From the IMG/VR virus record IMGVR_UViG_3300013104_000026, positions 1 through 60,931 of that record: a stretch of DNA of 60,931 bases. One strand, written 5' to 3'. The translations under genes were made by a program, and so were the position numbers. Origin of the DNA: a virus. Positions 1 to 60,931 of the stretch are shown here, piece by piece. The notes beneath the pieces are model-generated. The model was not told where the DNA came from and ran no database searches. It saw only the letters and a list, made by a program, of their open reading frames with translations. The number at the start of each line of letters is the position of its first letter. The stretch's first letter is position 1.

Positions 1-299
1 ACCAGCATATAATTGACAACTTTTTTCTCTTTTCCGCTTTTCTCGTCCACTGAAAAGTAAACCACTTTGGCTTTAAACCACTTTTCTCCGTCTTCATAAG
101 AAAACAAATCGGCCAGACGCATTCTAGTTATGGATGTCACACTGAAATCACTTGCACCTGTTACAATCTGACGATATGCACGTGCCTCTGATTCCGTATA
201 AGAGACAGCATCGAAAAGATATGCCTCATTGATTGTTTTGAGGTTTCCTGCCTCGTCTTCCTTTTGGTAACGGTTTTTAACTAAATACCAAGATGCCAT
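1..299 (-). CDS. DUF4494-like early protein, N-terminal part (gene continues across the circular junction)
   Basis: Starts at ATG 299-297 after an A-rich leader and reads 99 open codons to the window edge. The N-terminus (MASWYLVKNRYQK) and the charged segment around DEKSGKEKKVVNYML resemble, from memory, the DUF4494 family of Bacteroidota phages and mobile elements, whose function is unknown. The gene is cut only by the linearisation point: joined through the shared terminal accag, it continues at 60931-60740 to a total of 161 residues. It lies downstream of the DGR and helicase genes in the leftward early operon. Confidence 0.75.
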   Translation of the reverse strand, partial: MASWYLVKNRYQKEDEAGNLKTINEAYLFDAVSYTESEARAYRQIVTGASDFSVTSITRMRLADLFSYEDGEKWFKAKVVYFSVDEKSGKEKKVVNYML

Positions 300-352
300 G
301 TTTTGTTTGTTTTGAAGTGAATAAAAATTAAAATTTGCTATGCCGTATTGCG

Positions 353-2551
353 CTATACGTCGAACAGAGTAGCTTGGTTTTTGAGAAGAACTGCGCTTTT
401 TACATTCTTCTTAGCCAGGTCGAAATAAGATTCTTTCAACTCAAACCCAATTCCTTTTCTACCCATTTGAACAGCCTTGAAAACCTCACTTCCAATACCC
501 ATAAATGGGGTAAGTATCGTATCTCCTTTGTTGCTGTATAAGTGGATTAATCTTTCAATCGTATCCAGCTGCAAGGGGGCAATGTGCTTTTCATCATTTT
601 GATCGCGGCCGTCTCTGTATCCTTGAAGCGTTTTCCCATAATTAATATCCATCCAAACCGGAGATGCATATTTTTGCCATAAATCAACTGGTAGATCGGT
701 ATTGGTCACTGGGTTTGATCGGTCGCCATCCTTTCTGAATATCATGACATAATCAGGTATTCCTACACGGCTCATTGTACTGTCCTTTTTTACCTGCTTA
801 TGAAGTAGTCCAAGTGCCTTTGTTCTTTGCATTTCAACGACAGGGTCTTTCCAAATCGTAACCCTTGAATGGTAAATAAATCCAGCACTTTCGAAGGATT
901 CCCGGATCATGCCGGAAAAGTCTCGCAGGCCTATAAAACCTTCCTTCCCTTTTTGAATTGGAATATCCATGCAGTGTACTGCTACATTTCTACCCTGCAT
1001 CAAAACCCTGTAAAGCTGTTCAACCAAGAATGAGAATTGAAGTAGAAACTCTTTGTAATCCTTAGAATTGCCCATATCCTCAACATGGTTGCTATATGTG
1101 TATAATTCAGCAAAAGGAGGAGAGAATACAGACAGGCCAACACTTTCACTTTTGACAGACTCAATTAATTGTACACAATCACCTCTTTTAATCGTATACC
1201 ACTCGTTTGACTCTTCAATGACATCATAATTCGCATATTGAATAATATCGCCATTCATGTCGCTATTTACAGCATCACTCATTTCCTTTTGCATGATTTC
1301 AAACTGTTTTTGTTTAGTGTTGATGGATTGAACTACATTGGCCATTGTATCCGTAGTAATCAAATAAATATTAACAGGCCTTATTTGTCCAAATCGGTAG
1401 GATCTCCTCATTGCCTGGTAAAGAGCTTCGAAGCTAAAATCAAGTGACGCAAATATTTGATTTGCACAGTTTTGATAATTCATTCCGAATGACGCAACCT
1501 TCGTTTTTGTAATCAGGATACGAAATTCATTTTCCGCAAAACCTAGTAAATGCTTTTCCTTCCACTCATTACTATCAGCCCCTTTGACTTCAATAGCTTC
1601 CGGTAATAATTTTCTAAGTAGATCACCTTCCTCATTATGCTTAATCCAGATAATGAAACTTTCTTCCGGCTTCGAATTGATGATATCAACAACCTGATCG
1701 ATTCTTTCTATTTTGGTCAATCTTAGTTCGTTATTGAAATTGGTTGCCGATATCGCAGTATTATTAAACAATCGTCCGTTATCCCTTTTAGGGGTAATAA
1801 TCTTTTTCTCAATCAAGTTGAGGCTCGGCAAATCATAACCTTCCATTGGGAATCCAATATCTGACGGATTATTAAGCATGATAGCCCATGACGCAACAAA
1901 CCGATAGAATAACTTAGTTGCGTGACCTTTTAATCTCCATTTTGCAGTCTCTCCACCATCATGAACAAAGTACATGGCAAGCATTTCATTTCTTGACATC
2001 ACATCTAAAAACTCACTGTGATTACCAAGTTCCATAGGATCATTGGGCGATGGTGTCGCCGTACAAGCTAATTTATATGGAGTGTCCTTGAATTTTTCAA
2101 TAATCAACTTCTTTGTAGCTCCTTCGTAGTTTTTTAGGATACTTGACTCATCAAGGATAATCCCAGAATAGATAGAGCAATCAATATTGTCAATCTGCTC
2201 GTAATTATTAATGTGAATATCGCTGATGTCAATTCCAAACTTGAAGGCCTCTTTAATAGTTTGAGCCTTTACTGCCAGCGGTGCAAGGATTAGAACAGGA
2301 AGCCCAGTACGCTTTCTGACCTGATCAGCCCAAGAAAGCTGCTGTATTGTTTTTCCAAGTCCACAGTCTTCAAAAAATGCATACTTTCCAGCCTTCAAAG
2401 CTCGTTGGACGCAGAATTTCTGAAACGGGAATAAGCTACTATTTAATTCATTTTGATCAACATCGAATCCTGAAAAAACAACGGATCTTTGCTTGGATTT
2501 AAGGCATTCAATATACGCCTCCTTTCGGTCGAGGATAAGGGTATCCGACAT
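353..2551 (-). CDS. SNF2-like helicase fused to a DNA methyltransferase
   Basis: A 732-residue two-part protein. Residues about 40-420 form a superfamily 2 helicase/translocase: Walker A GLGKT (64-68), motif II DESS (134-137), motif III TATPSPN (164-170) and motif VI QAMRRSYRFGQ (379-389). Residues about 450-732 form an amino (N4-C or N6-A) methyltransferase: catalytic SPPF (477-480) and, near the C-terminus, the cofactor-binding stretch TPFMGIGSEVFKA followed by GFELKESYFDLA. The permuted order (SPPF before the FxGxG motif) is usual for the beta class. It probably modifies phage DNA while translocating on it. The fusion is a familiar early gene in phages. The leader contains the shared ACTTCATCAAC motif (2562-2571 on the opposite strand). 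Target specificity cannot be read. Confidence 0.93.
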   Translation of the reverse strand: MSDTLILDRKEAYIECLKSKQRSVVFSGFDVDQNELNSSLFPFQKFCVQRALKAGKYAFFEDCGLGKTIQQLSWADQVRKRTGLPVLILAPLAVKAQTIKEAFKFGIDISDIHINNYEQIDNIDCSIYSGIILDESSILKNYEGATKKLIIEKFKDTPYKLACTATPSPNDPMELGNHSEFLDVMSRNEMLAMYFVHDGGETAKWRLKGHATKLFYRFVASWAIMLNNPSDIGFPMEGYDLPSLNLIEKKIITPKRDNGRLFNNTAISATNFNNELRLTKIERIDQVVDIINSKPEESFIIWIKHNEEGDLLRKLLPEAIEVKGADSNEWKEKHLLGFAENEFRILITKTKVASFGMNYQNCANQIFASLDFSFEALYQAMRRSYRFGQIRPVNIYLITTDTMANVVQSINTKQKQFEIMQKEMSDAVNSDMNGDIIQYANYDVIEESNEWYTIKRGDCVQLIESVKSESVGLSVFSPPFAELYTYSNHVEDMGNSKDYKEFLLQFSFLVEQLYRVLMQGRNVAVHCMDIPIQKGKEGFIGLRDFSGMIRESFESAGFIYHSRVTIWKDPVVEMQRTKALGLLHKQVKKDSTMSRVGIPDYVMIFRKDGDRSNPVTNTDLPVDLWQKYASPVWMDINYGKTLQGYRDGRDQNDEKHIAPLQLDTIERLIHLYSNKGDTILTPFMGIGSEVFKAVQMGRKGIGFELKESYFDLAKKNVKSAVLLKNQATLFDV

Positions 2552-2587
2552 GTTTAATTTGTTGATGAAGTGAACGTAAAATTTAAT

Positions 2588-2896
2588 TCAGGTAAACTTG
2601 ATACCCTTTCCATCGGGTTTTATTGTCGTTGTAAATGGGAAGTCATCCGGTTTGAGTGCCGCCATTATTTTCTGAATCGTTTTAGATCCGGAGAATAAAA
2701 CATGCTTTACTCCTGCGATTGAAATTTGCAGATGCGTGCAAACCGGATTCTTTCCGTTGAACTTGGATGGTTCGTTTTTAAAACCATGTATTGAAATAAG
2801 GACGTTGAGTACATCACTCATTTGAACTTTGTTTCCTTCCATTCTGGCTGTTTCAACCTGAACATTGAGGTCTTTGAATGATCTTACTTCTTTCAT
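2588..2896 (-). CDS. Small unrecognised early protein
   Basis: A 102-residue protein whose start overlaps the 3' end of the reverse transcriptase by 44 bp, so the two are translationally close. It has no membrane segment. The C-terminal half (HLQISIAGVKHVLFSGSK, then a conserved-looking FPFTTTI) suggests a small beta-rich domain followed by a helix, a pattern seen in small phage single-strand DNA-binding or recombination accessory proteins, but I do not recognise the family. Because it directly follows the RT, it is a candidate DGR accessory protein, although it does not resemble the helical Avd protein of Bordetella phage. Confidence 0.6.
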   Translation of the reverse strand: MKEVRSFKDLNVQVETARMEGNKVQMSDVLNVLISIHGFKNEPSKFNGKNPVCTHLQISIAGVKHVLFSGSKTIQKIMAALKPDDFPFTTTIKPDGKGIKFT

Positions 2897-3853
2897 GAGA
2901 GGGTAATTTTAATTTTTTGAGTAAATTTTTACAATCAGCATGCTTAGCCCATCCTTCATATGCTGCAATTGATGAGCGACCTTTTCTTTTTGCTATCGCC
3001 CTGGCAAAATTCTTTTTAATGGACTTTCGAAGCTTTGTGTATTCATGCCGGTATACATACCCCAGGAAATCTATACCTCTTTTGTCTACCGGGAATATTT
3101 GATAATTGTCCTTTACTGTTAAATGCAGTTCTATATCCAGGTAAAGTCTGATGTCGGAAAGAACCTGATGCAGATAAGGCTTTGACTCGGACAAAACAAC
3201 CATATCATCACAGTACCGGAAATAATACTTAACCTTTAATTGCTCCTTTATCCAATGATCAAAATAAGTCATGTAAAGATTCGCAAGTAACTGGCTGAGG
3301 TAATTCCAATCGGTAGACCTTCGGCGCTGTCAATGATCGAATCTAGCAGCGTTAACAGGTCATTATCTTTGATTTTAAACCGGATAATCTTTTTGATAAT
3401 CTCATGATCAATACTTGGATAAAACTTTCGAACATCAATTTTAAGACAGTACTCAGTTCCTTCAACATCTGACCGTAAGGTTTCCTTGATCTTTTCACCA
3501 GCGTAATGAACACCGCGTCCTTTAATGCAACTGTACGTATCTGATGTAAAAAGTGGCACCCATATTGGTTCAAGTATATTCATTATTGCATGGTGGACGA
3601 TACGGTCCGGAAAATAGGGTAACCGGTATATCTCCCGACGCTTCGGTTCAAAAATCGTGAACGTTTTGTATGCTGAGGTAATGAATGTTTTACTGGTCAA
3701 CATTTCATGCAACGAATTGATATTCTCTTCCCGGTTTTTCAAGTGATCCTGAACGCCTTTTTGATGCGATTTACTTCTGCTTGCATTTTGGTCAGCTACT
3801 GTTAAGTTTTCGATGCTGCATATTTTAGAATAAAGATTATTATGTCGTTTCAT
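2853..3853 (-). CDS. DGR reverse transcriptase, interrupted by an apparent 1-nt deletion
   Basis: Copies the template-repeat RNA into mutagenised cDNA in diversity-generating retroelements. The 5' frame runs from 3853 to the stop at 3269 and holds the N-terminal RT region, motif A LKIDVRKFYPSID and the start of the DGR signature GLPIG. The 3' frame (open from about 3300 to 2853) holds the rest of that signature, YLSQLLANLYMTYFD, then catalytic FRYCDDMVVL (YxDD) and the thumb-like DFLGYVYR. An IGxxxSQ motif, rather than QGxxxSP, is the hallmark of DGR enzymes. At 3301-3306 the coding strand reads GGAATTACC; one extra A (GGAAATTACC) would restore GLPIGNYLSQ in one frame. No good -1 slippery heptamer is visible, so this is a real mutation or a sequencing error. 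Restored length is about 331 residues, normal for the family. It lies next to the template repeat and first two targets. Confidence 0.93.
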
Positions 3854-3970
3854 AGCCTATGTTTTTCGAGTCATCTTCGCTTTCGCTACCAAAGCCCCTT
3901 AAAAAGTAGAAAGGTCATTTTTTGCCATGTTGGCAAGGTCTGCGCTGCCAAAAGATTTTTATTGACATAT

Positions 3971-4041
3971 GTGGGCCTCGACGTTCGATTTCGAGTTGTC
4001 GTTGTTGCAATCGTTAAACGAAAAACTGGAACTACCTGCGG
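3971..4041 (-). repeat. DGR template repeat (TR)
   Basis: A 71-bp non-coding segment between the RT start (3853) and the stop of the first target gene (4066), read on the minus strand. It is colinear with three 71-bp variable repeats without gaps. Its 20 adenines are the only positions that differ in any variable repeat (16, 15 and 16 differences). Five AAC codons and one AAA codon lie in the register of the targets, the usual DGR design that makes adenine mutagenesis change residues without creating stops. Homology ends sharply at both borders. In the spacer towards the RT is the inverted repeat TTGCCA TGT TGGCAA, a possible RNA structure. Confidence 0.96.
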
Positions 4042-4065
4042 TCAGCAGCGCACAACCTTAATTTT

Positions 4066-4542
4066 TTATTCGGTCTGAACTATCTCGTAAAGATCTAGGA
4101 ACTGTTTCCCGGCATATGCCGCAGTCTTTTCATCCTTGAAAGTTCGGCGGGCCCCGACGAACGAACTCGAGCAGTCGCGGCTGCAATCGCCAAACGAAAA
4201 ACCGGAACCACCCGCGGATTCGTCCTTGTAGAAATATGGGTAATAGCCTTTTTTCCCGAACTCCCATGTCCATCCTTCATTTAGGACTCTTCTGATAACT
4301 ACTAATTTATGATCAGCAAATGCGTAAGCCTGTTCAACCGATGGCAGGTGAGAAAAGTTATACAATGACAATGGTTTAATACCTTCAATCTCGCATGCGT
4401 CCTCATAACTTGTAACCATCTCTGTGATATTATCGACCAGAACCTTTTTGCCGAACAGCTTCAATAGTGTTTTCTTGATATCTGGCGTGGCATCTTTGTA
4501 TGCTTCCTTTGCTGCCTGAACACTTATTTCCACTTTACTCAT
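4066..4542 (-). CDS. DGR variable protein 1
   Basis: A 158-residue target of the retroelement. The conserved frame shared with the other two targets is: an acidic stretch (SYEDACEIEGIKP, about 45-57), a LNEGW-type segment (88-92), a YYPYFY aromatic cluster, the variable repeat (about residues 109-132), then a common tail (FKDEKTAAYAGKQFLDLY). In the variable core the template's D-C-N-N-D-N becomes D-C-S-R-D-C. The fixed AGGSGFSF and VGAR flanks probably form the scaffold. There is no signal peptide, membrane segment or tail-fibre context, so an intracellular ligand is likely. Its start overlaps the stop of variable protein 2 by ATGA. Similar short proteins are, from memory, common in Bacteroidota prophages; their binding partners are unknown to me. 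Confidence 0.93.
   Translation of the reverse strand: MSKVEISVQAAKEAYKDATPDIKKTLLKLFGKKVLVDNITEMVTSYEDACEIEGIKPLSLYNFSHLPSVEQAYAFADHKLVVIRRVLNEGWTWEFGKKGYYPYFYKDESAGGSGFSFGDCSRDCSSSFVGARRTFKDEKTAAYAGKQFLDLYEIVQTE
4147..4217 (-). repeat. DGR variable repeat 1
   Basis: A 71-bp copy of the template at 3971-4041 inside variable protein 1. It has sixteen differences, all at template adenines (A to G, T or C). Its 3' end, GTCGGGGCCCGC on the coding strand, is GC-only for its last eleven bases, as expected for the initiation-of-mutagenic-homing (IMH) site; the template has GTCGAGGCCCAC (IMH*). Confidence 0.95.
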
Positions 4543-5057
4543 GATCTCAATGGCTTTAAAAAACGGTTGTAGATTGATTCAAACTTCTTTCCAGCATATT
4601 CAGCATGATCCCGGAGTTTAAAAGTGTGGCGGGCCCCGACGACCGAAAGCGAGTAGACGTCGTCGCAATCGTAAAACGAAAAACCGGAACCACCCGCGGC
4701 CTCTTCGTTCCAGATATGATATGGCCAGTATTTGAAAGTTCCATCTGTGTAGTCGGGAGTCCACCAATTTCCTGAATCATCTTTTCCATTCAATGCCCGT
4801 GCGATAATGTCAATTTGGTGCGAGGCAAAAATTGAATCCTGATCTTCCCTTGGAAATAAATGAAAGTCTTCCAGCTTTAAAGGATCAATACCTACCTCCT
4901 CGCAAGCAGCTTCATAGCTATCAATTCTTTCAACCAATCTTCTTTCAAAATTGAAATCCGGATACATCTCCTTCATCCACTCTCGTTTTGACTTACTTGC
5001 CTTTTGATATGCAGCACGTGCATTGGTTTCAGTCAGTGTTAATAGTTTGTCTGCCAT
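4539..5057 (-). CDS. DGR variable protein 2
   Basis: A 172-residue paralogue of variable protein 1, immediately upstream and overlapping it by 4 nt. It shares SYEAACEEVGIDP, ALNGKDDSGNWWTPDY, the fixed AGGSGFSF and VGAR flanks, and the tail HAEYAGKKFESIY. The variable core reads YDCDDVYSLSV where the template encodes NDCNNDNSKSN. There is no signal peptide. Differences outside the variable repeat are much greater than those inside its scaffold, so the two genes are old duplicates kept together. The leader CACTTCAAAAACAACAAAAT matches the phage's common A-rich leader. Confidence 0.92.
   Translation of the reverse strand: MADKLLTLTETNARAAYQKASKSKREWMKEMYPDFNFERRLVERIDSYEAACEEVGIDPLKLEDFHLFPREDQDSIFASHQIDIIARALNGKDDSGNWWTPDYTDGTFKYWPYHIWNEEAAGGSGFSFYDCDDVYSLSVVGARHTFKLRDHAEYAGKKFESIYNRFLKPLRS
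4629..4699 (-). repeat. DGR variable repeat 2
   Basis: A 71-bp variable repeat inside variable protein 2. It has fifteen differences from the template, all at adenines. The IMH-like end is identical to those of repeats 1 and 3. Confidence 0.95.
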
Positions 5058-5082
5058 TATTTTGTTGTTTTTGAAGTGATTA

Positions 5083-5622
5083 TTAGATTACTGATATCAG
5101 ATCCTTTACTCCTGATCTTGAATTTGAAATAATGATCAGGTACATAGCGTCCCGTATTTCGTCGTTTATCCTCGACTGAACACCGGAATTCATTTCTATA
5201 AATTTCCTTCCGATAACAGTCCAGCATCCTTTCTTCTTGAATAATCCTTTTACTAGCGGTTTCTTTTCGATTACAGACCATCCAATACCTTGAAGTACTT
5301 CTGATATCATCTTCGCAACTGCGTGGTTCTGACCTACTTTTTTTGAGATTGAATCAGATACTCTTTTACTGAATGACCCTTTTCGAAAGTTCGCTTTTTT
5401 GTTAAGCCAGGGAGCTTCGAGGATTATTTCAGCCGTTGCCTCATCACAGAACTGTTTGATGATTGGAGCTATTTCAATGAAGGGCACAGCACACCAATAA
5501 ATAAATTTCTTCTGCTGCACATCCCAGATTGCTATTCCTGTTTTTTTTAGGTCTGGGTCTATTCCGACAATGTGAGTTATTATTCGTTCAGGTTTTACTT
5601 CCTGCATTACACCTCCTTTCAT
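5083..5622 (-). CDS. RuvC-like Holliday junction nuclease
   Basis: A 179-residue RNase H-fold protein. The first strand VGIDPDLKKTGIAIWD (near residues 19-34) carries the first catalytic Asp; IILEAPW (about 66-72) supplies the Glu of the second site; and the C-terminal NDEIRDAMYL gives the last acidic pair. It probably resolves branched DNA during replication or before packaging. Two starts are possible. ATG 5622 follows the A-rich leader CTAAAAC used by other genes here. ATG 5607 follows GGAGGTGTA, a textbook Shine-Dalgarno site, but such sites are rarely used in Bacteroidota, so 5622 is preferred. It lies between dnaB and the DGR targets. Confidence 0.82.
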   Translation of the reverse strand: MKGGVMQEVKPERIITHIVGIDPDLKKTGIAIWDVQQKKFIYWCAVPFIEIAPIIKQFCDEATAEIILEAPWLNKKANFRKGSFSKRVSDSISKKVGQNHAVAKMISEVLQGIGWSVIEKKPLVKGLFKKKGCWTVIGRKFIEMNSGVQSRINDEIRDAMYLIIISNSRSGVKDLISVI

Positions 5623-5657
5623 GTTTTAGATTGTTTTCGTAAGATTAGACAAGGCAT

Positions 5658-7163
5658 TTAAAATGGTGGTTCTTCGGTTAGTCTCTGAAATACTGTATTC
5701 CTCGAATGGTTATAAGCTACCTCAGCTGAAACTTCGGTATTAGATGGCGGTTTTTCTGGTGGCGCAGATCCAAAATCGCAATAGTCTGAAAACCTGTTTG
5801 TCCCCAAGTCCGCGTACCTGTCAACTCTACACACATCACCATCTCTGTTTTTTAAAATGTAATAGCAGTATGCTTTATCCGGGAAAGGCACTTCGGTGTC
5901 TTCAAGCTCGTCAAATATCTTCATCCCTTGCCGCAGGTAGTAGGTTGGATTAAAAAGCCCAATTACGATACTTCCATCTTGCTCAACTTGTCCAGAGTCT
6001 TTTAGATCTGCAAGCTTCGGTCTTGGATCTCCCCGGCCCTCTGAATTCCTATTTAACTGAGCCAGTGCAATAATTGGAATTTTCAGGTTTCTCTGCATCG
6101 ACTTTACTGCTTTACTGACCATCGTTACCCGTTCGGTAGACCCTAAATTTCCGCTACCTATTTCCAGATACTGGATATAATCAATGATTAGTAGCCCGAT
6201 GTTTTTCGTTCGCCTCCATTCAGTTGCCACCGCTTCAAGTCTTCGTACATCTTTGATTGAAACGTCATCAAAATAGTAAATAGGCAATTTTGATATTTCT
6301 CCCAAAGCGCTCTCAATCCGTATCCATTCCTGATCGCTGATGTCACCACTCCGTATCCTTTTGTATGGAATCAAAGTATAATTAGCAGCCAATCTGTATT
6401 TTAGTTGCTTAGCTGGCATTTCCATGGATAAAAAACCAACTGGAACGCCCCCCCTGGCTGAGGAAAGAGCAAAGTCCATGGCAGCGGCTGTCTTTCCCAT
6501 TGCCGTTCTGGCTGCAAGAATAATCAATTGGTCTTCCTGCCACCCACCGATCAATTCATCCAGTTTTTTACTACCCGTAGGCACTCCGGCTAATTTGCCA
6601 GACCTTCTAAGCTTCATGCTTTTATCAATTGACTCCAATGCTTCCATTGCTGCATCTTTTGAAGTCTTCTCCAAATTCCCGCCACCGGATAATGTGATAG
6701 CCTCGTATGTTCTGTAAATCAAGTCAGCTACCTGAGCATCGTTTCCCGGGTTTAATAGCTCGATATTCAGCTCCTGATTTAAGGAATTAGCCTTTTGTTT
6801 TCTGTACAGGGATAAAATACCTTCTGATGTATCAATAACTTCCCTGACTGACCTTGGGACCATTTCATCATAACTCAAAGAAATCTTTTCTGTTTTGATG
6901 AGGCTAAACTGGCCCTTTGATCGTAATCTCTGAAATACAGATAAGCTTTTAATTTCAGCCCGTTCATGATAGAGCTCCTGTATTGTTTGGTAGATTACCC
7001 TTGTCGGTTCATCCTGAAAGACTTCATCATTTGGAATCATCTTTAATACAGTCCCTATATTCTCCGGCCACAAGACAAGCGACGTTACCAGCATTCTTTC
7101 CGCCCAGACATCCGAATATTCATTTCGGAAGGATCCAGTGTCCTTCTTTTTTAAGTTTGTCAT
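5658..7163 (-). CDS. dnaB: Replicative DNA helicase DnaB
   Basis: A 501-residue hexameric helicase with the full family plan. The N-terminal helical domain (about 15-160) includes AERMLVTSLVLWPE. A linker leads to the RecA-like core with PTGSKKLDELIGGW, Walker A ARTAMGKT (218-225), FLSMEMP, Walker B LLIIDYIQYLE (about 330), and ALAQLNRNSEGRGDPRPKL followed by DLKDSGQVEQDGS. It drives replication-fork unwinding of phage DNA. It follows a DUF4373-like protein that may play the loader role. Its 5' end overlaps the upstream 76-residue gene by 44 bp. Confidence 0.96.
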   Translation of the reverse strand: MTNLKKKDTGSFRNEYSDVWAERMLVTSLVLWPENIGTVLKMIPNDEVFQDEPTRVIYQTIQELYHERAEIKSLSVFQRLRSKGQFSLIKTEKISLSYDEMVPRSVREVIDTSEGILSLYRKQKANSLNQELNIELLNPGNDAQVADLIYRTYEAITLSGGGNLEKTSKDAAMEALESIDKSMKLRRSGKLAGVPTGSKKLDELIGGWQEDQLIILAARTAMGKTAAAMDFALSSARGGVPVGFLSMEMPAKQLKYRLAANYTLIPYKRIRSGDISDQEWIRIESALGEISKLPIYYFDDVSIKDVRRLEAVATEWRRTKNIGLLIIDYIQYLEIGSGNLGSTERVTMVSKAVKSMQRNLKIPIIALAQLNRNSEGRGDPRPKLADLKDSGQVEQDGSIVIGLFNPTYYLRQGMKIFDELEDTEVPFPDKAYCYYILKNRDGDVCRVDRYADLGTNRFSDYCDFGSAPPEKPPSNTEVSAEVAYNHSRNTVFQRLTEEPPF

Positions 7164-7350
7164 AACGAGTTAACATTCGAGTAGCTTGTTCTTCTTCTAT
7201 CTGACCTTCGATCAAAAGTTCCAGCGTAGTTCCTATTAGATCATCAATGGATGGCTGAGGGTAGTTGTTTTTGTTTAAACTAACCGTTGATATTAGCTTC
7301 CCAGAATATTCCGTACTTCGCCATGGTGTTTGATAAATAATTTCGCTCAT
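7120..7350 (-). CDS. Small early protein between replication genes
   Basis: A 76-residue, soluble, unrecognised protein. The C-terminal half (IDDLIGTTLELLIEGQIEEEQATRMLTRYDKLKKEG) is predicted to be helical and acidic. It overlaps the upstream DUF4373-like gene by 4 nt and dnaB by 44 bp, so coupled translation and a replication role are likely but not shown. Confidence 0.7.
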   Translation of the reverse strand: MSEIIYQTPWRSTEYSGKLISTVSLNKNNYPQPSIDDLIGTTLELLIEGQIEEEQATRMLTRYDKLKKEGHWILPK

Positions 7351-8111
7351 ATCTTCTGCATTCTAAATTGTGACGGAACCGGTCCAGTTTTAGGACTCGA
7401 TGCTGATTTTGATAAATTCCCTTCATGTCTTTTTCGAACCCAATTCATAAAATGACTTTTTGTTTTCGAGTAACCCTCCGGAACTTTATCTTCAACAATT
7501 TTCTCAGAGATGAACTGTGATATATATTCCAGACACTCTTCTTCGGTGATGCTATTTGATTTTCGAACAGTGTCAATAAGCAATTGGCTTGCTTTCAATT
7601 CAATCTCGATCTCTCTGAATTTTGATTCTATACTCAAAGGGTCAATTTGAACCTCTTTTTTTTTCGAAAATTCAACATCATCTATATTGTTGTTTTCCTT
7701 TTCTTTTCTTTCCTTTTCTTTATTAGCATTGGGTTCGCTTTGCGATTGCAATGCGTTCGCATTATTCTGTTCCTTACTCCATCGTTTAAGTGCTGATTTA
7801 GAGGCTTTTTCAGATCTTGTCTTTCGATCGTCCAATCGTCTTTGAACAGAGTCTGAACTTATAACATCGTCACTAATATTGAAAAGTCCGAAGTCATTAA
7901 GTATGCTGCTTACTACACTTGCATCAACTTGCAAACCATATGCTATGCTATCGCAATCCAATTGCATTGCATTCGCATTAATATAAAGGTCTTCGATTAG
8001 TGACCAGAATATTCCTAAACCTAACATCCCATGTTTATACAATAACCTTTTCACTTTTGGGTCTGACCTGGTATTGTAATCGTGCGAGAAATAAAACGTA
8101 TCCTTACTCAT
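7347..8111 (-). CDS. DUF4373-like replication initiation/organiser protein
   Basis: A 254-residue protein. The N-terminus (DTFYFSHDYNTRSDPKVKRLLYKHGMLGLGIFWSLIEDLY) is the characteristic start of the Lin1244/Lin1753-type N-terminal domain (DUF4373) found in phage replisome organisers; a winged-helix fold is expected at about 1-95. It is followed by a lysine- and arginine-rich region with the low-complexity stretch NANALQSQSEPNANKEKE and a run of KE residues (about 115-140), then a C-terminal DnaD-like helical domain (about 155-240, ending FMNWVRKR). It probably binds the origin and recruits DnaB, encoded two genes downstream. Iterons were not found by eye. Confidence 0.82.
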   Translation of the reverse strand: MSKDTFYFSHDYNTRSDPKVKRLLYKHGMLGLGIFWSLIEDLYINANAMQLDCDSIAYGLQVDASVVSSILNDFGLFNISDDVISSDSVQRRLDDRKTRSEKASKSALKRWSKEQNNANALQSQSEPNANKEKERKEKENNNIDDVEFSKKKEVQIDPLSIESKFREIEIELKASQLLIDTVRKSNSITEEECLEYISQFISEKIVEDKVPEGYSKTKSHFMNWVRKRHEGNLSKSASSPKTGPVPSQFRMQKI

Positions 8112-8560
8112 GTTGTATCGGCACTTGCCGCGTTTCTCCGTATTCTTAATCCCTGTTCTTCTGCTTCCGTAATTCCAAGTTGATCATGAATCTTCGCGTG
8201 ACAGGATCTACATATGGCCATCCAAGTTTCTACATCCAAAAGAAAAGCTCCGCGGCCTGCCAGGTGATGAAGTTCGGTAGCGTCCTTGGTACATCCGGAT
8301 AAACCTGCTTCACACTTCAATCTTGATTTTAGAAACAACTTTCGGGTCTTAGCGTATTCCACGTTGAGGGTCTTCTGTTTATCAGATACCTTTTTGATTG
8401 AAGGCGGATTCTTTCGAAGCAGATCCTGTTTTTCTTTCTTCCTTTGCTGAGCCAGTAAATAAGATCGGTCAGTTCTGAGTGATTGGTGTTTTTGTGTTTT
8501 ACAATACCCACCTCCCCATGCTGCGTTCAGGCATCCTTCGGCCTTACAAGTCTTCGGCAT
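8108..8560 (-). CDS. Zinc-finger/HNH-like DNA-binding nuclease (NinG-like)
   Basis: A 150-residue protein from the preferred start MPKTCKAEGC. An N-terminal zinc knuckle (CKAEGC...GYC..QKH) is followed by a basic helical linker and a C-terminal HNH-like ββα-metal core: CEAGLSGC, TELHHLAGRG, then CRSCHAKIHDQ. The layout resembles NinG/Rap-type junction nucleases of lambdoid phages, but identity is not secure. The longer frame begins at 8590 inside the upstream gene; the internal ATG at 8560 is chosen because the zinc knuckle starts there and the overlap becomes short (17 bp). Confidence 0.75.
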   Translation of the reverse strand: MPKTCKAEGCLNAAWGGGYCKTQKHQSLRTDRSYLLAQQRKKEKQDLLRKNPPSIKKVSDKQKTLNVEYAKTRKLFLKSRLKCEAGLSGCTKDATELHHLAGRGAFLLDVETWMAICRSCHAKIHDQLGITEAEEQGLRIRRNAASADTT

Positions 8561-8759
8561 GATCTTCTGGAATAATACATCCGTTATCATCCATCATTGG
8601 TGCTCGTCTTAATTCATAAATAAGCCAAACTATTGTGCAGAACATCACAAACAACAATGTGTAGAAAAAGCAAAGTATAAAAAAATGAAACAAATTATCG
8701 ATTGGATTAACTGGCAGGTCAGAATACATAGCAGTAAGTTGTTTATTTGATGAAATCAA
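8544..8759 (-). CDS. Small single-pass membrane protein
   Basis: A 71-residue protein with one strong transmembrane segment (about residues 23-47, HFFILCFFYTLLFVMFCTIVWL) followed by a short acidic tail. It overlaps its neighbours on both sides. Function unknown; small inner-membrane proteins in early operons can act in exclusion or host takeover. Confidence 0.65.
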   Translation of the reverse strand: MISSNKQLTAMYSDLPVNPIDNLFHFFILCFFYTLLFVMFCTIVWLIYELRRAPMMDDNGCIIPEDHAEDL

Positions 8760-9042
8760 TATTTGAAAAAGGAATTTGTGTTCTTACGCCTGGGATAGTT
8801 TCAATCATTACGTAATCTTGAAGATTAGGATAATTGACAGTTGATGTTGTTCTTTCTGAATTAACTTTCAATATTCCAATGAAAGTCCCCAGGTGATTTA
8901 AAGGAGGCGCTTCCAGTTCTTCGGCTTTGTGGAGCCAAAACCAAGGCCGGCTCTGTTTCTTCTGTGATGTGGAGACAATAACCGTATCGCCAAGGCGTAA
9001 CTTACCCCACGGTGTTTCCACCATATTATTTTGCTTTGACAT
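8743..9042 (-). CDS. Unrecognised 99-residue early protein
   Basis: Soluble, beta-rich, with a possible SH3-like start (WGKLRLGDTVIVSTS) and several Trp/Pro-rich turns. It overlaps the downstream membrane-protein gene by 17 bp. The leader TACCTCATCAAA is a variant of the shared leader motif. Confidence 0.65.
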   Translation of the reverse strand: MSKQNNMVETPWGKLRLGDTVIVSTSQKKQSRPWFWLHKAEELEAPPLNHLGTFIGILKVNSERTTSTVNYPNLQDYVMIETIPGVRTQIPFSNIDFIK

Positions 9043-9091
9043 TTTGATGAGGTATTAAGAGATTGTTCTATTTATGAGATGAAGTGTAATT

Positions 9092-9116
9092 TGACACGTT
9101 TTTGATATCTGTGTCA
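9092..9116. repeat. Inverted repeat TGACAC...GTGTCA in an intergenic gap
   Basis: Two 6-bp arms separated by 13 bp lie in the 106-bp gap between the HTH gene (ends 9149) and the next gene (starts 9042), one of few true gaps in the early operon. The arm spacing suits a dimeric regulator; no T-run follows, so a terminator is less likely. Confidence 0.4.
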
Positions 9117-9148
9117 TAATTTAATGTGATAACGGTTTTAATTATACG

Positions 9149-9496
9149 CTAACCTAATTCTATGTTCTTTTTTTTGATAAGATCCTTTATCATTTCAGTC
9201 GAAGCTCTTCTATACGGTTGATTTTTTAACCACTCAATCTCTGATAGTAAAAACCTATTGGTAATTTTAGTGTCGGAATCTCTCGTTGATAAAAGGCCGT
9301 CCCGGATCCAATCATAGATTACAGGAGCAGTTACGTTTAGGATTCTTTGAACCTCTGTTGAGTTAATGTATCGCTCATCAGTACATTTAGGTTTTTTAAT
9401 AGATTCCTCAGCTTCCTGAATTCGGTTTTCCAAGTGTTGTTTAAGAAGATCGTTTTGCTTCGTAATAAAGGTTTTCAATTCTTCAATCTCAGACAT
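9149..9496 (-). CDS. HTH (excisionase/MerR-like) DNA-binding protein
   Basis: A 115-residue protein with an N-terminal coiled coil (about 1-35, EELKTFITKQNDLLKQHLE) and a helix-turn-helix of the excisionase type (about 43-95: YINSTEVQRILNVTAPVIYDWIRDGLL, then the wing and FLLSEIEWL). It could be the excisionase, or a regulator of the early operon. The integrase lies across the regulatory region on the same strand. Confidence 0.72.
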   Translation of the reverse strand: MSEIEELKTFITKQNDLLKQHLENRIQEAEESIKKPKCTDERYINSTEVQRILNVTAPVIYDWIRDGLLSTRDSDTKITNRFLLSEIEWLKNQPYRRASTEMIKDLIKKKNIELG

Positions 9497-9497
9497 A

Positions 9498-9659
9498 TCA
9501 ATCAGAGTTTAGTTGTTTCCTTTTTAGATAAATGATCACAGCCAAGAAGGCGATGAGGAGAAAAACCAACTTCCAGTTTATCATATCCCACCAGTAATCA
9601 ATTGATTCCATTAAGCCAGCTGTTAATATGAATGCCGGCAGTGCGATGATCTTTGACAT
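9498..9659 (-). CDS. 53-residue membrane protein
   Basis: A short frame ATG 9659 to TGA 9498: an amphipathic start, then a hydrophobic segment (WKLVFLLIAFLAVIIYLKRK, about 29-48) ending in a positive cluster. It fits exactly between the genes ending 9663 and starting 9496, with 1-3 bp gaps, which supports it being real. Function unknown. Confidence 0.7.
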   Translation of the reverse strand: MSKIIALPAFILTAGLMESIDYWWDMINWKLVFLLIAFLAVIIYLKRKQLNSD

Positions 9660-9662
9660 GGG

Positions 9663-9917
9663 TTAGGCTGGTTGAGGGGTGGATGGTTTCCTTTTCAATT
9701 TTCTATCATCCCAGTTTTTAACTTCTCGAATCATACGGTAAACTGTTTCGTATGCGTGAATTTTGGTGCCGCATATCTCTTCTGACCTTTTTACGATGTC
9801 GTCAACAGCTGCTCTTGATTTTGTCCCGAGATTTGTTAGTCGAATGAATTCATCCCTAACCTTTCGATACTTAGTTTGTTGAACAGTCTGGAAGCTTGTT
9901 AGTGGTATCTCTTCCAT
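9663..9917 (-). CDS. Small basic early protein, possible HTH
   Basis: An 84-residue, helical protein (VQQTKYRKVRDEFIRLTNLG ... ICGTKIHAYETVYRMIREV) with a basic C-terminus KLKRKPSTPQPA. The helical pattern could form a helix-turn-helix, but no family is recognised. It lies between the antirepressor block and the HTH protein. Confidence 0.65.
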   Translation of the reverse strand: MEEIPLTSFQTVQQTKYRKVRDEFIRLTNLGTKSRAAVDDIVKRSEEICGTKIHAYETVYRMIREVKNWDDRKLKRKPSTPQPA

Positions 9918-9941
9918 TTTTAAATGTTTGTTGGTGAATAC

Positions 9942-10154
9942 TTAATTGGATTTTTTAACAAGATCAAATCTTGTTTTTGTGTTTGAGAGAAACCTGCCGT
10001 CAGTCATATAGCCTTCACCAGACTCATCAAAAAATTTATATAATCCCAATGGGTTATAAGAAACTATCTTTTTAATTTCAGGTGCGAATTTTCTGTTTCC
10101 TCTGGTCTCATATTCGCACCCTACTTTTAAAGTAATTGGGGATTCAAAATTCAT
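9942..10154 (-). CDS. Unrecognised 70-residue early protein
   Basis: A small beta-rich protein with alternating charged residues and no membrane segment. It overlaps the antirepressor stop by 4 nt, so it is probably translated from the same message. Confidence 0.6.
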   Translation of the reverse strand: MNFESPITLKVGCEYETRGNRKFAPEIKKIVSYNPLGLYKFFDESGEGYMTDGRFLSNTKTRFDLVKKSN

Positions 10155-10855
10155 CTCTGAGACCCATATTTATTAGCCAGAAAAACCTGACCTTTTGGTG
10201 TTATTTGGGTTTGGCTAAATAACTTCACCTTATCCTCGGTTTTTTTTACCACCTCCTTCACGATGAATAAGCCTTGGTCGATATATTTCTGATATGGAAG
10301 GTTCCGTTTCCCGCCATCTGGAATTAGATATTTATCTTTTCTCAGTTCTTCAAAAAGTTTATTCTGACCGGTTCCGATTGTTTTAGCAAATTCTCCTATG
10401 TTAACCATATCATCAGACATTAATAGAATTTCCGCTGCATCTGACTTAGGTTTCATCTCTGATATTAGTATTTGCTGCTTTTCTATTTGTTCTGCCTGAT
10501 TTGCAGCAAGTCTTAATGCCTCAGAAAACGATGTTGGTATTTGATACGATGATATATCTTTTAGTTTTTTTTCGCACGATATAAAATATTGCCTTGCTAT
10601 CTTACCTTTTTTATTACCTTCTACCATGGCAATTTCTTTGGCGGTATCAATAGTTAAAGCATATTCTATTCTATTTGCACGCTCCACTATTTTGTGGAAC
10701 GTCAAATAATCTTCACCATCGACAAATCCATACTTCTCAATTCTGCTTTTAATCCATGTTGAAAAGTCTCTTTTATTCTCTAAAAAAATATGAAGATCCC
10801 TTGCCGATACAACCTGTCTGTTTTTAGTGTCATGAATTTTAATTAAGTCTTCCAT
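10151..10855 (-). CDS. AntA-type phage antirepressor with KilA-C-like C-terminus
   Basis: A 234-residue protein. The N-terminal AntA/AntB domain is clear (VVSARDLHIFLENKRDFSTW, DGEDYLTFHKI, and YALTIDTAKEIAMVEGNKKG, residues about 14-85). After a coiled linker the C-terminal ANT/KilA-C domain is seen (DMVNIGEFAKTIGTGQNKLFEELR, then NLPYQKYIDQGLF). Such proteins counter CI-type repressors to trigger lytic growth. It is the second gene after the leftward promoter, facing the repressor, which fits that job. Confidence 0.9.
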   Translation of the reverse strand: MEDLIKIHDTKNRQVVSARDLHIFLENKRDFSTWIKSRIEKYGFVDGEDYLTFHKIVERANRIEYALTIDTAKEIAMVEGNKKGKIARQYFISCEKKLKDISSYQIPTSFSEALRLAANQAEQIEKQQILISEMKPKSDAAEILLMSDDMVNIGEFAKTIGTGQNKLFEELRKDKYLIPDGGKRNLPYQKYIDQGLFIVKEVVKKTEDKVKLFSQTQITPKGQVFLANKYGSQR

Positions 10856-10876
10856 GATTGTTCGGGTTATAATTGA

Positions 10877-11281
10877 TTAACCTTTTACTTCTTGCTGAGG
10901 AATAACCATCCATCCGGCAGCCAACTCTCTAAACTTCTCAGCGAAGTACTTGGCTCTGGGCCGATCCCGAAAAACGAGGCGGGCCCCGACGCTCGAAACC
11001 GAGCCGTCGCCGCTGCAACCGTGAAACGAAAAACCGGAACCACCCGCGGCTTCGCTTCGCATCCACCACCAATTCTCATACTTGTAATCGTTGGTGTCGA
11101 AATTAGGAATCCAAGGAGTGCCATCCTCATCGGCATTAATGGCTTCTGTTACGATTACAGTTTTAGCCCAAGCATTAACTGCTAACTGACGATCATTTTT
11201 AGGAGAAACATAAGGAATCTCTTCTTCTGGGATATATCCTCTAAAAGCGCAGGCATCTTCAAATGTTGTAATGTTATTCAT
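10877..11281 (-). CDS. DGR variable protein 3 (first gene of the early operon)
   Basis: A 134-residue third target, about 6.3 kb upstream of the next variable gene. It shares TFEDACAFRGYIPEE, a YENWWWM aromatic cluster, AGGSGFSF, VGAR and a related tail (AKYFAEKFREL). The variable core HGCSGDGSVSS replaces the template's NDCNNDNSKSN. There is no signal peptide. As the first gene after the lytic promoter and directly before the antirepressor, it should be expressed earliest on induction or infection. That position suggests a role in host takeover, counter-defence or superinfection control rather than adsorption (inference). Confidence 0.92.
   Translation of the reverse strand: MNNITTFEDACAFRGYIPEEEIPYVSPKNDRQLAVNAWAKTVIVTEAINADEDGTPWIPNFDTNDYKYENWWWMRSEAAGGSGFSFHGCSGDGSVSSVGARLVFRDRPRAKYFAEKFRELAAGWMVIPQQEVKG
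10979..11049 (-). repeat. DGR variable repeat 3 (remote)
   Basis: A 71-bp variable repeat with sixteen differences from the template at 3971-4041, every one at a template adenine. It is about 7 kb from the template, so homing must act at a distance. The flanking fixed bases and IMH-like end are identical to those of repeats 1 and 2. Confidence 0.95.
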
Positions 11282-11310
11282 TTGGGTAAGTGATTTGAAA
11301 GTTCTTAAAT

Positions 11311-11362
11311 GAAAGCCGGGGTTATCATACCTCGCATCACCAAAATTTAATCCCCGGCTTTC
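11311..11362. repeat. Long hairpin with 11-bp perfect stem
   Basis: GAAAGCCGGGG (11311-11321) pairs with CCCCGGCTTTC (11352-11362) around a 30-nt loop. On the plus strand it is followed by TTTTGTTT, which looks like a rho-independent terminator, although no plus-strand gene precedes it. In the leftward transcript it would lie in the 5' leader 30 nt before the start of variable protein 3, where it could act as an attenuator or stabiliser. Confidence 0.55.
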
Positions 11363-11513
11363 TTTTGTTTAAATCGAAGTACATCAGATACTCCTGTTCC
11401 CTCTTCGGGTCCTCATCACAGGAAACTCCCTTCCTTGATGCACGTGGTTATTATGTCATGGCAGTGTATAATATTTATTTTTGTCACCGTATAATCAATT
11501 AGAATTGATTCTA

Positions 11514-11545
11514 TTTGGAAGGTTAAATCTTTCCTTATATCTTTG
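11514..11545 (+). promoter_or_regulatory. Rightward promoter of the repressor gene
   Basis: TTTG (11514-11517), a 20-bp spacer and TATCTTTG (11538-11545) match the Bacteroidota sigma-ABfr consensus (TTTG, 19-21 bp, TAnnTTTG). It lies about 100 bp before the repressor start. The -33 element overlaps a TTTGGAAGG half-site like that in the operator, which suggests autoregulation. Confidence 0.68.
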
Positions 11546-11560
11546 TTGTAATGATATATG

Positions 11561-11590
11561 CAAATATACTTCCAAATGGAAGTACCCTGC
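11561..11590 (-). promoter_or_regulatory. Leftward early (lytic) promoter
   Basis: On the minus strand TATATTTG (11568-11561) is a perfect -7 element, with TTG (CTTG near 11590) about 21 bp upstream as the -33 element. The palindrome 11568-11583 lies between the two elements, an ideal place for repressor binding. Transcription would begin near 11550 and run through the antirepressor and replication genes. Confidence 0.65.
11568..11583. promoter_or_regulatory. Repressor operator candidate (16-bp palindrome)
   Basis: ACTTCCA-AA-TGGAAGT has perfect 7-bp arms around a 2-bp centre, between the -33 and -7 elements of the leftward promoter. A related half-site (TTTGGAAGG) overlaps the rightward promoter. 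It fits a dimeric HTH repressor. Confidence 0.65.
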
Positions 11591-11645
11591 AAGTAAAACT
11601 TTAATTATTTCATTAAGAAATAGTAATTTATAATCAATATAAATA

Positions 11646-12452
11646 ATGAGCACTGTTGCCCAACGTCTAAATCAAGCCATTGAAATAAGAAAATCTACTC
11701 CTTATGCCATTTCGAAGCATACAGGTGTGTCTCAGTCAACGATTGGGAGAATTCTAAAAGGAGAAAGTAAAACTATTAACAGAAGTACAATTGCTTCCAT
11801 ATGCAATTATCTTAACATATCTGAGGATTGGTTATTGGGTCAGTCCGATGTTATGTCGTCAATTAATATAAGTAGTTCGACCCCAAATAAACTAAACATA
11901 AAAAATTATGAAGCAACAGAGATCTACATGCCCGAAGATAATAATCAACTTGAAATCATTAAACGAGTTGACGGTACCGAATTTAGGTATCTTGGAGAAG
12001 GAAGACATTTAATGATAACCCCTCTTGTAGAACAGTATGCTTACGCCGGGTATACTTCCGGGTGGGCTGATCCTGAATTTATACAAGAATTACCCAAGCA
12101 TGCAATAGTTGTGGATAAACTTCATTTTGGAATATACCGTACCTTCGAGACAAGAGGGGAAAGTATGGATAATGGCCGCAGAGAGTCCATAGCTAATGGA
12201 GACCTAGCTGTTGGTAGAAAAATTGACAGAAAGTACTGGACTAGTAAATTACATTTACATAAATTTTCAGATTACGTTATTGTGAAACACGATGGGATTA
12301 TAGTGAAACGTATCATTGATCATAATGTTGAGGAGGGTATTCTAACATGTACCTCACTTAACCCAGACAAGCAAGCTTATCCAGACTTTACAATAAGCCT
12401 TAATGATGTCAGCGAGTTATTTAACGTAGTTTCGGTGACACAAAAAAGATAA
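11646..12452 (+). CDS. CI-like phage repressor (HTH plus S24 peptidase domain)
   Basis: A 268-residue protein. The N-terminal XRE-type helix-turn-helix (about 5-65) includes YAISKHTGVSQSTIGRILKG and ends with NISEDWLLG. The C-terminal S24/LexA-like domain (about 120-265) has the nucleophile in GESM (Ser173) and the general-base Lys in IIVKRI (Lys221). An Ala-Gly pair in the linker (YAYAG, 134-135) is a possible self-cleavage site. It maintains lysogeny by binding the operator region in front of it and is probably released by RecA-stimulated cleavage or by the antirepressor. It is monocistronic, with its own terminator at 12471-12513. Confidence 0.92.
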   Translation: MSTVAQRLNQAIEIRKSTPYAISKHTGVSQSTIGRILKGESKTINRSTIASICNYLNISEDWLLGQSDVMSSINISSSTPNKLNIKNYEATEIYMPEDNNQLEIIKRVDGTEFRYLGEGRHLMITPLVEQYAYAGYTSGWADPEFIQELPKHAIVVDKLHFGIYRTFETRGESMDNGRRESIANGDLAVGRKIDRKYWTSKLHLHKFSDYVIVKHDGIIVKRIIDHNVEEGILTCTSLNPDKQAYPDFTISLNDVSELFNVVSVTQKR

Positions 12453-12470
12453 GTAATATAAAATCAATTG

Positions 12471-12513
12471 AACGTTCAAAATTATTTCTACATTAGGAAT
12501 AGTTTTGAACGTT
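12471..12513 (+). terminator. Terminator of the repressor gene
   Basis: AACGTTCAAAA (12471-12481) and TTTTGAACGTT (12503-12513) form an 11-bp stem with a 21-nt loop, followed by TTACTTTTAT. It starts 18 bp after the repressor stop. Confidence 0.75.
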
Positions 12514-12535
12514 TTACTTTTATATCCGTCTTTAA

Positions 12536-13063
12536 ATGAAAAAACTTGTACTGCTGTTAATAATAGGAACCATCCCTCATTTATCGTTCTCCCAATATCA
12601 ATGGATTAAATTGGATAATGGAGAAATATTTTTTGAAAAAGTGTATGATAGGGATTCTGTTGATGAAAAATCAATCGAGAAATTGCTTGTATCCAGCATC
12701 CCTAGATCCAAGTGCGTTTCAGACTTTGTGAAGACCGAGGGTTTAATTACAGCTAAAATGAGCGATTGTTATGTGGACTATAAAAAGTATGGTGGAAAAT
12801 GGGGTACGACCTTAGCACACTTTAATCATCCAATGTTTGCTAATGTTACAGTAGTTTGGAAAGATAATAAGTATCGGGTTACGGTCTCTAATATATACTG
12901 GTTAACTGCTGGTCTTGGTAAATTAACCGCAACTGAAACATTTACTAAACGAAGGGCTACAATAATAGATCCTGGCAAAGTTGCTGTAAATGGAGGTAGG
13001 TATTTAGAGCAGTTTTTATCAGATGTGTTTTCTATTCAATCATCTCAAAAATCAGATTGGTAA
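12536..13063 (+). CDS. Exported accessory protein (possible lysogenic conversion gene)
   Basis: A 175-residue protein with a clear signal peptide (MKKLVLLLIIGTIPHLSFSQ, cleavage near residue 19). The mature part (QWIKLDNGEIFFEKVYD... then ATVVW-like beta strands) resembles, weakly, DUF4468-type TBP-fold envelope proteins of Bacteroidota. It lies in the lysogeny block outside both lytic operons, as expected for a moron expressed in the lysogen. It is followed with a 1-bp overlap by a lipoprotein gene. Function unknown. Confidence 0.7.
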   Translation: MKKLVLLLIIGTIPHLSFSQYQWIKLDNGEIFFEKVYDRDSVDEKSIEKLLVSSIPRSKCVSDFVKTEGLITAKMSDCYVDYKKYGGKWGTTLAHFNHPMFANVTVVWKDNKYRVTVSNIYWLTAGLGKLTATETFTKRRATIIDPGKVAVNGGRYLEQFLSDVFSIQSSQKSDW

Positions 13064-13248
13064 TGTTAAAAATAGCATATGTATGCCTGTTTTTACTTTT
13101 AGCAGGGTGTAAAAACTTTGATTTAAGCCCAGATGAAAATTGCGGGGTATTGAACAATCGAACCACTAGGAAAACGATTACTGGTAGGTGTTATTATAGA
13201 GAGGATGGTAAGAAGGTATTTGTGGATAAGAAGTATTGTCCATGTTAA
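13063..13248 (+). CDS. Small lipoprotein
   Basis: A 61-residue protein from ATG 13063, which overlaps the preceding stop (TAATG). The signal peptide ends in the lipobox LLAGC, so Cys at about position 16 is the lipidated residue. The mature part has four Cys and many charged residues. It probably works with the exported protein encoded just upstream. Function unknown; a superinfection-exclusion role is conceivable. Confidence 0.72.
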   Translation: MLKIAYVCLFLLLAGCKNFDLSPDENCGVLNNRTTRKTITGRCYYREDGKKVFVDKKYCPC

Positions 13249-13288
13249 AACAAAATGGCTTCCACAAATTTATGGAAGCCATTTTGTT
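13249..13288. terminator. Bidirectional terminator between convergent genes
   Basis: A perfect 16-bp stem, AACAAAATGGCTTCCA (13249-13264) with TGGAAGCCATTTTGTT (13273-13288), and an 8-nt loop. It separates the rightward lipoprotein gene from the leftward gene ending at 13287. Confidence 0.85.
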
Positions 13289-13637
13289 ATCTATTAAATA
13301 CCCTTACTAAGCCCATTTCAGGACCAATTTTAGTTAAGGGCCAGTCCTTATCAATTTGTCGAAAAACTATTTCGATAAGATACGCCATTGTATTTTTGTC
13401 AGTCAATGCATTTTCTATCATTTGATTACTAAAAACAAATTCTAGTCCATACCGAGGGTTAGAAAATTCAAACCTATATTTCCACCCATTACGGTCCAAA
13501 AAAACTGTTGTGTCTGGAAGAGAATTCATCTCCTGGAATAAATAATCTTCAAGTCTCAAAGCTAATTTAAATTCACTTGAATCATGCCCAGAAGTTCCAC
13601 GGAAAAGGTCTGGGCTATTTGCTATTATTTTATGCAT
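13287..13637 (-). CDS. Unrecognised 116-residue protein with its own promoter
   Basis: A soluble protein with no clear domain: N-terminal helix (SSEFKLALRLEDYLFQEMNS), then strands with several Phe/Tyr residues. It is monocistronic, between a strong terminator downstream and a palindromic promoter upstream (13653-13691), so it is regulated separately from the lytic operons. That suggests expression in the lysogen, perhaps as an immunity or defence gene (inference from context only). Confidence 0.65.
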   Translation of the reverse strand: MHKIIANSPDLFRGTSGHDSSEFKLALRLEDYLFQEMNSLPDTTVFLDRNGWKYRFEFSNPRYGLEFVFSNQMIENALTDKNTMAYLIEIVFRQIDKDWPLTKIGPEMGLVRVFNR

Positions 13638-13652
13638 GCTGATGATGGATGT

Positions 13653-13691
13653 AATTGTGTCGCAAATATAGTAGATATTTGCGACACAATT
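13653..13691 (-). promoter_or_regulatory. Promoter inside a perfect 17-bp inverted repeat
   Basis: The arms AATTGTGTCGCAAATAT (13653-13669) and ATATTTGCGACACAATT (13675-13691) flank a 5-bp loop. On the minus strand TATATTTG (13670-13663) is a perfect -7 box, with TTG at 13689-13687 as a possible, closely spaced -33 element. The start would be about 15-20 bp before ATG 13637. No T-run follows on either strand, so an operator is more likely than a terminator. Confidence 0.62.
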
Positions 13692-13732
13692 TGAATAAAA
13701 AAGTACGTAAGTATTTGGTTAACAGGAAGAAC

Positions 13733-15019
13733 TCAACTTTGAGCCGTGTCATTACTCTCCGGTACTTCTGGATTCGGTTTTTTAAAAAAAGCATGATTCT
13801 TATATTCCCTAGCATTATTTTCAACGTCAACATCTGCGTATCTGTCAAAAGCAGATTCAGTAGCATGGCCCGACATGGGCATTATTTTACCCTTAGGAAT
13901 TCCCGCTGCCAACATTTGTCGTATCCCGTGCCTTCGAGCTGTGTGGGACTGCATTAAATTCGCTTTTTTGACAACCTTATTAATTAAAACTCCTCCTCGT
14001 GTCTGGCTTGTCATTATCATGTCATCCAGTTTAGCCATCTCACATATTTTCTTAATAATTCTATTAAATGCGGTGGTTGTAACCTTATCAGGGAAAGCTC
14101 CATTCCGTTTTTTTAATGTTTCCTCTACCATCCAATGTAAAGGCACAACGACATGAGCTCCGGTCTTCTGTGTGGTTTTAAATATCAAACCATCCTCTAT
14201 GTTTTCTTTTCCAAGAGTACTATAATCTGACACCCTCATAGCAGTACAGGATCCAATAATGAATGAGTCTCTAACATCATTGTACATTTTTCTATGCTTG
14301 GACAGGTCCAGGTTATAGATTCGAAGTAATTCTTCATGTGTATGTGAAAACTTCTTTACCTTTTCAGGACTTACGTTAAATGAGCGAAAGTAGTTATAGG
14401 GGTTTAGTCCATCATTTTGAGCAGATGATAAGATAGCTTTCAGACCTGCTAGTATCCCTACTTTACCATTTTGAGCGTATCTAGGTTCTCCCGACTTGTT
14501 TATCTCAGAGTCAATAAAGGAGCAAAAGTTTTGTTTAAAGGACATGTCTATATCTTTAAACAAAATTGTTATTTTTTTAGTCTGACAATACCTCTTTATG
14601 CACCCCTGAGCCATCGAAGCCAATCCCCAGTCTGTCGATTTATTTGCTTTTTTTTGAGTTACGCAAAATTCCATATAATCCATAAACTCTGTTTCTTTGC
14701 TTTTCTCTTTTCGCTTTAAAGCAATATCCAGTTCGTGTTTGAGATCATCGTTTTCTGGATTGACTCCTCTGCTGAGTAAATCAGTATATATCCTTTCAAT
14801 CGAGCTTGCTATAAGAGATATTAATCTGTTTTTTTCTGGGGTATCTAGTAATCCTTTTTTATCTCGTACACGTTGTTTAGTAAATGACCAGTCATCGGGA
14901 TGAACCGATATTCCGACAGCATACTTAAAGGGCTTCGGTTTCCCGTAATAGAATACCAGGTTAACCGGGGTTGGTTTTTTTGAAGTGGTGTCTTTGAGGT
15001 AAAAATTTATTGTTGCCAT
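13733..15019 (-). CDS. int: Tyrosine recombinase integrase
   Basis: A 428-residue integrase of the Bacteroidota type. The arm-binding domain (1-90, MATINFYLKDTTSKKPTPVNL...FKYAVGISVHPDDW) is followed by a SAM-like core-binding domain (about 110-215) and the catalytic domain. Catalytic residues seen: Arg in GSCTAMRVSDYSTL, His-x-x-Arg in SHTARRHGIRQML, His in MSGHATESAF, and the Tyr nucleophile in FDRYADV. It integrates and excises the phage at attP/attB. The neighbouring 15.0-15.6 kb non-coding region probably contains attP. Confidence 0.95.
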   Translation of the reverse strand: MATINFYLKDTTSKKPTPVNLVFYYGKPKPFKYAVGISVHPDDWSFTKQRVRDKKGLLDTPEKNRLISLIASSIERIYTDLLSRGVNPENDDLKHELDIALKRKEKSKETEFMDYMEFCVTQKKANKSTDWGLASMAQGCIKRYCQTKKITILFKDIDMSFKQNFCSFIDSEINKSGEPRYAQNGKVGILAGLKAILSSAQNDGLNPYNYFRSFNVSPEKVKKFSHTHEELLRIYNLDLSKHRKMYNDVRDSFIIGSCTAMRVSDYSTLGKENIEDGLIFKTTQKTGAHVVVPLHWMVEETLKKRNGAFPDKVTTTAFNRIIKKICEMAKLDDMIMTSQTRGGVLINKVVKKANLMQSHTARRHGIRQMLAAGIPKGKIMPMSGHATESAFDRYADVDVENNAREYKNHAFFKKPNPEVPESNDTAQS

Positions 15020-15581
15020 ATACTTGCTGTTTTTTTTAACGGGGGAGGCTTGGGGGGATGGTTGGCTTTTAAAATGTTATTCTTATATTTTAATTTGTTT
15101 GGTAAATATACAGGAATAAAACTGAAATTACGCTTGTAATTACGTGATTTATAGATCAATAATATAATGTTATAAATATATTTTAAACTGTTTTATAGTC
15201 TAATTTTAATGTGAATTAAATATCAAAAGTGAATAACTCACTGAATTTTAATGAACTAAACCAATATAAACCAGATAGGGGCATGGTATAGGGAGTGTAT
15301 CGGAGGCTATTTATTTCCATTTACGTTATTTTAAATTAAAGTTAAATCAATGTAAATATATGCACTTAATTAATATCGACCATTTCTGCTAGATTTTACA
15401 GTGAAAAATAAGAGCTTAGTTAAGGCATGTTAGTAGCCAATTTCAATCAGTTAAAATCAGGAATAAAGTGTTTTAAAATAACATAAATAACTGAAAATAA
15501 GTTAGATACAAATTTAATTAAGTGTTCGGTATTGGTTATATTTGTTATACAATCATACTTCATCTATCAACTAAATCGAAC
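15020..15581. other. Non-coding region, probable attP and rightward promoter
   Basis: A 562-bp, very AT-rich stretch between the integrase start and the first rightward gene, with no credible ORF. A less AT-rich island (about 15274-15310) stands out as a possible att core, beside two direct repeats TAAACCA (15257-15263, 15267-15273) spaced exactly 10 bp, as expected for arm-type sites on one DNA face. A weak minus-strand -7 box (TATATTTA, 15110-15103) could serve the integrase. A perfect plus-strand -7 box lies at 15537-15544. No host tRNA-like sequence was recognised. Confidence 0.5.
15537..15544 (+). promoter_or_regulatory. Rightward promoter -7 element
   Basis: TATATTTG matches TAnnTTTG exactly, 38 bp before the first rightward gene. 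No good -33 element is visible at the right distance, so it may need an activator, as expected for a phage middle or late promoter. Confidence 0.5.
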
Positions 15582-15812
15582 ATGGGCATCGTCGTTGCAA
15601 AATTCAAATGTACAAGTGTAAAAGAAGTAGAGGGCGGACAAAAGTACGTCGAACTTCAAGCTACATCCGGTAAGGCCGGAGACAATAAAGACTTCACTGA
15701 TTACACTCCGTCTGGTGATATCAAAATAATGATCGCTGCCGGTGCTCCTGCGGGTAATCATTTCGCGCCAGGAAAGAAATACTTCGTTCAGTTTGATGAA
15801 ACTGCTGAATAA
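15582..15812 (+). CDS. Small conserved phage protein, beta-rich
   Basis: A 76-residue protein (MGIVVAKFKCTSVKEVE...YVELQATSGK...DYTPSGDIKIMI...FAPGKKYFVQFDETAE). The layout matches, from memory, a widespread family of short phage proteins of unknown function with a strand-rich fold and the closing pattern GKxYFVxFxE. ATG 15582 is preferred to an earlier in-frame ATG because the shared leader ACTTCATC...AACTAAATCGAAC ends directly before it. It heads the long rightward gene series. Confidence 0.75.
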   Translation: MGIVVAKFKCTSVKEVEGGQKYVELQATSGKAGDNKDFTDYTPSGDIKIMIAAGAPAGNHFAPGKKYFVQFDETAE

Positions 15813-15853
15813 TTAGATAACAACTTCTCAGGGCTGTTAGAATCGGACACCCT

Positions 15854-15875
15854 GGCAGACGGTGTGAAGTCTGCC
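15854..15875 (+). repeat. Intergenic hairpin, GGCAGAC family, copy 1
   Basis: GGCAGAC (15854-15860), an 8-nt loop and GTCTGCC (15869-15875). It shares the core CCCTGGCAGACGGT with a second intergenic hairpin at 18124-18144. Both precede a gene with the ACTTCATCAA leader. Possible processing site, attenuator or weak terminator. Confidence 0.55.
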
Positions 15876-15902
15876 ACGCCTTAACTTCATCAATCTTAAA
15901 TA

Positions 15903-16532
15903 ATGAAATCACTTGTACAACATCTATTGCAAAACAATAAAGATGAGATCCTATCAAAGTCTCTGTTGAATTGCCACTGCAAAGGCCTGCATAGTATAAT
16001 GCTTCTTGAAAGTCCCGGTAAAACAATTCGTCTTTACGTTGCAGATGTCGACCATGAGTTATGGAAGAATGATGATCGAGGATTCGACAATGGAACAATG
16101 ACATTGGGCTTTCATCCCCATCATTGCAACCTTGCTCTACACTGTGTTCACGGACTAGTGATTAACCAATCTGTTGTTAAAGATATTGATGGCCGATGGA
16201 TATTTAACCAGTTCTACTATCACAGCAAAATAAATGGATCCAGCGAAGAGTCTAGTTTTGAGAGTGAAGGGTATGTTCAATTTGAACCGTCGAGGAGATC
16301 CGCAATAGGAGCTGGCGAATCTTTGTATTTACATGCCAGTGAAATACACACAGTTTTTGTTCATGGAGGGAAGTCTGCTGCATGGTTAGTATATGAAGGG
16401 CTAGAAGATCCCGACTACATGCCTTACTGTTACTCATCCGCCGATTTAACAAACAGTAGCCTTGATGGCCTTTACCAAAAGCCTTATGAGGAAGATATTA
16501 TTCGCTTACTGAAAATTGCCAACCTTTTATAA
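15903..16532 (+). CDS. Histidine-rich, cupin-like protein (uncertain)
   Basis: A 209-residue soluble protein. A His/Cys cluster (LGFHPHHCNLALHCVHG, about 76-92) and a second His site (LHASEIHTVFVHGG, about 148-161) in a strand-rich background suggest a metal-binding cupin barrel. The reaction is not evident. The shared ACTTCATCAA leader lies 10 bp before the start. Confidence 0.6.
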   Translation: MKSLVQHLLQNNKDEILSKSLLNCHCKGLHSIMLLESPGKTIRLYVADVDHELWKNDDRGFDNGTMTLGFHPHHCNLALHCVHGLVINQSVVKDIDGRWIFNQFYYHSKINGSSEESSFESEGYVQFEPSRRSAIGAGESLYLHASEIHTVFVHGGKSAAWLVYEGLEDPDYMPYCYSSADLTNSSLDGLYQKPYEEDIIRLLKIANLL

Positions 16533-16536
16533 TACT

Positions 16537-16806
16537 ATGGCAAAGCAGAAGTGGTTATATAATCCAAGTCCTTTAATGAGAAGACAAATGTCCGAAAAAG
16601 GATTCATTATTGGCACTCCTGAATTACCTGGCGAATACATTGTAGCTATCAGAACCTACGGAATAGAGGAAGGTTACTTGGTCAAGGCACTCCACTACAA
16701 TCCAGTATTTGATAAGTGGACTTATGATGGAGGATCTAACGAAGCTGTTTTCTCAGAGTGTATCCGTGCTTACATGCCCTTACCAACTTTAACATTGCCG
16801 ACATGA
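16537..16806 (+). CDS. Unrecognised 89-residue protein
   Basis: ATG 16537 is chosen over an in-frame TTG (16516) that lies inside the previous gene. The centre (PGEYIVAIRTYGIEEGYLVKAL) is strand-rich and many Tyr/Trp residues are present. It overlaps the next gene by 4 nt. Confidence 0.6.
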   Translation: MAKQKWLYNPSPLMRRQMSEKGFIIGTPELPGEYIVAIRTYGIEEGYLVKALHYNPVFDKWTYDGGSNEAVFSECIRAYMPLPTLTLPT

Positions 16807-16994
16807 AAGTATTTAAACTAAAATCAAGCCCTGATGACAATCCTGTTTTCGGTAATTGGTCAGTGAGATTTCAAAAATTTGAGATTACGAATGAGCCGGA
16901 CATATATCCAGAAACTCAAACAATGCAAGATCGAAATTATCGAGAAGCTGAACCATGGGAGCTTGTTTCCGTCAAAATGATTATCGAAAGATGA
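16803..16994 (+). CDS. Small protein, paralogue of the 21.5-kb gene
   Basis: A 63-residue protein (MKVFKLKSSPDDNP ... WELVSVKMIIER). Its first 14 and last 12 residues closely match the protein at 21518-21724 (MKALKLKSSTDDKP ... WVTIELTIKR), so the two are duplicates. ATG 16803 overlaps the previous stop. Function unknown. Confidence 0.65.
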   Translation: MKVFKLKSSPDDNPVFGNWSVRFQKFEITNEPDIYPETQTMQDRNYREAEPWELVSVKMIIER

Positions 16995-17161
16995 AGCGCC
17001 AATACACAACCCTAACAGGAAAGCCAATATGTCGAGCCTGTGACTTTGAAGATGATAATCCTAAGTCAAAGCGAAAAATACCTCATACCTGCGGCAGAAC
17101 CGATGAGGCAGACTTAAAAAAGGAGTTAAAACAATTAAAGAATTACAAGAGAATATTTTAA
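16991..17161 (+). CDS. Small zinc-ribbon-like protein
   Basis: A 56-residue protein from ATG 16991 (ATGA overlap with the gene before). Three Cys and a His (ICRACDFEDD...IPHTCGR) could bind zinc; the C-terminus is a basic helix (ADLKKELKQLKNYKRIF). Function unknown. Confidence 0.6.
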   Translation: MKRQYTTLTGKPICRACDFEDDNPKSKRKIPHTCGRTDEADLKKELKQLKNYKRIF

Positions 17162-17172
17162 TCATCAACATC

Positions 17173-17628
17173 ATGGCAGCAGGATACATTTTAGTAACTC
17201 TATTAATTGTCGCCGTATCGATTATTGTATGGCGTTCGGTTATTTATTTCCGAGAGAAGAAAAAAACTTTGAAAACCCGAGAGTTTCGCACTTCATCGCC
17301 AGAAATAGTTCTTTCTAATAGGCGAGATAAGCCCATTAATAGCCGACCTGTTTCGGGTGGAGATAAGTCCTGGAAGGGATATCCAAGTTCTAGATATCCT
17401 AATTCGACAAATGATATTTACATGCCAGGCTACAATTCAACACAATTTGACGACACTCCACCGCCGTCTTATGTAACTAATTCAAATGAAGATTCTTTTG
17501 ATTTTGGTGGAGGATCATTTGGCGGAGGTGGCGGCGGAGGAAGTTATTCAGATGATTCAGGGTCTAGTTCCGACAGTGGAAGTTCTTACGATTCATCTGA
17601 TTCGAGTAGTTGTATCTCAAACGATTAA
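17173..17628 (+). CDS. Membrane-anchored protein with Gly/Ser-rich tail
   Basis: A 151-residue protein with an N-terminal transmembrane anchor (GYILVTLLIVAVSIIVW, about 4-20), a basic stop (REKKK), a Pro/Asn-rich middle and a low-complexity tail: a Gly run around 117-127, then Ser/Asp/Tyr repeats to about 145. The tail recalls the Gly-rich ends of TPM-type membrane proteins. Function unknown. Confidence 0.65.
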   Translation: MAAGYILVTLLIVAVSIIVWRSVIYFREKKKTLKTREFRTSSPEIVLSNRRDKPINSRPVSGGDKSWKGYPSSRYPNSTNDIYMPGYNSTQFDDTPPPSYVTNSNEDSFDFGGGSFGGGGGGGSYSDDSGSSSDSGSSYDSSDSSSCISND

Positions 17629-17653
17629 TTCATCACTTCATCAACAAATTATA

Positions 17654-17845
17654 ATGGGTAACTCAACATCCTTTCCAAATGCAGAATACGATTTAAAAAT
17701 TGGCGATAAGGTAACTATTGAATTCGTAGTAACAGAGAGACAGGATAACGCGAAGCAGCTGGTCTCAATTGATTACATAGACCTTAAAACTCACAGAGGA
17801 ATTTCAGGAGTATACCAGGTTAATAGCCTCCACATAAAACGATAA
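17654..17845 (+). CDS. Unrecognised 63-residue protein
   Basis: ATG 17654 follows the shared leader (ACTTCATCAACAAATTATA). Strand-rich (YDLKIGDKVTIEFVVTERQD, then VYQVNSLHIKR), possibly a small OB- or SH3-like fold. The following 83-residue protein has a similar strand order, so they may be distant duplicates. Confidence 0.6.
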   Translation: MGNSTSFPNAEYDLKIGDKVTIEFVVTERQDNAKQLVSIDYIDLKTHRGISGVYQVNSLHIKR

Positions 17846-17846
17846 T

Positions 17847-18098
17847 ATGTCACAAATACCAATAGAGCTATCTAATCTAGCTCCGGGACAAAGAGCCTTG
17901 GTTGAGGTAGAGATTACAGACAGCACTGACGGGTCATCTGATGTGATCTGTGTAGTATCAAGAGTTCAAAAGGAAAGTCGGGAAGAGTATTTTAAAATTC
18001 ACAGTATCCGGTTTATTGAGGATAAAAGAAAATGCCAAACAACTCCGTATGGAGAAATAATCGACATAACAACTATTAACGATCTTATTAAGAGCTAG
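17847..18098 (+). CDS. Unrecognised 83-residue protein
   Basis: It begins 1 bp after the previous gene. Strand-rich (GQRALVEVEITDSTDGS, then YFKIHSIRFIED), possibly related to its upstream neighbour. Function unknown. Confidence 0.58.
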   Translation: MSQIPIELSNLAPGQRALVEVEITDSTDGSSDVICVVSRVQKESREEYFKIHSIRFIEDKRKCQTTPYGEIIDITTINDLIKS

Positions 18099-18123
18099 GT
18101 GTCTGTATGGAGCCGCTACCCTG

Positions 18124-18144
18124 GCAGACGGTACGATAGTCTGC
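18124..18144 (+). terminator. Intergenic hairpin, GGCAGAC family, copy 2, with T-run
   Basis: GCAGAC (18124-18129), a 9-nt loop and GTCTGC (18139-18144), followed by TAATTTTTATT. The same core as the hairpin at 15854, here looking like a rho-independent terminator, 25 bp after the 18098 stop and 35 bp before the next gene. Confidence 0.6.
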
Positions 18145-18178
18145 TAATTTTTATTCCTCATCAAACTAAATCGAAATC

Positions 18179-18490
18179 ATGACAACAACACAAAGAGGTT
18201 TCTCCATTAAAGAATTCACAGACCGATACGGTGCTAAATGTTCAATACAAAAATCTAGCCTTGCATTTGAGGATTGTATTTGGCTTGGAATCGATAATCC
18301 AAACCCTCAAATAATGGCTGCGTATGCCATTAAAATGGGAATAGTTTCAGAAGATACAAAGCCCGAGGGGTGGATACCTTTTGATATACCAAAAGAGGTG
18401 ATGATCAATACCCGCATGCATTTAACCAGAGATCAAGTTAACGAGTTACTGCCAATCCTTCAAAAGTTTGTTTTAACCGGAGAAATTTAA
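18179..18490 (+). CDS. Unrecognised 103-residue protein
   Basis: Soluble, mixed alpha/beta (RGFSIKEFTDRYGAKCSIQKSS ... IWLGIDNPNPQIMAAYAIKM). The shared leader CCTCATCAA...AACTAAATCGAAATC ends at its start. The C-terminal part MHLTRDQVNELLPILQKFV is a common ending in small phage proteins. Its stop overlaps the next start (TAATG). Confidence 0.6.
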   Translation: MTTTQRGFSIKEFTDRYGAKCSIQKSSLAFEDCIWLGIDNPNPQIMAAYAIKMGIVSEDTKPEGWIPFDIPKEVMINTRMHLTRDQVNELLPILQKFVLTGEI

Positions 18491-18705
18491 TGAAAAAGAT
18501 AATAAAACAAATATTAACCCATATAAACATATCAGTATATGTGGTAGTAGCTTATGATAGTTATCGAGACTCAATAAAAGAGTGTCATGTTTATTTTGAT
18601 GAAGATTATGCACGTGATGATTACAATGCGCTTCGTAAAGTGTACACTGGTAATGATCGTGTGGCTTATTTCTCTCGTTCTATTTTACCCAAGTTCACGG
18701 CATGA
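18490..18705 (+). CDS. Unrecognised 71-residue protein
   Basis: A small protein with N-terminal basic helix and a D/Y-rich centre (VYFDEDYARDDYNALRKVYTG). It overlaps both neighbours by 1-4 nt. Function unknown. Confidence 0.55.
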   Translation: MKKIIKQILTHINISVYVVVAYDSYRDSIKECHVYFDEDYARDDYNALRKVYTGNDRVAYFSRSILPKFTA

Positions 18706-18947
18706 AAAAGACCCCGCAGGATTATAAAAAATTCATGAAGAGTTATCGTCGTATTGATAAGTTCTTGGATTGTCTATTTATTTTAGAGGCATTGGCGACC
18801 GTTATTTCATTTATAGGAGGATGGTCTGATATAAGTCTACGGGCAGCAATATCGGTAGTTGTTACTATTGCTTTTGGGACAATGTTGGTGTCTGGTAAAA
18901 ATAAGTGGATTGAAGACTATGACCACCAACATTCTGATAGGCCATGA
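18702..18947 (+). CDS. Two-pass small membrane protein
   Basis: An 81-residue protein with two hydrophobic segments (about 24-43, LFILEALATVISFIGGW; and 49-66, AAISVVVTIAFGTMLV) between charged ends. It overlaps the next membrane protein gene by ATGA. Possible holin-like topology, but it lies far from the lysis genes. Confidence 0.6.
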   Translation: MKKTPQDYKKFMKSYRRIDKFLDCLFILEALATVISFIGGWSDISLRAAISVVVTIAFGTMLVSGKNKWIEDYDHQHSDRP

Positions 18948-19222
18948 AATACATATTTTTAGCAATATGGCTACTATTGAAAGTTATTGCGTGTTTGTTC
19001 GTTTCGGCATTGTTTTATAGCCTTCTTGTGTCGGTGTTTTCAATACATTTTATCTGGTTTTTAAATTTCAAAGAAGCCCGTACAACCTTTGATATGTACT
19101 TTTCAGAGCGTAAAAACGAATCCAATCCTAAAACTTTATGCGATGTATTTGTCACGCCTTACGATTACTTTTTTGGGAAACCAGTTACAATTGAAAGTGA
19201 AGGAGTAATATCCTTTTTTTAA
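18944..19222 (+). CDS. Small membrane protein
   Basis: A 92-residue protein, hydrophobic in its first 45 residues (IWLLLKVIACLFVSALFYSL, then VFSIHFIWFLNF), probably two membrane spans, followed by a soluble tail. It pairs with the gene just before it. Confidence 0.58.
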   Translation: MKYIFLAIWLLLKVIACLFVSALFYSLLVSVFSIHFIWFLNFKEARTTFDMYFSERKNESNPKTLCDVFVTPYDYFFGKPVTIESEGVISFF

Positions 19223-19231
19223 TCATAAACC

Positions 19232-19423
19232 ATGCTAGTAGCAACCTTAATTGAAAAGCTTCAATCTATGCCTCAACATATGGAAGTATTAATCGACGTT
19301 AGTCGCCCGGGTGATATGGGTTTTTTCTTTACGATTCCGGATAAAGTAGATACTGTAAAGGATCCGTCCGGCAGTGAATTTGTCTATCTGGGATCACTGG
19401 TTGAAAATAATAACGATAATTAA
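19232..19423 (+). CDS. Unrecognised 63-residue protein
   Basis: Starts MLVATLIEKLQSMPQHMEVLIDVSR, a pattern common to small phage proteins (helix, then a MEVxID strand). Its stop overlaps the next ATG by 1 bp. Confidence 0.55.
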   Translation: MLVATLIEKLQSMPQHMEVLIDVSRPGDMGFFFTIPDKVDTVKDPSGSEFVYLGSLVENNNDN

Positions 19424-19725
19424 TGGAAACCGAAAAATTTGTTAACCAGATACACAGCCCCAAGAGAAAACTTTTAAAAGAGCTCTGGAAAGATGAGGCT
19501 TCTTGCCATGCGATATTCAAGGAGGTATTCCCAGCAGATGAGATTGAGAAGATTGTACCCGCAGCGGGCGCCATTTTAAAAGGGAAGATGGGATATGATG
19601 TATGGATTACAGCACTAGGGAATATTAAATTCTATTTGAATTACAATGATATAAAGGTCAATGTCTCAATGTTTAAATTAGTGGACCTTATCAGAGAGTT
19701 AGGATACGAACCGAAGAAGCTATGA
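19423..19725 (+). CDS. Unrecognised 100-residue protein
   Basis: Helical N-terminus (KLLKELWKDEASCHAIFKEVFP), then a strand-rich part (VWITALGNIKFYLNY). It overlaps the next gene by 4 nt. Function unknown. Confidence 0.55.
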   Translation: METEKFVNQIHSPKRKLLKELWKDEASCHAIFKEVFPADEIEKIVPAAGAILKGKMGYDVWITALGNIKFYLNYNDIKVNVSMFKLVDLIRELGYEPKKL

Positions 19726-19985
19726 CCACCGAAGAAAAGAAACAAATATACCTTGACAGGTTCCCTACGATTATTGGAAGGAGGATGTCGGAACAGTTTC
19801 AGGATGATGAATTTAGTATTCTTGGCTATTCCCTAACGAATTTGATATCATTTTTCAATTGTTGGAGTGAGACACAGGAAGGCCCAGAGTTTTGGTATGA
19901 TATACACAGGTTGTATTATAACAACGAAACCATCGAACACCAGCAGATTCTTGACATATTCCATAAGCATGGAATTAAACCGTAA
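19722..19985 (+). CDS. Unrecognised 87-residue protein
   Basis: Acidic, rich in Tyr, Phe and Trp, mostly helical (DEFSILGYSLTNLISFFNCW). No known motif. Confidence 0.55.
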   Translation: MTTEEKKQIYLDRFPTIIGRRMSEQFQDDEFSILGYSLTNLISFFNCWSETQEGPEFWYDIHRLYYNNETIEHQQILDIFHKHGIKP

Positions 19986-19997
19986 ACTATTTAACTT

Positions 19998-20264
19998 ATG
20001 ATTGTCGGTGGATATACCCTTAATCTCTATTGTGACGGTGAAGCTCACGGAAATGGTCATTTTAGTGAGTTTGCTGAGTTTTGCGATGATTCTATTAATT
20101 GTTATCGCGCTGTTAGAAAAGAAGCTCGCGAATCGGGTTGGATACTAAGAAAAGACGGATCCGCATTATGCCCAAAATGTTCCAATAAAAAAGCAAAATC
20201 GAAAGAAGTAGTTATTGAGAATAGTATTTCGATAACTGATTTGTTGGATAATTTTAGAAAATAA
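19998..20264 (+). CDS. Putative zinc-binding small protein
   Basis: An 88-residue protein with Cys and His in order: LYCDGEAHGNG, FCDDSINC, and a final CPKCSNKK knuckle (about 66-73). The pattern GW-x5-GSALCPKCS is common in short phage zinc-ribbon proteins. Function unknown. Confidence 0.6.
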   Translation: MIVGGYTLNLYCDGEAHGNGHFSEFAEFCDDSINCYRAVRKEARESGWILRKDGSALCPKCSNKKAKSKEVVIENSISITDLLDNFRK

Positions 20265-20275
20265 ATTCATAACCA

Positions 20276-20488
20276 ATGTCAACACGTCACAACGATAGAA
20301 GCGCTACTCATCCAGTCAAGCGGCTATCAGGAGAGCACCCTAAACTTGCTAAATGTCCAAAAAAGCCACGAATACTTGGACTGGCAGATATTAGAAAAAC
20401 GTTTGGAAAAGAATCATTATTAGTCAGGAAGGGCGACTTTATTTATGATGTAAGTGAGGTTCCAGAACTCTATCTGGAAGGTAAGTAA
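20276..20488 (+). CDS. Unrecognised 70-residue protein
   Basis: Basic N-terminal half with several His/Pro/Lys, followed by a short ordered part (GLADIRKTFGKESLLVRKGDF). No motif recognised. Confidence 0.5.
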   Translation: MSTRHNDRSATHPVKRLSGEHPKLAKCPKKPRILGLADIRKTFGKESLLVRKGDFIYDVSEVPELYLEGK

Positions 20489-20546
20489 GTTTTAAAACTA
20501 ATTCTTCATCAAATATCAACTTCGAACCAATAACCAATCAGAACTC

Positions 20547-20690
20547 ATGACAAAAGAACAAGAAGACAAAAAATGGTGGGGCGGAAACAATGCCCGCAAA
20601 GCTAATTTTGCTGTAATAGGAAAAAGGGAGCGCAAAGAAGCTGTTGCAGAAGTTAAGGCTAATCAAAAATGGAAGGGATATTCGCGATGA
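20547..20690 (+). CDS. 47-residue basic protein
   Basis: ATG 20547 to TGA 20690 (starts MTKEQEDKKWWGGNNARKAN), strongly charged. It follows the leader CTTCATCAA...ACTTCGAACC and overlaps the next gene start by ATGA, both of which support translation. Function unknown. Confidence 0.6.
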   Translation: MTKEQEDKKWWGGNNARKANFAVIGKRERKEAVAEVKANQKWKGYSR

Positions 20691-20884
20691 GAACATTTCA
20701 GGAGATATTTCTAGAATTACTGTCCAATACTGTTCAAATTAGCTCAGATGCTTACTTTGCTCTTTACGAAACCGCGGCAAAGATTTATGCTAAACAAGTT
20801 GCGGAGGATGTTCGGAAAAGGTGTTATTGTAATCCTTTGGTTATTTGGCGAAACGAAGAAGAAATAGAAATCATTCTGCCATGA
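20687..20884 (+). CDS. 65-residue helical protein
   Basis: ATG 20687 overlaps the previous stop; an earlier in-frame ATG (20669) lies inside that gene. Helical (FQEIFLELLSNTVQISSDAY ... AAKIYAKQVAEDV). Function unknown. Confidence 0.55.
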   Translation: MRTFQEIFLELLSNTVQISSDAYFALYETAAKIYAKQVAEDVRKRCYCNPLVIWRNEEEIEIILP

Positions 20885-21093
20885 AACCAGCTATACAATA
20901 CCTAAAAGAATCGTTTCCTGATTGGAAAGATTGGTCGGAAGGGTCGTTAGATACTCATGTTAAAGTAATGCAGGAGTATTCGATTGAAGTAGCCAGAAAG
21001 GCCATATCAAAGCTAGAAATAATTACCGTTAATTGTATGGGCGGCGAAAGGAGTGTCATTGTTAATCCAGAAAAGGAAATCGAAACACCATGA
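20881..21093 (+). CDS. 70-residue protein
   Basis: ATG 20881 overlaps the previous stop by ATGA. Starts MKPAIQYLKESFPDWKDWSEG. Helical and soluble; it overlaps the next gene by 4 nt. Confidence 0.55.
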   Translation: MKPAIQYLKESFPDWKDWSEGSLDTHVKVMQEYSIEVARKAISKLEIITVNCMGGERSVIVNPEKEIETP

Positions 21094-21326
21094 ATAAGAC
21101 AGTACAAAAATACATTACAGAGTTATTGTCTTTAATGGCAGTAAGAATACCAATGCATCCAGCGCGCCACAATCTGACTTTGAATGATAAAGGTGTTTTA
21201 ACTCTGTCGTTTATCAGTGATGAGTTTTGGCACTCCTGGGTATTTACGGAAGACGAAGAGTTAGATCCGAATCAATTAGTTGAAAAGATAATTCAGGAGT
21301 TGAACCAGGCTGGTGTTGAGATATGA
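21090..21326 (+). CDS. 78-residue acidic protein
   Basis: Mixed fold (HNLTLNDKGVLTLSFISDEF ... DPNQLVEKIIQELNQAG). The last helix is a common C-terminus in short phage proteins. ATGA overlap with the next gene. Confidence 0.55.
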   Translation: MNKTVQKYITELLSLMAVRIPMHPARHNLTLNDKGVLTLSFISDEFWHSWVFTEDEELDPNQLVEKIIQELNQAGVEI

Positions 21327-21487
21327 ATGACTTGAAAAATTTGATTCAACAATTTAGGATACCCAAAGAACAGTTGACTGACATGCAAAAATCCGAGATG
21401 CGGGCCTTGGCTCAGCGCATGATCACGGGAGGTTATATCAATTTAAAAACAACTGTAAATATGGAATTTAAGCAGTCTAAGGAATAA
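21323..21487 (+). CDS. 54-residue helical protein
   Basis: ATG 21323 overlaps the previous stop; TAA at 21485-21487. Starts MNDLKNLIQQFRIPKEQLTD, mostly helical. Its tight junctions with both neighbours support it. Confidence 0.58.
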   Translation: MNDLKNLIQQFRIPKEQLTDMQKSEMRALAQRMITGGYINLKTTVNMEFKQSKE

Positions 21488-21517
21488 TGAATGAAAAATA
21501 ATGGTCTGCCAAAAGTT

Positions 21518-21724
21518 ATGAAAGCACTAAAACTAAAATCCAGCACCGATGATAAGCCTGAATGGCTTTTGGTAGAAAATCAAACTTTGTTTACATGGCC
21601 TATTCCAACATTGTTTAATGACTCTGAAACAATTGAGGATGTGCTTCACCTTGTTGGGTCTGATTACGAAGATTTTATTTCTAATTATGAATGGGTAACA
21701 ATAGAACTAACTATCAAAAGATGA
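21518..21724 (+). CDS. Small protein, paralogue of the 16.8-kb gene
   Basis: A 68-residue protein from ATG 21518 (MKALKLKSSTDDKP...), sharing both ends with the protein at 16803-16994. An upstream in-frame ATG (21491) would add nine residues; the paralogue's start argues for 21518. It overlaps the next gene by ATGA. Confidence 0.62.
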   Translation: MKALKLKSSTDDKPEWLLVENQTLFTWPIPTLFNDSETIEDVLHLVGSDYEDFISNYEWVTIELTIKR

Positions 21725-22104
21725 AACTAAAAATACTTAATGAGATAAGGGATTTTTATTTAGATATATTAAACCCGGACCGGAAATTAATTATGCGGCT
21801 TAATGCTGCTCAGATAGACTCAAAAGAAATATTGCCTTTAATAAAGGAGGTTCATTCCAAGATGAGGAGAATGTATGGATCTGAAATCACAATAAGTGAA
21901 TTGGTTCAGTTGTTTATTCAAGTGAAATGCAAAGGATATTTTTCGAATGAGGAATTCTTGCGACTGCATTACCATGGTATTAATTTGATAATTCACCTTA
22001 AAATGAAAGACGATCCTAATTACTCAAATTCAATTAACAAAATTCAGTCAGAAGACGTTAGTTTCTATGAATTTCTTAATGCTATAAAATCGTATTTGAT
22101 ATGA
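21721..22104 (+). CDS. Unrecognised 128-residue helical protein
   Basis: Predicted all-helical (MKLKILNEIRDFYLDILNPD ... ITISELVQLFIQVKCKG). ATG 21721 overlaps the preceding stop. Function unknown. Confidence 0.58.
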   Translation: MKLKILNEIRDFYLDILNPDRKLIMRLNAAQIDSKEILPLIKEVHSKMRRMYGSEITISELVQLFIQVKCKGYFSNEEFLRLHYHGINLIIHLKMKDDPNYSNSINKIQSEDVSFYEFLNAIKSYLI

Positions 22105-22158
22105 AAATTACAGAAAGCAAATTTTCTTTCTGTCTGTTAATTATATACTTATCAACAA

Positions 22159-22473
22159 ATGAAACCATCATTAAACCTTTCACAGGTTAAAACCCTCATG
22201 CATTACTTTGGATGGGAATACACAAACACTGCGAATGGAGCCTGGGAATTCTGGCACAAATCCATGAACGGTAACTACTGCGGCATTAAACCAAAGTTTG
22301 GCTTATTTATTGGCCATGTTGAGTTTTACTCTATCAGTGGTGAAAAAGTATCTAAGCAGGATACCGCAAAGATTAAAGGCTGGAAAGGATTATTTACTGC
22401 TGTACGAAGCCATACCAAGTCTTTGCTATTTCGATATGAAGTAATAAATCAGCATTTAAAGAATGCAGCATGA
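22159..22473 (+). CDS. Unrecognised 104-residue protein
   Basis: Aromatic-rich N-terminus (YFGWEYTNTANGAWEFW) and a basic helical C-terminus. The leader ACTTATCAACAA ends at its start. It overlaps the next gene by ATGA. Confidence 0.58.
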   Translation: MKPSLNLSQVKTLMHYFGWEYTNTANGAWEFWHKSMNGNYCGIKPKFGLFIGHVEFYSISGEKVSKQDTAKIKGWKGLFTAVRSHTKSLLFRYEVINQHLKNAA

Positions 22474-23063
22474 TACACATAGTTCAAGCAGAAAATATTC
22501 TTCCTATTTCTGCATCAGATGAGGGAATAAATGTTAATTTTGAAGGAGATAGCGAAGACATCCTTAATCATCCTGATTCAGTTCCCGGACATGCTCAAAG
22601 TGTGACATTGGCAGTTATCATGCATCCGGAAATGATAAAGGCTTTGGGTGATTTAAAAGAAGCTACGGATAAGTTTGTTGAAATAGTTAGACGCGACAGT
22701 GCTCGAATGTCTTCTGAATTCAAAAGAATTGAAATACTATTGGCCGGAGCCTCATTGGCCCCTCATTATGCTCAGATAGCATCATTAAAGAGAGAAAAAG
22801 AAGAGGAAGGTTATTATTCTGACTTAGAAAGATTCGCAAGTCAGTTAAAATCAAAAGAACCTATTTACATTGACGAGATCAGATTCTTATTTGATAGAAA
22901 TAAAAAATACTTGCATTGGGATCATGAAGCACATGTAAACCCATACAGCAAAAAGATAAAAGGAATAAAGGTTAAGGGTAAGATGATAAATAAAGGGCGG
23001 ACTTCTGCCCAATATTTTACTCTTAAAGCCACCAGGAAACAAAACACTTCATCAGTAAAATGA
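22470..23063 (+). CDS. Unrecognised 197-residue protein
   Basis: A central coiled region (ALGDLKEATDKFVEIVRRDS, about 58-90) follows an acidic N-terminus. The C-terminus is basic and contains the next gene's leader (ACTTCATCA at 23046-23054). No known domain; it sits directly before the baseplate/fibre module. Confidence 0.58.
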   Translation: MIHIVQAENILPISASDEGINVNFEGDSEDILNHPDSVPGHAQSVTLAVIMHPEMIKALGDLKEATDKFVEIVRRDSARMSSEFKRIEILLAGASLAPHYAQIASLKREKEEEGYYSDLERFASQLKSKEPIYIDEIRFLFDRNKKYLHWDHEAHVNPYSKKIKGIKVKGKMINKGRTSAQYFTLKATRKQNTSSVK

Positions 23064-23064
23064 A

Positions 23065-23796
23065 ATGGTAAATATTGACACTAGGCCTGAACAGGTAGGT
23101 AAAGTAATAGCGTATAGAGAAAACTCGCTAGAACTTGAATATATCATTGTGGGCGATTTAACTGGCGTTACGGTTGGAGTGGAGCTACAAAACAGCTCTG
23201 GAATGAAAGAATACAGCGTAGAAACCTTTGAATTGGTGGGCAATAGTGTATTCATCAGCTTCACCAAAGAGCAGGTAGCCAAGATGCCAGCCATCGCAAA
23301 ATGCCAGGTAATTTTAAATGACGTATATAAGAATGGGTTCGAGATAAAGCCAGACCGCGGCTTTGGTACCCCGTCTAATACCTCAGCAACGGTTCAGGTC
23401 AATTTAAAAGGTCCAAAAGGCGACAAAGGAGAATCCGGCGACCAGAGCGATGAGTTAATAGCACTTGCCGCCGATGTCACTGAAAAGCATGCCAATGTTG
23501 AGGCAGAAGCTGAGGCAATAAGTCTTACCGCTATTCAGATAGAGACTAAACGCCAAGAAGTAGCGGGGAATACGCAGGTTGTGTTGGAGGCGAAAGAAGA
23601 CATTGAAGCGGCTTTAAATTCTGACGTTACGGTTGACACCTATGCTCAGGCTGTGGCTCTTTTTACAGGGGCGTTAAAGCGAACCATTTTTATAAACCAA
23701 GCATCTGTATACAATGATCCAGGTGAATACTTTATATGGTTTCCGGCAGTACAAAAAGCGGCTCACATGGGATTAGATTTTAATTACACAGAATAA
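23065..23796 (+). CDS. Baseplate/fibre adaptor with a short collagen-like segment
   Basis: A 243-residue protein. The N-terminal part (about 1-110) has the strand pattern of BppU-like baseplate N-terminal domains (GKVIAYRENSLELEYIIVGD). It is followed by a Gly-x-y collagen-like run (GPKGDKGESGDQSDE, about 116-130), a helical coiled segment rich in Ala/Glu (about 132-190) and a C-terminal domain ending FNYTE. A trimeric linker between the tail and receptor-binding proteins is likely. Its stop overlaps the next gene by 1 bp. Confidence 0.68.
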   Translation: MVNIDTRPEQVGKVIAYRENSLELEYIIVGDLTGVTVGVELQNSSGMKEYSVETFELVGNSVFISFTKEQVAKMPAIAKCQVILNDVYKNGFEIKPDRGFGTPSNTSATVQVNLKGPKGDKGESGDQSDELIALAADVTEKHANVEAEAEAISLTAIQIETKRQEVAGNTQVVLEAKEDIEAALNSDVTVDTYAQAVALFTGALKRTIFINQASVYNDPGEYFIWFPAVQKAAHMGLDFNYTE

Positions 23797-24566
23797 TGGC
23801 TTTAAAAACAGACGCTCTATTTAAATTTGCGGCTTTGCTTACCAAAAGCCCTGAGAAAACCCTTCGTACTTTATTGACGGAGGATGGTTCTTTCACGTGG
23901 GAGATGAAAGGATTTAAAAGCTTTTATGTCTCTGTGAATAACAACGGCACAAGTGGAGTTACTCAATTAACCTTTGAAGGGTCAAATAATGGGAATGAAT
24001 GGACTCCGTTGCGCGTTGAAATTGCATCAACCAATCATGCCACTACCAATCAGGTTTTACCTTTCCTGGCTCCGGTATTTAACCAGTCCAACTTCGGTAC
24101 TATTACTTATGCAGGAAACAGAGTAACAAAGTTCGTCAGGCTGCGATCTATCGGACTAACTACCCCTCACGAAGTCGTAGTTAGTTTGACGGATGTGCCT
24201 TTCGTTCCAAGAAATGATTCTTACTTAACTCTTGCAGACTCTGCTTGGAATTTTATGTCACAAGCAGCAACTATAAATACTACGTTTTTCGACTTGGTAA
24301 CAGGCGGGTCACCCGCCATAAAGAAATCACTGTGCTCTTTAAAGGTGCAAAATACCGGAACAGGAGAAAGTTTATTTAAAGTACAAGAGTTGACTTCATC
24401 TCCGACTGCATTGTTTATTGGGTATATCGGACCCAAACAAACGGTACAATTGGAATTTAAGGTTCCTATTGTTTGTGCTGCTCAGCGCGGTTTTAAGTTT
24501 GGCTTGGTTGATGCTACCAATATGAGTGTTTATGTCCATGCACAAGGTTTTAGTTTAATTGTATAG
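23796..24566 (+). CDS. Beta-rich tail/fibre-associated protein
   Basis: A 256-residue protein with repeated strand-turn patterns (FYVSVNNNGTSGVTQLTFEG, WTPLRVEIAS, VTKFVRLRSIG), resembling jelly-roll or Ig-like modules. It lies between the collagen-like adaptor and an SGNH hydrolase, so a receptor-binding or structural role in the tail tip is likely. Family not recognised. Confidence 0.6.
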   Translation: MALKTDALFKFAALLTKSPEKTLRTLLTEDGSFTWEMKGFKSFYVSVNNNGTSGVTQLTFEGSNNGNEWTPLRVEIASTNHATTNQVLPFLAPVFNQSNFGTITYAGNRVTKFVRLRSIGLTTPHEVVVSLTDVPFVPRNDSYLTLADSAWNFMSQAATINTTFFDLVTGGSPAIKKSLCSLKVQNTGTGESLFKVQELTSSPTALFIGYIGPKQTVQLEFKVPIVCAAQRGFKFGLVDATNMSVYVHAQGFSLIV

Positions 24567-24571
24567 CCCTG

Positions 24572-25447
24572 ATGATCAAATTAGATATTTCAGATAATTT
24601 CGGAGTTTCCGACAAAATAACATGTTACGGAGATAGTCTTCTTGATGATACCGGCGGGACATCCCCTGCTACACTTTTAAAGCGGATGTTGCCATCCAGA
24701 CTCGTTTCCAAGTATGCTATTGGAGGCCAAAAAGCGGCTCAAATTGCATGCCGTCAAGGTGGAATTCAGATAAGGATATCACTTACTGGGGGAGTATTTA
24801 CGGCATTGACGCCAATCGTTTTAAGTTTCATTTCAACTCAGTTCCTTTCTACGGCAGCTACAAATGCGACTAAAACGGAGAAAGGAACAGTTAATGGTAT
24901 TCCCTGTACAATTACAAGAACTGCTACGGGCACCGCTCCTTCTCAGGTTGAAGTGTATACTATAACCCCTGCATTTTCAACTACTGATGCAGTTCCAGAT
25001 AATTCAATCTTTATTCCGGATTATGCAGTGAGTGCTATGTCTGACATTCAGGTACTTTGGATGGGTAGAAATGACGCTTCTGCATTAACAGGAGTTGATT
25101 TGATTGTAGATAATTGCATTGCTTTTATTGAGAAGCCGAGACGGGTAATCGTGGTAGGTGTTATCACTGCACTTGCGGAAATAACTGGCACAGCGAATTA
25201 TATTGCTATCCAGGCACACAATGCAAAGCTGAAAGCGGCATACCCATCCAATTACGTTGAGGGAACGCCACCAAGTGCTGATGAAATGGCAGAGCTTAGA
25301 TATACTCCAAGTGCTCAGGATATAATTGATTTAGGAAACAATGTTATTCCAACCGGGATGCGCTCAGACTCCCTGCACTTGAATACGGTGGGCTATCAAT
25401 TGTTTGCTAATCGAATTTACAAGAAAATTAAAGAGCTTAAATACTAG
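24572..25447 (+). CDS. SGNH/GDSL-type hydrolase
   Basis: A 291-residue protein. Block I ITCYGDSLLDDTGG (Ser21-22 region, GDS at 20-22), block III MGRND (about 165) and block V DSLHLNTVGYQLFANRIYKK (near the C-terminus) give the catalytic Ser, the Gly/Asn oxyanion site and the Asp-His pair. It lacks a signal peptide, unlike the phage's other SGNH enzyme at 54.8 kb. It probably deacetylates or cleaves host surface polysaccharide as part of the virion. Confidence 0.82.
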   Translation: MIKLDISDNFGVSDKITCYGDSLLDDTGGTSPATLLKRMLPSRLVSKYAIGGQKAAQIACRQGGIQIRISLTGGVFTALTPIVLSFISTQFLSTAATNATKTEKGTVNGIPCTITRTATGTAPSQVEVYTITPAFSTTDAVPDNSIFIPDYAVSAMSDIQVLWMGRNDASALTGVDLIVDNCIAFIEKPRRVIVVGVITALAEITGTANYIAIQAHNAKLKAAYPSNYVEGTPPSADEMAELRYTPSAQDIIDLGNNVIPTGMRSDSLHLNTVGYQLFANRIYKKIKELKY

Positions 25448-25543
25448 CAGGAGCAGTAAAAAAATAAAGAACCCCGAAACCGAGATTCTTATATGACTTA
25501 CCCTCCCTCTACATACTCAGTAGAGAGACAAAGGTAGAAAAGT

Positions 25544-25987
25544 TTATTGATTGTAATTTTTAATTCGGGATTCAATGTCATTAAGTATTTCGGCGATTGA
25601 CCAGTTTTCAGTCACATCAAGTCCGAGGTTCGTTAAATTACCGAAAACAACCTTGTATTTACCTGGATATAGATCCGGATTATCATTAGGGTAAAACCAG
25701 TACGTAATAATATTCTCGATTCCTTCTACGTATTTCTCGGTTATACTACCGATTAGATGGAATTCATTTTGAGTAAATAAAGAGTGGTCGTTGGTAAGAT
25801 AAAGAGTGAGTGCAGGGAAAGCGCCTTTTGGGTTGCTGTTTAAATAAAGGAATGCTGTTGGGTCTTCTTGAAGTATATACCCATAAGCATCAGGAAATGT
25901 ACCAGATAATGTTTCGTGAGGTCTTTTAATTGCCCCTGCCCATTTATGAGCAATTCTTACTTCAAGTTTGTCGATAAAGTCTTTCAT
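25544..25987 (-). CDS. Lone leftward gene of unknown function
   Basis: A 147-residue soluble protein, mixed alpha/beta (HETLSGTFPDAYGYILQEDP ... ALTLYLTNDHSLF). It is the only leftward gene within the rightward region and is bordered by AT-rich gaps, so it is probably an independently acquired accessory gene (moron). No clear -7 box was found in its upstream gap (25988-26173). Confidence 0.62.
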   Translation of the reverse strand: MKDFIDKLEVRIAHKWAGAIKRPHETLSGTFPDAYGYILQEDPTAFLYLNSNPKGAFPALTLYLTNDHSLFTQNEFHLIGSITEKYVEGIENIITYWFYPNDNPDLYPGKYKVVFGNLTNLGLDVTENWSIAEILNDIESRIKNYNQ

Positions 25988-26173
25988 GTATGATGGTCGT
26001 TAAATTTTAGTGATGTGACCATTATAATAATTCATAAAGAGTCAAATGAGTTCAAAGTAATATGAAATAAATCATACTGTATATTAAAATAATATATATA
26101 AATGTGATCGATGAGGCAAGAAGTAGATAGCTATATTAAAACAATATTCATCAACAACTAAATCGAAAAGGAT

Positions 26174-26968
26174 ATGTTATCAATCAAATTAGGTAAATCT
26201 GATCTAACTGCTGAGGAAGTGGGTGATCGGATTAAGGTCACTTTTAATCAAGAGTTCAAGGTTGATTTAATACCTGGTCAAATTTATGGAGGTCCTTGCA
26301 AAGGCGATAATGAGAATGACAAATCTGAGTTGGGCGAGCCGAAAAGACGCACTCTGGATGATCTAATAAAGGATATCAAGGAGTCTAGTAGCCCTCAGCC
26401 AGAATTGGATGTGATGTGTAATTTGTATAGTAGGGGGCATAATTGGATCCACGATGTTAGAGAGAGTTTCGGATTGCCCAGTATCAGGCACTTACTTAAT
26501 CATGATCCATCCCAAGTCCTAACTAAATTTAAAATAGGGCAATCTGTATTCTTCTTTGGTGGCGAAGGGCGTTTTTGGAACGGTGTAATCACAGCGATAG
26601 GTAAAACAGAGGCACTAGTTAAAGGTAATGGATTGGCATGGTTGCCTTTTGAATCACTTCATTCAACTTTGGATGAAGCATACGAAGCTAAGGAAATCAA
26701 AGAGAAGGAAGTAAAGGAAAAGGCTGACAGATTATCGCGCGCTCAATCATTTAAAATTGGTCAAGAAGCTTACTTTATAGCCTTGGATTGTGGAGTATAC
26801 ACGGCTTTGAAATGCTCTATCATTGATATGGGTGAATATGAAGCAAGCATCAAGCTGAGCGCAGTAGTTAGGCGTTCAGTTGTCGAATCTAAGGATGTAT
26901 TCCATACCCGAAACGAGGCTAATGATGAAATATTCATAAGACAACAGATACTTAATTCTCGTGGCTAG
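26174..26968 (+). CDS. Unrecognised 264-residue protein with two SH3-like repeats
   Basis: Two similar segments, FKIGQSVFFFGGEGRFWNGV (about 117-136) and FKIGQEAYFIALDCGVYTAL (about 193-212), suggest tandem SH3- or Tudor-like barrels, joined by a Lys/Glu-rich helix. The leader TTCATCAAC...AACTAAATCGAA precedes the start. It directly precedes the HNH and terminase genes. Confidence 0.6.
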   Translation: MLSIKLGKSDLTAEEVGDRIKVTFNQEFKVDLIPGQIYGGPCKGDNENDKSELGEPKRRTLDDLIKDIKESSSPQPELDVMCNLYSRGHNWIHDVRESFGLPSIRHLLNHDPSQVLTKFKIGQSVFFFGGEGRFWNGVITAIGKTEALVKGNGLAWLPFESLHSTLDEAYEAKEIKEKEVKEKADRLSRAQSFKIGQEAYFIALDCGVYTALKCSIIDMGEYEASIKLSAVVRRSVVESKDVFHTRNEANDEIFIRQQILNSRG

Positions 26969-27266
26969 AAAGTTACCGTGGCTGTCCTCGGCAAAGCCGG
27001 CCGTTAATAAGGAAACAAGAAAGCTCCGGGATAGTCGCCGGTGGCGTGACCATGTACGGCCGGAGAAGTTAAGGCGAGATCCTTACTGCCAGATATGCCA
27101 CGAGAAAGGAAGACTATCAGAAGCTAATGAAGTGGATCACATTATCCCTATATCAGATGGTGGAGATCCTTGGGATTACGATAACCTTCAATCATTATGT
27201 AAGCGTTGTCACGTAATTAAAACATCGGAGGAGAATAGACAAAGAAGGAAACCATCAATAAACTGA
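26961..27266 (+). CDS. HNH endonuclease next to the terminase
   Basis: A 101-residue protein starting at GTG 26961, overlapping the previous gene by 8 nt. Zinc/HNH motif: CQICHEKG (about 46-53), EVDHIIPISDGGDPWDYDNLQ, and LCKRCHVIKT. In HK97-type phages an HNH protein encoded beside TerS assists the terminase in cutting at cos. The basic N-terminus (RKLRDSRRWRDHVRPEKLRR) would bind DNA. Confidence 0.88.
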   Translation: MARKLPWLSSAKPAVNKETRKLRDSRRWRDHVRPEKLRRDPYCQICHEKGRLSEANEVDHIIPISDGGDPWDYDNLQSLCKRCHVIKTSEENRQRRKPSIN

Positions 27267-27272
27267 ATCGAA

Positions 27273-28046
27273 ATGAGTGTAGATTATTCAAAAAGTACCG
27301 AAAATAGAGAGGCTTTCATGAGAAACCTGTTCCCTAAGTTCACTGATGGGAAGAGTGTTGGATTATTCGAATTCACAGAGTATTTATATAATAAGTTCAC
27401 GGTGGAAGACTTCGGATATCATGATGATTTTGTTTATCACTGCATGTATGCATATTTTGAAGAAAAGGTTATACCGCACAAGAACGCTGTCTATTGGGCG
27501 GGAATCAACTTACTTAAAGCGCCGTGGATAGATGAATTTAAGTTTGATAAAGATGAGTTCAGGCGAAACTTATGGAAGCATGATATTTCTAAATTCTCAG
27601 CTAATGAGGCGTTTGGATATTATAGTTACAGATTTGGTCAAGATAATCCACCTCATTTAAAGGCGGCATTTGAATCTGCATGGCATCATCATAAGATGAA
27701 TAATCCTCATCATCCGGAGTACTGGATTAATCCGAATAGATCTGGTGGTATTGAAATATTGCCAATGCCGACTATTTATGTATTTGAGATGATAGCGGAC
27801 TGGGTTGGTGCAGGTAAGACATATGGTAGCACCTTGTATCAATGGTTGCCTGATAACATTGGTAAATTCTTATTTCATGTAGATACAGCAAGGCTTCTGA
27901 TTAAGATACTGGGTAAGATGGATATAAAGGTTGAGTTGTCTGGTGTTAGCGAATCACAAGCAGGTTTGTCGTTTGTATCTATAAAGGAAGACGTACATAT
28001 CGAACCGTTACTTCGCCCTGTTGATCAATGGGGATTAGATGATTGA
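27273..28046 (+). CDS. DUF5662-like protein
   Basis: A 257-residue protein. KHDISKFSANEAFGYYSYRFG, ESAWHHHKMNNPHHPEYW and PMPTIYVFEMIADWVGAG match the conserved His/Asp blocks I associate with DUF5662, a family with an HD-like metal site and unknown reaction. The last 60 residues are a separate tail. Leader: ACCATCAAT...ACTGAATCGAA. Confidence 0.75.
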   Translation: MSVDYSKSTENREAFMRNLFPKFTDGKSVGLFEFTEYLYNKFTVEDFGYHDDFVYHCMYAYFEEKVIPHKNAVYWAGINLLKAPWIDEFKFDKDEFRRNLWKHDISKFSANEAFGYYSYRFGQDNPPHLKAAFESAWHHHKMNNPHHPEYWINPNRSGGIEILPMPTIYVFEMIADWVGAGKTYGSTLYQWLPDNIGKFLFHVDTARLLIKILGKMDIKVELSGVSESQAGLSFVSIKEDVHIEPLLRPVDQWGLDD

Positions 28047-28088
28047 AGTATTCTAATTACGGCGATTCGCCACAAATAAAATATTGTT

Positions 28089-28436
28089 ATGTCAACCCGG
28101 TTCCAAAAGTATTTAGAAGAATCCTTAGAAGCTGCACAAGAGGCTAAGTATCGACACACACCAGAGTATAAGATGTGGAAGAAAAAGATAGATTCGTATG
28201 AAGATGTAGCGCATGGTATAGGCCTTATTCTTGGGTTATTGTTGCTATTATTTGTAGGATTAACCGCTATTGTACTGATAGCCTGGATGCTAGGTTTTAA
28301 TACCTTCGCTATTAGAGGATGTGCAGTGGTCGCATTGTTGTCCATTATGAACTATGGTTGTTGGAAGTTAAACAAGAGACTCATAAAGAGGAGAGAGTTA
28401 CACATGGCAGGTAAGCCGACTACTGTAACGGAATAG
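28089..28436 (+). CDS. Two-pass membrane protein
   Basis: A 115-residue protein with a charged N-terminus (about 1-38), then two adjacent transmembrane segments (about 43-63, IGLILGLLLLLFVGLTAIVLIAWML; and about 71-90), and a basic C-terminus. Not placed with the lysis genes; function unknown. Confidence 0.6.
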   Translation: MSTRFQKYLEESLEAAQEAKYRHTPEYKMWKKKIDSYEDVAHGIGLILGLLLLLFVGLTAIVLIAWMLGFNTFAIRGCAVVALLSIMNYGCWKLNKRLIKRRELHMAGKPTTVTE

Positions 28437-28481
28437 CAATACGATATCGATTTAGTAACACTGTATTAAAACTGAGAACAA

Positions 28482-28979
28482 TTGATAATTCATACAGAAG
28501 TAAGCCCTTTGCTTTTAACTCCCAAGATCAATCAGTTCATTGATTCATATGTGAGTAAATTCCATAAGAATAACCTGGCATCAGCTGATCTCCCATCATT
28601 GGTAGGTGAGTTATCTGGATATGAGTTGACTACTACTAACTTGAATTGTGGTGGTTATTGTGCTGGATATAGTAGTACCATCGCACTAGGTAGGACGTCT
28701 ACACCATACGGTACATTGTTTCATGAGATGGGTCATGCAATGCAGTTCGAGTTGGAAATGTTCGAAGTTAAGGAACCTTTGATCAGTGAAGAATTAAAGA
28801 TAGAGTGGCAAGCAGAGACGATAGCCTATGATCTATACCGCAGGTGCTTTCCTCATCTTCATGTGGATAAGAAGCGGTTTAATGCTTACATGACTAAGAG
28901 AGATTGGCTATTCCTCATCGATTGGTATGGTGCATGGAGAGAGAATGATATAGAGGAATATATTGGAATAGTGCAATAG
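28482..28979 (+). CDS. Zincin-like metallopeptidase
   Basis: A 165-residue protein starting at TTG 28482. TLFHEMGHAMQFE (about 80-92) contains HExxH, with a downstream WQAETIAYDLY (about 109-119) placing a third glutamate ligand, as in gluzincins. It has no signal peptide. It could act on a host protein or in virion maturation; the target is unknown. Confidence 0.68.
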   Translation: MIIHTEVSPLLLTPKINQFIDSYVSKFHKNNLASADLPSLVGELSGYELTTTNLNCGGYCAGYSSTIALGRTSTPYGTLFHEMGHAMQFELEMFEVKEPLISEELKIEWQAETIAYDLYRRCFPHLHVDKKRFNAYMTKRDWLFLIDWYGAWRENDIEEYIGIVQ

Positions 28980-29099
28980 GTTTCAGTATAAAGCCGGATA
29001 ATCGGGTATAAAAATAGAAATAATATTAGAAAAGTACAATTTAATGATATTGTATCTTGTAGTATAAGTACTACAAACCAATCGACCAAAGGGTGGGGT

Positions 29100-29126
29100 G
29101 GGTCAAAAGTCTAATTGACCTTTTTT
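29100..29126 (+). terminator. Terminator before the packaging genes
   Basis: GGGTCAA (from 29100) and TTGACC (29115-29120) form a stem with an 8-nt loop, followed by six T. It ends the upstream unit, so the morphogenesis genes may have their own promoter in 29127-29242. The G-rich stretch just before it and GAGGGGGTACC at about 29172-29182 could belong to a cos region; this is a guess from position. Confidence 0.6.
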
Positions 29127-29242
29127 GGCAACCGCACGCCTAACCTCGCTCGTATCGTGTCAAAATTCAATAGAGGGGGTACCAAATTGAAATTTCAAAA
29201 AACAGTATCAAAAAATGAGGGCAAAAAATAATAAAAAAGACA

Positions 29243-29722
29243 ATGGCAGCAGGAAGACCACCTACATCCACCGCGATTAAAAAGCTCAAAGGAACATTCA
29301 GGGCTGATCGGGCAATAGCAAATGAGATGATGCCATCAAAAATGGATTACGCTCCTTCACCACCTCCATATCTTTCAAAGGATGCAAAGAAAGAATGGAA
29401 AAGTGTATGTACCGAACTTGTCAGCTTGGAAATGTTACACCGTGTTGATTTAGCACTACTGTCAGCCTATTGCCAGGAAATGTCAAATTACATTGAAGCC
29501 GTAAGAGCCTTAAAGACAGGAGGTTTTGTTAATACAATATTTAGAGAAGACGGAAGCGCATACTCTATGCCCTCTCCTTGGGTAGCTATAAAAAATAGCG
29601 CATTGAAGAACGCCCTTAGTATTGCCGGTCAGTTTGGATTCACGCCGTCCGGACGCACTAAAATTAAAGGTGAGCCTAAGGAACCAGAGGATCCTTTTGA
29701 AAAAGCAATGCGAATGGCTTAG
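29243..29722 (+). CDS. terS: Terminase small subunit, P27 family
   Basis: A 159-residue protein. The start GRPPTSTAIKKLKGTFRADR, the hinge PSPPPYLSKDAKKEWKSVC and HRVDLALLSAYCQEMSNYIEA are typical of P27-type small terminases. It recognises the packaging site and loads TerL. The C-terminus (GQFGFTPSGRTKI, then KEPEDPFE) is also usual. It lies 8 bp before terL. Confidence 0.9.
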   Translation: MAAGRPPTSTAIKKLKGTFRADRAIANEMMPSKMDYAPSPPPYLSKDAKKEWKSVCTELVSLEMLHRVDLALLSAYCQEMSNYIEAVRALKTGGFVNTIFREDGSAYSMPSPWVAIKNSALKNALSIAGQFGFTPSGRTKIKGEPKEPEDPFEKAMRMA

Positions 29723-29730
29723 TATTTTTC

Positions 29731-31422
29731 ATGAACAAACTTGAAACCGCTTACGAATATGCGAATGACGTTTTGGCCGGGAATATATCCGTTGGTTATT
29801 ACGCGCGACTTGCTGTTCAAAGGCATTTTAAAGATTTAAAAGAATCTAAAAAAAGGGGCATTTTTTTTAATGAATTGGCTGCTCAAAAAGCATTAACCTT
29901 TTTTGACTTTCTCAGTTTATCAAAAGGCGATACGGATGGAGCAGCATTTAAATTAGAACCTTGGCAGTCTTTTATTGTCGCATCCGTTTTTGGGTGGCAA
30001 AAAGTAGAAGATGGTAAAAGGAGATTTACTGAGGCTTACATAGAGCTGAGTAAAAAAAACGGAAAAACTACAACTGCGGCTGGTATAGGACTCTATTGCA
30101 TGGCCTTTGACAATGAGAATGGACCCGAAGTTTATGCCGCAGCTTACACCAGGGATCAGGCCAGTATTTGTTTCGAAGAAGCGGTGGCGATGGTTGAGCG
30201 GTCGCCTGCTCTTAATAAAAGAGTCCAGAGGCTTAAATACAATTTAACTATTCCAGCCACCAGGGCTAAATTTAATGCAGTATCTCACGACGCTAAAAAT
30301 ACAGAGGGAAAGAATGCACACTGTGTATTGTTTGATGAATATCACGTTCATACGACAGATGGGGTTAAAGTTTCGCTTCAATCCGGTATGGCTGCCAGAA
30401 CTCAGCCTTTATTTTTTATAATCACGACGGCAGGAGATAACAAACAGGGACCATGTTACAAATACAGAGACATATGCACATCTGTATTAGAAGGGAAAAT
30501 CGATATCGACAACATTTTTACCATGATTCATGGTATTGATGAGGGGGATGATTGGAAAGATGAAAAAACATGGGTAAAAGCTAATCCGAATATAGGAGTT
30601 TCTGTTAGGATGCCTTTTTTAAGAGGTGAATTTAAAAAGGCATTATTGAATGGACGTGCCGAGGTAGAGTTTAAGACCAAACATTTAAATATGTGGGTGG
30701 ATGCTGCCATAACCTGGATACCATCAGAGACATGGAAAAGAATGGCAGACTCTGAATTTAAGCCTCCGAAAGGAGCTGTGTGTTATGGAGGATTGGATTT
30801 GGCCACAACAAGTGATATTTGTTCATTTTCTTTGTACTTTCCTGAATATAACTACTTCACGACGACACATTACGTACCGGAAGAGGCCGCAAAAAATGCA
30901 GTAAGATCCGGAATTGATTACATGGACTGGATTAATGATGGGTATTTAGTTAAAACTCCCGGAAAGACAACAGATTATAATTATATAAAAATGGATATAC
31001 TGGCATCAGCCAGTTATTGGGACTTGAAATTTTGTGGATACGACAGGTGGAACTCATCAGATTTAGTTCAAAACTTGGATGACGAACTAGGAACAACTTT
31101 CGTTCCGGGGAAAGGAGCCGTAAAATCTAAATATGAGGCTAAAATGCAAAAGTTTGGACAAGGGTTTGCATCGATGAGTACACCAACCAAAGAATTTGAA
31201 AAGTTATGTGTCGATGAAGTAATTAAGCATGATGGGAATCCAGTAACTGCATGGATGCTAGGAAACGTTTCAATATCAACAGATCCTGCTGGCAACATCA
31301 AAACGGATAAAGCGCAAAGCAAAGATAAAATTGATGGCGTAGTTGCAATGATTATGGCGCTAGGAGAATATTTAGCATGGAATTATCAAAGTAAATATCA
31401 GGATAAAATAGCCGTATGGTAA
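29731..31422 (+). CDS. terL: Terminase large subunit, HK97-like
   Basis: A 563-residue motor/nuclease. EPWQSFIVASVFGW (Q motif), Walker A SKKNGKT (107-113), Walker B CVLFDEYH (198-205) and the coupling ITTAGDN define the ATPase. The nuclease domain starts at YGGLDLATTSDICSF (about 350) and ends with the last Asp in DGVVAMIMALGE. It packages DNA into proheads. Full family length. Confidence 0.95.
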   Translation: MNKLETAYEYANDVLAGNISVGYYARLAVQRHFKDLKESKKRGIFFNELAAQKALTFFDFLSLSKGDTDGAAFKLEPWQSFIVASVFGWQKVEDGKRRFTEAYIELSKKNGKTTTAAGIGLYCMAFDNENGPEVYAAAYTRDQASICFEEAVAMVERSPALNKRVQRLKYNLTIPATRAKFNAVSHDAKNTEGKNAHCVLFDEYHVHTTDGVKVSLQSGMAARTQPLFFIITTAGDNKQGPCYKYRDICTSVLEGKIDIDNIFTMIHGIDEGDDWKDEKTWVKANPNIGVSVRMPFLRGEFKKALLNGRAEVEFKTKHLNMWVDAAITWIPSETWKRMADSEFKPPKGAVCYGGLDLATTSDICSFSLYFPEYNYFTTTHYVPEEAAKNAVRSGIDYMDWINDGYLVKTPGKTTDYNYIKMDILASASYWDLKFCGYDRWNSSDLVQNLDDELGTTFVPGKGAVKSKYEAKMQKFGQGFASMSTPTKEFEKLCVDEVIKHDGNPVTAWMLGNVSISTDPAGNIKTDKAQSKDKIDGVVAMIMALGEYLAWNYQSKYQDKIAVW

Positions 31423-31622
31423 ATCAACAAATGGAAATTAAAAACGTAGACCTTTCGCTAACTAAAAAAGGATTTATAAGGATATTTGAAGAGTTGAAAT
31501 CCAATGGGTTAACTATTAGGGACTCGTTCAATAAAACAGTTGAGTTGTGTGAGTTAAAAGGGTATAATTGCCCTTATTCCTCGTTCGAATCATTCAAAGT
31601 AATTATTTATCGTAAAAAGTAA
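31416..31622 (+). CDS. Small protein between terL and portal
   Basis: A 68-residue, soluble, helical protein (KKGFIRIFEELKSNGLTIRD) whose start overlaps the terL stop. Function unknown; an internal ATG at 31431 is also possible. Confidence 0.55.
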   Translation: MVNQQMEIKNVDLSLTKKGFIRIFEELKSNGLTIRDSFNKTVELCELKGYNCPYSSFESFKVIIYRKK

Positions 31623-31682
31623 ACATAGTTTACCCTTTTAGCCATTTACGAGCATTATTTTCGTATAAAATAGGGAAATCTC

Positions 31683-32987
31683 TTGTCAAACATCTTTCAA
31701 AAGTGGTTCGGATTTGGTTCGGAAGAACCGGAACAACGGATGTCATCAAATACCGTAGGTCACATCCCGGATTTGGAGGCATCCTTTCTGCGCGCGATAG
31801 GCATAGACCCGATCAAAGTAGCAGTTACTGCTAAGTCGGCAATGGGAGTAAGTACTTTTTTTTCCTGTGTCAGAGTAATTTCTGACTTGGTAGCGTCTCA
31901 GCCATACTCTGTTTATAAGTCATTGGACTCAGGTGGTAGTAAAGTAGCAAGTAACCATCGACTTCATTACCTAATTCATACCCGTCCAAATGCCAGGATG
32001 AGTCCTTATATCTGGAAGCGAACCATGATGGCGAACATGCTCGTATATGGATTTGCGTTATCGCAAATTATCAGAGATGGAATGGGTAATTCAGTTGCAT
32101 TGGTTCCTCACTCATCAAGTAAGGTAACCATATATGAAGATCCGGAAACCGGAATGTATTTCTTTAAGGTGAATGGCAAATCTAATATTGTCCTAAGCGA
32201 GGATGATGTAATTTTTCTTAAAGATTTAGGGCTTGACGGGAATTGTGGACATTCAGTTGTTAATTGGCAAGATCAGACTATTAAGCTTGGTTTGCTGGCA
32301 AAAAAGTTTGCAAACAAGTACTATGAAAAAGGAGCTTTTCTTTCTGGTATCATAACAACTGAACTTGATCCAACGAACAAAGAAGCAGCTGAGATCTATA
32401 AGGAACGCATCAAGCAGGGTATTCACAGAGACGAAGATGGTATAATCGTTCTAGGCGCAGGGGTTGACTATAAAAGTATAGGGCGAGATACAACAGAATC
32501 TCAGGTAATAGAATTTTTAGACCAAACTGATAAGGACATTGCAAAATCTTTCGGGTTGCCGATGTCAATGCTTGGAGATACTGAAAAACAGACTTCGTTT
32601 GGAACTGGCGTGGAGTCGATGTTCATCAGTGTGACAAATACCGTAATAATTCCAAAAGCTGTTCAATTGGAGCAAGAGATTAATTACAAGTGCTTGACAT
32701 TTGACGAGCAAAAGAACGGATACTATACAAAACTGAATTTCAGAAATCTACTTCGCGGGGATGCCAAATCTTATGCAGAGTATGTCTCAAAAATGATACA
32801 AAATGGAATTTATACCCAAAACGAAGTTCGTGGATGGGATGAGCTTCCAGCTGTTCAAGGTGGCGATCGTCACTGGATACAGCAAAATATGATGCCTCTT
32901 GATATGGCAGACGAAGTTTTAAAATCTAAAAACACAGGCAATGGAGAAGGAACTAAGATTCCAGCCGGTATTGAGTCCGAAAGTTGA
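31683..32987 (+). CDS. Portal protein, HK97 family
   Basis: A 434-residue protein starting at TTG 31683. AMGVSTFFSCVRVISDLVASQPYSVYK, HPRPNARMSP-like (HTRPNARMSP) and KDIAKSFGLPMSMLGD (about 297) are standard HK97-type portal signatures. It forms the dodecameric DNA entry ring. Its 3' end overlaps the protease gene by 47 bp. Confidence 0.93.
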   Translation: MSNIFQKWFGFGSEEPEQRMSSNTVGHIPDLEASFLRAIGIDPIKVAVTAKSAMGVSTFFSCVRVISDLVASQPYSVYKSLDSGGSKVASNHRLHYLIHTRPNARMSPYIWKRTMMANMLVYGFALSQIIRDGMGNSVALVPHSSSKVTIYEDPETGMYFFKVNGKSNIVLSEDDVIFLKDLGLDGNCGHSVVNWQDQTIKLGLLAKKFANKYYEKGAFLSGIITTELDPTNKEAAEIYKERIKQGIHRDEDGIIVLGAGVDYKSIGRDTTESQVIEFLDQTDKDIAKSFGLPMSMLGDTEKQTSFGTGVESMFISVTNTVIIPKAVQLEQEINYKCLTFDEQKNGYYTKLNFRNLLRGDAKSYAEYVSKMIQNGIYTQNEVRGWDELPAVQGGDRHWIQQNMMPLDMADEVLKSKNTGNGEGTKIPAGIESES

Positions 32988-33558
32988 AACAAGAGAAGAT
33001 GGTATTGAAATCATCAGCGGTATGGGTGTTGTCTTTGGTCAGCGATCGGACAAACTTGGTTTCTTCTATGAGTATATTGATAAAAACGCATTTGACAATG
33101 CAGACATATCTGATGTAGTCGGACTATTCAATCATGACAGCAATTACGTTCTTGGGAGATCTTCCAGTGGAACAATGCGTTTCAAAATTGAGACAGATGG
33201 CGTGTTTTATGAAATTGACGCTCCGCAAACTCAGACGATACGCGACTTGGTTTTAGCTCCAATGAAGCGCGGGGATATTACTGGCAGCTCGTTCGCATTT
33301 AGCATTGCTGAGGACGGAGATACTTGGGAGTGGGATAAAAACAACCAAGTTTATATTCGTCACATCACGAAAATTGAGAAGCTTTACGACCTATCTCCTG
33401 TAACGACTCCGGCGTACTCTCAATCAACTAGTTCAGTTGCAAAAAGATCTTTCGATAGCTTCATTGAAGAAACTAAGAAGCGCGAGGATCTCGAAAAGCG
33501 CAAAAACGAACATTTCCTACGTCAATATGCTGAGAACAGATTAAGACTTATTGCATAA
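32941..33558 (+). CDS. Prohead protease, HK97 family (S78)
   Basis: A 205-residue serine protease. IISGMGVVFGQRSDKLG, the catalytic His in FNHD (about 60) and Ser in GSSFAF (about 115-120), followed by LYDLSPVTTPAYSQ, are diagnostic. It processes the scaffold part of the capsid protein. The C-terminal charged tail is typical. Confidence 0.94.
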   Translation: MEKELRFQPVLSPKVETREDGIEIISGMGVVFGQRSDKLGFFYEYIDKNAFDNADISDVVGLFNHDSNYVLGRSSSGTMRFKIETDGVFYEIDAPQTQTIRDLVLAPMKRGDITGSSFAFSIAEDGDTWEWDKNNQVYIRHITKIEKLYDLSPVTTPAYSQSTSSVAKRSFDSFIEETKKREDLEKRKNEHFLRQYAENRLRLIA

Positions 33559-33596
33559 CAACACTTCATCAATAAACTAAAAACCAATTAATAAAC

Positions 33597-34922
33597 ATGA
33601 AAACGCTCAAACAATTACAGGAAGAACGTAATCAGAAAATCACTGATGCGAACAACCTGTTACAGAAGGCAAAAACCGAAGCGCGTGAATTAACCACTGA
33701 GGAATCTTCTCAGTTTGATGCGTTGGATACCGAAATTGAACAGCTCGACGTAGATATCGAAGCGAAAAGAAAACACGAGGATTTTGCTAAAAAACGTGCT
33801 CTTTCTCTTGGATTGGTTGGAGAACCGGTTCAATTGGAATCGAAGCAGGATAAAAAAGATCTTCGAAATTTCTCAGTGCTTAAAATGATCCGTTCGATGA
33901 TTAAAGACGGAGAACCTTTGGAAGGTCTTGAAAAAGAACTTAACGAAGAAGCAAAGGCAGAAGCTCGTGGATTTAATCAGGAGATTTTTGGCGTAGGTAT
34001 TCCATCTAGAATTTTGTCTACACGAGACAATTCTGTAACAATGCCAACACAGCCAGAAGATGGTAAGGCGGTAGTTGAAACAAATCTTGATAATAATTTA
34101 TCAATGATGGACATGCTGCGCAATGCCCTTGTTACTCGTCAATTGGGAGCCACTTACCTAAATGATCTTACTGGTAACGTTTCATTTACAAGACTAACTC
34201 AGCGACCAGTTGCTACATGGAAGGCTGAGGTTGGGGCGCTGGATAAATCAAATGTAAAATTCGCACTGGATGAACTTGCTCCAAAGAGACTTGGAACATA
34301 TACAGTTCATTCTCTCCAATTCCTTCGCCAAACAGCACCAAGCATTGAGCGAAAAATCCGTGAGGAGATTGTGTACTCCTTGCAAGAAGGTGTTGATATT
34401 GCTGCTATTAGTGGAACTGGATCGAATAACCAGCCAATGGGTATTTTGAATCACGCTGGTGTTGCGGCTATAAATGTTGCTGGACTTGGTGCCACTGGTG
34501 CGGCTTTGACTCGTGCAAACCTAATCGCCTTACGCACCGCTCTTTTAAAGCGTAATATCCGTGGTAGTAAATTAGCATGGTTGATCAATGCAGTTACTGA
34601 GGGTGCTCTTTCAAATACCACAATCGCTACTGGTAGTGATAAGTTTATCCTTGAAACGGAACGACTTTTGAACTACCCATATGTGATGTCAAACATGGTT
34701 CCTTCTGATCTTACTAAGTCAACTGGAACTAACCTTTCGGCAGCGATATTTGGAGACTGGTCGGAACTTTACATTGGCCAATGGGGTGGTATTGATTTAA
34801 CAGTGGATCCATACACAATGATTGGTGACGGTCAAATCAGAATTGTGGCGCAAGGATTCTTTAACGTTTTGGTTCATCGCCCAGAGGCATTTGCTTATTA
34901 CAAAGACATCGTCACTGTATAA
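33597..34922 (+). CDS. Major capsid protein, HK97 fold
   Basis: A 441-residue protein. The first ~110 residues are a coiled-coil delta/scaffold domain (LQEERNQKITDANNLLQKAK), probably removed by the protease encoded upstream. The mature fold shows SMMDMLRNALVTRQLGATYL, VHSLQFLRQTAPSIE, GSNNQPMGILNHAG and the final IRIVAQGFFNVLVHRPEAF. The leader ACTTCATCAAT...AACTAAA precedes ATG 33597. Confidence 0.95.
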   Translation: MKTLKQLQEERNQKITDANNLLQKAKTEARELTTEESSQFDALDTEIEQLDVDIEAKRKHEDFAKKRALSLGLVGEPVQLESKQDKKDLRNFSVLKMIRSMIKDGEPLEGLEKELNEEAKAEARGFNQEIFGVGIPSRILSTRDNSVTMPTQPEDGKAVVETNLDNNLSMMDMLRNALVTRQLGATYLNDLTGNVSFTRLTQRPVATWKAEVGALDKSNVKFALDELAPKRLGTYTVHSLQFLRQTAPSIERKIREEIVYSLQEGVDIAAISGTGSNNQPMGILNHAGVAAINVAGLGATGAALTRANLIALRTALLKRNIRGSKLAWLINAVTEGALSNTTIATGSDKFILETERLLNYPYVMSNMVPSDLTKSTGTNLSAAIFGDWSELYIGQWGGIDLTVDPYTMIGDGQIRIVAQGFFNVLVHRPEAFAYYKDIVTV

Positions 34923-34952
34923 TCAAATTAGAGCTTAATTCTAATAGAAATC

Positions 34953-35150
34953 ATGAAAGGAAAAGTTTTAAAACCCATCCCTGGTACTGGATATAGTATC
35001 GGGGATGAATCAGACTTCGATTTGGAGTCTCAACCCTGGCTGATTGATGAGGAGTATATTGAAGAATTGACTTCCCATAAAGAAAAGCCAAAGCAGGAAA
35101 CAGCAATGAATAAAGCTGCTGAAAACGCAGCCAAACCAAACAACAAGTGA
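34953..35150 (+). CDS. Small head-region protein, paralogue A
   Basis: A 65-residue protein (MKGKVLKPIPGTGYSIGDES ... EYIEELTS) with a charged tail. It is a clear paralogue of the 59-residue protein at 35738-35917: both read KVLKxxPGxxYxIGDExDF...W...EYIEE. The pair flanks the head-tail connector gene. Function unknown, perhaps a capsid decoration or stabilising peptide. Confidence 0.7.
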   Translation: MKGKVLKPIPGTGYSIGDESDFDLESQPWLIDEEYIEELTSHKEKPKQETAMNKAAENAAKPNNK

Positions 35151-35704
35151 AAAAAAGCTTCCCCTTCATAGTTCAAAGATACGATCACGATATCGTTACT
35201 CTTCCGCAAGCAAGGGAATGGTTGAGGATGGATATTCCGGGTTATGACGGGGAAGATAATTCTATTGTAATGGCTATTCAATCCGCTGTTTCAAGAGTAG
35301 AAAGCACTTGTAATTTATCACTTGGAATATCTACCTACGAATGGAACGTAGATTGCCGTCCATGTGATTTCGAAGATGTATTCTACGTACAGGAAATCGT
35401 AGGTATTAGTTATTACGATACAGATAATTACACACCTATTGATACCACTAAATACCGATTAAAAAGATTAGGAACATTGCGGTCCGAAATTAAATGGATC
35501 GATTATCCAGTTGACAGAGAAATAGATGACTATAAAATTACATTCAAAGCTGGTATGCCAGAAGGCACTGTGCCGGGAGATTTACTATTAGCAATCAGAT
35601 CAATGATAGTGCAGCAATTTGACACCCGCGGAGATATCGTGGCTGAGAAGAAGACACTTTCTGATAAGTTAATGGAGAATTACAGAATAGGGTATGTCTG
35701 CTAA
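35147..35704 (+). CDS. Head-tail connector, gp6-like
   Basis: A 185-residue protein starting at GTG 35147, which overlaps the preceding stop. LPQAREWLRMDIPGYDGEDNS, IQSAVSRVESTCNLSLG and the strand/loop part around YYDTDNYTPIDTTKYRL match gp6-like connectors, which form the ring beneath the portal. The C-terminal helix (LLLAIRSMIVQQFDTRGD) is typical. Confidence 0.85.
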   Translation: MKKSFPFIVQRYDHDIVTLPQAREWLRMDIPGYDGEDNSIVMAIQSAVSRVESTCNLSLGISTYEWNVDCRPCDFEDVFYVQEIVGISYYDTDNYTPIDTTKYRLKRLGTLRSEIKWIDYPVDREIDDYKITFKAGMPEGTVPGDLLLAIRSMIVQQFDTRGDIVAEKKTLSDKLMENYRIGYVC

Positions 35705-35737
35705 TAGAATATTTTCAAATAAACAGAATTCTGAGCA

Positions 35738-35917
35738 ATGAGAGCGAAAGTATTGAAAACCGTACCTGGATCAGACTATGCCATAGGTGACGAGGCTGAT
35801 TTTGATGAATTAGCAGCACAATGGCTTGTAGCAGGAGAATACATCGAGGAGATTAAAAAGCCTAAGCAGGGAAAATCTGTCGACGCCGATAATACTGTAA
35901 AACCAAAATCTAAATAA
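35738..35917 (+). CDS. Small head-region protein, paralogue B
   Basis: A 59-residue protein from ATG 35738 to TAA 35917 (MRAKVLKTVPGSDYAIGDEA ... GEYIEEIKKPK). It duplicates the gene at 34953-35150 in its core and its basic tail. It fits tightly between the connector gene and the GTG start at 35920. Confidence 0.7.
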   Translation: MRAKVLKTVPGSDYAIGDEADFDELAAQWLVAGEYIEEIKKPKQGKSVDADNTVKPKSK

Positions 35918-35919
35918 CA

Positions 35920-36270
35920 GTGGCTGATAACAGATCATTTTCAAGTAAACTGGATCGCAGGGTTGAATTTTTAAAACCTTCCGCATCAGTAGATTCATTT
36001 AATGAAAATGTAGCTTTTGAAACTGTTTATTCAAATTACCCTGCTCACCGAAAAGATAGCGCCTCAAAACAGGATGAGTCGCAAAGTAATAACCTTATTC
36101 AGGGGATTGCGATGGTTGAGTGGGAAATAAGATTTTTGCCTGGCTTATCAATACATACCGGATGGCGCTTAAAAGATCTTCATGATGGTAAAATATATGA
36201 GATTACAGCACCGTCAGTAGAGATAGGGAGAAGAGAGGGTATCCGTATCACAACAAAGATTATACAATGA
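35920..36270 (+). CDS. Head closure / head-tail joining protein
   Basis: A 116-residue protein starting at GTG 35920. LDRRVEFLKPSASVDSFNEN, MVEWEIRFLPGLSIHTGWRL, DGKIYEITAPSVEIGRREGI match the SPP1 gp16/HK97 gp7-like head-tail joining family. It overlaps the next gene by 4 nt. Confidence 0.83.
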   Translation: MADNRSFSSKLDRRVEFLKPSASVDSFNENVAFETVYSNYPAHRKDSASKQDESQSNNLIQGIAMVEWEIRFLPGLSIHTGWRLKDLHDGKIYEITAPSVEIGRREGIRITTKIIQ

Positions 36271-36743
36271 TCGACATTGATGTCAGCGAACTTGTAGCTC
36301 TTGAAAAAGGACTAGCCAGGTACGAGTCGGTACTTCCAAGAAGTGTTGCTGGCAGCGCGTTGAGGACGGCAGCTAAACCAATGTATCAAGCTGCGCGCGC
36401 AGGTGTACCGGTCGGTAAAAAAGGAAACGTACAAACAGGAGCGTTAGCGCGAGGTGGAGCGACAAGACGGGATATGAGAATGAAGATTGTTTCCGGTACT
36501 CAGCATGGAGAAGTTGCCAGGGTATTGATAGGCGTTTCTAAAAAGACTGGCAAAGTTGGATGGAGAACCCATTTTATAACCAGGGGATTTACGGATCGAT
36601 CAGGCAAAAAACATGGGCCTAATGACTTTTTAAAGGTCGCTTTTGATGCCACAATTATTACTGTTCAATCAACATTCGGAAAGTTAATGGCTTTGAGTTT
36701 CCAAAAATGGGCTCGCAATAATTTACCTCAGGGAAAATTCTAA
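36267..36743 (+). CDS. Neck/tail protein, HK97 gp10-like
   Basis: A 158-residue basic protein. AGSALRTAAKPMYQAARAGVP, TGALARGG and the HGPNDFLKVAFDAT segment are typical of HK97 gp10-type neck proteins, which help join tail to head. Its stop shares a base with the next start. Confidence 0.85.
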   Translation: MIDIDVSELVALEKGLARYESVLPRSVAGSALRTAAKPMYQAARAGVPVGKKGNVQTGALARGGATRRDMRMKIVSGTQHGEVARVLIGVSKKTGKVGWRTHFITRGFTDRSGKKHGPNDFLKVAFDATIITVQSTFGKLMALSFQKWARNNLPQGKF

Positions 36744-37132
36744 TGATTACACCAGCATTCATAGAGAGATTATTGGCAACATCAGAAATTACCGATCTGG
36801 TAGGCAACAGGATTAAGCCGAATGTAATCAAATCGGGTACTCCATATCCTGCAATATATGTCTTTTCGGACAGAATGGAAAAGCAGGGATGTTTCGACCC
36901 GAGAGGAGCAAAAGAAGGTGTTGTAGAAATTGGGGTTTACGCGAAGTCATATTCAGAAGCTTACGATGTAATGCAGGCAATCAGACTTTCTCTTGATGAT
37001 TTTACAGGCATCATAAACAATGTTGGAATTATGATCATGGGTGGCAAAGAGGCTGCTGATCAATACAATGAAGATGATGACATCCACTTGAAAATAATTG
37101 AATACGAAGCCGTTGCCGAGCCTAAAAACTAA
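36743..37132 (+). CDS. Tail terminator/completion protein, DUF3168-like
   Basis: A 129-residue protein: ATSEITDLVGNRIKPNVIKS, YPAIYVFSDRMEKQG, AYDVMQAIRLSLDDFTG. The pattern matches DUF3168-type tail terminators, which cap the tail tube. It lies in the expected position between neck and tube genes. Confidence 0.82.
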   Translation: MITPAFIERLLATSEITDLVGNRIKPNVIKSGTPYPAIYVFSDRMEKQGCFDPRGAKEGVVEIGVYAKSYSEAYDVMQAIRLSLDDFTGIINNVGIMIMGGKEAADQYNEDDDIHLKIIEYEAVAEPKN

Positions 37133-37159
37133 ATCATCAACAACTAAAAATTATATAAA

Positions 37160-37609
37160 ATGAGCGTAAGAGCAGTAGATACCGTAAGGGGGATAGAGAC
37201 CGTACTATCGGTTGATAAAGCCGATAATGAGACTTATGTCGTACTAAAATGCGCTACCCAGATCAGTTATACCAGCGACAAAGAAACGCTTGAAGCTGCT
37301 TGTTACGGCGGAACAGAGATGTTGATGTCAGGTGCTGATGCGGTAAAATCGTTTAGCTTAACCGGACAGGTTAAAGAATACGCATCTGTGGATCAAGCTA
37401 ATAACGTTTCGTACTATGACCTTCTTTTATGGCACGAAGCAGGGACATTGAAGAAATTCAAATACGCCCGCCCGCACGTGGGAGATACAGTTCAGGAGTT
37501 TGAAGGGTTTGTTACCGCGCTAGGTGAATCCGGCGATCCTAAGGGATTACAAACCTACACAGCAACGATCACCCCTCGTAAGAAAGGTACCATTTCAAAA
37601 TTAGTTTAA
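37160..37609 (+). CDS. Major tail (tube) protein
   Basis: A 149-residue protein with strand-rich composition (VRGIETVLSVDKADNETYVV ... YTATITPRKKG) in the position of the tube protein, directly before the tail chaperones. The leader ATCATCAAC...AACTAAAAATT and a downstream terminator-like hairpin (37628-37650) suggest high expression. No sheath protein follows, so the tail is probably flexible and non-contractile. Confidence 0.8.
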   Translation: MSVRAVDTVRGIETVLSVDKADNETYVVLKCATQISYTSDKETLEAACYGGTEMLMSGADAVKSFSLTGQVKEYASVDQANNVSYYDLLLWHEAGTLKKFKYARPHVGDTVQEFEGFVTALGESGDPKGLQTYTATITPRKKGTISKLV

Positions 37610-37627
37610 TAGTCAAAAAAAACCTTA

Positions 37628-37650
37628 GCCCTGTCACCCGGCAGGGCTTT
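37628..37650 (+). terminator. Hairpin between tail tube and tail chaperone genes
   Basis: GCCCTG (37628-37633) and CAGGGC (37642-37647) with an 8-nt loop and a following TTT. Probably a weak terminator that lowers expression after the tube gene, as is common at this place. Confidence 0.6.
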
Positions 37651-37664
37651 ACATCTTCATCATC

Positions 37665-38048
37665 ATGTCAGCCAAATCGAAAAGTCCTGAAATCATTCCT
37701 ACCGAGACCAAATTCAACCTCAAACTAGGAGAAAACATTTATACTTTAAATTTTGGAGTTGCCGCATTCTTGCGCCTTCCGGAAGAAAATCCAAAAATTA
37801 CTAATCCACTTTCCGTGTTGGATGATCTGACTGGCATAGAAGCCATCCCGGCTTTAATCCAGGCTGCTATCAAGCCAGAGGATAGAAAATGGACTACCAA
37901 GGACGAACTATACGATCTGTTTGATTCCTGTGATGACCCAGCGCTAAATAAAGTACTTACCGGATATATCAGTGCTATCGGAGTCGTGTCAAAAAAGCTC
38001 AATCCCGCAATCGAGGCCGTAAACGCAATGCAAAGCAAAAACGCCTAG
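37665..38048 (+). CDS. Tail assembly chaperone G
   Basis: A 127-residue protein (FNLKLGENIYTLNFGVAAF ... LIQAAIKPEDRKWTTKDELY) acting with the tape measure during tail assembly. At codons 109-111 it contains A AAA AAG in the correct phase for -1 slippage (37991-37997), which would make a 235-residue G-T fusion with the next frame. Leader CTTCATCATC. Confidence 0.83.
   Translation: MSAKSKSPEIIPTETKFNLKLGENIYTLNFGVAAFLRLPEENPKITNPLSVLDDLTGIEAIPALIQAAIKPEDRKWTTKDELYDLFDSCDDPALNKVLTGYISAIGVVSKKLNPAIEAVNAMQSKNA
37991..37997 (+). promoter_or_regulatory. Programmed -1 frameshift site (slippery heptamer A AAA AAG)
   Basis: In frame, TCA AAA AAG: tRNAs can slip to AAA AAA, and reading continues in the -1 frame through 38048 and into the frame of the 38087 gene without a stop. 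A conserved device for making gpG and gpGT in a fixed ratio in long-tailed phages. Confidence 0.85.
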
Positions 38049-38086
38049 TTTTTGATAAATGGGATTGGTATAGAGATGCCGGTAAA

Positions 38087-38371
38087 ATGAGGCTATCGTC
38101 CTTAGACCTGGAAAATCTAACGCCTTTCCAGTTCAACCTTATGCGGGAAGGTTATGAGCTTGATCAAAAGTACCAATGGGAAAGAACCAGGTTTGGGGCT
38201 TACTGGACCTATATCATGGCCGGCCGTCAAGGAGAAGATATTTCAATCGAGGAATTCCGTCCGCTGGATGAAGAAGATTTGAAAAAAGTACCTTCCGCCA
38301 TTGATTCTATCCCGGTTTATACACCTGCGCAAGAAGAGTATTTCAATAAATTATTTAATCCTGGTAAGTAA
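38087..38371 (+). CDS. Tail assembly chaperone T part (frameshift extension)
   Basis: A 94-residue frame from ATG 38087, but it is open backwards to the slippery site, so the real product is probably the fusion 37665-38371. The upstream in-frame part ends DKWDWYRDAGKMRLSSLDL. LTPFQFNLMREGYELDQKYQWERTR is typical of T domains, which bind the tape measure. It ends 1 bp before the tape measure start. Confidence 0.82.
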   Translation: MRLSSLDLENLTPFQFNLMREGYELDQKYQWERTRFGAYWTYIMAGRQGEDISIEEFRPLDEEDLKKVPSAIDSIPVYTPAQEEYFNKLFNPGK

Positions 38372-40939
38372 ATGGCTGGCGATTTAAGTTCGAACAACAT
38401 ACGAATCGGTGCTAATATTGCCGGTCTTCTGGAAGGAATGAAAAGGGCTTCTGCTGCGGTTCGCGGTACGGTCCTTGATATGAATTCCAAGCTTGTTGAT
38501 TCTTACAAACGAGCTAATAAAGAACAAGCTGTATTCCGAGGAGGTCTTATAAAGCTGGGTGATGACCTTCAAGGTTTCGCCGGTAAAATGGCCCTTGTTG
38601 GTACACTGCCTGCATTATTTGCTGCTGGCAAATCATATAAAGACTTCGGAGAGTTAGAGAAGCTTGAACGGGGATTAATTCGTTACGGAGAAACTATTGA
38701 GGGGGTTCGTGAGATTGCTAAATTACCAAACGTCGGTGTTTTCGATGCTGCTAAAAACCTGATCGGTTTAAAGGCAATGAAAATGGAGAGCGATTTAGCT
38801 ACCCGGTCGATCAAAGCTTTTGCAAATGCTATAACCGATGCTGGGGGCTCTGCTGTTGACTTAGATCCCGCCTTGGTTAATCTAAAACAATTCAAATCGA
38901 CGCGAAATATAAATACTGTCGATGTAAGGCAGTTAGGCGGCCGTATTCCACAGACAATGGATGCCTTACAGTCGGCATTTAAAACTACGGACGCTGAGAA
39001 ATTAAATAAAATCATGGCCAAAATTGGCACTGATGGTTTTATTGAAAAATTCATTGTTGAATTAGAGAAGATTCCACCAGCTGCGGGTGGAGCTGCAACT
39101 GCACAAGAGCAGTTATCTGACAGTTTCTTGTTCTTTTCGGGGACCATTGGTAAAGGTTTAGATTCTGCATTGGGTATAACCGATGCAATCAAAGGTCTTG
39201 GTGCCACTCTTGACAATTTATCAACAAACTTTACAAACCTTACTCCGGAAGCGCAAAAATCCATCTTTGCTTTGGGCGCTGTTGTGGTAATCATGCCTGC
39301 TATTATTGGAGCAGTAGGCGGACTTATTAAACTACTTCCATTCTTATCTGGCGGACTTGCGAGTATTGCAGGCGCTGTTGGGCTGACCATTGGGCCATTC
39401 CTGGCAGTTGCTGCCGGTGTGGCCATTGCTACCGCCGCGATTATTACAAACTGGGATTCTATTAAAAAGTTTTTAACAGAAACATCGTGGTGGAATACTT
39501 TTGCGGGAATTACTCAATCTGCTCTGGGTATTATTACAGAAGCATTTAAGCTGGTGGTGAATTTAATTCAAGGAGACTGGACGAATCTAGGCAAATCCCT
39601 GGTAAACATCCTCAAAAATGCCGCAAACGCAATTGTAACAACGCTCGGCGGAATAGTTAAGGCGGCATTGGGCGTATTTTCATCTTTAACACTTGGGTTA
39701 TTTGCGATATTCGACAAGGATAAAACTTTTGGAGATGTTGGTCGAGGTGTCAATGCAGCTGTTGGCAGTGTAGATAAGCTGGTAAACAAATTCAAATTTG
39801 ATGTACCAGATGCAGTTGGATTCGCAAAAAAAGGACTCGATGCGGTTACGGGAACGATAAAAGGTGGAGAGGCTCCTGTTAAAAAACTAGGCAAGGCTGT
39901 TGGAGAAACAGCAGAGGCATACGTTAAAATGACGGAGGCTGCATTTAAAATGTGGCAGATTGATCTTGCAACAAAGTGGTACGAAGAACAAAAGGCACTA
40001 AAAGATAAAATTCAAGGATACAAAGAGCTTTTAGGTGTTACGGCTAATCTCAATGTTGAGCTTATTAAACTATCTAAGCCCTCCTCATCAAGACTCGGGG
40101 ACACAACAACCGATGGTTTAGAACGAGCTAAATCTATCCTCGGCGGAGTTGCTGACCGCAAAACCGGAAATACTCTCGACGGTATTAATGCAGCAAATTC
40201 AAAAAGCAGAATCCCTGGCGAAACCAGGTTAGCTGCTTCACTTGATCTTAATGATTATTTCGGTGGACGGGTGAGCTTGGATAAGATTAAAGCGTATTTT
40301 GAAAAGATACCACAAATAGCCGGCGAGTCATCAGAGGCTTATGGACAGAGATTAGCCGGTTTTGTAAGTAAAACCGTTGGGGCTAGTGAAGGACTTGGAA
40401 ACGCTCTTCGTGATATGGTAGGTGGTGTGGCTGTTGGTTTTGGTGAGATGCTGGGGGATTTAATGTCCGGCCTTGGCGGCGTTGAAACATTTGCCCAAAA
40501 GGTTCTGGGGCTTATGGCATCCATGCTTAAAGATATGGGTAAATCCCTTATTGCCTTTGGTACGGCCGGTATCGCCCTTAAAGTGTTTATGAAAAATCCA
40601 GTTACGGCTCTTGTTGCGGGTATTGCCTTAACGGCTGCTGGCCAGGCATTGGGCAATAACATGACTAAAACAGCTGAAAAAGGTTCAATGACTGCCTTTG
40701 CAAGTGGAGGGTTCGCTTATAAAGATATGGTGGCAAGAGTTGGGGACAACCGGAATGCAAGATTTGACCCTGAAATGATAGCCCCTTATTCGAAGGTGGA
40801 TAAATCGATAAAACAAAGTATTAAAGAATCAGGCGGAGGAAGTGGTGGTGGCTGGGAACAAACCGAGATCGTTTTAGACGGGGATAAAATGCGCGTCATT
40901 CTCGAAAGAAATCAACAAAAACATAGCGCTTTATTCTAA
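38372..40939 (+). CDS. Tape measure protein
   Basis: An 855-residue protein in the standard place. The N-terminus is helical (GLLEGMKRASAAVRGTVLD). Several hydrophobic stretches lie in the middle (about 295-365, GAVVVIMPAIIGAVGGLIKL and LTIGPFLAVAAGVAIATAAI) and near 735-775. It sets tail length and may help DNA cross the membrane. The length suggests a tail of moderate size. A low-complexity GGGSGGGW lies near the C-terminus. Confidence 0.93.
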   Translation: MAGDLSSNNIRIGANIAGLLEGMKRASAAVRGTVLDMNSKLVDSYKRANKEQAVFRGGLIKLGDDLQGFAGKMALVGTLPALFAAGKSYKDFGELEKLERGLIRYGETIEGVREIAKLPNVGVFDAAKNLIGLKAMKMESDLATRSIKAFANAITDAGGSAVDLDPALVNLKQFKSTRNINTVDVRQLGGRIPQTMDALQSAFKTTDAEKLNKIMAKIGTDGFIEKFIVELEKIPPAAGGAATAQEQLSDSFLFFSGTIGKGLDSALGITDAIKGLGATLDNLSTNFTNLTPEAQKSIFALGAVVVIMPAIIGAVGGLIKLLPFLSGGLASIAGAVGLTIGPFLAVAAGVAIATAAIITNWDSIKKFLTETSWWNTFAGITQSALGIITEAFKLVVNLIQGDWTNLGKSLVNILKNAANAIVTTLGGIVKAALGVFSSLTLGLFAIFDKDKTFGDVGRGVNAAVGSVDKLVNKFKFDVPDAVGFAKKGLDAVTGTIKGGEAPVKKLGKAVGETAEAYVKMTEAAFKMWQIDLATKWYEEQKALKDKIQGYKELLGVTANLNVELIKLSKPSSSRLGDTTTDGLERAKSILGGVADRKTGNTLDGINAANSKSRIPGETRLAASLDLNDYFGGRVSLDKIKAYFEKIPQIAGESSEAYGQRLAGFVSKTVGASEGLGNALRDMVGGVAVGFGEMLGDLMSGLGGVETFAQKVLGLMASMLKDMGKSLIAFGTAGIALKVFMKNPVTALVAGIALTAAGQALGNNMTKTAEKGSMTAFASGGFAYKDMVARVGDNRNARFDPEMIAPYSKVDKSIKQSIKESGGGSGGGWEQTEIVLDGDKMRVILERNQQKHSALF

Positions 40940-40941
40940 TA

Positions 40942-43900
40942 ATGGCAATACCAGCTTTTGGATTAAAATACAAAGTACCCTATACTACTTATCAGGGAGC
41001 TAACCGGGAGATACGTATCTATAAAGATGGATACTCAGCAACACCTATTCTTTGGAAAGGTGGTAAAACTCCGTGGAGCTTATCAAAAGGTGATACAGAT
41101 GATGTATTCGGTAATTTAATTGTTTCCGGAGTTGCCACGATTGAAGTCATTATAGAATACCAGCTTGAAATAACCGAGTTTCTTGAAGAACGTCAAAGCC
41201 ATCTTGTTCAATGGTATGACCTTGATAATAATAAAGTCCTTTGGTCTGGCTGGATTGAGCCGTATGATGGAAGAAAACCATATACCGAAGCTCCGCATTA
41301 TGTTACCCTAAAAGCGACCTGTGGACTTGCGCAGCTTAAAAAGATCCGGTATCAGCATACCATCAATGAAAATCCAAAGAAGGTAGCCTTGGAGGTTATC
41401 CGGAAATGTCTTTTCCTGACTGGTCATTCACTGAACATTAATACCTCTTTGTTTACGTTGGAGGTTACCATGCCGGCTGGATCTGACCCGCTTACTAGGT
41501 ACCGACTTAATACAAACAGATATCTTTTGTCAAACGGACAAAGGATGTATGCTTATGATATCCTTCTTGACCTGATGGAGCGGCACAACTGTGAGCTTTT
41601 TCAGGAAAATAACGAATGGATAATCCGAAGTATTCCAGATAATGCCCGCGGATACTTATCTCAGAAAAACTATCTTCCTGGCGGTACTTTCAACTTACAG
41701 AGAACACCATCGTTAGATTACGAGATTAACAACGACAAAGCCCTTTCCCTTAAAGTTGGATCCGTAACAGCGCTTCGCCCTATTAAAAGGTGGTCAGCAA
41801 AGGCGGATCTATTGCCATATACAAATCCAATTGTGAATGGTGATTTATTGGAAATGGACGCCAATGGTTTTGTGGGATGGAATCTTGTTCCAATGTTTGG
41901 TCAGTGGTCAAGCTTTTCAACAGGGAAGAAAGAATCCCCGAATGGTTTAAATATCAACGGGGCTATTTATGCTCCAAATATAATCCGCATAAAACAAAAT
42001 TTTTGGGGAAAGAAGACCGAAACACTAGTCGAGCCAGCCAGGTATGTAGAAGCGCCACCACTTACTTTCAATCAGTGGGTAACTACTTCAATTATCAAGG
42101 TCTTATATCGGCTGGAAGTTCCGTTTAACAGAGCCTCTGAAAATATAAATCTCTGTACCAGCGTATGGTCTGAACGATCTGACGGCACGGATAGGGTATG
42201 GCTACAAAGAAACGGAACATGGAATCATAAATGGGATGTTCTTACCACAAAAGGCGCAACTCCCGAATTAGATATTGCTCCTTCTGAATTAAAACTCGAA
42301 GTGCCGACAGCTCTTATAAATCAAAGAGTGATTGGTACTCCTTTTAAGGCACCTTATGAAATAATACATGTTCGCATTTATCAGGCACTGACAGCATCTC
42401 CCAATGCGACTGATAACCAGATTAACATTAAAATATTTAGTGTTGGCGTAGCAATTAACGAGGGAGTTGGCTTAGAAATGCCCACAAGCGTAAGTTATTC
42501 TTTACAAACCGACAGTGTTGTTGAAGATGAGAATAATGAAGTCTCTTTAATGACGGGTGAAGTGTCCGGGGCTTACCTTTCCGGTATTATGCTTCGCCTG
42601 AATGAAGACACTAACACGACTAACTGGAAAAGAATAGGATATACAGAAAAAAAGACCTCAATCGGTTCTATGATTACGGACCGTATCGCAATGACTGGTC
42701 ATCCATTGGGTACGGTTCAGTGTTCCATTAAGGTTAAGGTTGGTGAAGACGCTGTCGATATATTCCAATATCAAAACTATTTACGTTACGTTGATATAAA
42801 CCCTGATCAACGGTACAAGATAACCCGATATTCCCTTGATGATTTACGGGGGATAATTACGGTTAATACAATTGAATTAAAGCATGCAGACGCACCGGTA
42901 GTTTCTGGTATTACACGTTTGGGGGATTCCGATGCAACGTACGATACCACAGGCGACTCAACTAGTATAGGGCCTGTAATTGTTCCAATTACTGACGGGA
43001 CTACAAATCCAGCGGATCTACAAGATAACGCAAGGATAAACTTTGAGCTTCTTCCGACCATAACCTTTACGGCTGGTGTCCCTGAAATCAAAGATTTGAA
43101 TCTTCTTGAATTTCTATTCCCAGACGCTGAGGAAGAAGATATACCGGATCTTTCCACGTTTGTCGTTACATTGTTCGGCAAGCCTGATTTCATTACTGAA
43201 ATTGAGATCGATGGTTTGATACTTACATTTGATGCTAATCCAAAAGCATCAGGGCAGTATAGCATCCCCTATTTAATAGGTGACCCGGATACAGGGGAAT
43301 CATCGACAGGGTCTATCGTTGTTATTGTCGAGCCAAACGAGGATATAATCGAAGAATGGCCGCCAGTCCTTGACCCGTTCCCGGTGTTATACTTTGAGAT
43401 CAACAAACAGTCGACTGCCGGTTTTCTGATCACGGATTACATGCCAGACCTGGTATATGAAAACCTGAGCTACCGCATCCAGGGCAAACCGGACTGGGTA
43501 AGCACACAGTCTGTTGTTTTCAACCAGCTTGCAGTAACCGGAAAACCTACGCGCATTGAGACAAGGTATATTATTCTTGAAATGCGGGATGCACTGGGCA
43601 ATGTGCATACGGAGCAGTTGACTTTGACCGTAATCCCTAAAACGGTTAATAAGCACTCACTTTATGATACATCAGGTGCGGAGAATGAACTGATTGGTAA
43701 ACTTGCCGGCTTTTATTTCCTGCCTGCTAAATTTGGCATCGAATCAGTTGTATCCGGATATCATAACCGGTATGAATGGACTTTAACTGGTGGCGGACCA
43801 TCAGGGGCGGCGATATCTGTTTCGGGTGGAGAGGATGTTGAACTGACAGACGAGGCAACCTACGGAATACTTCCACCACTGGATGGTATTGCCAGTGTAG

Positions 43901-46900
43901 CAGGTCAATTTAAATACACTTTCAAGACGTTCCGTGATGATACATTGATCAGTGACGAGCTGATTGATTTTACGTTATATGACGAAGCCTATTTAGATGC
44001 AGCCAGCTTTGAACTTTGGGATACTTCCAAAGATGAGGTAATCGGCGTAATCGAGCCAGACGGGAGCAGTATTTTTAAAAAGCCGGTTAGCTTTGATATC
44101 AAATCAATTCTGGCCGGGTTTGACTTTGATAATACGGATTTCACGCTGTTTAAAGATGGCGAAGAGATATTCACCAACGTATTCCCGGAAGATCCTGCGG
44201 TAAGTGAAGCAACCTATGATCTTTTTAGCGAAACAGAAAATCCAAACGGATCCGGTAAGTACGAGCTGATCATGAACAATAAGCTTGATGCAGCTCAGGT
44301 TTATCAGCGCCGTATTGCCTTTGAGATACAAGCCGAACCGGTAAAGCCAGAGCCAGGTATCAACCTGATCACTTTCCGTCAGAATACTGTCAATTACTAC
44401 GCACTGCAATCCCTGCCACTGGTAGGCACTCAGATCGATCTGCCTGAAAACTGGGGAGGTGAAATACCTGTGCCGGTTGATGCAAACGGAGACCCTGTTG
44501 AATACAATAACATGGATTTCCGTGTTTACAACAAAACGACGGGTGCGCTTGTGCCTTTTGATGTTGAGCTTAGAACCGGGATAGCACAAAGCCGCAAATA
44601 CCTTGACGGGCAAGAGAAAGAACCGGTCTTAATCTTCGGTCTTAAAAACTCGGTTGATCTTGGAATACATTCTGCACCATCCTCATTCCGGATTGTTGCC
44701 AATTTCAGACAGGATGATAGTGTCGTTGCGATCAGACAAGCAGATTTCTCTTTCCGTGTTCCTTTGGAACCTGGGGATTATTCCGGACTTCGTTTTCTGA
44801 ATATTAGTGATACAACCGATGTTCTGGATCCTAACATGCCTAAGGCAGGAGGGCAATACCTTTTCCCGGCATCAGGGAAATACAGTGTATCAGTCCGTGG
44901 TTTTGATGGGTTGATGTTTGACAAGATCAAAGTGCAGCATGCCAAATTAATTGGCGGCTCTTATGTTAACGGTCATATGCTTGCTGCGGATGCAGTAGCT
45001 ATCTATAATTCTGAAACGGGTGATATCAATGAAACTCCTACCGAATTATCCGCATCTATTGCAGGATGGCCGGGAGCTGGCGGGATCAGATATCTGAATG
45101 ATCCGGATAATGTTCAGTTTATTATTGACGAGCCGGCTAAATACAAATCAACTTTCACAGGATATCTCGCCGGTGTTGTCATTGGCGTACTTGAAGCAGA
45201 ATTCGAGCTGATTGACGAAGCCCCGGAGGATTTGCCAATTGAAGACTGCTGTGGTGGAGGTGGAGATTCACCTGTTTATGATGATGTGGCCGGAACTTAC
45301 GGAGGTCCTTCAAAAACATTAGTGGTAACAGCAACCGAGAACGGTACTTTATCCGCAATTGAGGAAATTGATATTGAACTTCCGGGGGTAGATTTTGAAG
45401 ATGGGGAATGGGATTTTACCAGTGCGCCAAGAATCCTTTCACAAGGGTCTGATCCAAAGTCAGCGATTACCCTGGAACAGGCGGTACAGATTGCGGCCAA
45501 TGGGAATAACAAGATATCGGTTAAGACCGTCGCAACGTCCAATATCGCGCTGTCGGGACTCCAAACGATCAACGGCTATACAACAGTTGCCGGTGACCGT
45601 GTTCTGGTTCAAAATCAAAGCACACCATCAGAAAACGGGCCGTATGTTGCAGCATCTGGTAGCTGGTCGCGTGCCGCGGATTCTGACACAGGTAATGAGC
45701 TTTTAGGAGCGGCATATTTGGTTGAAGCGGGAGATTCAACGGTAGTGGGTACAAGATGGCAGGTAATTACGCCGTCTGTGATCACGGTAGGGACTACGCC
45801 TATTACAATCATTAAAATCCAGAATGCACCGATCGATAACCGGTGGATATCCGCTCCAAATGTAGCTTCATTGAATGATGCTTATGCAGGCGGTGTACAT
45901 GGTTGGGGAAATTCAACGGCCCTGGCTCCTTCCAATGCAGGCACTATTCTAACCGTGGTAGGCAGCAGCACCACAGGGGATGGAGATTATACACCTTCCT
46001 ATACAAACCAGATCCTGATCGATGTGAATCAGGAAATGTACTTCCGTCAGAGAATATTCGCATGGGGAACATGGTCTCCGATCCGCAAGATATGGACGGA
46101 TAAGCATTTTACCGGATTTGATATTGCAAACTGGAATGCTGCTTATCTGGCGTCATTAAATTTTAATACGCTGTTTGATAACAGGCTTGCGCTTAAAACC
46201 ACAACGAACCTTGCAGAAGGGACGCAGCTTTATTTCACAGAAGCCCGGGTAAGAAATACACCGTTAACTGGGCTGGTTACTACAAACACCGCGGCTGTGT
46301 CTGAAACGGATAGTGTTCTTGTAGCGATCGGTAAATTGGCTGCTGCGAGCGTTGCCTCGGGTGATAGGTGGATATCCTCTCCTAATGTTGCCAATCTGAA
46401 CGATGCTTCAAACGGAGGGGTGAAAGGTTGGGGTAATTCAACCGTCAATGCGCCGTCTGCTGCGGGTAGTATACTGACTTTTGTCGGATCATCCCCAACT
46501 GGTAACGGAGACTCTAACCCAACATACACAAACCAGATACTGGCTGATGTAAACGCAGAACTATATTTCCGTCAGCGTATTTTCAGTTACGGAACCTGGA
46601 CGCCAACTTATAAACTTTGGACAACGAAGCATTTCGCTCAGACTGACATAACAAACTGGAACACGGCATATTCCATGCGGCATGCAGCACTTACGCTGGG
46701 TACTGCGAACGGGTTAAGCCTGGCCGGTCAGGTATTAAGTATGGGATTGGCTACGGGCAGTACGCCTGGTGCTTTGTCTGCGGCGGACTGGACAACGTTC
46801 AATTCTAAACAGGCAGCACTGACCGGAACAGGACTTGTCAAAAGTACGGCCGGTGTTATTTCCTACGTATCTGAAAGCACATTCGCACAATCTGTTCGCG

Positions 46901-48825
46901 CAATACTTGTCGGAACGGGGCTTCTTGGTGGTGGGACTCTGGCAGCCAACGTGGCCATTGCTTTTGATACGGCATGGGGAGATGCGCGGTATTTACAGGC
47001 GTCAACCGGGATGACCGGAAACGGAACGGCCGGATACTTACCCGTATTTACCGGTGCGAAAGTTATTGCCAATTCAATTGTTTCACAGTCGGGCTCAATG
47101 CTCCGTATTGCAGGCGGGTTTACGACGCAGTTTGGAAACAGCAATAGAAAGATTGAGCTTAACTCAACAGCAGGATCATCATACTTCAACTTCTTTGAGT
47201 CGGACTATGTACAGGGCTGGAATATTGAGCACGTAGGTACAGAGCTGAGGATTAACCGTCTGTTTACGGGTGGATATAATTTTGCATTCAGCTTTTTAGA
47301 TACCGGATCGTTGAGGATCAATACGGCTAGTGCAGCGCCATTGATTGTAAACTCATCTGCACTGGTAACAAACTTCAATGCAGATCTTCTTGATGGGCTT
47401 CACGCGTCTGATTTTGCGCGTTCAAACAGAGCGATTTTAGCGGGAACCGGTATTTTAGGAGGTGGGGCGTTAACCGCGAATGTAGCTCTGGCGTTTGACA
47501 TCACTTGGGGCGATGCGCGGTATGCATTGGCATCTCATACGCATACCTTTGCCTCGCTGACTACCAAGCCAACAACCGTAGCCGGTTACGGGATTACAGA
47601 TGCGTACACGATTGGCACGATGGACTTTCTTCTTTCCGGAAGAGTGCCGAATGGTCGTGCGGTCGCTATCGTTGGTACGTCAGGCAGGATTAATTCATCA
47701 GCTGGATATCAGGATTTATCAGCAAACCGGATATGGACACTTGACCTTGCTACGACCGGAGTCGGCGAAGGTGTTTATAAGTCTGTTTCTGTTGACGTGT
47801 ACGGAAGAATAACGGCAGGAACAAACCCAACGACCCTGGCTGGGTACGGCATTACGGATGCTTATTCAGCAGGCGGGGTGGATTTTCTTCTTAGTGGACG
47901 TGTACCAAACAGCAGGGCCATTGCGGTTTATGGAACAGCCGGAAGGATTAACTCATCAGCAGGTTTGCAGAACCTTGCGGCAGACAGGTCCTGGACTATT
48001 GATTTGGCTGGGTCAGGCGTTGGGGCGGGTACTTACAATTCTGTAACCGTAGACAGTTATGGCCGCGTTACGGCAGGAAGCAATACAAGTTATTCCTACG
48101 ATGCGGGCTATGGTATTGGCCTTTCTGGCAATACTTTCTTTGTTGGGGCAGGTGCAGGTCTATTGCAGGATTATGACGGCTTGTACGTAAACTTTGGGCA
48201 AAGTGCAGGACAGGTAGCGCAAGGTAATGATGCCCGGATTAACAACGGGAACACGGCTTACAACTGGGGATACCACGGCAACTTTGGATATCTGACAAGT
48301 ATTAATGCCGGTATGATTACCAGCGCATTAGGGTTTAACCCGATGCCGGATAACCGGACGATTACAATTAACGGTAATACTCAAAATTTAAATAATAATC
48401 CAAATTTTATTATTTCTGTTGGTGGCGGAGGAACGATAACAGGAGGCGGAACAAATGGATATGTAACAAGATGGACTGGCGGTAGTTCAATCGGCAATAG
48501 CAGGATTATAGACAATGGGTTCGGCAATATAACTTTTGTCGGAACGGGTTTAGATGCAACAAATATGAGCCTAAGCAATAATTTTTATGCTGGATCAGGG
48601 ACAATAGGTGGGACATTCTCTGCAACTAATCTTTTCGCAATAAGTTCATTCACTTTACCAACAAAGTCAGAAGCCGGATTGTCGTCGGCGGGGGGCGAGG
48701 GGTCTTTCGCATACGTGAATTCGGGATCCGGGAAAGGGTTCTGGGGCAACTATGGTTCTGACGGATGGAGATTATTAGCAACTCGCGTTTGGGTGGGAAA
48801 TAATAACGGAGGATCAGCACCTTGA
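40942..48825 (+). CDS. Giant tail-tip and fibre protein
   Basis: A 2627-residue protein. The N-terminal ~640 residues (IRIYKDGYSATPILWKGGK, VQWYDLDNNKVLWSGWIEPY) look like a distal-tail/tail-hub region. The middle has Ig/cadherin-like repeats with Asp-rich loops (about 690-1430) around a CCGGGGDSP linker. The C-terminal ~1100 residues are fibre repeats: two pyocin-knob-like units (RWISAPNVASLNDAYAGGV, about 45840-46110; and RWISSPNVANLNDASNGGV, about 46365-46630), two LAGYGITDAY...DFLLSGRVPN repeats (about 47580-48080), and a Gly/Asn-rich end. It has no S74-type chaperone domain at its C-terminus. It probably contacts the host surface. No DGR variable repeat was found in it. Confidence 0.85.
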   Translation: MAIPAFGLKYKVPYTTYQGANREIRIYKDGYSATPILWKGGKTPWSLSKGDTDDVFGNLIVSGVATIEVIIEYQLEITEFLEERQSHLVQWYDLDNNKVLWSGWIEPYDGRKPYTEAPHYVTLKATCGLAQLKKIRYQHTINENPKKVALEVIRKCLFLTGHSLNINTSLFTLEVTMPAGSDPLTRYRLNTNRYLLSNGQRMYAYDILLDLMERHNCELFQENNEWIIRSIPDNARGYLSQKNYLPGGTFNLQRTPSLDYEINNDKALSLKVGSVTALRPIKRWSAKADLLPYTNPIVNGDLLEMDANGFVGWNLVPMFGQWSSFSTGKKESPNGLNINGAIYAPNIIRIKQNFWGKKTETLVEPARYVEAPPLTFNQWVTTSIIKVLYRLEVPFNRASENINLCTSVWSERSDGTDRVWLQRNGTWNHKWDVLTTKGATPELDIAPSELKLEVPTALINQRVIGTPFKAPYEIIHVRIYQALTASPNATDNQINIKIFSVGVAINEGVGLEMPTSVSYSLQTDSVVEDENNEVSLMTGEVSGAYLSGIMLRLNEDTNTTNWKRIGYTEKKTSIGSMITDRIAMTGHPLGTVQCSIKVKVGEDAVDIFQYQNYLRYVDINPDQRYKITRYSLDDLRGIITVNTIELKHADAPVVSGITRLGDSDATYDTTGDSTSIGPVIVPITDGTTNPADLQDNARINFELLPTITFTAGVPEIKDLNLLEFLFPDAEEEDIPDLSTFVVTLFGKPDFITEIEIDGLILTFDANPKASGQYSIPYLIGDPDTGESSTGSIVVIVEPNEDIIEEWPPVLDPFPVLYFEINKQSTAGFLITDYMPDLVYENLSYRIQGKPDWVSTQSVVFNQLAVTGKPTRIETRYIILEMRDALGNVHTEQLTLTVIPKTVNKHSLYDTSGAENELIGKLAGFYFLPAKFGIESVVSGYHNRYEWTLTGGGPSGAAISVSGGEDVELTDEATYGILPPLDGIASVAGQFKYTFKTFRDDTLISDELIDFTLYDEAYLDAASFELWDTSKDEVIGVIEPDGSSIFKKPVSFDIKSILAGFDFDNTDFTLFKDGEEIFTNVFPEDPAVSEATYDLFSETENPNGSGKYELIMNNKLDAAQVYQRRIAFEIQAEPVKPEPGINLITFRQNTVNYYALQSLPLVGTQIDLPENWGGEIPVPVDANGDPVEYNNMDFRVYNKTTGALVPFDVELRTGIAQSRKYLDGQEKEPVLIFGLKNSVDLGIHSAPSSFRIVANFRQDDSVVAIRQADFSFRVPLEPGDYSGLRFLNISDTTDVLDPNMPKAGGQYLFPASGKYSVSVRGFDGLMFDKIKVQHAKLIGGSYVNGHMLAADAVAIYNSETGDINETPTELSASIAGWPGAGGIRYLNDPDNVQFIIDEPAKYKSTFTGYLAGVVIGVLEAEFELIDEAPEDLPIEDCCGGGGDSPVYDDVAGTYGGPSKTLVVTATENGTLSAIEEIDIELPGVDFEDGEWDFTSAPRILSQGSDPKSAITLEQAVQIAANGNNKISVKTVATSNIALSGLQTINGYTTVAGDRVLVQNQSTPSENGPYVAASGSWSRAADSDTGNELLGAAYLVEAGDSTVVGTRWQVITPSVITVGTTPITIIKIQNAPIDNRWISAPNVASLNDAYAGGVHGWGNSTALAPSNAGTILTVVGSSTTGDGDYTPSYTNQILIDVNQEMYFRQRIFAWGTWSPIRKIWTDKHFTGFDIANWNAAYLASLNFNTLFDNRLALKTTTNLAEGTQLYFTEARVRNTPLTGLVTTNTAAVSETDSVLVAIGKLAAASVASGDRWISSPNVANLNDASNGGVKGWGNSTVNAPSAAGSILTFVGSSPTGNGDSNPTYTNQILADVNAELYFRQRIFSYGTWTPTYKLWTTKHFAQTDITNWNTAYSMRHAALTLGTANGLSLAGQVLSMGLATGSTPGALSAADWTTFNSKQAALTGTGLVKSTAGVISYVSESTFAQSVRAILVGTGLLGGGTLAANVAIAFDTAWGDARYLQASTGMTGNGTAGYLPVFTGAKVIANSIVSQSGSMLRIAGGFTTQFGNSNRKIELNSTAGSSYFNFFESDYVQGWNIEHVGTELRINRLFTGGYNFAFSFLDTGSLRINTASAAPLIVNSSALVTNFNADLLDGLHASDFARSNRAILAGTGILGGGALTANVALAFDITWGDARYALASHTHTFASLTTKPTTVAGYGITDAYTIGTMDFLLSGRVPNGRAVAIVGTSGRINSSAGYQDLSANRIWTLDLATTGVGEGVYKSVSVDVYGRITAGTNPTTLAGYGITDAYSAGGVDFLLSGRVPNSRAIAVYGTAGRINSSAGLQNLAADRSWTIDLAGSGVGAGTYNSVTVDSYGRVTAGSNTSYSYDAGYGIGLSGNTFFVGAGAGLLQDYDGLYVNFGQSAGQVAQGNDARINNGNTAYNWGYHGNFGYLTSINAGMITSALGFNPMPDNRTITINGNTQNLNNNPNFIISVGGGGTITGGGTNGYVTRWTGGSSIGNSRIIDNGFGNITFVGTGLDATNMSLSNNFYAGSGTIGGTFSATNLFAISSFTLPTKSEAGLSSAGGEGSFAYVNSGSGKGFWGNYGSDGWRLLATRVWVGNNNGGSAP

Positions 48826-48918
48826 TAAATATCAAATTGATATCATTTTAATATCACATTTTTATTAACTTTACATTGTTCAAGCACTTCATAACCAACA
48901 ACATCTAAATCGGATAAA

Positions 48919-49437
48919 ATGAAAAAGAAAGAGAAGGTCTCACTAGCTGAGCTTCGCGAAATAGCTGTGCTATCAGCATGCATTCCGCAGTACAAAGCCA
49001 TGGGCTTTAAAAATGACAGCAGAATTACAAGACTATCTGCTGAAATGATCGCTTTGATCGAATATGCAGAGGGGGGCAGTCTTAAAGAGTTAAATAAAAA
49101 AATTCAAGACAAAGTCAACGCGATCAGGTTTCCAATTTTAGAGGGAATAGATACAGAATCCTTATCGGAGGAAGAAAAAATCGCACTATCCTTAAAGATA
49201 AATAAGGCAATTAACGCTGACGAGGAGATTATCGATCTTAAAGCTCAGGAATTAACAATCTGGAATACCGAAATAACAAAAGAAGAAATCGACGAGATTG
49301 AAATTGAAGAGCGTGAGTACGCCGAGAAATTTATAGGCCCCGCAAAAGAAATAAATATCTTGTACGGGCAGTTCACAGTGGATGGTTATCAAGCATTATT
49401 GGCATTAATCGCAAAAGGATACATTGAAATAAAGTAA
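48919..49437 (+). CDS. Tail-fibre-associated protein of unknown function
   Basis: A 172-residue, acidic, helical protein (SLAELREIAVLSACIPQYKA, then a D/E-rich middle). It lies between the giant fibre and a secreted protein and may be a fibre chaperone by position. Leader ACTTCAT...ATCTAAATCGGATAAA. Confidence 0.6.
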   Translation: MKKKEKVSLAELREIAVLSACIPQYKAMGFKNDSRITRLSAEMIALIEYAEGGSLKELNKKIQDKVNAIRFPILEGIDTESLSEEEKIALSLKINKAINADEEIIDLKAQELTIWNTEITKEEIDEIEIEEREYAEKFIGPAKEINILYGQFTVDGYQALLALIAKGYIEIK

Positions 49438-49522
49438 TAAGCCTTGCATAAATCGCACTGCGTATAACGCATAGCGGTAACTATATTACGCGTACAAATT
49501 TCACTTCATCATACAAAACTAA

Positions 49523-52069
49523 ATGAAAAAGTTACTTTTTTTACTCCTGCTGTTATCAGCGGGAGTTCAAGCGCAGGTAATTGATTTATCAGGCTATGCC
49601 AAAAAATCAGATATCCAGAGCCTTGAAAACCGGATTAAGGTTTTGGAGTCCGGTAGCATTGTTAATCCGCCACTAATTGTAAAAAAAGGTTGTAAACGCG
49701 GGCCAACTATCGTAGATATCCGAAACATAACCAGTAACGGATTCGAAGTACAATTCGACGCGGACAGCGTTACGAATATCAAGTACATGACGACAGGTGC
49801 AAAAGTTTATATCGACAGCATTAAGCCGACAAAAAACACCTTTGCCGTTGTTTTCCCGACGCAGTTCCCGAACGGAACCTATACTTTTTCAATTGAAGGA
49901 CTGAACTGCAACGGTTCGAATTCCAGGTTGTTCACTATCGCCGGTGGGGTTGACCCTCCTTCCGCTGCTAATTGTGAAGTTCAACCTACTTTCAAGATAA
50001 ACGGATATACTGATCAGGCTGCGACAATCCAGTTCGACGCCCGGAAACTTGAAGTACTCACGCTTAAAGTTATCCAGGGTTCGACCGTCCTGAAATCAAC
50101 TACCTACAAGCCGGACGTAAATACACTTTTCTTCCCGTTCGATCAGACTTTACCAGCCGGTAATTATCAAATCACTCTTACGCCTGTTTCCTGTACAGCC
50201 GAAATAGTTACGCAGGATTTCACGATTAAGAAAGAGGATACCGGAACCGTTACGCCGCCTGTCGTCACCGATCCAGGATCAGCCGAATACAAGTGGATCA
50301 CGAACAGCATGCCAGACCACATGTCGGTTACTAGGTCTACTTCTGGCGAATATGACCTGATCACGGATAATACGGCCAATCCACTGCAACCGAACTATAA
50401 ATATTATTACCTGGTCGGTTCAGAGCTGATTTCCCAATCTACGCCTTTAAAGAATTACGCCGTACCCCGAAATAACGGTTTTAGAGTAGTTAAATTCAAT
50501 AAAAAGAATACTACCCTGACCATGAACGAATGGCCTGGTCAGGGTGAGCAGGAAAACGGATACTATAAAAACGATGCCGGCCAAAGTTTCCAGTACAATG
50601 CAACAGCAGCCGTTACGACTGGTTTTTACGGTGGCTCTCAGTCCGGTTTCGTAAATCATATCCCTGCCAGTTTCAAGCCTGAAACGCAGATGCCACAATG
50701 GGCTGATATTTCACCCGAGGCGCAGCTACCAAACGGCAGGTTTTTCGTTCTATCCCGTAGCGACTGGCCTATTGATCAGGTCTTGAAAAAAGGCGTTACC
50801 CATATTCGGCACAATGAAATACCGAGGCCTAATGGCGATGAAACCATGGCTTTTCAGTTAAGACTGCAAGGTAAAACGTACAGCGACGTTCCGCTATCTA
50901 CAACTATTTTCGGTGGTAGGCCTTCGGACAATCCAACGAAAGAAGAAGTCCAGAGGATGATTGACCTTCACCAGTACGCGGACGCGCTGCATATCGGGGA
51001 AACGATGGAGCAGTCACATGCGATCAATCCTGGCTCTAACTGGCTGAAAGATTTTAATGCAGGTTTTGTAGCGAATCAGAAAAAGTTATTTGATGCAAAG
51101 GGTATCAAGTCCTTGAACTGTTTTAATTATTTCCAGTTTTGGCCTCCGAGTTATCACCTAGGGCAAGTGGGTATAGATGTTTCGAAACGTCTGTTTCGTC
51201 AGTCTCCGTCCGAGATGCCGTATTCTAATTTCAGTCCAGGTGCGCCTTTATCTTCCACTAATCTAATCGTCGAAGCGGTTTACTTAGGTGCGCCGGATAT
51301 TCAGCAGAGCCAACCGTTAGACCTGGCTTTTAAATTAATGTTATTCGACCACATGGGCTATACCGGTGGGGTTTTCCTAGCGGGTGAACATGAGTGGCGA
51401 CCAAATAACTTTTTCGAATACGTTTACCCAGAGGGCAAATATTACAGTCAGGGTAAAATTCCATTGGATCCAAACACGATCATCACTTCGGCTTTCCTAT
51501 CCCAGGTTTACGGTAAAGTATTTGTTCAATGGGGAGGGACTGGAAAAGTAAACGCAGGTCGTATTTTTGATTCGAGAACACCAGAACCGACTTACTATAA
51601 ACCGAACGGATCAACTGAGCTGAAAGGAAGTTATCGAAACCCCGATCAGAATGCAGATCGGTACTCATGGTGGCTAACAAACCGTGAATTCCCATATGCT
51701 AAAATTCCGGGTCCTGGTTACTATGGGTATAATGCCGGGACTGATCTTTGTCGTTTTGGATTACAAGTTTATCTCGATACCTGGTTTAAAATTCCAGAGG
51801 ATGGATCAAAGAATTTTCTTTCTTACCGTATCGATGGTGGGGAATGGATCGAAGCCGAAAACCAATTCGCAGATGATATTATAAATGCCTTTGACTATAA
51901 ACGCGGATACGTTCATTCGATTCATAAGAACGGTCAAATCGCTTGGTATTATCTGAACTCTTACGGCGATAATAAGTGGCATGACTTAGAGGTTCGTTTC
52001 CCGAACGGTAGGATTTCCCGGACGCGCGTAGCAGGCAACGGCATTCATGCAAAAATAGAATCGCTTTAA
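49523..52069 (+). CDS. Large secreted protein with Ig-like and TIM-barrel-like regions
   Basis: An 848-residue protein with a signal peptide (MKKLLFLLLLLSAGVQAQ), a coiled segment (about 20-45), two Fn3/Ig-like repeats (about 60-240: ITSNGFEVQFDADS, AATIQFDARKLEVLTLKVIQ), and a large C-terminal domain (about 255-848). Within it, ADALHIGETMEQSH, NCFNYFQFWPPSYHLGQ and GGVFLAGEHEWRPNNFFEYV suggest a glycoside-hydrolase-like barrel with acidic active-site residues. An exported enzyme inside a virion operon is unusual; it may be a tail component exported for assembly at the surface, or a depolymerase. Leader ACTTCATCATAC precedes the start. Confidence 0.7.
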   Translation: MKKLLFLLLLLSAGVQAQVIDLSGYAKKSDIQSLENRIKVLESGSIVNPPLIVKKGCKRGPTIVDIRNITSNGFEVQFDADSVTNIKYMTTGAKVYIDSIKPTKNTFAVVFPTQFPNGTYTFSIEGLNCNGSNSRLFTIAGGVDPPSAANCEVQPTFKINGYTDQAATIQFDARKLEVLTLKVIQGSTVLKSTTYKPDVNTLFFPFDQTLPAGNYQITLTPVSCTAEIVTQDFTIKKEDTGTVTPPVVTDPGSAEYKWITNSMPDHMSVTRSTSGEYDLITDNTANPLQPNYKYYYLVGSELISQSTPLKNYAVPRNNGFRVVKFNKKNTTLTMNEWPGQGEQENGYYKNDAGQSFQYNATAAVTTGFYGGSQSGFVNHIPASFKPETQMPQWADISPEAQLPNGRFFVLSRSDWPIDQVLKKGVTHIRHNEIPRPNGDETMAFQLRLQGKTYSDVPLSTTIFGGRPSDNPTKEEVQRMIDLHQYADALHIGETMEQSHAINPGSNWLKDFNAGFVANQKKLFDAKGIKSLNCFNYFQFWPPSYHLGQVGIDVSKRLFRQSPSEMPYSNFSPGAPLSSTNLIVEAVYLGAPDIQQSQPLDLAFKLMLFDHMGYTGGVFLAGEHEWRPNNFFEYVYPEGKYYSQGKIPLDPNTIITSAFLSQVYGKVFVQWGGTGKVNAGRIFDSRTPEPTYYKPNGSTELKGSYRNPDQNADRYSWWLTNREFPYAKIPGPGYYGYNAGTDLCRFGLQVYLDTWFKIPEDGSKNFLSYRIDGGEWIEAENQFADDIINAFDYKRGYVHSIHKNGQIAWYYLNSYGDNKWHDLEVRFPNGRISRTRVAGNGIHAKIESL

Positions 52070-52082
52070 CACTAAAATTTAT

Positions 52083-52107
52083 ACTTCATCAATAACTAAA
52101 AATCGAA
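52083..52107 (+). repeat. Shared leader motif (representative copy)
   Basis: ACTTCATCAATAACTAAAAATCGAA directly before ATG 52108 is shown with its two conserved blocks, ACTTCATCAA and AACTAAA-ATCGAA. Other plus-strand copies begin near 15557, 15884, 17635, 18156, 20504, 22147, 23046, 26147, 27252, 33563, 37133, 48886 and 49503; a minus-strand copy lies at 2571-2562. All lie immediately before start codons. Confidence 0.75.
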
Positions 52108-52410
52108 ATGGCTTTAACAAACAAAATTGTAGCAAAAGACGAGGTAAAGGAAATGTCCTACGAGCTGGAACTGGCGCATTTAACCATCCAGATCAACGCA
52201 CAGGTAAAAAAGACCATCAAGCGCGATCCAGGCACAAAGCAGGAGATTGAGCTAGGTACTGATAATACATCAATGCCGATATCCATCAACGGTATGATTG
52301 AAACGCCGGCACAGTTAAAAACGCTCGTTGAGGAGAATCCATTCCTTGCAAAGATCCTTCCGCTGATTCTTGAAGAGTATGCAAGCAAATACTCTTTTTC
52401 GAAGAAATGA
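52108..52410 (+). CDS. Unrecognised 100-residue protein
   Basis: Soluble (VKEMSYELELAHLTIQINAQ ... LAKILPLILEEYASKYSFSK). The shared leader suggests good translation. It overlaps the first lysis-region gene by 4 nt. Function unknown. Confidence 0.58.
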   Translation: MALTNKIVAKDEVKEMSYELELAHLTIQINAQVKKTIKRDPGTKQEIELGTDNTSMPISINGMIETPAQLKTLVEENPFLAKILPLILEEYASKYSFSKK

Positions 52411-52748
52411 CCAAGTGTCAAAAAATAGGATTAGCGGTACTAGTTACTCTGGTAACGCTAATCGTTTGCATTCATACATGGAAATCTTGTACAAATTTGA
52501 ATGTGAAATCAGAGAAAGAAACGGCGCTCGATTCGGCAACGTATTATCATAACCGTCAACTCGAAATAGAAAAAGAAAGGAGGTTATATGAAGAGCGTGA
52601 GCAGTATCACAAAGATAAATTTAGTAGACTGGAAGATAGTCTTAATATCGCTGATAATTCTGAGTGGCTTAATATCAAACGCGCCCGCAACCGCGCAATC
52701 ATCGACTCCGCAAATGCAGAGGCTGTACGTAAGGGCACTAGAAGATAG
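52407..52748 (+). CDS. Membrane-anchored coiled-coil protein (possible inner spanin)
   Basis: A 113-residue protein. An N-terminal transmembrane segment (about 7-25, GLAVLVTLVTLIVCIHTW) is followed by a long charged coiled coil (QLEIEKERRLYEEREQYHKDKF). The topology fits an i-spanin (Rz-like). The next frame (52588) overlaps it by 161 bp out of phase, recalling Rz/Rz1 pairs. Confidence 0.6.
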   Translation: MTKCQKIGLAVLVTLVTLIVCIHTWKSCTNLNVKSEKETALDSATYYHNRQLEIEKERRLYEEREQYHKDKFSRLEDSLNIADNSEWLNIKRARNRAIIDSANAEAVRKGTRR

Positions 52749-52989
52749 TTTGCTGATTTTGCAAGAAATAAGACCAGCTTATCGCAATCTTCAAATAGTA
52801 ACCCAGCTTCAAAATGAAGAAAAAAACACAGCCGACAAAAAGCATTTGTTCGAAATTAAAGTGCGAGACTTGCAAATTAAAGATCTTAACCAAACCATTG
52901 AAAGAGACAGAAAGAAACGAATATCCAGCATTATAAAATCTGTTGGCGCAGGCCTGCTGATCGGGTTAATTGTTGGCACAGTATTTTAA
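52588..52989 (+). CDS. Overlapping small envelope protein with C-terminal membrane segment
   Basis: A 133-residue protein that starts inside the preceding gene in another frame. It has a hydrophobic N-terminal part (WKIVLISLIILSGLISNAPATAQ, resembling a signal), a coiled middle and a C-terminal transmembrane segment (IIKSVGAGLLIGLIVGTVF). It is a possible partner of the preceding spanin-like protein. No lipobox was found, which argues against a classical Rz1. Confidence 0.55.
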   Translation: MKSVSSITKINLVDWKIVLISLIILSGLISNAPATAQSSTPQMQRLYVRALEDSLLILQEIRPAYRNLQIVTQLQNEEKNTADKKHLFEIKVRDLQIKDLNQTIERDRKKRISSIIKSVGAGLLIGLIVGTVF

Positions 52990-53007
52990 CAATAACTCAC
53001 TACGAAC

Positions 53008-53436
53008 GTGGAGAATAAGCTCAACAAAATAACCAATCTATCAGAGAAAAAGCCTACTCAGGCCATTATATACATGCTTCTATCGGCCGTTATTACTTTG
53101 GCGGGAGTTATTGTTTGGCAAAATAATAAATTAGGTAACAAGGATGAGGAGAAAGAAATAGCAGTGAATAAACAACGTGCCGCAGACGTAGAGGAAATAA
53201 ATTTCTGGAAGGCTCAATACAAGGACATAAAAAAGGAAAAAGATGACTGCAATAACCTGGTTGTCACTCGTGCCGACCAGGAGGCGATTAGAGATAAGCA
53301 GCGCTTGGATTATCTTGAAGAGAGTTTCCAGAAAAGTATTTTAACTAGAAAAAGGCAGGCCGTTAGTATTAAAAAACTTGCTGAGGATATCCCAACTGTA
53401 AAATCACCAGTAATCAATCAAACAAATGAAAACTAA
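53008..53436 (+). CDS. Membrane-anchored coiled-coil protein
   Basis: A 142-residue protein starting at GTG 53008. A membrane anchor (about 20-38, IIYMLLSAVITLAGVIVW) is followed by a periplasmic coiled coil (FWKAQYKDIKKEKDDCNN ... LDYLEESFQKS). It is another i-spanin-like candidate. It overlaps the next gene by 11 bp. Confidence 0.58.
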   Translation: MENKLNKITNLSEKKPTQAIIYMLLSAVITLAGVIVWQNNKLGNKDEEKEIAVNKQRAADVEEINFWKAQYKDIKKEKDDCNNLVVTRADQEAIRDKQRLDYLEESFQKSILTRKRQAVSIKKLAEDIPTVKSPVINQTNEN

Positions 53437-53857
53437 ATTTCTCAACTGGATTACACTACTGCCTCTGGCGGTTTTTGTAGTTTTATTCACGATGGCTGTT
53501 AAGTCTCAGCATGCAACTGATTCGTCTCAATCTCAGTCCCAAAAATCAGTAACCTCGTTGCTGCCAGATAGCACTCAGACTAAGTTATACGATAAGTCAA
53601 AGGTTATGAGTAGGGTTGATAGCTTAGCCAGGGAAGATAGTTTACTTTCCCTTAGCAATGCCAGAGAAATTAAAAAGGCTGTGGCAAAAAAGGAGCGATT
53701 TGAGAAATTTAAAGAGAACAGGAAAATAGTACAGGTTAATCAACTGCCGGCTCCAACATCTTTGATTACAAACCCTCCGTCACTACCCGATAGCGTAGTA
53801 ATAAAAAAAAAGCCGAAAAGGTCTGTCTTGAACAGAATTTTTAACCGTAACAGATAA
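53426..53857 (+). CDS. Membrane-anchored periplasmic protein
   Basis: A 143-residue protein with an N-terminal anchor or signal (WITLLPLAVFVVLFTMAVKS), a Ser/Gln-rich linker, a helical middle and a Pro-rich, then basic C-terminus (KKKPKRSVLNRIFNRNR). Likely part of the lysis set; function unknown. Confidence 0.55.
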   Translation: MKTKFLNWITLLPLAVFVVLFTMAVKSQHATDSSQSQSQKSVTSLLPDSTQTKLYDKSKVMSRVDSLAREDSLLSLSNAREIKKAVAKKERFEKFKENRKIVQVNQLPAPTSLITNPPSLPDSVVIKKKPKRSVLNRIFNRNR

Positions 53858-53858
53858 A

Positions 53859-54344
53859 ATGGGATTTGTACTTTTGTTATTATCCAGGATATTAGACCTT
53901 ATCCTGATGATAGTCGGATTGTTTCATACGATTTTTGCAGCCTATCGTTATGGAGGAAAGATTAAATATATCAATAAGGTTTTCTATGACAGCGCTGTTG
54001 CAATAGATGTTTATGGCAATGTAGCTTATGGAGCTTTGTTTAATGACCTTTTCATAAAAAAAGGGGGATACCATTACGGGCAAGGACGAGAAACGGTAAG
54101 CTCCGCAACCGGCAAGAACTGGGCTAAGAATAAATTGACATTCTTGGGAAAAGGTTTTGCAGGCATGCTCAATATGCTTGATGAGGATCATTGCTGGAAA
54201 GCAATTGAAGGATATACTCTTGAATATAAAAACATCATCAAGCCCGATAAAATACACTGGATTTACACGGTGTCATTTATCATTTTCGCTACGGTTATTT
54301 TATCTGCTTTAATATGGCTTAACTACTGGATTTTCTTTTTATGA
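53859..54344 (+). CDS. Two-segment membrane protein of the lysis region
   Basis: A 161-residue protein with an N-terminal membrane segment (VLLLLSRILDLILMIVGLFH) and a C-terminal one (WIYTVSFIIFATVILSALIW). Between them, YGALFNDLFIKKGGYHYGQGRETVSSATGK and MLDEDHCWKAIEGY match a phage family that I recall beside lysis genes (the DExxSxxxGK and DxxHCxxA pattern). Holin function is possible but unproven. It overlaps the endolysin start by ATGA. Confidence 0.6.
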   Translation: MGFVLLLLSRILDLILMIVGLFHTIFAAYRYGGKIKYINKVFYDSAVAIDVYGNVAYGALFNDLFIKKGGYHYGQGRETVSSATGKNWAKNKLTFLGKGFAGMLNMLDEDHCWKAIEGYTLEYKNIIKPDKIHWIYTVSFIIFATVILSALIWLNYWIFFL

Positions 54345-54826
54345 CAGAACTCACCCAAAACTTCACACTGGAAGAAATGATCCGTTCTGCAAATGCTTCC
54401 AGAATGGGATTCACAGAGCAGTTTAAACCTTCGAAAGAAGTAGTTGAAAATCTGACTGCTTTATGTGTAAATGTTTTACAGCCGCTGAGGACATTCATTA
54501 AGCAATCTATTTTTGTTAGTTCCGGATACCGGTGCGAGCGGCTTAATAACTCAATCAAAGGAGCCAAAGGATCTCAGCATCTAACCGGTGAAGCGGCCGA
54601 TATACAGGGTACGTTACAGATGAGCAATAAGGACCTATTTCAATTAGTGATATATTCCAAAGTCCCTTTTGATCAGTTGATCATTGAGTTTGAAGATGAG
54701 TTCGGAGAACCGGGATGGATTCACGTCTCTTACGCAAGAGATCGGCAGCGAGGGCAAATATTGAAGGCGTATAAAGATCAGGCAGGCAAAACAAAATATA
54801 TGGATGTAACCGGACATTATAAATGA
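54341..54826 (+). CDS. Endolysin, M15-type D-Ala peptidase
   Basis: A 161-residue peptidoglycan peptidase of the peptidase M15_3 type. Zinc ligands: His80 and Asp87 in GSQHLTGEAADI, and His128 in GWIHVSY. SSGYRCERLNNSIKGAKGS is the usual substrate-groove segment. No signal peptide, so release by a holin or another route is needed. It overlaps the neighbours on both sides by 4 nt. Confidence 0.92.
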   Translation: MTELTQNFTLEEMIRSANASRMGFTEQFKPSKEVVENLTALCVNVLQPLRTFIKQSIFVSSGYRCERLNNSIKGAKGSQHLTGEAADIQGTLQMSNKDLFQLVIYSKVPFDQLIIEFEDEFGEPGWIHVSYARDRQRGQILKAYKDQAGKTKYMDVTGHYK

Positions 54827-56025
54827 AAAAAATAACATCGCTTTTAATCGCTCTGCTTTTATCGTTATCAGGGTACGCACAGTTAAATAATTTACCCTCT
54901 GATCTTGGGACAATCCAGGCTTACAAAGAAAACTCACTGGATATCCCAATCCAGATTGATGCAGCCTGGACAATTCCAACTCCAGTGACTGCCGAGTTGA
55001 GGGATGGAGTAGGGATAAACCCTCCAAAGCTTACATCCATCACACCAACCGTTACAGTAGTCGGGCATTTGGTTACAGTCAAACTAACGGCTGCGCAGAT
55101 GACCAGGTTAACGCCGGGAAATTCTTACTCCTACCGGGTTAAATTCAACGGTGTTGCAAAACTTGGCGGAATAATCAGACCACAGCTTGGAACAGGAACG
55201 CCAAGCACAACGCCCTATGTGGTTAGTCTTCCTGATATTGGAGTTGTTAAAATTCAACTGATAGGAGATGCAGCTGCGGCCGCGCAATACCGCGATCAGG
55301 CCCGAGCGGCAAAAGATTCGCTGTCCGGCATTGTAAATAACAATCAATGGACCGGCAAGAAAATAATTTGGGTAGGAACCAGTATTCCTTGGCAGTATCA
55401 GCCAAATAGCTACCCAGAGCAGATAGCCCGGAAGTTAGGGGCGACGATATACAATAACAGTATTTCCGGATCTTCAATAACTTACTTCCCGCCTGCGTCA
55501 GGATTTGCAGGCAAGCCGGGGATGTCGGGCACATTCACGGAGAATATCGCTGCCAGTGCCGGACAGAATAATAGTTATCAGTACACGATCAATTACTTTC
55601 TATCCACTTTCGGAGCGGATTTGCTGGTTATTGATCACGGTACAAATGATGTTCCTTACATGCCTGACAGCCTAGGAGACATTAATTCAACCCGGAAGAG
55701 CCTTCTTTATGGTGCTTATAATCACATCATAACCAATGTTCTTACAACATACCCCAATTTAAAGATTGTGCTGTGTACTCCCCCAAATCGGTACACGTAT
55801 GGAGGCACAACGCAGACAGCCAAATATGAAGCCGTTGCAGGTGCGATAAAGGCACTTGGTAAAAAATGGTCTTTACCTGTTCTGGATTGGGGGGAGCTTG
55901 GAGGAATCAATATCTTAACCTCTCCGACAGGAAAGTTTACAACAGATGGACTGCATCCAACATCTACTTACACTAACAATGTCATGGTCCCGATAGGATA
56001 CCGGTTTCTTTTGCAAGTTCGCTAA
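54823..56025 (+). CDS. Secreted SGNH hydrolase with a BppU-like N-terminus
   Basis: A 400-residue protein with a signal peptide (about 1-20, MKKITSLLIALLLSLSGYAQ). An N-terminal strand-rich domain (about 25-145) resembles the BppU-like domain of the 23-kb protein, followed by a short helix and the SGNH domain: Ser187 in GTSIPW, Asn in NNSISGSS, HGTND (272-276) and DGLHPTSTY (about 378). It may deacetylate host surface sugar during release or entry. It is the last rightward gene. Confidence 0.83.
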   Translation: MKKITSLLIALLLSLSGYAQLNNLPSDLGTIQAYKENSLDIPIQIDAAWTIPTPVTAELRDGVGINPPKLTSITPTVTVVGHLVTVKLTAAQMTRLTPGNSYSYRVKFNGVAKLGGIIRPQLGTGTPSTTPYVVSLPDIGVVKIQLIGDAAAAAQYRDQARAAKDSLSGIVNNNQWTGKKIIWVGTSIPWQYQPNSYPEQIARKLGATIYNNSISGSSITYFPPASGFAGKPGMSGTFTENIAASAGQNNSYQYTINYFLSTFGADLLVIDHGTNDVPYMPDSLGDINSTRKSLLYGAYNHIITNVLTTYPNLKIVLCTPPNRYTYGGTTQTAKYEAVAGAIKALGKKWSLPVLDWGELGGINILTSPTGKFTTDGLHPTSTYTNNVMVPIGYRFLLQVR

Positions 56026-56049
56026 TTTCATTCGATTTAGTTAATGTTT

Positions 56050-56078
56050 AACCGGTATGGCTTTTAGCTATTCCGGTT
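56050..56078. terminator. Terminator between the converging late and early operons
   Basis: AACCGG (56050-56055) and CCGGTT (56073-56078) form a stem, extended by the imperfect GCT/AGC inside, followed by TTTGTTTT on the plus strand. It lies between the stops of the hydrolase (56025) and the leftward gene (56068) and probably works in both directions. Confidence 0.7.
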
Positions 56079-56367
56079 TTTGTTTTGGCTTCCATTCTGG
56101 TTGACCCTTTATATTTTCCGTATCCCAATCAATGGAATGAAGAAACATTACAGCTGCATCATATTCAAAAGCAACGTTTACGCTAAAATCGTGGTTAATC
56201 CGGATTGATTCTTTGATGTTCTCAAAGTTCTTTTTATTCTTCTCCCGGAACTCGTTGACTGACATTTTCTGATCAAAATCAAACTTGTTCCGGATTAGCT
56301 GCATTCTTGAATGAATGGCATGAGTAATCAGGTCGTAATTTTTGCGAAGTGGTGGCAGTTCTTGCAT
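56068..56367 (-). CDS. Last gene of the leftward operon, unknown
   Basis: A 99-residue helical protein (KNYDLITHAIHSRMQLIRNK ... AFEYDAAVMFLHSIDW). No motif recognised. Confidence 0.58.
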   Translation of the reverse strand: MQELPPLRKNYDLITHAIHSRMQLIRNKFDFDQKMSVNEFREKNKKNFENIKESIRINHDFSVNVAFEYDAAVMFLHSIDWDTENIKGQPEWKPKQKPE

Positions 56368-56431
56368 GCTGTAAAATTATAAAAAGCGATCACCAAAGGC
56401 AACCGCTTTTTTTATCAGTACATAAATTTGC

Positions 56432-56689
56432 TTATGAATCCAGCCCTTGATTCTCAATTCCTCTTTCAAGAAATTCCCTTGCCGATTCCTCTGAGAAGTC
56501 TCTGACAAATGATTCAGGTAAATTGTTATTATCGAACCTAATAGATTCTTGAAAAATGTATTCATTCCCATCTGCATCTACAAAAAAGGCTTCAACGCTG
56601 ACGGTTTCAGTTCCATCATTTTCATCTCGATCTCTTTTGATAAGAATTTGAGTATCGAGATCTTCGAGAGTAATTATTTTGTAATTCAT
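56432..56689 (-). CDS. Unrecognised 85-residue acidic protein
   Basis: Strand-rich N-terminus (MNYKIITLEDLDTQILIKRD) and a helical acidic C-terminus. It overlaps the upstream gene by 4 nt, as in an operon. No known motif. Confidence 0.58.
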   Translation of the reverse strand: MNYKIITLEDLDTQILIKRDRDENDGTETVSVEAFFVDADGNEYIFQESIRFDNNNLPESFVRDFSEESAREFLERGIENQGLDS

Positions 56690-57066
56690 AGTTCGTCCGG
56701 ATCCGGAATAAGGTTTATTTTTGTTAAATAATAATATGGTCTAGCTTGAAGTGCTGTGTTTATTTTCTCGGAAATTTCATCCCAGTCCACAGCCTCCTTA
56801 ATTGCATCAGGAATAGAATCCGTATCGTCATCAAAATCAGAAGATCCCATAACCGAATCTATTATCATGTCACATATACTTTCCCCATCTATGCTAAGGT
56901 GGGTAGGCTCTTTATCCGCAACAACGTAATTATCAGTATCAAAATCTACCTCATTTAATTCCGAGATAGTATGCAAATGCTGAAATTCTTTGTCTTTCAC
57001 TCCGCAAAGTGAATAGCCTTGCGCGATCGCCTCGGACTGTGTTAGAAACTCTTGTTTTTTAATCAT
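56686..57066 (-). CDS. Unrecognised 126-residue acidic protein
   Basis: Acidic (SDFDDDTDSIPDAIKEAVDW, about 73-92). The D-rich surface could mimic DNA or bind a basic partner, but no family is recognised. It lies 2 bp after the cupin gene. Confidence 0.58.
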   Translation of the reverse strand: MIKKQEFLTQSEAIAQGYSLCGVKDKEFQHLHTISELNEVDFDTDNYVVADKEPTHLSIDGESICDMIIDSVMGSSDFDDDTDSIPDAIKEAVDWDEISEKINTALQARPYYYLTKINLIPDPDEL

Positions 57067-57068
57067 AG

Positions 57069-57476
57069 TTATTTTAGTTTGAATTCTGATGAATCATGCT
57101 GTCTAAAATGTGCTCCGCTTTCGTCAAACTTCCAAAAACCAGGTTCTCGTACTTTTTCTCCCGGAAGCATTAGTGTAAAACATCCACCTTCTGACATTTT
57201 GGTAATCAGATGAATGTCGGTAGCTTCTACTTTGTGCGAGCACCCTTCTTCGTGAATAAAGTCAAATGTATGATGCCCTAATTCTGTTCTATGAATAGTT
57301 TCGGTATAACCACCTTTCATGATAAATGTTGTAAAATCAAAGGGATGATCATGTGGTTCTGCATCTTCTGGTTCCGGCCCTTTGAAGTGATGAATAACCA
57401 CAGGGAATTCCAAGCCCTCTATGTGGTATTTGTCGAAGAGATCGCTCATCTTCTCGTGTCTGATTGTTAAATTCAT
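57069..57476 (-). CDS. Cupin-like metal-binding protein
   Basis: A 135-residue protein. HHFKGPEPEDAEPHDHPFDF, then FIMKGGYTETIH and a later SHKVEATDIHLI give the HxHxxxxF and distal His of a small cupin, like other phage cupins that carry HxHPxxF and KGGYxE. It has no signal peptide. The substrate is unknown; a role in nucleotide or DNA modification is only a guess. Confidence 0.7.
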   Translation of the reverse strand: MNLTIRHEKMSDLFDKYHIEGLEFPVVIHHFKGPEPEDAEPHDHPFDFTTFIMKGGYTETIHRTELGHHTFDFIHEEGCSHKVEATDIHLITKMSEGGCFTLMLPGEKVREPGFWKFDESGAHFRQHDSSEFKLK

Positions 57477-57487
57477 AATTTGCTGAT

Positions 57488-57646
57488 TTATAATTTACTT
57501 TTAACTACATGCTCCCATTCATCAAAACCATGTTCTTTAAGATATTCAGTAGCCTTATCATAGGCTAGTTCTTCTGATTCTTCTTTGAAGGTTTCGGTGG
57601 AGCAATACTTTCCTTTGTGATAGAATTTAAAGAGATAGGTTTTCAT
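57488..57646 (-). CDS. 52-residue small protein
   Basis: ATG 57646 to TAA 57488 (begins MKTYLFKFYHKGKYCSTETF). It ends 12 bp before the cupin gene and its leader AAAAACTTCATTA matches the shared leader motif, which supports it. Compact strand-helix composition; function unknown. Confidence 0.65.
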   Translation of the reverse strand: MKTYLFKFYHKGKYCSTETFKEESEELAYDKATEYLKEHGFDEWEHVVKSKL

Positions 57647-57660
57647 TAATGAAGTTTTTG

Positions 57661-57706
57661 GATGAGGAAAGTAAGAGTAATTACTTAATCCTTTACTTTC
57701 CTCATC
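57661..57706. repeat. 14-bp inverted repeat after the methyltransferase gene
   Basis: GATGAGGAAAGTAA (57661-57674) and TTACTTTCCTCATC (57693-57706) with an 18-nt loop, between the methyltransferase stop and the next early gene. No strong T-run follows leftward, so it is more likely an RNA-processing or stabilising hairpin than a terminator. Confidence 0.55.
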
Positions 57707-57717
57707 GCAGATGGGGT

Positions 57718-59067
57718 TTAAATTTTATTATTTGGGAAAAGCTTATTCCAAAGATCCCTAAATGCTAATTCTGAGGTTTGTTCAACAACTGAATTGCCAA
57801 TGGCACGGTGAAGATCTTCTGTAAAGTCGTACCCATCAATTGAATACTCCAAGCTGGATTGAGTTTTTGCTTTGATGATACGCTCAGTTTTTGACCATTC
57901 TTCCGTTCCCATAATTTTCTCAAAACCCTTCCTGCCCGTACGCCACAGCTTTCGTAAAGAATTTGGCAAGCGATTTGTCGGGCCGAATATTCTAGGCTCC
58001 TCCCATTCATATTGATGGCTTCCTTGTCCAGCTGGAAATCTGTCATTTTCCCTCTTACGACTGAATCTCTCAGATTCGAAAAGCTTGTTCGACCTGGACG
58101 GATCTCCGTCATTTCCCGACGGATGGCCTTGTCTGTCTTCGGATTCATTTGATCCATCGTTGTTGGTGTTGGACATTTCGTCACGTCTCGTGACAGGCTT
58201 GCATGTTTCCCACTCTTTCTCGAAATATTGTTCGTTTCGTCCGTGGTCGTTGTGAGCCATTTTTGAATCACCTGATCTTCGATACGGCCCTTTGGATTCT
58301 CTGGATTTGTTCCGTTCATCCCATTGGTGGATACTCGCGGTGTCCCCCACGATTGATGAACCACTTGGTTCGTCAATCGATCTAACCGACTCTTTCCATC
58401 CTTCCTCAATAATCCTAACTCCGACACTGCCCCCTTCCAAAGATTCGTATCCGGTGTTCCCCAATTCTTCACCTGCTCGGATAGTTTCGGACTGAAATCC
58501 TCCCTCGTTGTCCCTCCGTGATCCGTAGCCATTGGTGTCCTCCAAGATTGCGAGGATAAATAGTCTTTCTCTCTCATGTGTTGCGCCAACTTCCTCCGCT
58601 GTATAGATTCCAGCCTCAACTCGGTAACCCATATTTCGAAGGCTTTCTTGGACTTGCTGGAATCCCATTGAGAGATGTCCTGAGACGTTTTCGAAAAAAC
58701 AGCAAAAAGGTCGTATTGTGCCAATTGCCGATTCAATATAAGGGTATAAGTGTCTGGGGTCATCAGCTCCGACCCTGTTTCCGGCAAGTGAAAATGGCTG
58801 ACAAGGGTATCCGCCAAGTAGAATGTCAATTTTTCCTCGAAACGGTTCCGGATTGAAGGTTTTAAGATTCGTCCACACAGGTGCTGCATCCACCATACCC
58901 GACTCCATTGCTGACAAAAGGTTTTCCACGATGAAGGTTTCGATTTCCACATAAGCGGCAACTCTGACATCTCGAAATACTCTTTGCACTCCTCTTTCGA
59001 GTCCACGTATTCCTGGGCAAAGGCTGAGGATAACGGGTGATTGTTTGGTAATATCCACATAGGTCAT
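57718..59067 (-). CDS. C5-cytosine DNA methyltransferase
   Basis: A 449-residue enzyme. Motif I LSLCPGIRGLERGVQ (about 14-28), motif IV GGYPCQPFS (85-93, catalytic Cys89), motif VI FFENV (124-128), motif VIII HERERLFIL (164-172), and near the end motif X AIGNSVVEQTSELAFRDLW. It methylates cytosine in phage or host DNA, probably to evade restriction. Between motif VIII and the target-recognition part lies a long polar insert (about 175-400, rich in G, S, R, N, D) with repeats such as EDTNGYGS, GNTGYES and GDTASIHQ. This insert is also open in a second frame (see the overlapping ORF). Its start overlaps the dnaN stop by 4 nt. Confidence 0.93.
   Translation of the reverse strand: MTYVDITKQSPVILSLCPGIRGLERGVQRVFRDVRVAAYVEIETFIVENLLSAMESGMVDAAPVWTNLKTFNPEPFRGKIDILLGGYPCQPFSLAGNRVGADDPRHLYPYIESAIGTIRPFCCFFENVSGHLSMGFQQVQESLRNMGYRVEAGIYTAEEVGATHERERLFILAILEDTNGYGSRRDNEGGFQSETIRAGEELGNTGYESLEGGSVGVRIIEEGWKESVRSIDEPSGSSIVGDTASIHQWDERNKSRESKGPYRRSGDSKMAHNDHGRNEQYFEKEWETCKPVTRRDEMSNTNNDGSNESEDRQGHPSGNDGDPSRSNKLFESERFSRKRENDRFPAGQGSHQYEWEEPRIFGPTNRLPNSLRKLWRTGRKGFEKIMGTEEWSKTERIIKAKTQSSLEYSIDGYDFTEDLHRAIGNSVVEQTSELAFRDLWNKLFPNNKI
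57765..59060 (-). CDS. Overlapping out-of-frame ORF inside the methyltransferase (possible dual-coding)
   Basis: A 431-codon frame, open from ATG 59060 to 57765, almost the whole methyltransferase gene on the same strand. It contains repeated W/C-x-TP motifs: SWRTPMATDHGG (172-183), NWGTPDTN (199-206), SWGTPRVSTNG (237-247), KCPTPTTMD (296-304), then KLNPAW (399-404) and LMG (408-410). Each TP repeat lies opposite a DTNGYGS-type repeat of the methyltransferase. From memory, W-x-TP-x-A-x-D repeats and LNPxWVExLMG occur in proteins encoded with phage C5 methyltransferases, so this frame may be translated, or it may mark an ancestral frame shift. No dedicated leader is visible. Expression is unproven. 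Confidence 0.4.
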   Translation of the reverse strand: MWILPNNHPLSSAFAQEYVDSKEECKEYFEMSELPLMWKSKPSSWKTFCQQWSRVWWMQHLCGRILKPSIRNRFEEKLTFYLADTLVSHFHLPETGSELMTPDTYTLILNRQLAQYDLFAVFSKTSQDISQWDSSKSKKAFEIWVTELRLESIQRRKLAQHMREKDYLSSQSWRTPMATDHGGTTREDFSPKLSEQVKNWGTPDTNLWKGAVSELGLLRKDGKSRLDRLTNQVVHQSWGTPRVSTNGMNGTNPENPKGRIEDQVIQKWLTTTTDETNNISRKSGKHASLSRDVTKCPTPTTMDQMNPKTDKAIRREMTEIRPGRTSFSNLRDSVVRGKMTDFQLDKEAINMNGRSLEYSARQIACQILYESCGVRAGRVLRKLWERKNGQKLSVSSKQKLNPAWSIQLMGTTLQKIFTVPLAIQLLNKPQN

Positions 59068-60260
59068 ATTAGATGATTCCAGGTAACGGGCATAACTAAA
59101 AATTCAAAATCTGGCTCAGCGGATGCGGTCATTGTAAACTGTCTGTCTGGTGTGGTGCCTTTAATAGTTACCGTTCCACTGGATATCTTGGATAATGATC
59201 GCATAACTAATGTAGGGTTAAATCCAACAAAGTATTCTTCTCCCTGATATTCATTCAATACAAACTCCTCCTCTCCGTTATTGCCGAAATTGGTGTCATT
59301 TGTTTCAATTTTCATTAAACAATCAGATAATACCATACGAGTCTGTCCAATGCCTGAAATAATACTAATTCGGTTCAATGCAGATTTAAATGCATTAATT
59401 TCAGCTACGGCACATATTGAACTAGACTTAGGGAATGCATTTTCAATCTCTGGATATTTCTCTTCGATAAGAAGGAAAAATACACTTGTGGCTTTATTTG
59501 AAAACTGAGCCCCATTGCCTGAAAGCCTTAGTTCGATATCACCCGTGTTAAGTTCAGATAAAAGGCTCGCAGCCTTCGAAGGAATGACGAAATTTAGATT
59601 TTCCTCAATGTGAGATTCATGTTTAAATTCAAACTTTGATATGGAGTGCATATCTGCTCCGTGCATCTTTATCACATCAGGCCTAACTTCAAAGTATATG
59701 CCGTTAAGTGCTGGCATTAAAGTATCTGTTGATGTGAAATCTTTACAGAAAAGTATCCCTTTGGATATAGCCGAACTTGGAAGTATTACGGGTTCAATCT
59801 CTGAGAAATCAGGGCCCTTAGGGAAATCAATCGGATCATCGGTTTCGAAACTATAACAATTTCCGTTGCAGGAAATCTCGATATTATGAACGATTTTTAT
59901 TACTTCTCCGCCTTTCACTTCGGATGTAATATGTGATATTTCAACCGGAGCATCCGGAAGGTTTTGTAGGAGTTTAATTCCCGGTCCGGCAGGAAAAGAG
60001 AAATGTGATTTATTTCCTATTTCATTAAAATACAGCTTTGTGACTATAATCTGTTTGGTGTCGGTTGCTGTTAATTTTAACGAGTCACCTTCAACCTGAA
60101 CCAATATGTTTGCTACTGCTGGCACTATTGGCTTTGAGGAAATAACCTTACTTACAATTGAGCAAGCACTTAGAAATCTCTTTGAATTGATGGATATTTT
60201 CGAAACAATTGTTCCTCCTTTTACTTTTTTTGATTTTGGTAATTCTGCTATTTCTGACAT
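59064..60260 (-). CDS. dnaN: DNA polymerase III beta subunit (sliding clamp)
   Basis: A 398-residue clamp, near the usual 370 with an extra ~22-residue N-terminal tail. SKISINSKRFLSACSIVSKV and PAVANILVQVEGDSLKLTATD start domain I; LPALNGIYFEVRPDVI-like strand (MPALNGIYFEVRPDV) and GADMHSISKFEF mark domain II; the C-terminus FLVMPVTWN resembles the conserved MPM(R/K) end. It gives a polymerase processivity. No phage DNA polymerase gene was seen, so it may recruit the host enzyme. Confidence 0.92.
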   Translation of the reverse strand: MSEIAELPKSKKVKGGTIVSKISINSKRFLSACSIVSKVISSKPIVPAVANILVQVEGDSLKLTATDTKQIIVTKLYFNEIGNKSHFSFPAGPGIKLLQNLPDAPVEISHITSEVKGGEVIKIVHNIEISCNGNCYSFETDDPIDFPKGPDFSEIEPVILPSSAISKGILFCKDFTSTDTLMPALNGIYFEVRPDVIKMHGADMHSISKFEFKHESHIEENLNFVIPSKAASLLSELNTGDIELRLSGNGAQFSNKATSVFFLLIEEKYPEIENAFPKSSSICAVAEINAFKSALNRISIISGIGQTRMVLSDCLMKIETNDTNFGNNGEEEFVLNEYQGEEYFVGFNPTLVMRSLSKISSGTVTIKGTTPDRQFTMTASAEPDFEFLVMPVTWNHLI

Positions 60261-60326
60261 GTTTTTGATTGTTTATTGATAATTAATTGAGAAAGTGGCG
60301 ACATTACCACTTTCTCTTATTTTAGC

Positions 60327-60737
60327 TTAATAGACTTTTGGAAAACTATCCTGCTCCACTACTTTCTCTATCGCATCATAAGCATCAGATAGAATATCAA
60401 TCGAATCGATGCAATCAATTTCTGGATACCCGTATTCATCTCGGATAGTTTCGCCTGTTTCTTTATCTACTTCAAAGGCTGGCACTTCGAAATCCTCTAA
60501 TGCTGATATTGCTGATTTGATAGATTGATAAGGCTCGAAGGTGTGATCAGCTATTCGGGTAACATCTCCAAATCGGATAATTTCCATCTCCTCATCTTCT
60601 AGTAATAATTGAGATTTGATTACTAGACATTTAATTGTAGTCCGATCTTTCTCAATTTTAGGACCCCATTCTAGTAAAGACATAGATTTGCTAAGCAAAT
60701 CACTTATGGTTAACAAATTCTCTCCTGGTATCGGCAT
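60327..60737 (-). CDS. Unrecognised 136-residue early protein
   Basis: Soluble, acidic C-terminal half (ETGETIRDEYGYPEIDCIDS). It lies 2 bp after the end of the junction-spanning DUF4494-like gene and 67 bp before dnaN. No motif recognised. Confidence 0.6.
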   Translation of the reverse strand: MPIPGENLLTISDLLSKSMSLLEWGPKIEKDRTTIKCLVIKSQLLLEDEEMEIIRFGDVTRIADHTFEPYQSIKSAISALEDFEVPAFEVDKETGETIRDEYGYPEIDCIDSIDILSDAYDAIEKVVEQDSFPKVY

Positions 60738-60739
60738 GA

Positions 60740-60931
60740 CTATTCTGTTTGATCTGGTGAAAGTGGACGAAGATTTGATGAAATATCCTGTTCTGCCTCA
60801 TCTGGATTATAAGGGAATACATCAAGAATTGGTGTCAGATTGATATCTGTCGTTTCGTAAGGGATAAGCATCGTACGTAAGCTTTCGGTGATACGCTGTA
60901 ACGCCTGATCTATTCCATCCGCATTTACCAG
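60740..60931 (-). CDS. DUF4494-like early protein, C-terminal part
   Basis: Open frame from the window end to TAG 60740: after the shared junction codon it reads VNADGIDQALQRITESLRTM, then ...ILDVFPYNPDEAEQD. LVNA...A...ES.., TPILDVFPY matches the C-terminus of DUF4494 proteins as I remember them. Joined to 1-299 with the 5-bp overlap, it gives one 161-residue protein. Simple end-to-end joining without the overlap would give a stop after two codons. Confidence 0.75.
   Translation of the reverse strand: MVNADGIDQALQRITESLRTMLIPYETTDINLTPILDVFPYNPDEAEQDISSNLRPLSPDQTE

Follow-up and report, generated by a model that had tools for sequence, protein, structure and literature searches.

How one template comes to serve three genes, and with what machinery, is the question raised by a locus in the window (the whole stretch of DNA that was analysed, 60,931 bases). 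A sequence-only reading of this DNA had proposed a complete diversity-generating retroelement (DGR) with one template (TR) and three variable repeats (VRs). The repeats and the genes that carry them are as follows:

3971..4041 (-), TR, with 20 adenines; the match to the VRs reaches about 3968-4043
4147..4217 (-), VR1, 16 adenine-only differences from TR
4629..4699 (-), VR2, 15 adenine-only differences from TR
10979..11049 (-), VR3, 16 adenine-only differences from TR
4066..4542 (-), target 1, 158 aa, phrog_11581 family
4539..5057 (-), target 2, 172 aa, with a four-base overlap with target 1
10877..11281 (-), target 3, 134 aa; its Dyadobacter counterpart lies at L084:4800-5174

The template aligns without gaps over 71 bp with each of the three VRs, and a recount gave the same 16, 15 and 16 differences as reported earlier, all 47 of them on the 20 adenines of TR and none on its other 51 bases. 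These adenines are A on the coding minus strand and appear as 20 T on the plus strand. The chance of such a placement arising at random over the 71 positions is 1.5e-12, 1.7e-11 and 1.5e-12 for the three TR-VR pairs. The AAC codons of TR lie in the right register: the template codes for AGSSSFSFNDCNNDNSKSNVEAH, the variable repeats code for AGGSGFSF...VGAR, and each VR is read in frame close to the 3' end of its target ORF, with about 26 to 35 residues remaining. In a wildcard scan of the entire window, carried out for each base and on both strands, these three TR/VR pairs alone were recovered, their matches extending to 73-75 bp. Within the 71 bp, 0 of 153 non-adenine comparisons between TR and VRs differ, and because the match at these sites is perfect we infer that transfer was recent. 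The adenine-only pattern, together with more than 100 relatives that share the kind of reverse transcriptase (RT) and the TR/VR organisation, thus bears out the proposed DGR with one template and three targets; the rule by which the relatives' TR/VR pairs were detected tolerated one non-adenine difference, so that those pairs do not constitute an unbiased test of adenine specificity.

As the targets are paralogues, one could also imagine that gene conversion among them keeps the repeats alike without any reverse transcriptase. Such exchange does not, however, restrict 47 of 47 differences to the adenines of one non-coding copy, and beyond the repeat itself the paralogues are only 34-37% identical to target 1 at the amino-acid level. 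We consider gene conversion extremely improbable, and continue with the reading of the locus as a DGR.

All three targets belong to a single paralogous family, phrog_11581 (67 members in our alignment), for which no Pfam or NCBIfam match was found at the thresholds used. Targets 1 and 2 are placed between a resolvase gene and TR, and target 3 between an antirepressor and a repressor gene. The structural model of target 1 is mostly helical and good outside the VR (pLDDT 88 overall), and of low confidence in the VR part (52-75 over about residues 101-130). It matches uncharacterised phage proteins only; against the PDB it gave no match at E<=0.001 and no recognised C-lectin fold, and since it is in the VR part that the model is poor, a C-lectin fold could still be present. 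In the work of Roux et al. (PMC8144416), every VR domain that could be annotated had a C-lectin fold, and the targets of viral DGRs were mainly tail proteins. Our best guess is that the targets are soluble binding proteins, acting in the virion or in the cell. Being small and outside the tail module, with one of them beside an antirepressor, they make one ask whether diversification in phages extends beyond receptor-binding proteins.

The RT gene, on the same strand, is represented by the following features:

3269..3853 (-), RT first part, to GLPIG; phrog_1423 E 2e-68, RVT_1
2853..3272 (-), in another frame, RT second part, with YCDD; phrog_1423 E 3.1e-39
3291..3319 (-), stretch of the frame change, inside the GLPIG..SQ motif

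The earlier account had an RT with readable IGxxxSQ and YCDD motifs adjacent to TR. The adjacency holds, with both halves matching phrog_1423, but the motifs are split over two ORFs: the first (3853-3269, 194 aa) has the C-terminal end GLPIGITSASYLRIFT followed by a stop, and the second (3272-2853, 139 aa) starts MTYFDHW and carries SQ and YCDD. Among 80 viral relatives, 79 have a single RT ORF with a GLPIG-type motif and YxDD, and NYLSQ nearly always follows the GLPIG-type motif. Because the reading frame is disrupted here within a motif of the catalytic core, which those 79 keep unbroken, calling the DGR complete is too strong for this record. The split weakens the claim that this copy works, and not the DGR identity of the locus; both halves match DGR RTs and otherwise keep the family sequence. 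A programmed frameshift was considered and rejected, being seen in no relative and accompanied by no obvious slippery site.

The break goes back either to a recent lesion or to a one-base error in the sequence. The former would suit a recently dead DGR, in which the frame change truly inactivated the RT and the three VRs are the last products, now frozen. The position of the change, in a core motif that nearly all relatives keep continuous, speaks for this, as do the other long ORFs of the record, which are intact, so that the record is not generally poor and errors in it appear to be uncommon. A long-dead element, on the other hand, would have drifted, whereas here the non-adenine positions of TR and VRs are still identical and the RT halves retain their family sequence, and the loss of one base is a frequent kind of sequence error as well. 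We regard a recently dead element as a real possibility, although at somewhat less than even odds, and our preferred reading of a DGR with three targets accommodates either origin of the break.

The gene next to the RT encodes a candidate partner protein:

2588..2896 (-), small basic accessory protein, 102 aa, phrog_19665, pI 9.7

Of 137 RT loci, 118 have a homologue of this protein in the neighbourhood of the RT; in most of them it either follows the RT directly or lies some 1.6 kb upstream of the RT end, and in many loci the two genes overlap. In the Bacteroides hankyphage p00 the domain constitutes residues 327-434 of the RT protein itself (E 4e-24), and a second RT-accessory fusion occurs at locus L021. 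The predicted secondary structure is strand-strand-strand-helix-strand-strand, an order of elements that resembles the OB fold, a barrel of five strands in which a helix separates strands 3 and 4; no PDB match was significant, the best having E values from 0.08 upwards, and an OB domain and HIN domains appeared only among these weak matches. Comparison of the accessory family with Avd gave no similarity, and the Avd models PF22296 and phrog_3206 had no match in the window or in 35 viral relatives, with both Bordetella (BPP-1) controls positive. These two models were used instead of PF05635, which misses the annotated BPP-1 Avd. A small ORF near the hankyphage RT has been described as Avd-like in size and charge (PMC6199706), the hankyphage locus has been credited with an Avd gene and its DGR reported to be active (PMC12135933), and one DGR-associated protein from an earlier survey was without Pfam and CDD entries (PMC10053308); this last protein may be the phrog_19665 family. 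For the crAssphage LMMB RT, a resemblance of its C-terminal tail to the accessory domain, suggested by eye, was not supported on comparison.

Around the template itself, three segments could be recognised as parts of a structured RNA:

4045..4057 (-), upstream arm of a helix bracketing TR
3937..3948 (-), downstream arm of the same helix
3922..3936 (-), second covarying hairpin, directly after the downstream arm

The flanks of TR are complementary, 4057-4045 before it pairing with 3948-3937 after it. In a structure-blind alignment of 32 short-TR relatives, this bracketing helix is what emerges as the consensus fold, with 12 pairs, 98.2% of cells paired and 10 of the 12 pairs changed on both sides. 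The whole structure, including the second hairpin, is 93.6% paired, compared to 33-44% when the partner is slid by 1-3 columns, and the observed pairing values were matched by 0 of 500 shuffles. Stems are better when an upstream arm is combined with the downstream arm of its own locus than with that of a foreign one, in the short-TR as well as in the long-TR group (permutation p 5e-5 each). By eye the layout of the long-TR group is alike, and an anchored arm test in this group, for which the anchor was partly wrong, lends weak support. It is the comparison of relatives that revealed the helix: a single RNA fold of the TR region did not, its stability not exceeding that of shuffles (z 0.6), and an Rfam scan of the window returned no match. 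Structured flanks are to be expected in a DGR, since the BPP-1 spacer after TR folds and recruits RT and Avd, according to PMC12875486, citing Handa 2025.

About 30 bases past the second hairpin, many long-TR loci have a conserved stretch around GGTGTTGGTAG, and the window carries GGCTTTGGTAG at this place; this stretch, too, may belong to the template RNA.

We consequently read the locus, with a probability of roughly 0.87, as a DGR of an Avd-less group in a temperate Bacteroidota phage, in which a helix-looped TR, an accessory-aided RT and misreading of A account for transfer into three targets. In the proposed mechanism, TR would be transcribed on the minus strand, and the RNA flanks would pair such that the helix, for which covariation is the evidence, might present TR as a loop. 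The RT would copy TR, probably with the help of the small basic accessory protein with which it is associated across loci, and would misread the adenines of TR, as is known for the RT of other DGRs. The resulting cDNA would replace the matching segment in any of the three small target genes, and selection would retain those target variants that work. For the present copy, the RT would either have been recently inactivated or be intact behind a one-base error in the record.

Five of the 20 TR adenines are G in all three VRs, and they fall in the codons for GSGF and VGxR, both conserved across the target family. Columns that are G throughout occur more often than expected in loci with two VRs and in loci with three (86 against 48.5 expected, and 19 against 6.5, respectively); all-A and all-T columns are also too frequent, which means that sites differ in general. 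The GSGF/VGxR codons are involved in most relatives, while counts of CAN to CGN in the VGxR motif vary with the search pattern and were excluded from the statistics. The fixed adenines could be due to protein selection, or could mark the template as against the target (IMH versus IMH*). Selection on the protein alone, which would require Gly and Arg and leave these adenines no part in distinguishing template from target, would fit their position in conserved codons, and also the finding that in about a third of the relatives TR already has G at these positions, so that A is not essential. Yet keeping an A where a G is needed should waste most copies, and most TRs still keep at least one such A; moreover, an A/G difference between IMH and IMH* has been reported for archaeal DGRs (PMC4372165). 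We see the odds on protein selection alone as evenly balanced.

Tentatively, and at marginally under even odds, the locus may stand for a distinct class of DGR, in which a small OB-like protein, either separate or fused to the RT, replaces Avd, a covarying helix loops TR, and adenines in codons that need G mark TR. The accessory gene, the TR helix and the five all-G adenines were absent from the sequence-only reading. To our knowledge, studies of the DGR mechanism rest mostly on BPP-1, a user of Avd. The Avd-less subfamily is common in Bacteroidota phages and has two parts that lend themselves to experiment, the accessory protein and the helix bracketing TR; with hankyphage as an active relative whose accessory domain is fused to the RT, both can be tested in existing strains.

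The DGR occupies part of the early region of a temperate phage, one that has a relative in a Dyadobacter prophage. Family matches in the window, which is an IMG/VR virus record, include an integrase, a divergent repressor, an AntA/KilAC antirepressor, DnaB, a RuvC-like resolvase and a helicase-methylase; reading by eye adds genes for terminase, portal, capsid and tail, the terminase and portal being similar to those of relatives. A tRNA search of the window found none. The antirepressor adjoins target 3:

10151..10855 (-), AntA/KilAC antirepressor

The nearest cellular relative is the prophage of Dyadobacter sp. CY261 (L084; RT 64%), from which a Bacteroidota host is likely. The prophage has the target family in common with the window, as well as the order integrase, repressor, target (immediately adjoining the repressor), two tandem targets, TR, RT and accessory gene, but differs in having the RT as one ORF and four VRs, the fourth behind the helicase-methylase gene. 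In several relatives (L009, L032, L057, L071 and L072) a cassette of like kind lies directly upstream of the terminase gene, showing that its genome position is not fixed.

Among known systems, the DGR of hankyphage p00 (BK010646; PMC6199706, PMC12135933) has the RT group in common with the window, a domain homologous to the product of 2588-2896, though RT-fused there, and adenine-only TR/VR differences, whereas its RT is intact with reported activity and its single VR, of 116 bp, lies in a tail-fibre gene of very large size whose product has a C-lectin domain. The crAssphage LMMB DGR (RT lineage 3, Wu et al., PMC7290462) is likewise without Avd and has the order target-TR-RT, its RT being about 50% identical to that of the window over the first 151 residues, but its lone target is a tail-collar fibre and the accessory family was not detected there. 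With the BPP-1 DGR (mtd / avd / TR / brt) the window shares adenine-specific TR-to-VR transfer and a DGR RT; BPP-1 differs in possessing Avd, a tail fibre target of the C-lectin fold, a hairpin after the VR, and IMH/IMH* differences that are not confined to adenines. In a search for a counterpart of the BPP-1 hairpin, which is GC-rich and has a 4-nt loop, no perfect stem of at least 6 bp turned up right after the VRs of the window, and the DNA folds are not clearly beyond those of shuffles. DGRs with multiple VRs (PMC3521204, PMC10743442) have two to four VRs per TR and paralogous targets, some of them remote, and the window differs from these by its small targets outside the tail module, one beside an antirepressor. 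Several VRs, remote VRs and the absence of Avd are thus all published (PMC3521204, PMC10743442, PMC7290462), and our literature search found no description of the accessory partner protein or of the helix bracketing TR. The parts that we consider worth following are the accessory family, the finding that it is fused to an active RT, and the helix around TR; papers beyond those searched may already describe them.

Several other genes of the window deserve mention. At 353-2551 (-), an SNF2/Helicase_C helicase is fused to an N4/N6 DNA methylase (732 aa); it is 74% identical to that of the Dyadobacter prophage, where the gene adjoins the fourth VR target. Two genes in or near the tail module, at 24572-25447 and 54823-56025 (+), look like SGNH/GDSL-type hydrolases, judging by sequence only. 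The overlapping ORFs at 57718-59067 and 57765-59060 (-), of 449 and 431 aa, are in different frames; the former looks like a C5 cytosine methylase and the latter is probably a shadow ORF. Finally, the 398-aa product of 59064-60260 (-) looks like a phage-encoded DNA polymerase sliding clamp, with a 26% relative in the Dyadobacter prophage.

Follow-up and report, generated by a model that had tools for sequence, protein, structure and literature searches.

Evidence for a dual-coding phage gene that probably specifies a C5-cytosine DNA methyltransferase split into two subunits

A methyltransferase gene of a tailed phage almost certainly encodes two proteins in overlapping reading frames, and the gene is best read, with high probability, as that of a split and probably two-subunit C5-cytosine DNA methyltransferase in which the gene for the small subunit is overprinted on the gene for the large one. 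The window analysed is the whole stretch of 60,931 nucleotides of IMG/VR record IMGVR_UViG_3300013104_000026, a tailed-phage contig carrying terminase, portal, major head protein and tape measure. The catalytic frame, alpha (57718-59067, minus strand, 449 aa), and the frame at +1 to it, beta (57765-59060, minus strand, 431 aa), are both open, as an earlier note on this DNA had described, with beta running for 431 codons. Beta spans 96% of alpha: its start lies 7 nt downstream of the alpha ATG, and it terminates 47 nt short of the alpha stop. The +2 frame is closed, and its 26 stops in the window and 1257 stops over 69 loci rule out coding in that frame.

Alpha matches PF00145 at 2.1e-27 (residues 13-235) and PHROG_363 at 2e-40, and the SAM-binding and catalytic motifs expected of PF00145 are present, with PCQPFS and ENV invariant. 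The catalytic domain (residues 10-178, 58534-59040, minus strand), which also contains invariant residues, was predicted by AlphaFold with a pLDDT of about 95 over most of its length, and the predicted domain matches M.HaeIII (Foldseek 2.6e-13) and M.HhaI; inside it lie motif IV, PCQPFS (58789-58806, minus strand), and motif VI, ENV (58684-58692, minus strand). Residues 179-340 (58048-58533, minus strand), opposite the W-x-TP repeats of beta, are predicted to be disordered (AlphaFold pLDDT <50). They are followed by a FPAGQGSHQYEWEEPR (QYEWE) block conserved in the alignment (residues 344-359, 57991-58038, minus strand), which is possibly a part of the target-recognition region retained by alpha, and by motif X, AIGNSVV (residues 422-428, 57784-57804, minus strand), in which G424 and N425 are invariant. 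Motifs I-VIII and X are present, and the motif IX pattern was found in alpha in none of 90 loci. A complete single-chain enzyme holds motif IX and a complete small domain in one chain, which alpha does not; because it is without motif IX and residues 179-340 are predicted to be disordered, alpha was classed with the split enzymes, as their catalytic component, and not as a complete single chain.

The protein search with the second frame, proposed in the earlier note, showed that beta matches PHROG_1008, a family labelled 'DNA methyltransferase', at 4.5e-14 in the window, and 68 of 69 betas match this family. The KLNPAW and LMG noticed in the second frame are located at beta residues 399-410 and include the block LNPAWSIQLMG (residues 400-410, 57831-57863, minus strand), of which L400, N401, P402, L408, M409 and G410 are near-invariant in 65 betas; LNPxWVExLMGxPxGWT or close variants end beta in 72 of 73 loci. 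This C-terminal block resembles motif IX (LTPRExxRLQGFP), and we infer that it is motif IX on the basis of the motif order, the pattern and the links to JKSyngboy and PHROG_116 described below, the direct profile comparison of the LNPxWVExLMG block with the canonical motif IX of single-chain methyltransferases being not significant. When predicted alone by AlphaFold, beta was of low confidence (pLDDT 57), with residues 140-160 and 360-410 as the best stretches, and sequence and fold comparison found neither a fold nor a solved-structure relative of beta.

The two frames also carry repeats in register, and the suggestion that one DNA repeat encodes two different protein repeats was borne out, as the W-x-TP units of beta sit exactly on the repeats of alpha. 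The units pair W173-RTP of beta with L175-EDTN of alpha (58534-58544), W200-GTP with L202-GNT (58453-58463), and W238-GTP with V240-GDT (58339-58349), all on the minus strand, and degenerate units pair WLTT268 with MAHN270 and CPTP296 with MSNTN298. The W.TP pattern was counted 3 times versus 0.28 expected in the window gene, and 163 times versus 18.6 expected over 69 loci. The DNA core TGGN3ACNCC is not enriched in the whole window (6 versus 3.9 expected), and three of the six occurrences are found here, in phase. Since any W-x-T-P in beta restricts alpha to [LMV]-x-[DNHY]-[TASP], the LEDT, LGNT, VGDT and LADT repeats of alpha are mostly a shadow of those in beta.

The openness of the second frame was compared with chance by synonymous-codon permutation, in which one protein was kept and the other frame was scored for stops. 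With the synonymous codons of alpha permuted, the +1 frame acquired a mean of 6.8 stops and was free of stops in one of 20,000 runs; when the codons of beta were permuted instead, its protein being kept, the alpha frame acquired a mean of 20.2 stops and was never open. Summed over 69 non-redundant loci, the number of +1 stops expected within the span of beta was 434.6, the observed zero being set by the definition of the ORF. With beta fixed, the stops expected in alpha were 383 in the N-terminal, 172 in the middle and 236 in the C-terminal part, and the observed zero is again set by the ORF. Of 73 non-redundant homologous loci, 69 have a beta frame extending over 90% or more of alpha; the median overlap is 330 codons. 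Chance openness of the +1 frame was thus rejected by the synonymous permutation in combination with the single-chain controls.

Homologues were collected from IMG/VR, GenBank phages and GTDB genomes, and nearly all of those from IMG/VR have a +1 frame open over 700-1500 nt, which is not so for the +2 frame. To measure constraint, each alpha protein was fixed, its codons were redrawn from its own usage, and the resulting +1 translations were compared. For 26 loci below 65% identity the mean BLOSUM similarity of beta was 0.87 versus 0.12 (sd 0.023) in simulation (z=32, a value that is not a probability), and 10 of the 11 segments showed a clear excess over simulation. Among the loci closest to that of the window, the third position of alpha codons 1-60, which is the second position of beta, varies less than the first (0.26 versus 0.34), the reverse of the pattern in a normal gene, and the identity of beta there (66%) equals that of alpha (64%).

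The controls showed a different behaviour. The 72 single-chain phage C5 methyltransferases of the CHPC1175 type have 1373 stops in the +1 frame in total and none is stop-free, and 11 single-chain C5 methyltransferases, taken from bacterial genomes in which nested ones occur as well, have 7-38 stops each; in those same genomes the longest open +1 run was 29-120 codons in the single-chain controls versus 192-368 codons in the nested genes. The similarity test gave z=-0.2 for 11 divergent single-chain methyltransferases versus z=21 for a nested set of equal size. A closer control group (<76% identity) gave z=11, which indicates that shared ancestry inflates the test and that z values should not be taken as probabilities; the CHPC1175-like genes were too similar for a z value and only their stop counts were used. 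Owing to this inflation, more weight was given to the stop counts and to the sets of divergent sequences. The earlier note had expected true dual coding to fail if homologous methyltransferase genes had many stops in the second frame and normal synonymous variation in the first; the synonymous-site comparison it proposed found the second frame open and the third codon positions constrained across alpha homologues. True dual coding, the first of its two options, is thus well supported for the window, and single-chain methyltransferases do carry +1 stops.

Genomes of 84,980 bacterial and archaeal species were scanned blindly with the beta motif Px[WF]VE[WC]LMG alone, and after confirmation through similarity to beta at least 331 relatives were found. 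In the best 80 of these, the N-terminus of alpha was found upstream in 80 of 80, with the motif nested in the +1 frame inside the alpha ORF in 77 and lying just past the alpha stop in 3.

The starts of the two frames are close to each other. The dual start ATGACCTATGTG (59056-59067, minus strand) contains the alpha ATG (59065-59067) and the beta ATG (59058-59060), the latter overlapped by an alternative alpha GTG (59056-59058, minus strand), and an ATGA overlap (59064-59067, minus strand) places the stop codon of a DNA polymerase sliding-clamp gene (59064-60260, minus strand), which lies immediately upstream, over the alpha start. A comparable coupling of clamp stop and alpha start is found in phages C75C1 and Yong-M2-251 (loci L001 and L006). 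The starts of alpha and beta are no more than 30 nt apart in 70 of 73 loci, the beta start is ATGTGG in 51 of 70 loci, and the predicted alpha start is the GTG within ATGTG in 37. Given the neighbouring starts and the ATGA overlap, a single ribosome-landing site or termination-reinitiation could serve both frames.

Among the relatives several other arrangements are found. In Gordonia phages Float294 and Upyo, beta continues past the alpha stop and carries LPTP repeats, an LNPxxxEWMMG block and motif X, and residues 136-179 of the Camerico beta, which comprise the block and motif X, match the methyltransferase profile PHROG_116 just past motif VIII. In Gordonia phage JKSyngboy, gp4 (locus L113, 1489-2553) has motifs I-VIII, the IX-like block and motif X in a single chain, and its C-terminus matches the betas of Camerico (9e-16) and Float294 (3e-23). 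The PTP repeats of this locus are still in the +1 frame and the IX-like block and motif X are in the main, alpha frame, pointing to a frame swap just before the block, so that this single-chain C5 methyltransferase looks like a frame-shift fusion. Six of 90 loci have motif X in beta; in most, alpha carries it. The second option of the earlier note, a family in which frames were swapped in evolution, accordingly holds for relatives (the IX block of JKSyngboy and motif X in beta), and for the window itself dual coding is the supported reading. In four further loci (L081, L082, L098 and L088) a short alpha of about 175-260 aa is accompanied by a much longer beta that extends past the alpha stop, and these are intermediates between the nested and the tandem form. 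In Rhodococcus phage ReT1v-2 (L106), a methyltransferase-like frame is open for about 400 codons at 1437-2649, where the record annotates fragments ('hypothetical protein' and a 50-aa 'DNA methyltransferase').

Alpha and beta are probably partners, the second frame supplying the missing part of the same enzyme, and we are fairly confident that beta would be its motif-IX/recognition subunit. The split enzyme is preferred because alpha is without motif IX, beta is conserved beyond the demands of alpha, and the repeats and the motif are kept where the overlap is absent; alpha also has the layout of an EcoHK31I-type large subunit, which bears motifs I-VIII and X. Beta could instead be real and translated without being a subunit, as an independent overprinted factor that, for example, counters restriction or regulates the methylase, and the first 370 residues of beta, which have no recognisable fold or Pfam family, would agree with this, as would the frequent appearance of new functions among overprinted viral genes (PMC8227390). 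We consider this unlikely, as motif IX is absent from alpha in all 90 loci and beta bears the IX-like block, the block directly precedes motif X in fused and tandem forms, and beta never occurs apart from alpha in the best 80 of at least 331 blind matches.

It is very improbable that beta is untranslated and the open +1 frame a by-product of the composition, codon bias and repeats of alpha. The +1 frame of GC-rich actinophages is frequently open by chance, and W-x-TP and L-x-D-T imply one another at the DNA level; however, synonymous permutation breaks the frame, third positions are constrained, the single-chain controls are without the feature, and the repeats are kept where alpha no longer overlaps. 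Programmed frameshifting that joins the two frames, or a frame swap into one chain, has precedents of a kind in the frame-swapped single chain of JKSyngboy and in the six of 90 loci with motif X in beta, but beta in the window and in most loci starts at a conserved codon of its own next to the alpha start and has a C-terminus apart from motif X, and a frameshift product would need no near-complete overlap of two full frames, so that there is very little probability left for this explanation.

In the split enzyme that we favour, the alpha frame would provide motifs I-VIII in a domain for SAM binding and catalysis, followed by a long flexible stretch, the short conserved QYEWE block and motif X, and beta would contribute the motif-IX/target-recognition part that is absent from alpha, with the W-x-TP repeats ahead of it. 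Both proteins may be produced from one mRNA through the choice of neighbouring start codons, aided by coupling to the upstream clamp gene, and would then assemble into one enzyme methylating phage DNA. Beta would accordingly be translated and bind alpha, and the presumed purpose would be protection from host restriction. A more tentative suggestion, to which we give less than even chances, is that the W/L-x-TP repeats are exchangeable recognition modules in very widespread dual-coded heterodimeric C5 methyltransferases of phages and prophages; if so, gain or loss of a DNA repeat would shift specificity with both frames staying open, and a single AUGUG start would set the ratio of the subunits.

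Other genes of the window were also noted. Close to the methylase, a small protein at 57069-57476 (minus strand) matches PHROG_4786, 'cysteine dioxygenase' (3e-16). At 353-2551 (minus strand), a protein of 732 aa combines an N-terminal part of SNF2/helicase type (Helicase_C 9.7e-7) with an N6/N4-type DNA methylase domain (PF01555, 6.6e-19), and the phage therefore has a second DNA methylase, unrelated to alpha. A 247-aa ORF at 38683-39426 (minus strand), antisense to the tape-measure gene (38372-40939), has no Pfam match and is possibly due to chance, and a 2627-aa ORF adjoining the tape-measure gene (40942-48825, plus strand) likewise has no Pfam match.

The comparisons across genomes support well that natural selection has maintained this dual-use methylase gene in numerous phages and bacterial genomes. 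Several of the public annotations checked name just one of the two proteins, with phages C75C1 and Yong-M2-251 among several records that annotate only alpha, and the methylase then looks like a complete single enzyme. Methylase genes of the nested type probably need the hidden partner, and alpha cloned alone is expected to fail. With a median of 330 codons over 73 loci, the gene is among the longer same-strand and near-complete overlaps in which both frames are constrained. Single-chain, tandem, partly overlapping and fully nested forms all survive, and therefore provide a good natural series for the origin and upkeep of overlapping genes.

In the PMC literature, outside of which most subscription journals lie, no description of a nested phage methylase family was found. 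Out-of-frame HNH endonucleases hidden in mycobacteriophage methylases, of the ShiLan type, have been described (PMC11855218), and they resemble the present case in that the gene of a phage DNA methylase harbours a second protein in a different frame. That type is a mobile HNH insertion in the third frame, whereas beta spans the whole gene and the Pfam scans gave no match to an HNH family in the second frame, so that a hidden endonuclease of this kind was excluded. Paenibacillus phage Shelly g55 belongs to PHROG_1008 like the window beta and is annotated as an 'internal gene' in the second frame of a methyltransferase gene, but with 234 aa it is shorter, its start lying about 61 codons inside alpha. 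M.AquI is a two-polypeptide C5 methyltransferase divided into a catalytic part and a part with recognition and motif IX (PMC3404938). Its small subunit holds motifs IX and X, which sets it apart from the window, where motif X stays in alpha; Camerico, Float294 and Upyo are more like M.AquI, motifs IX and X being together in the second polypeptide in the Camerico type. In M.EcoHK31I, the small subunit, a protein of 176 aa, is encoded within the large-subunit gene in a different frame. This two-polypeptide C5 methyltransferase (YGGCCR) has motifs I-VIII, X and the TRD in its alpha polypeptide and motif IX only in its small subunit (PMC3404938). By motif layout the window gene is alike in the motifs I-VIII and X held by alpha, and would be alike in motif IX if the IX-like block of beta is that motif; it differs in being a phage gene, in the 431 aa of beta with its W-x-TP repeats, and in an overlap that begins 7 nt from the alpha start and extends almost from end to end.
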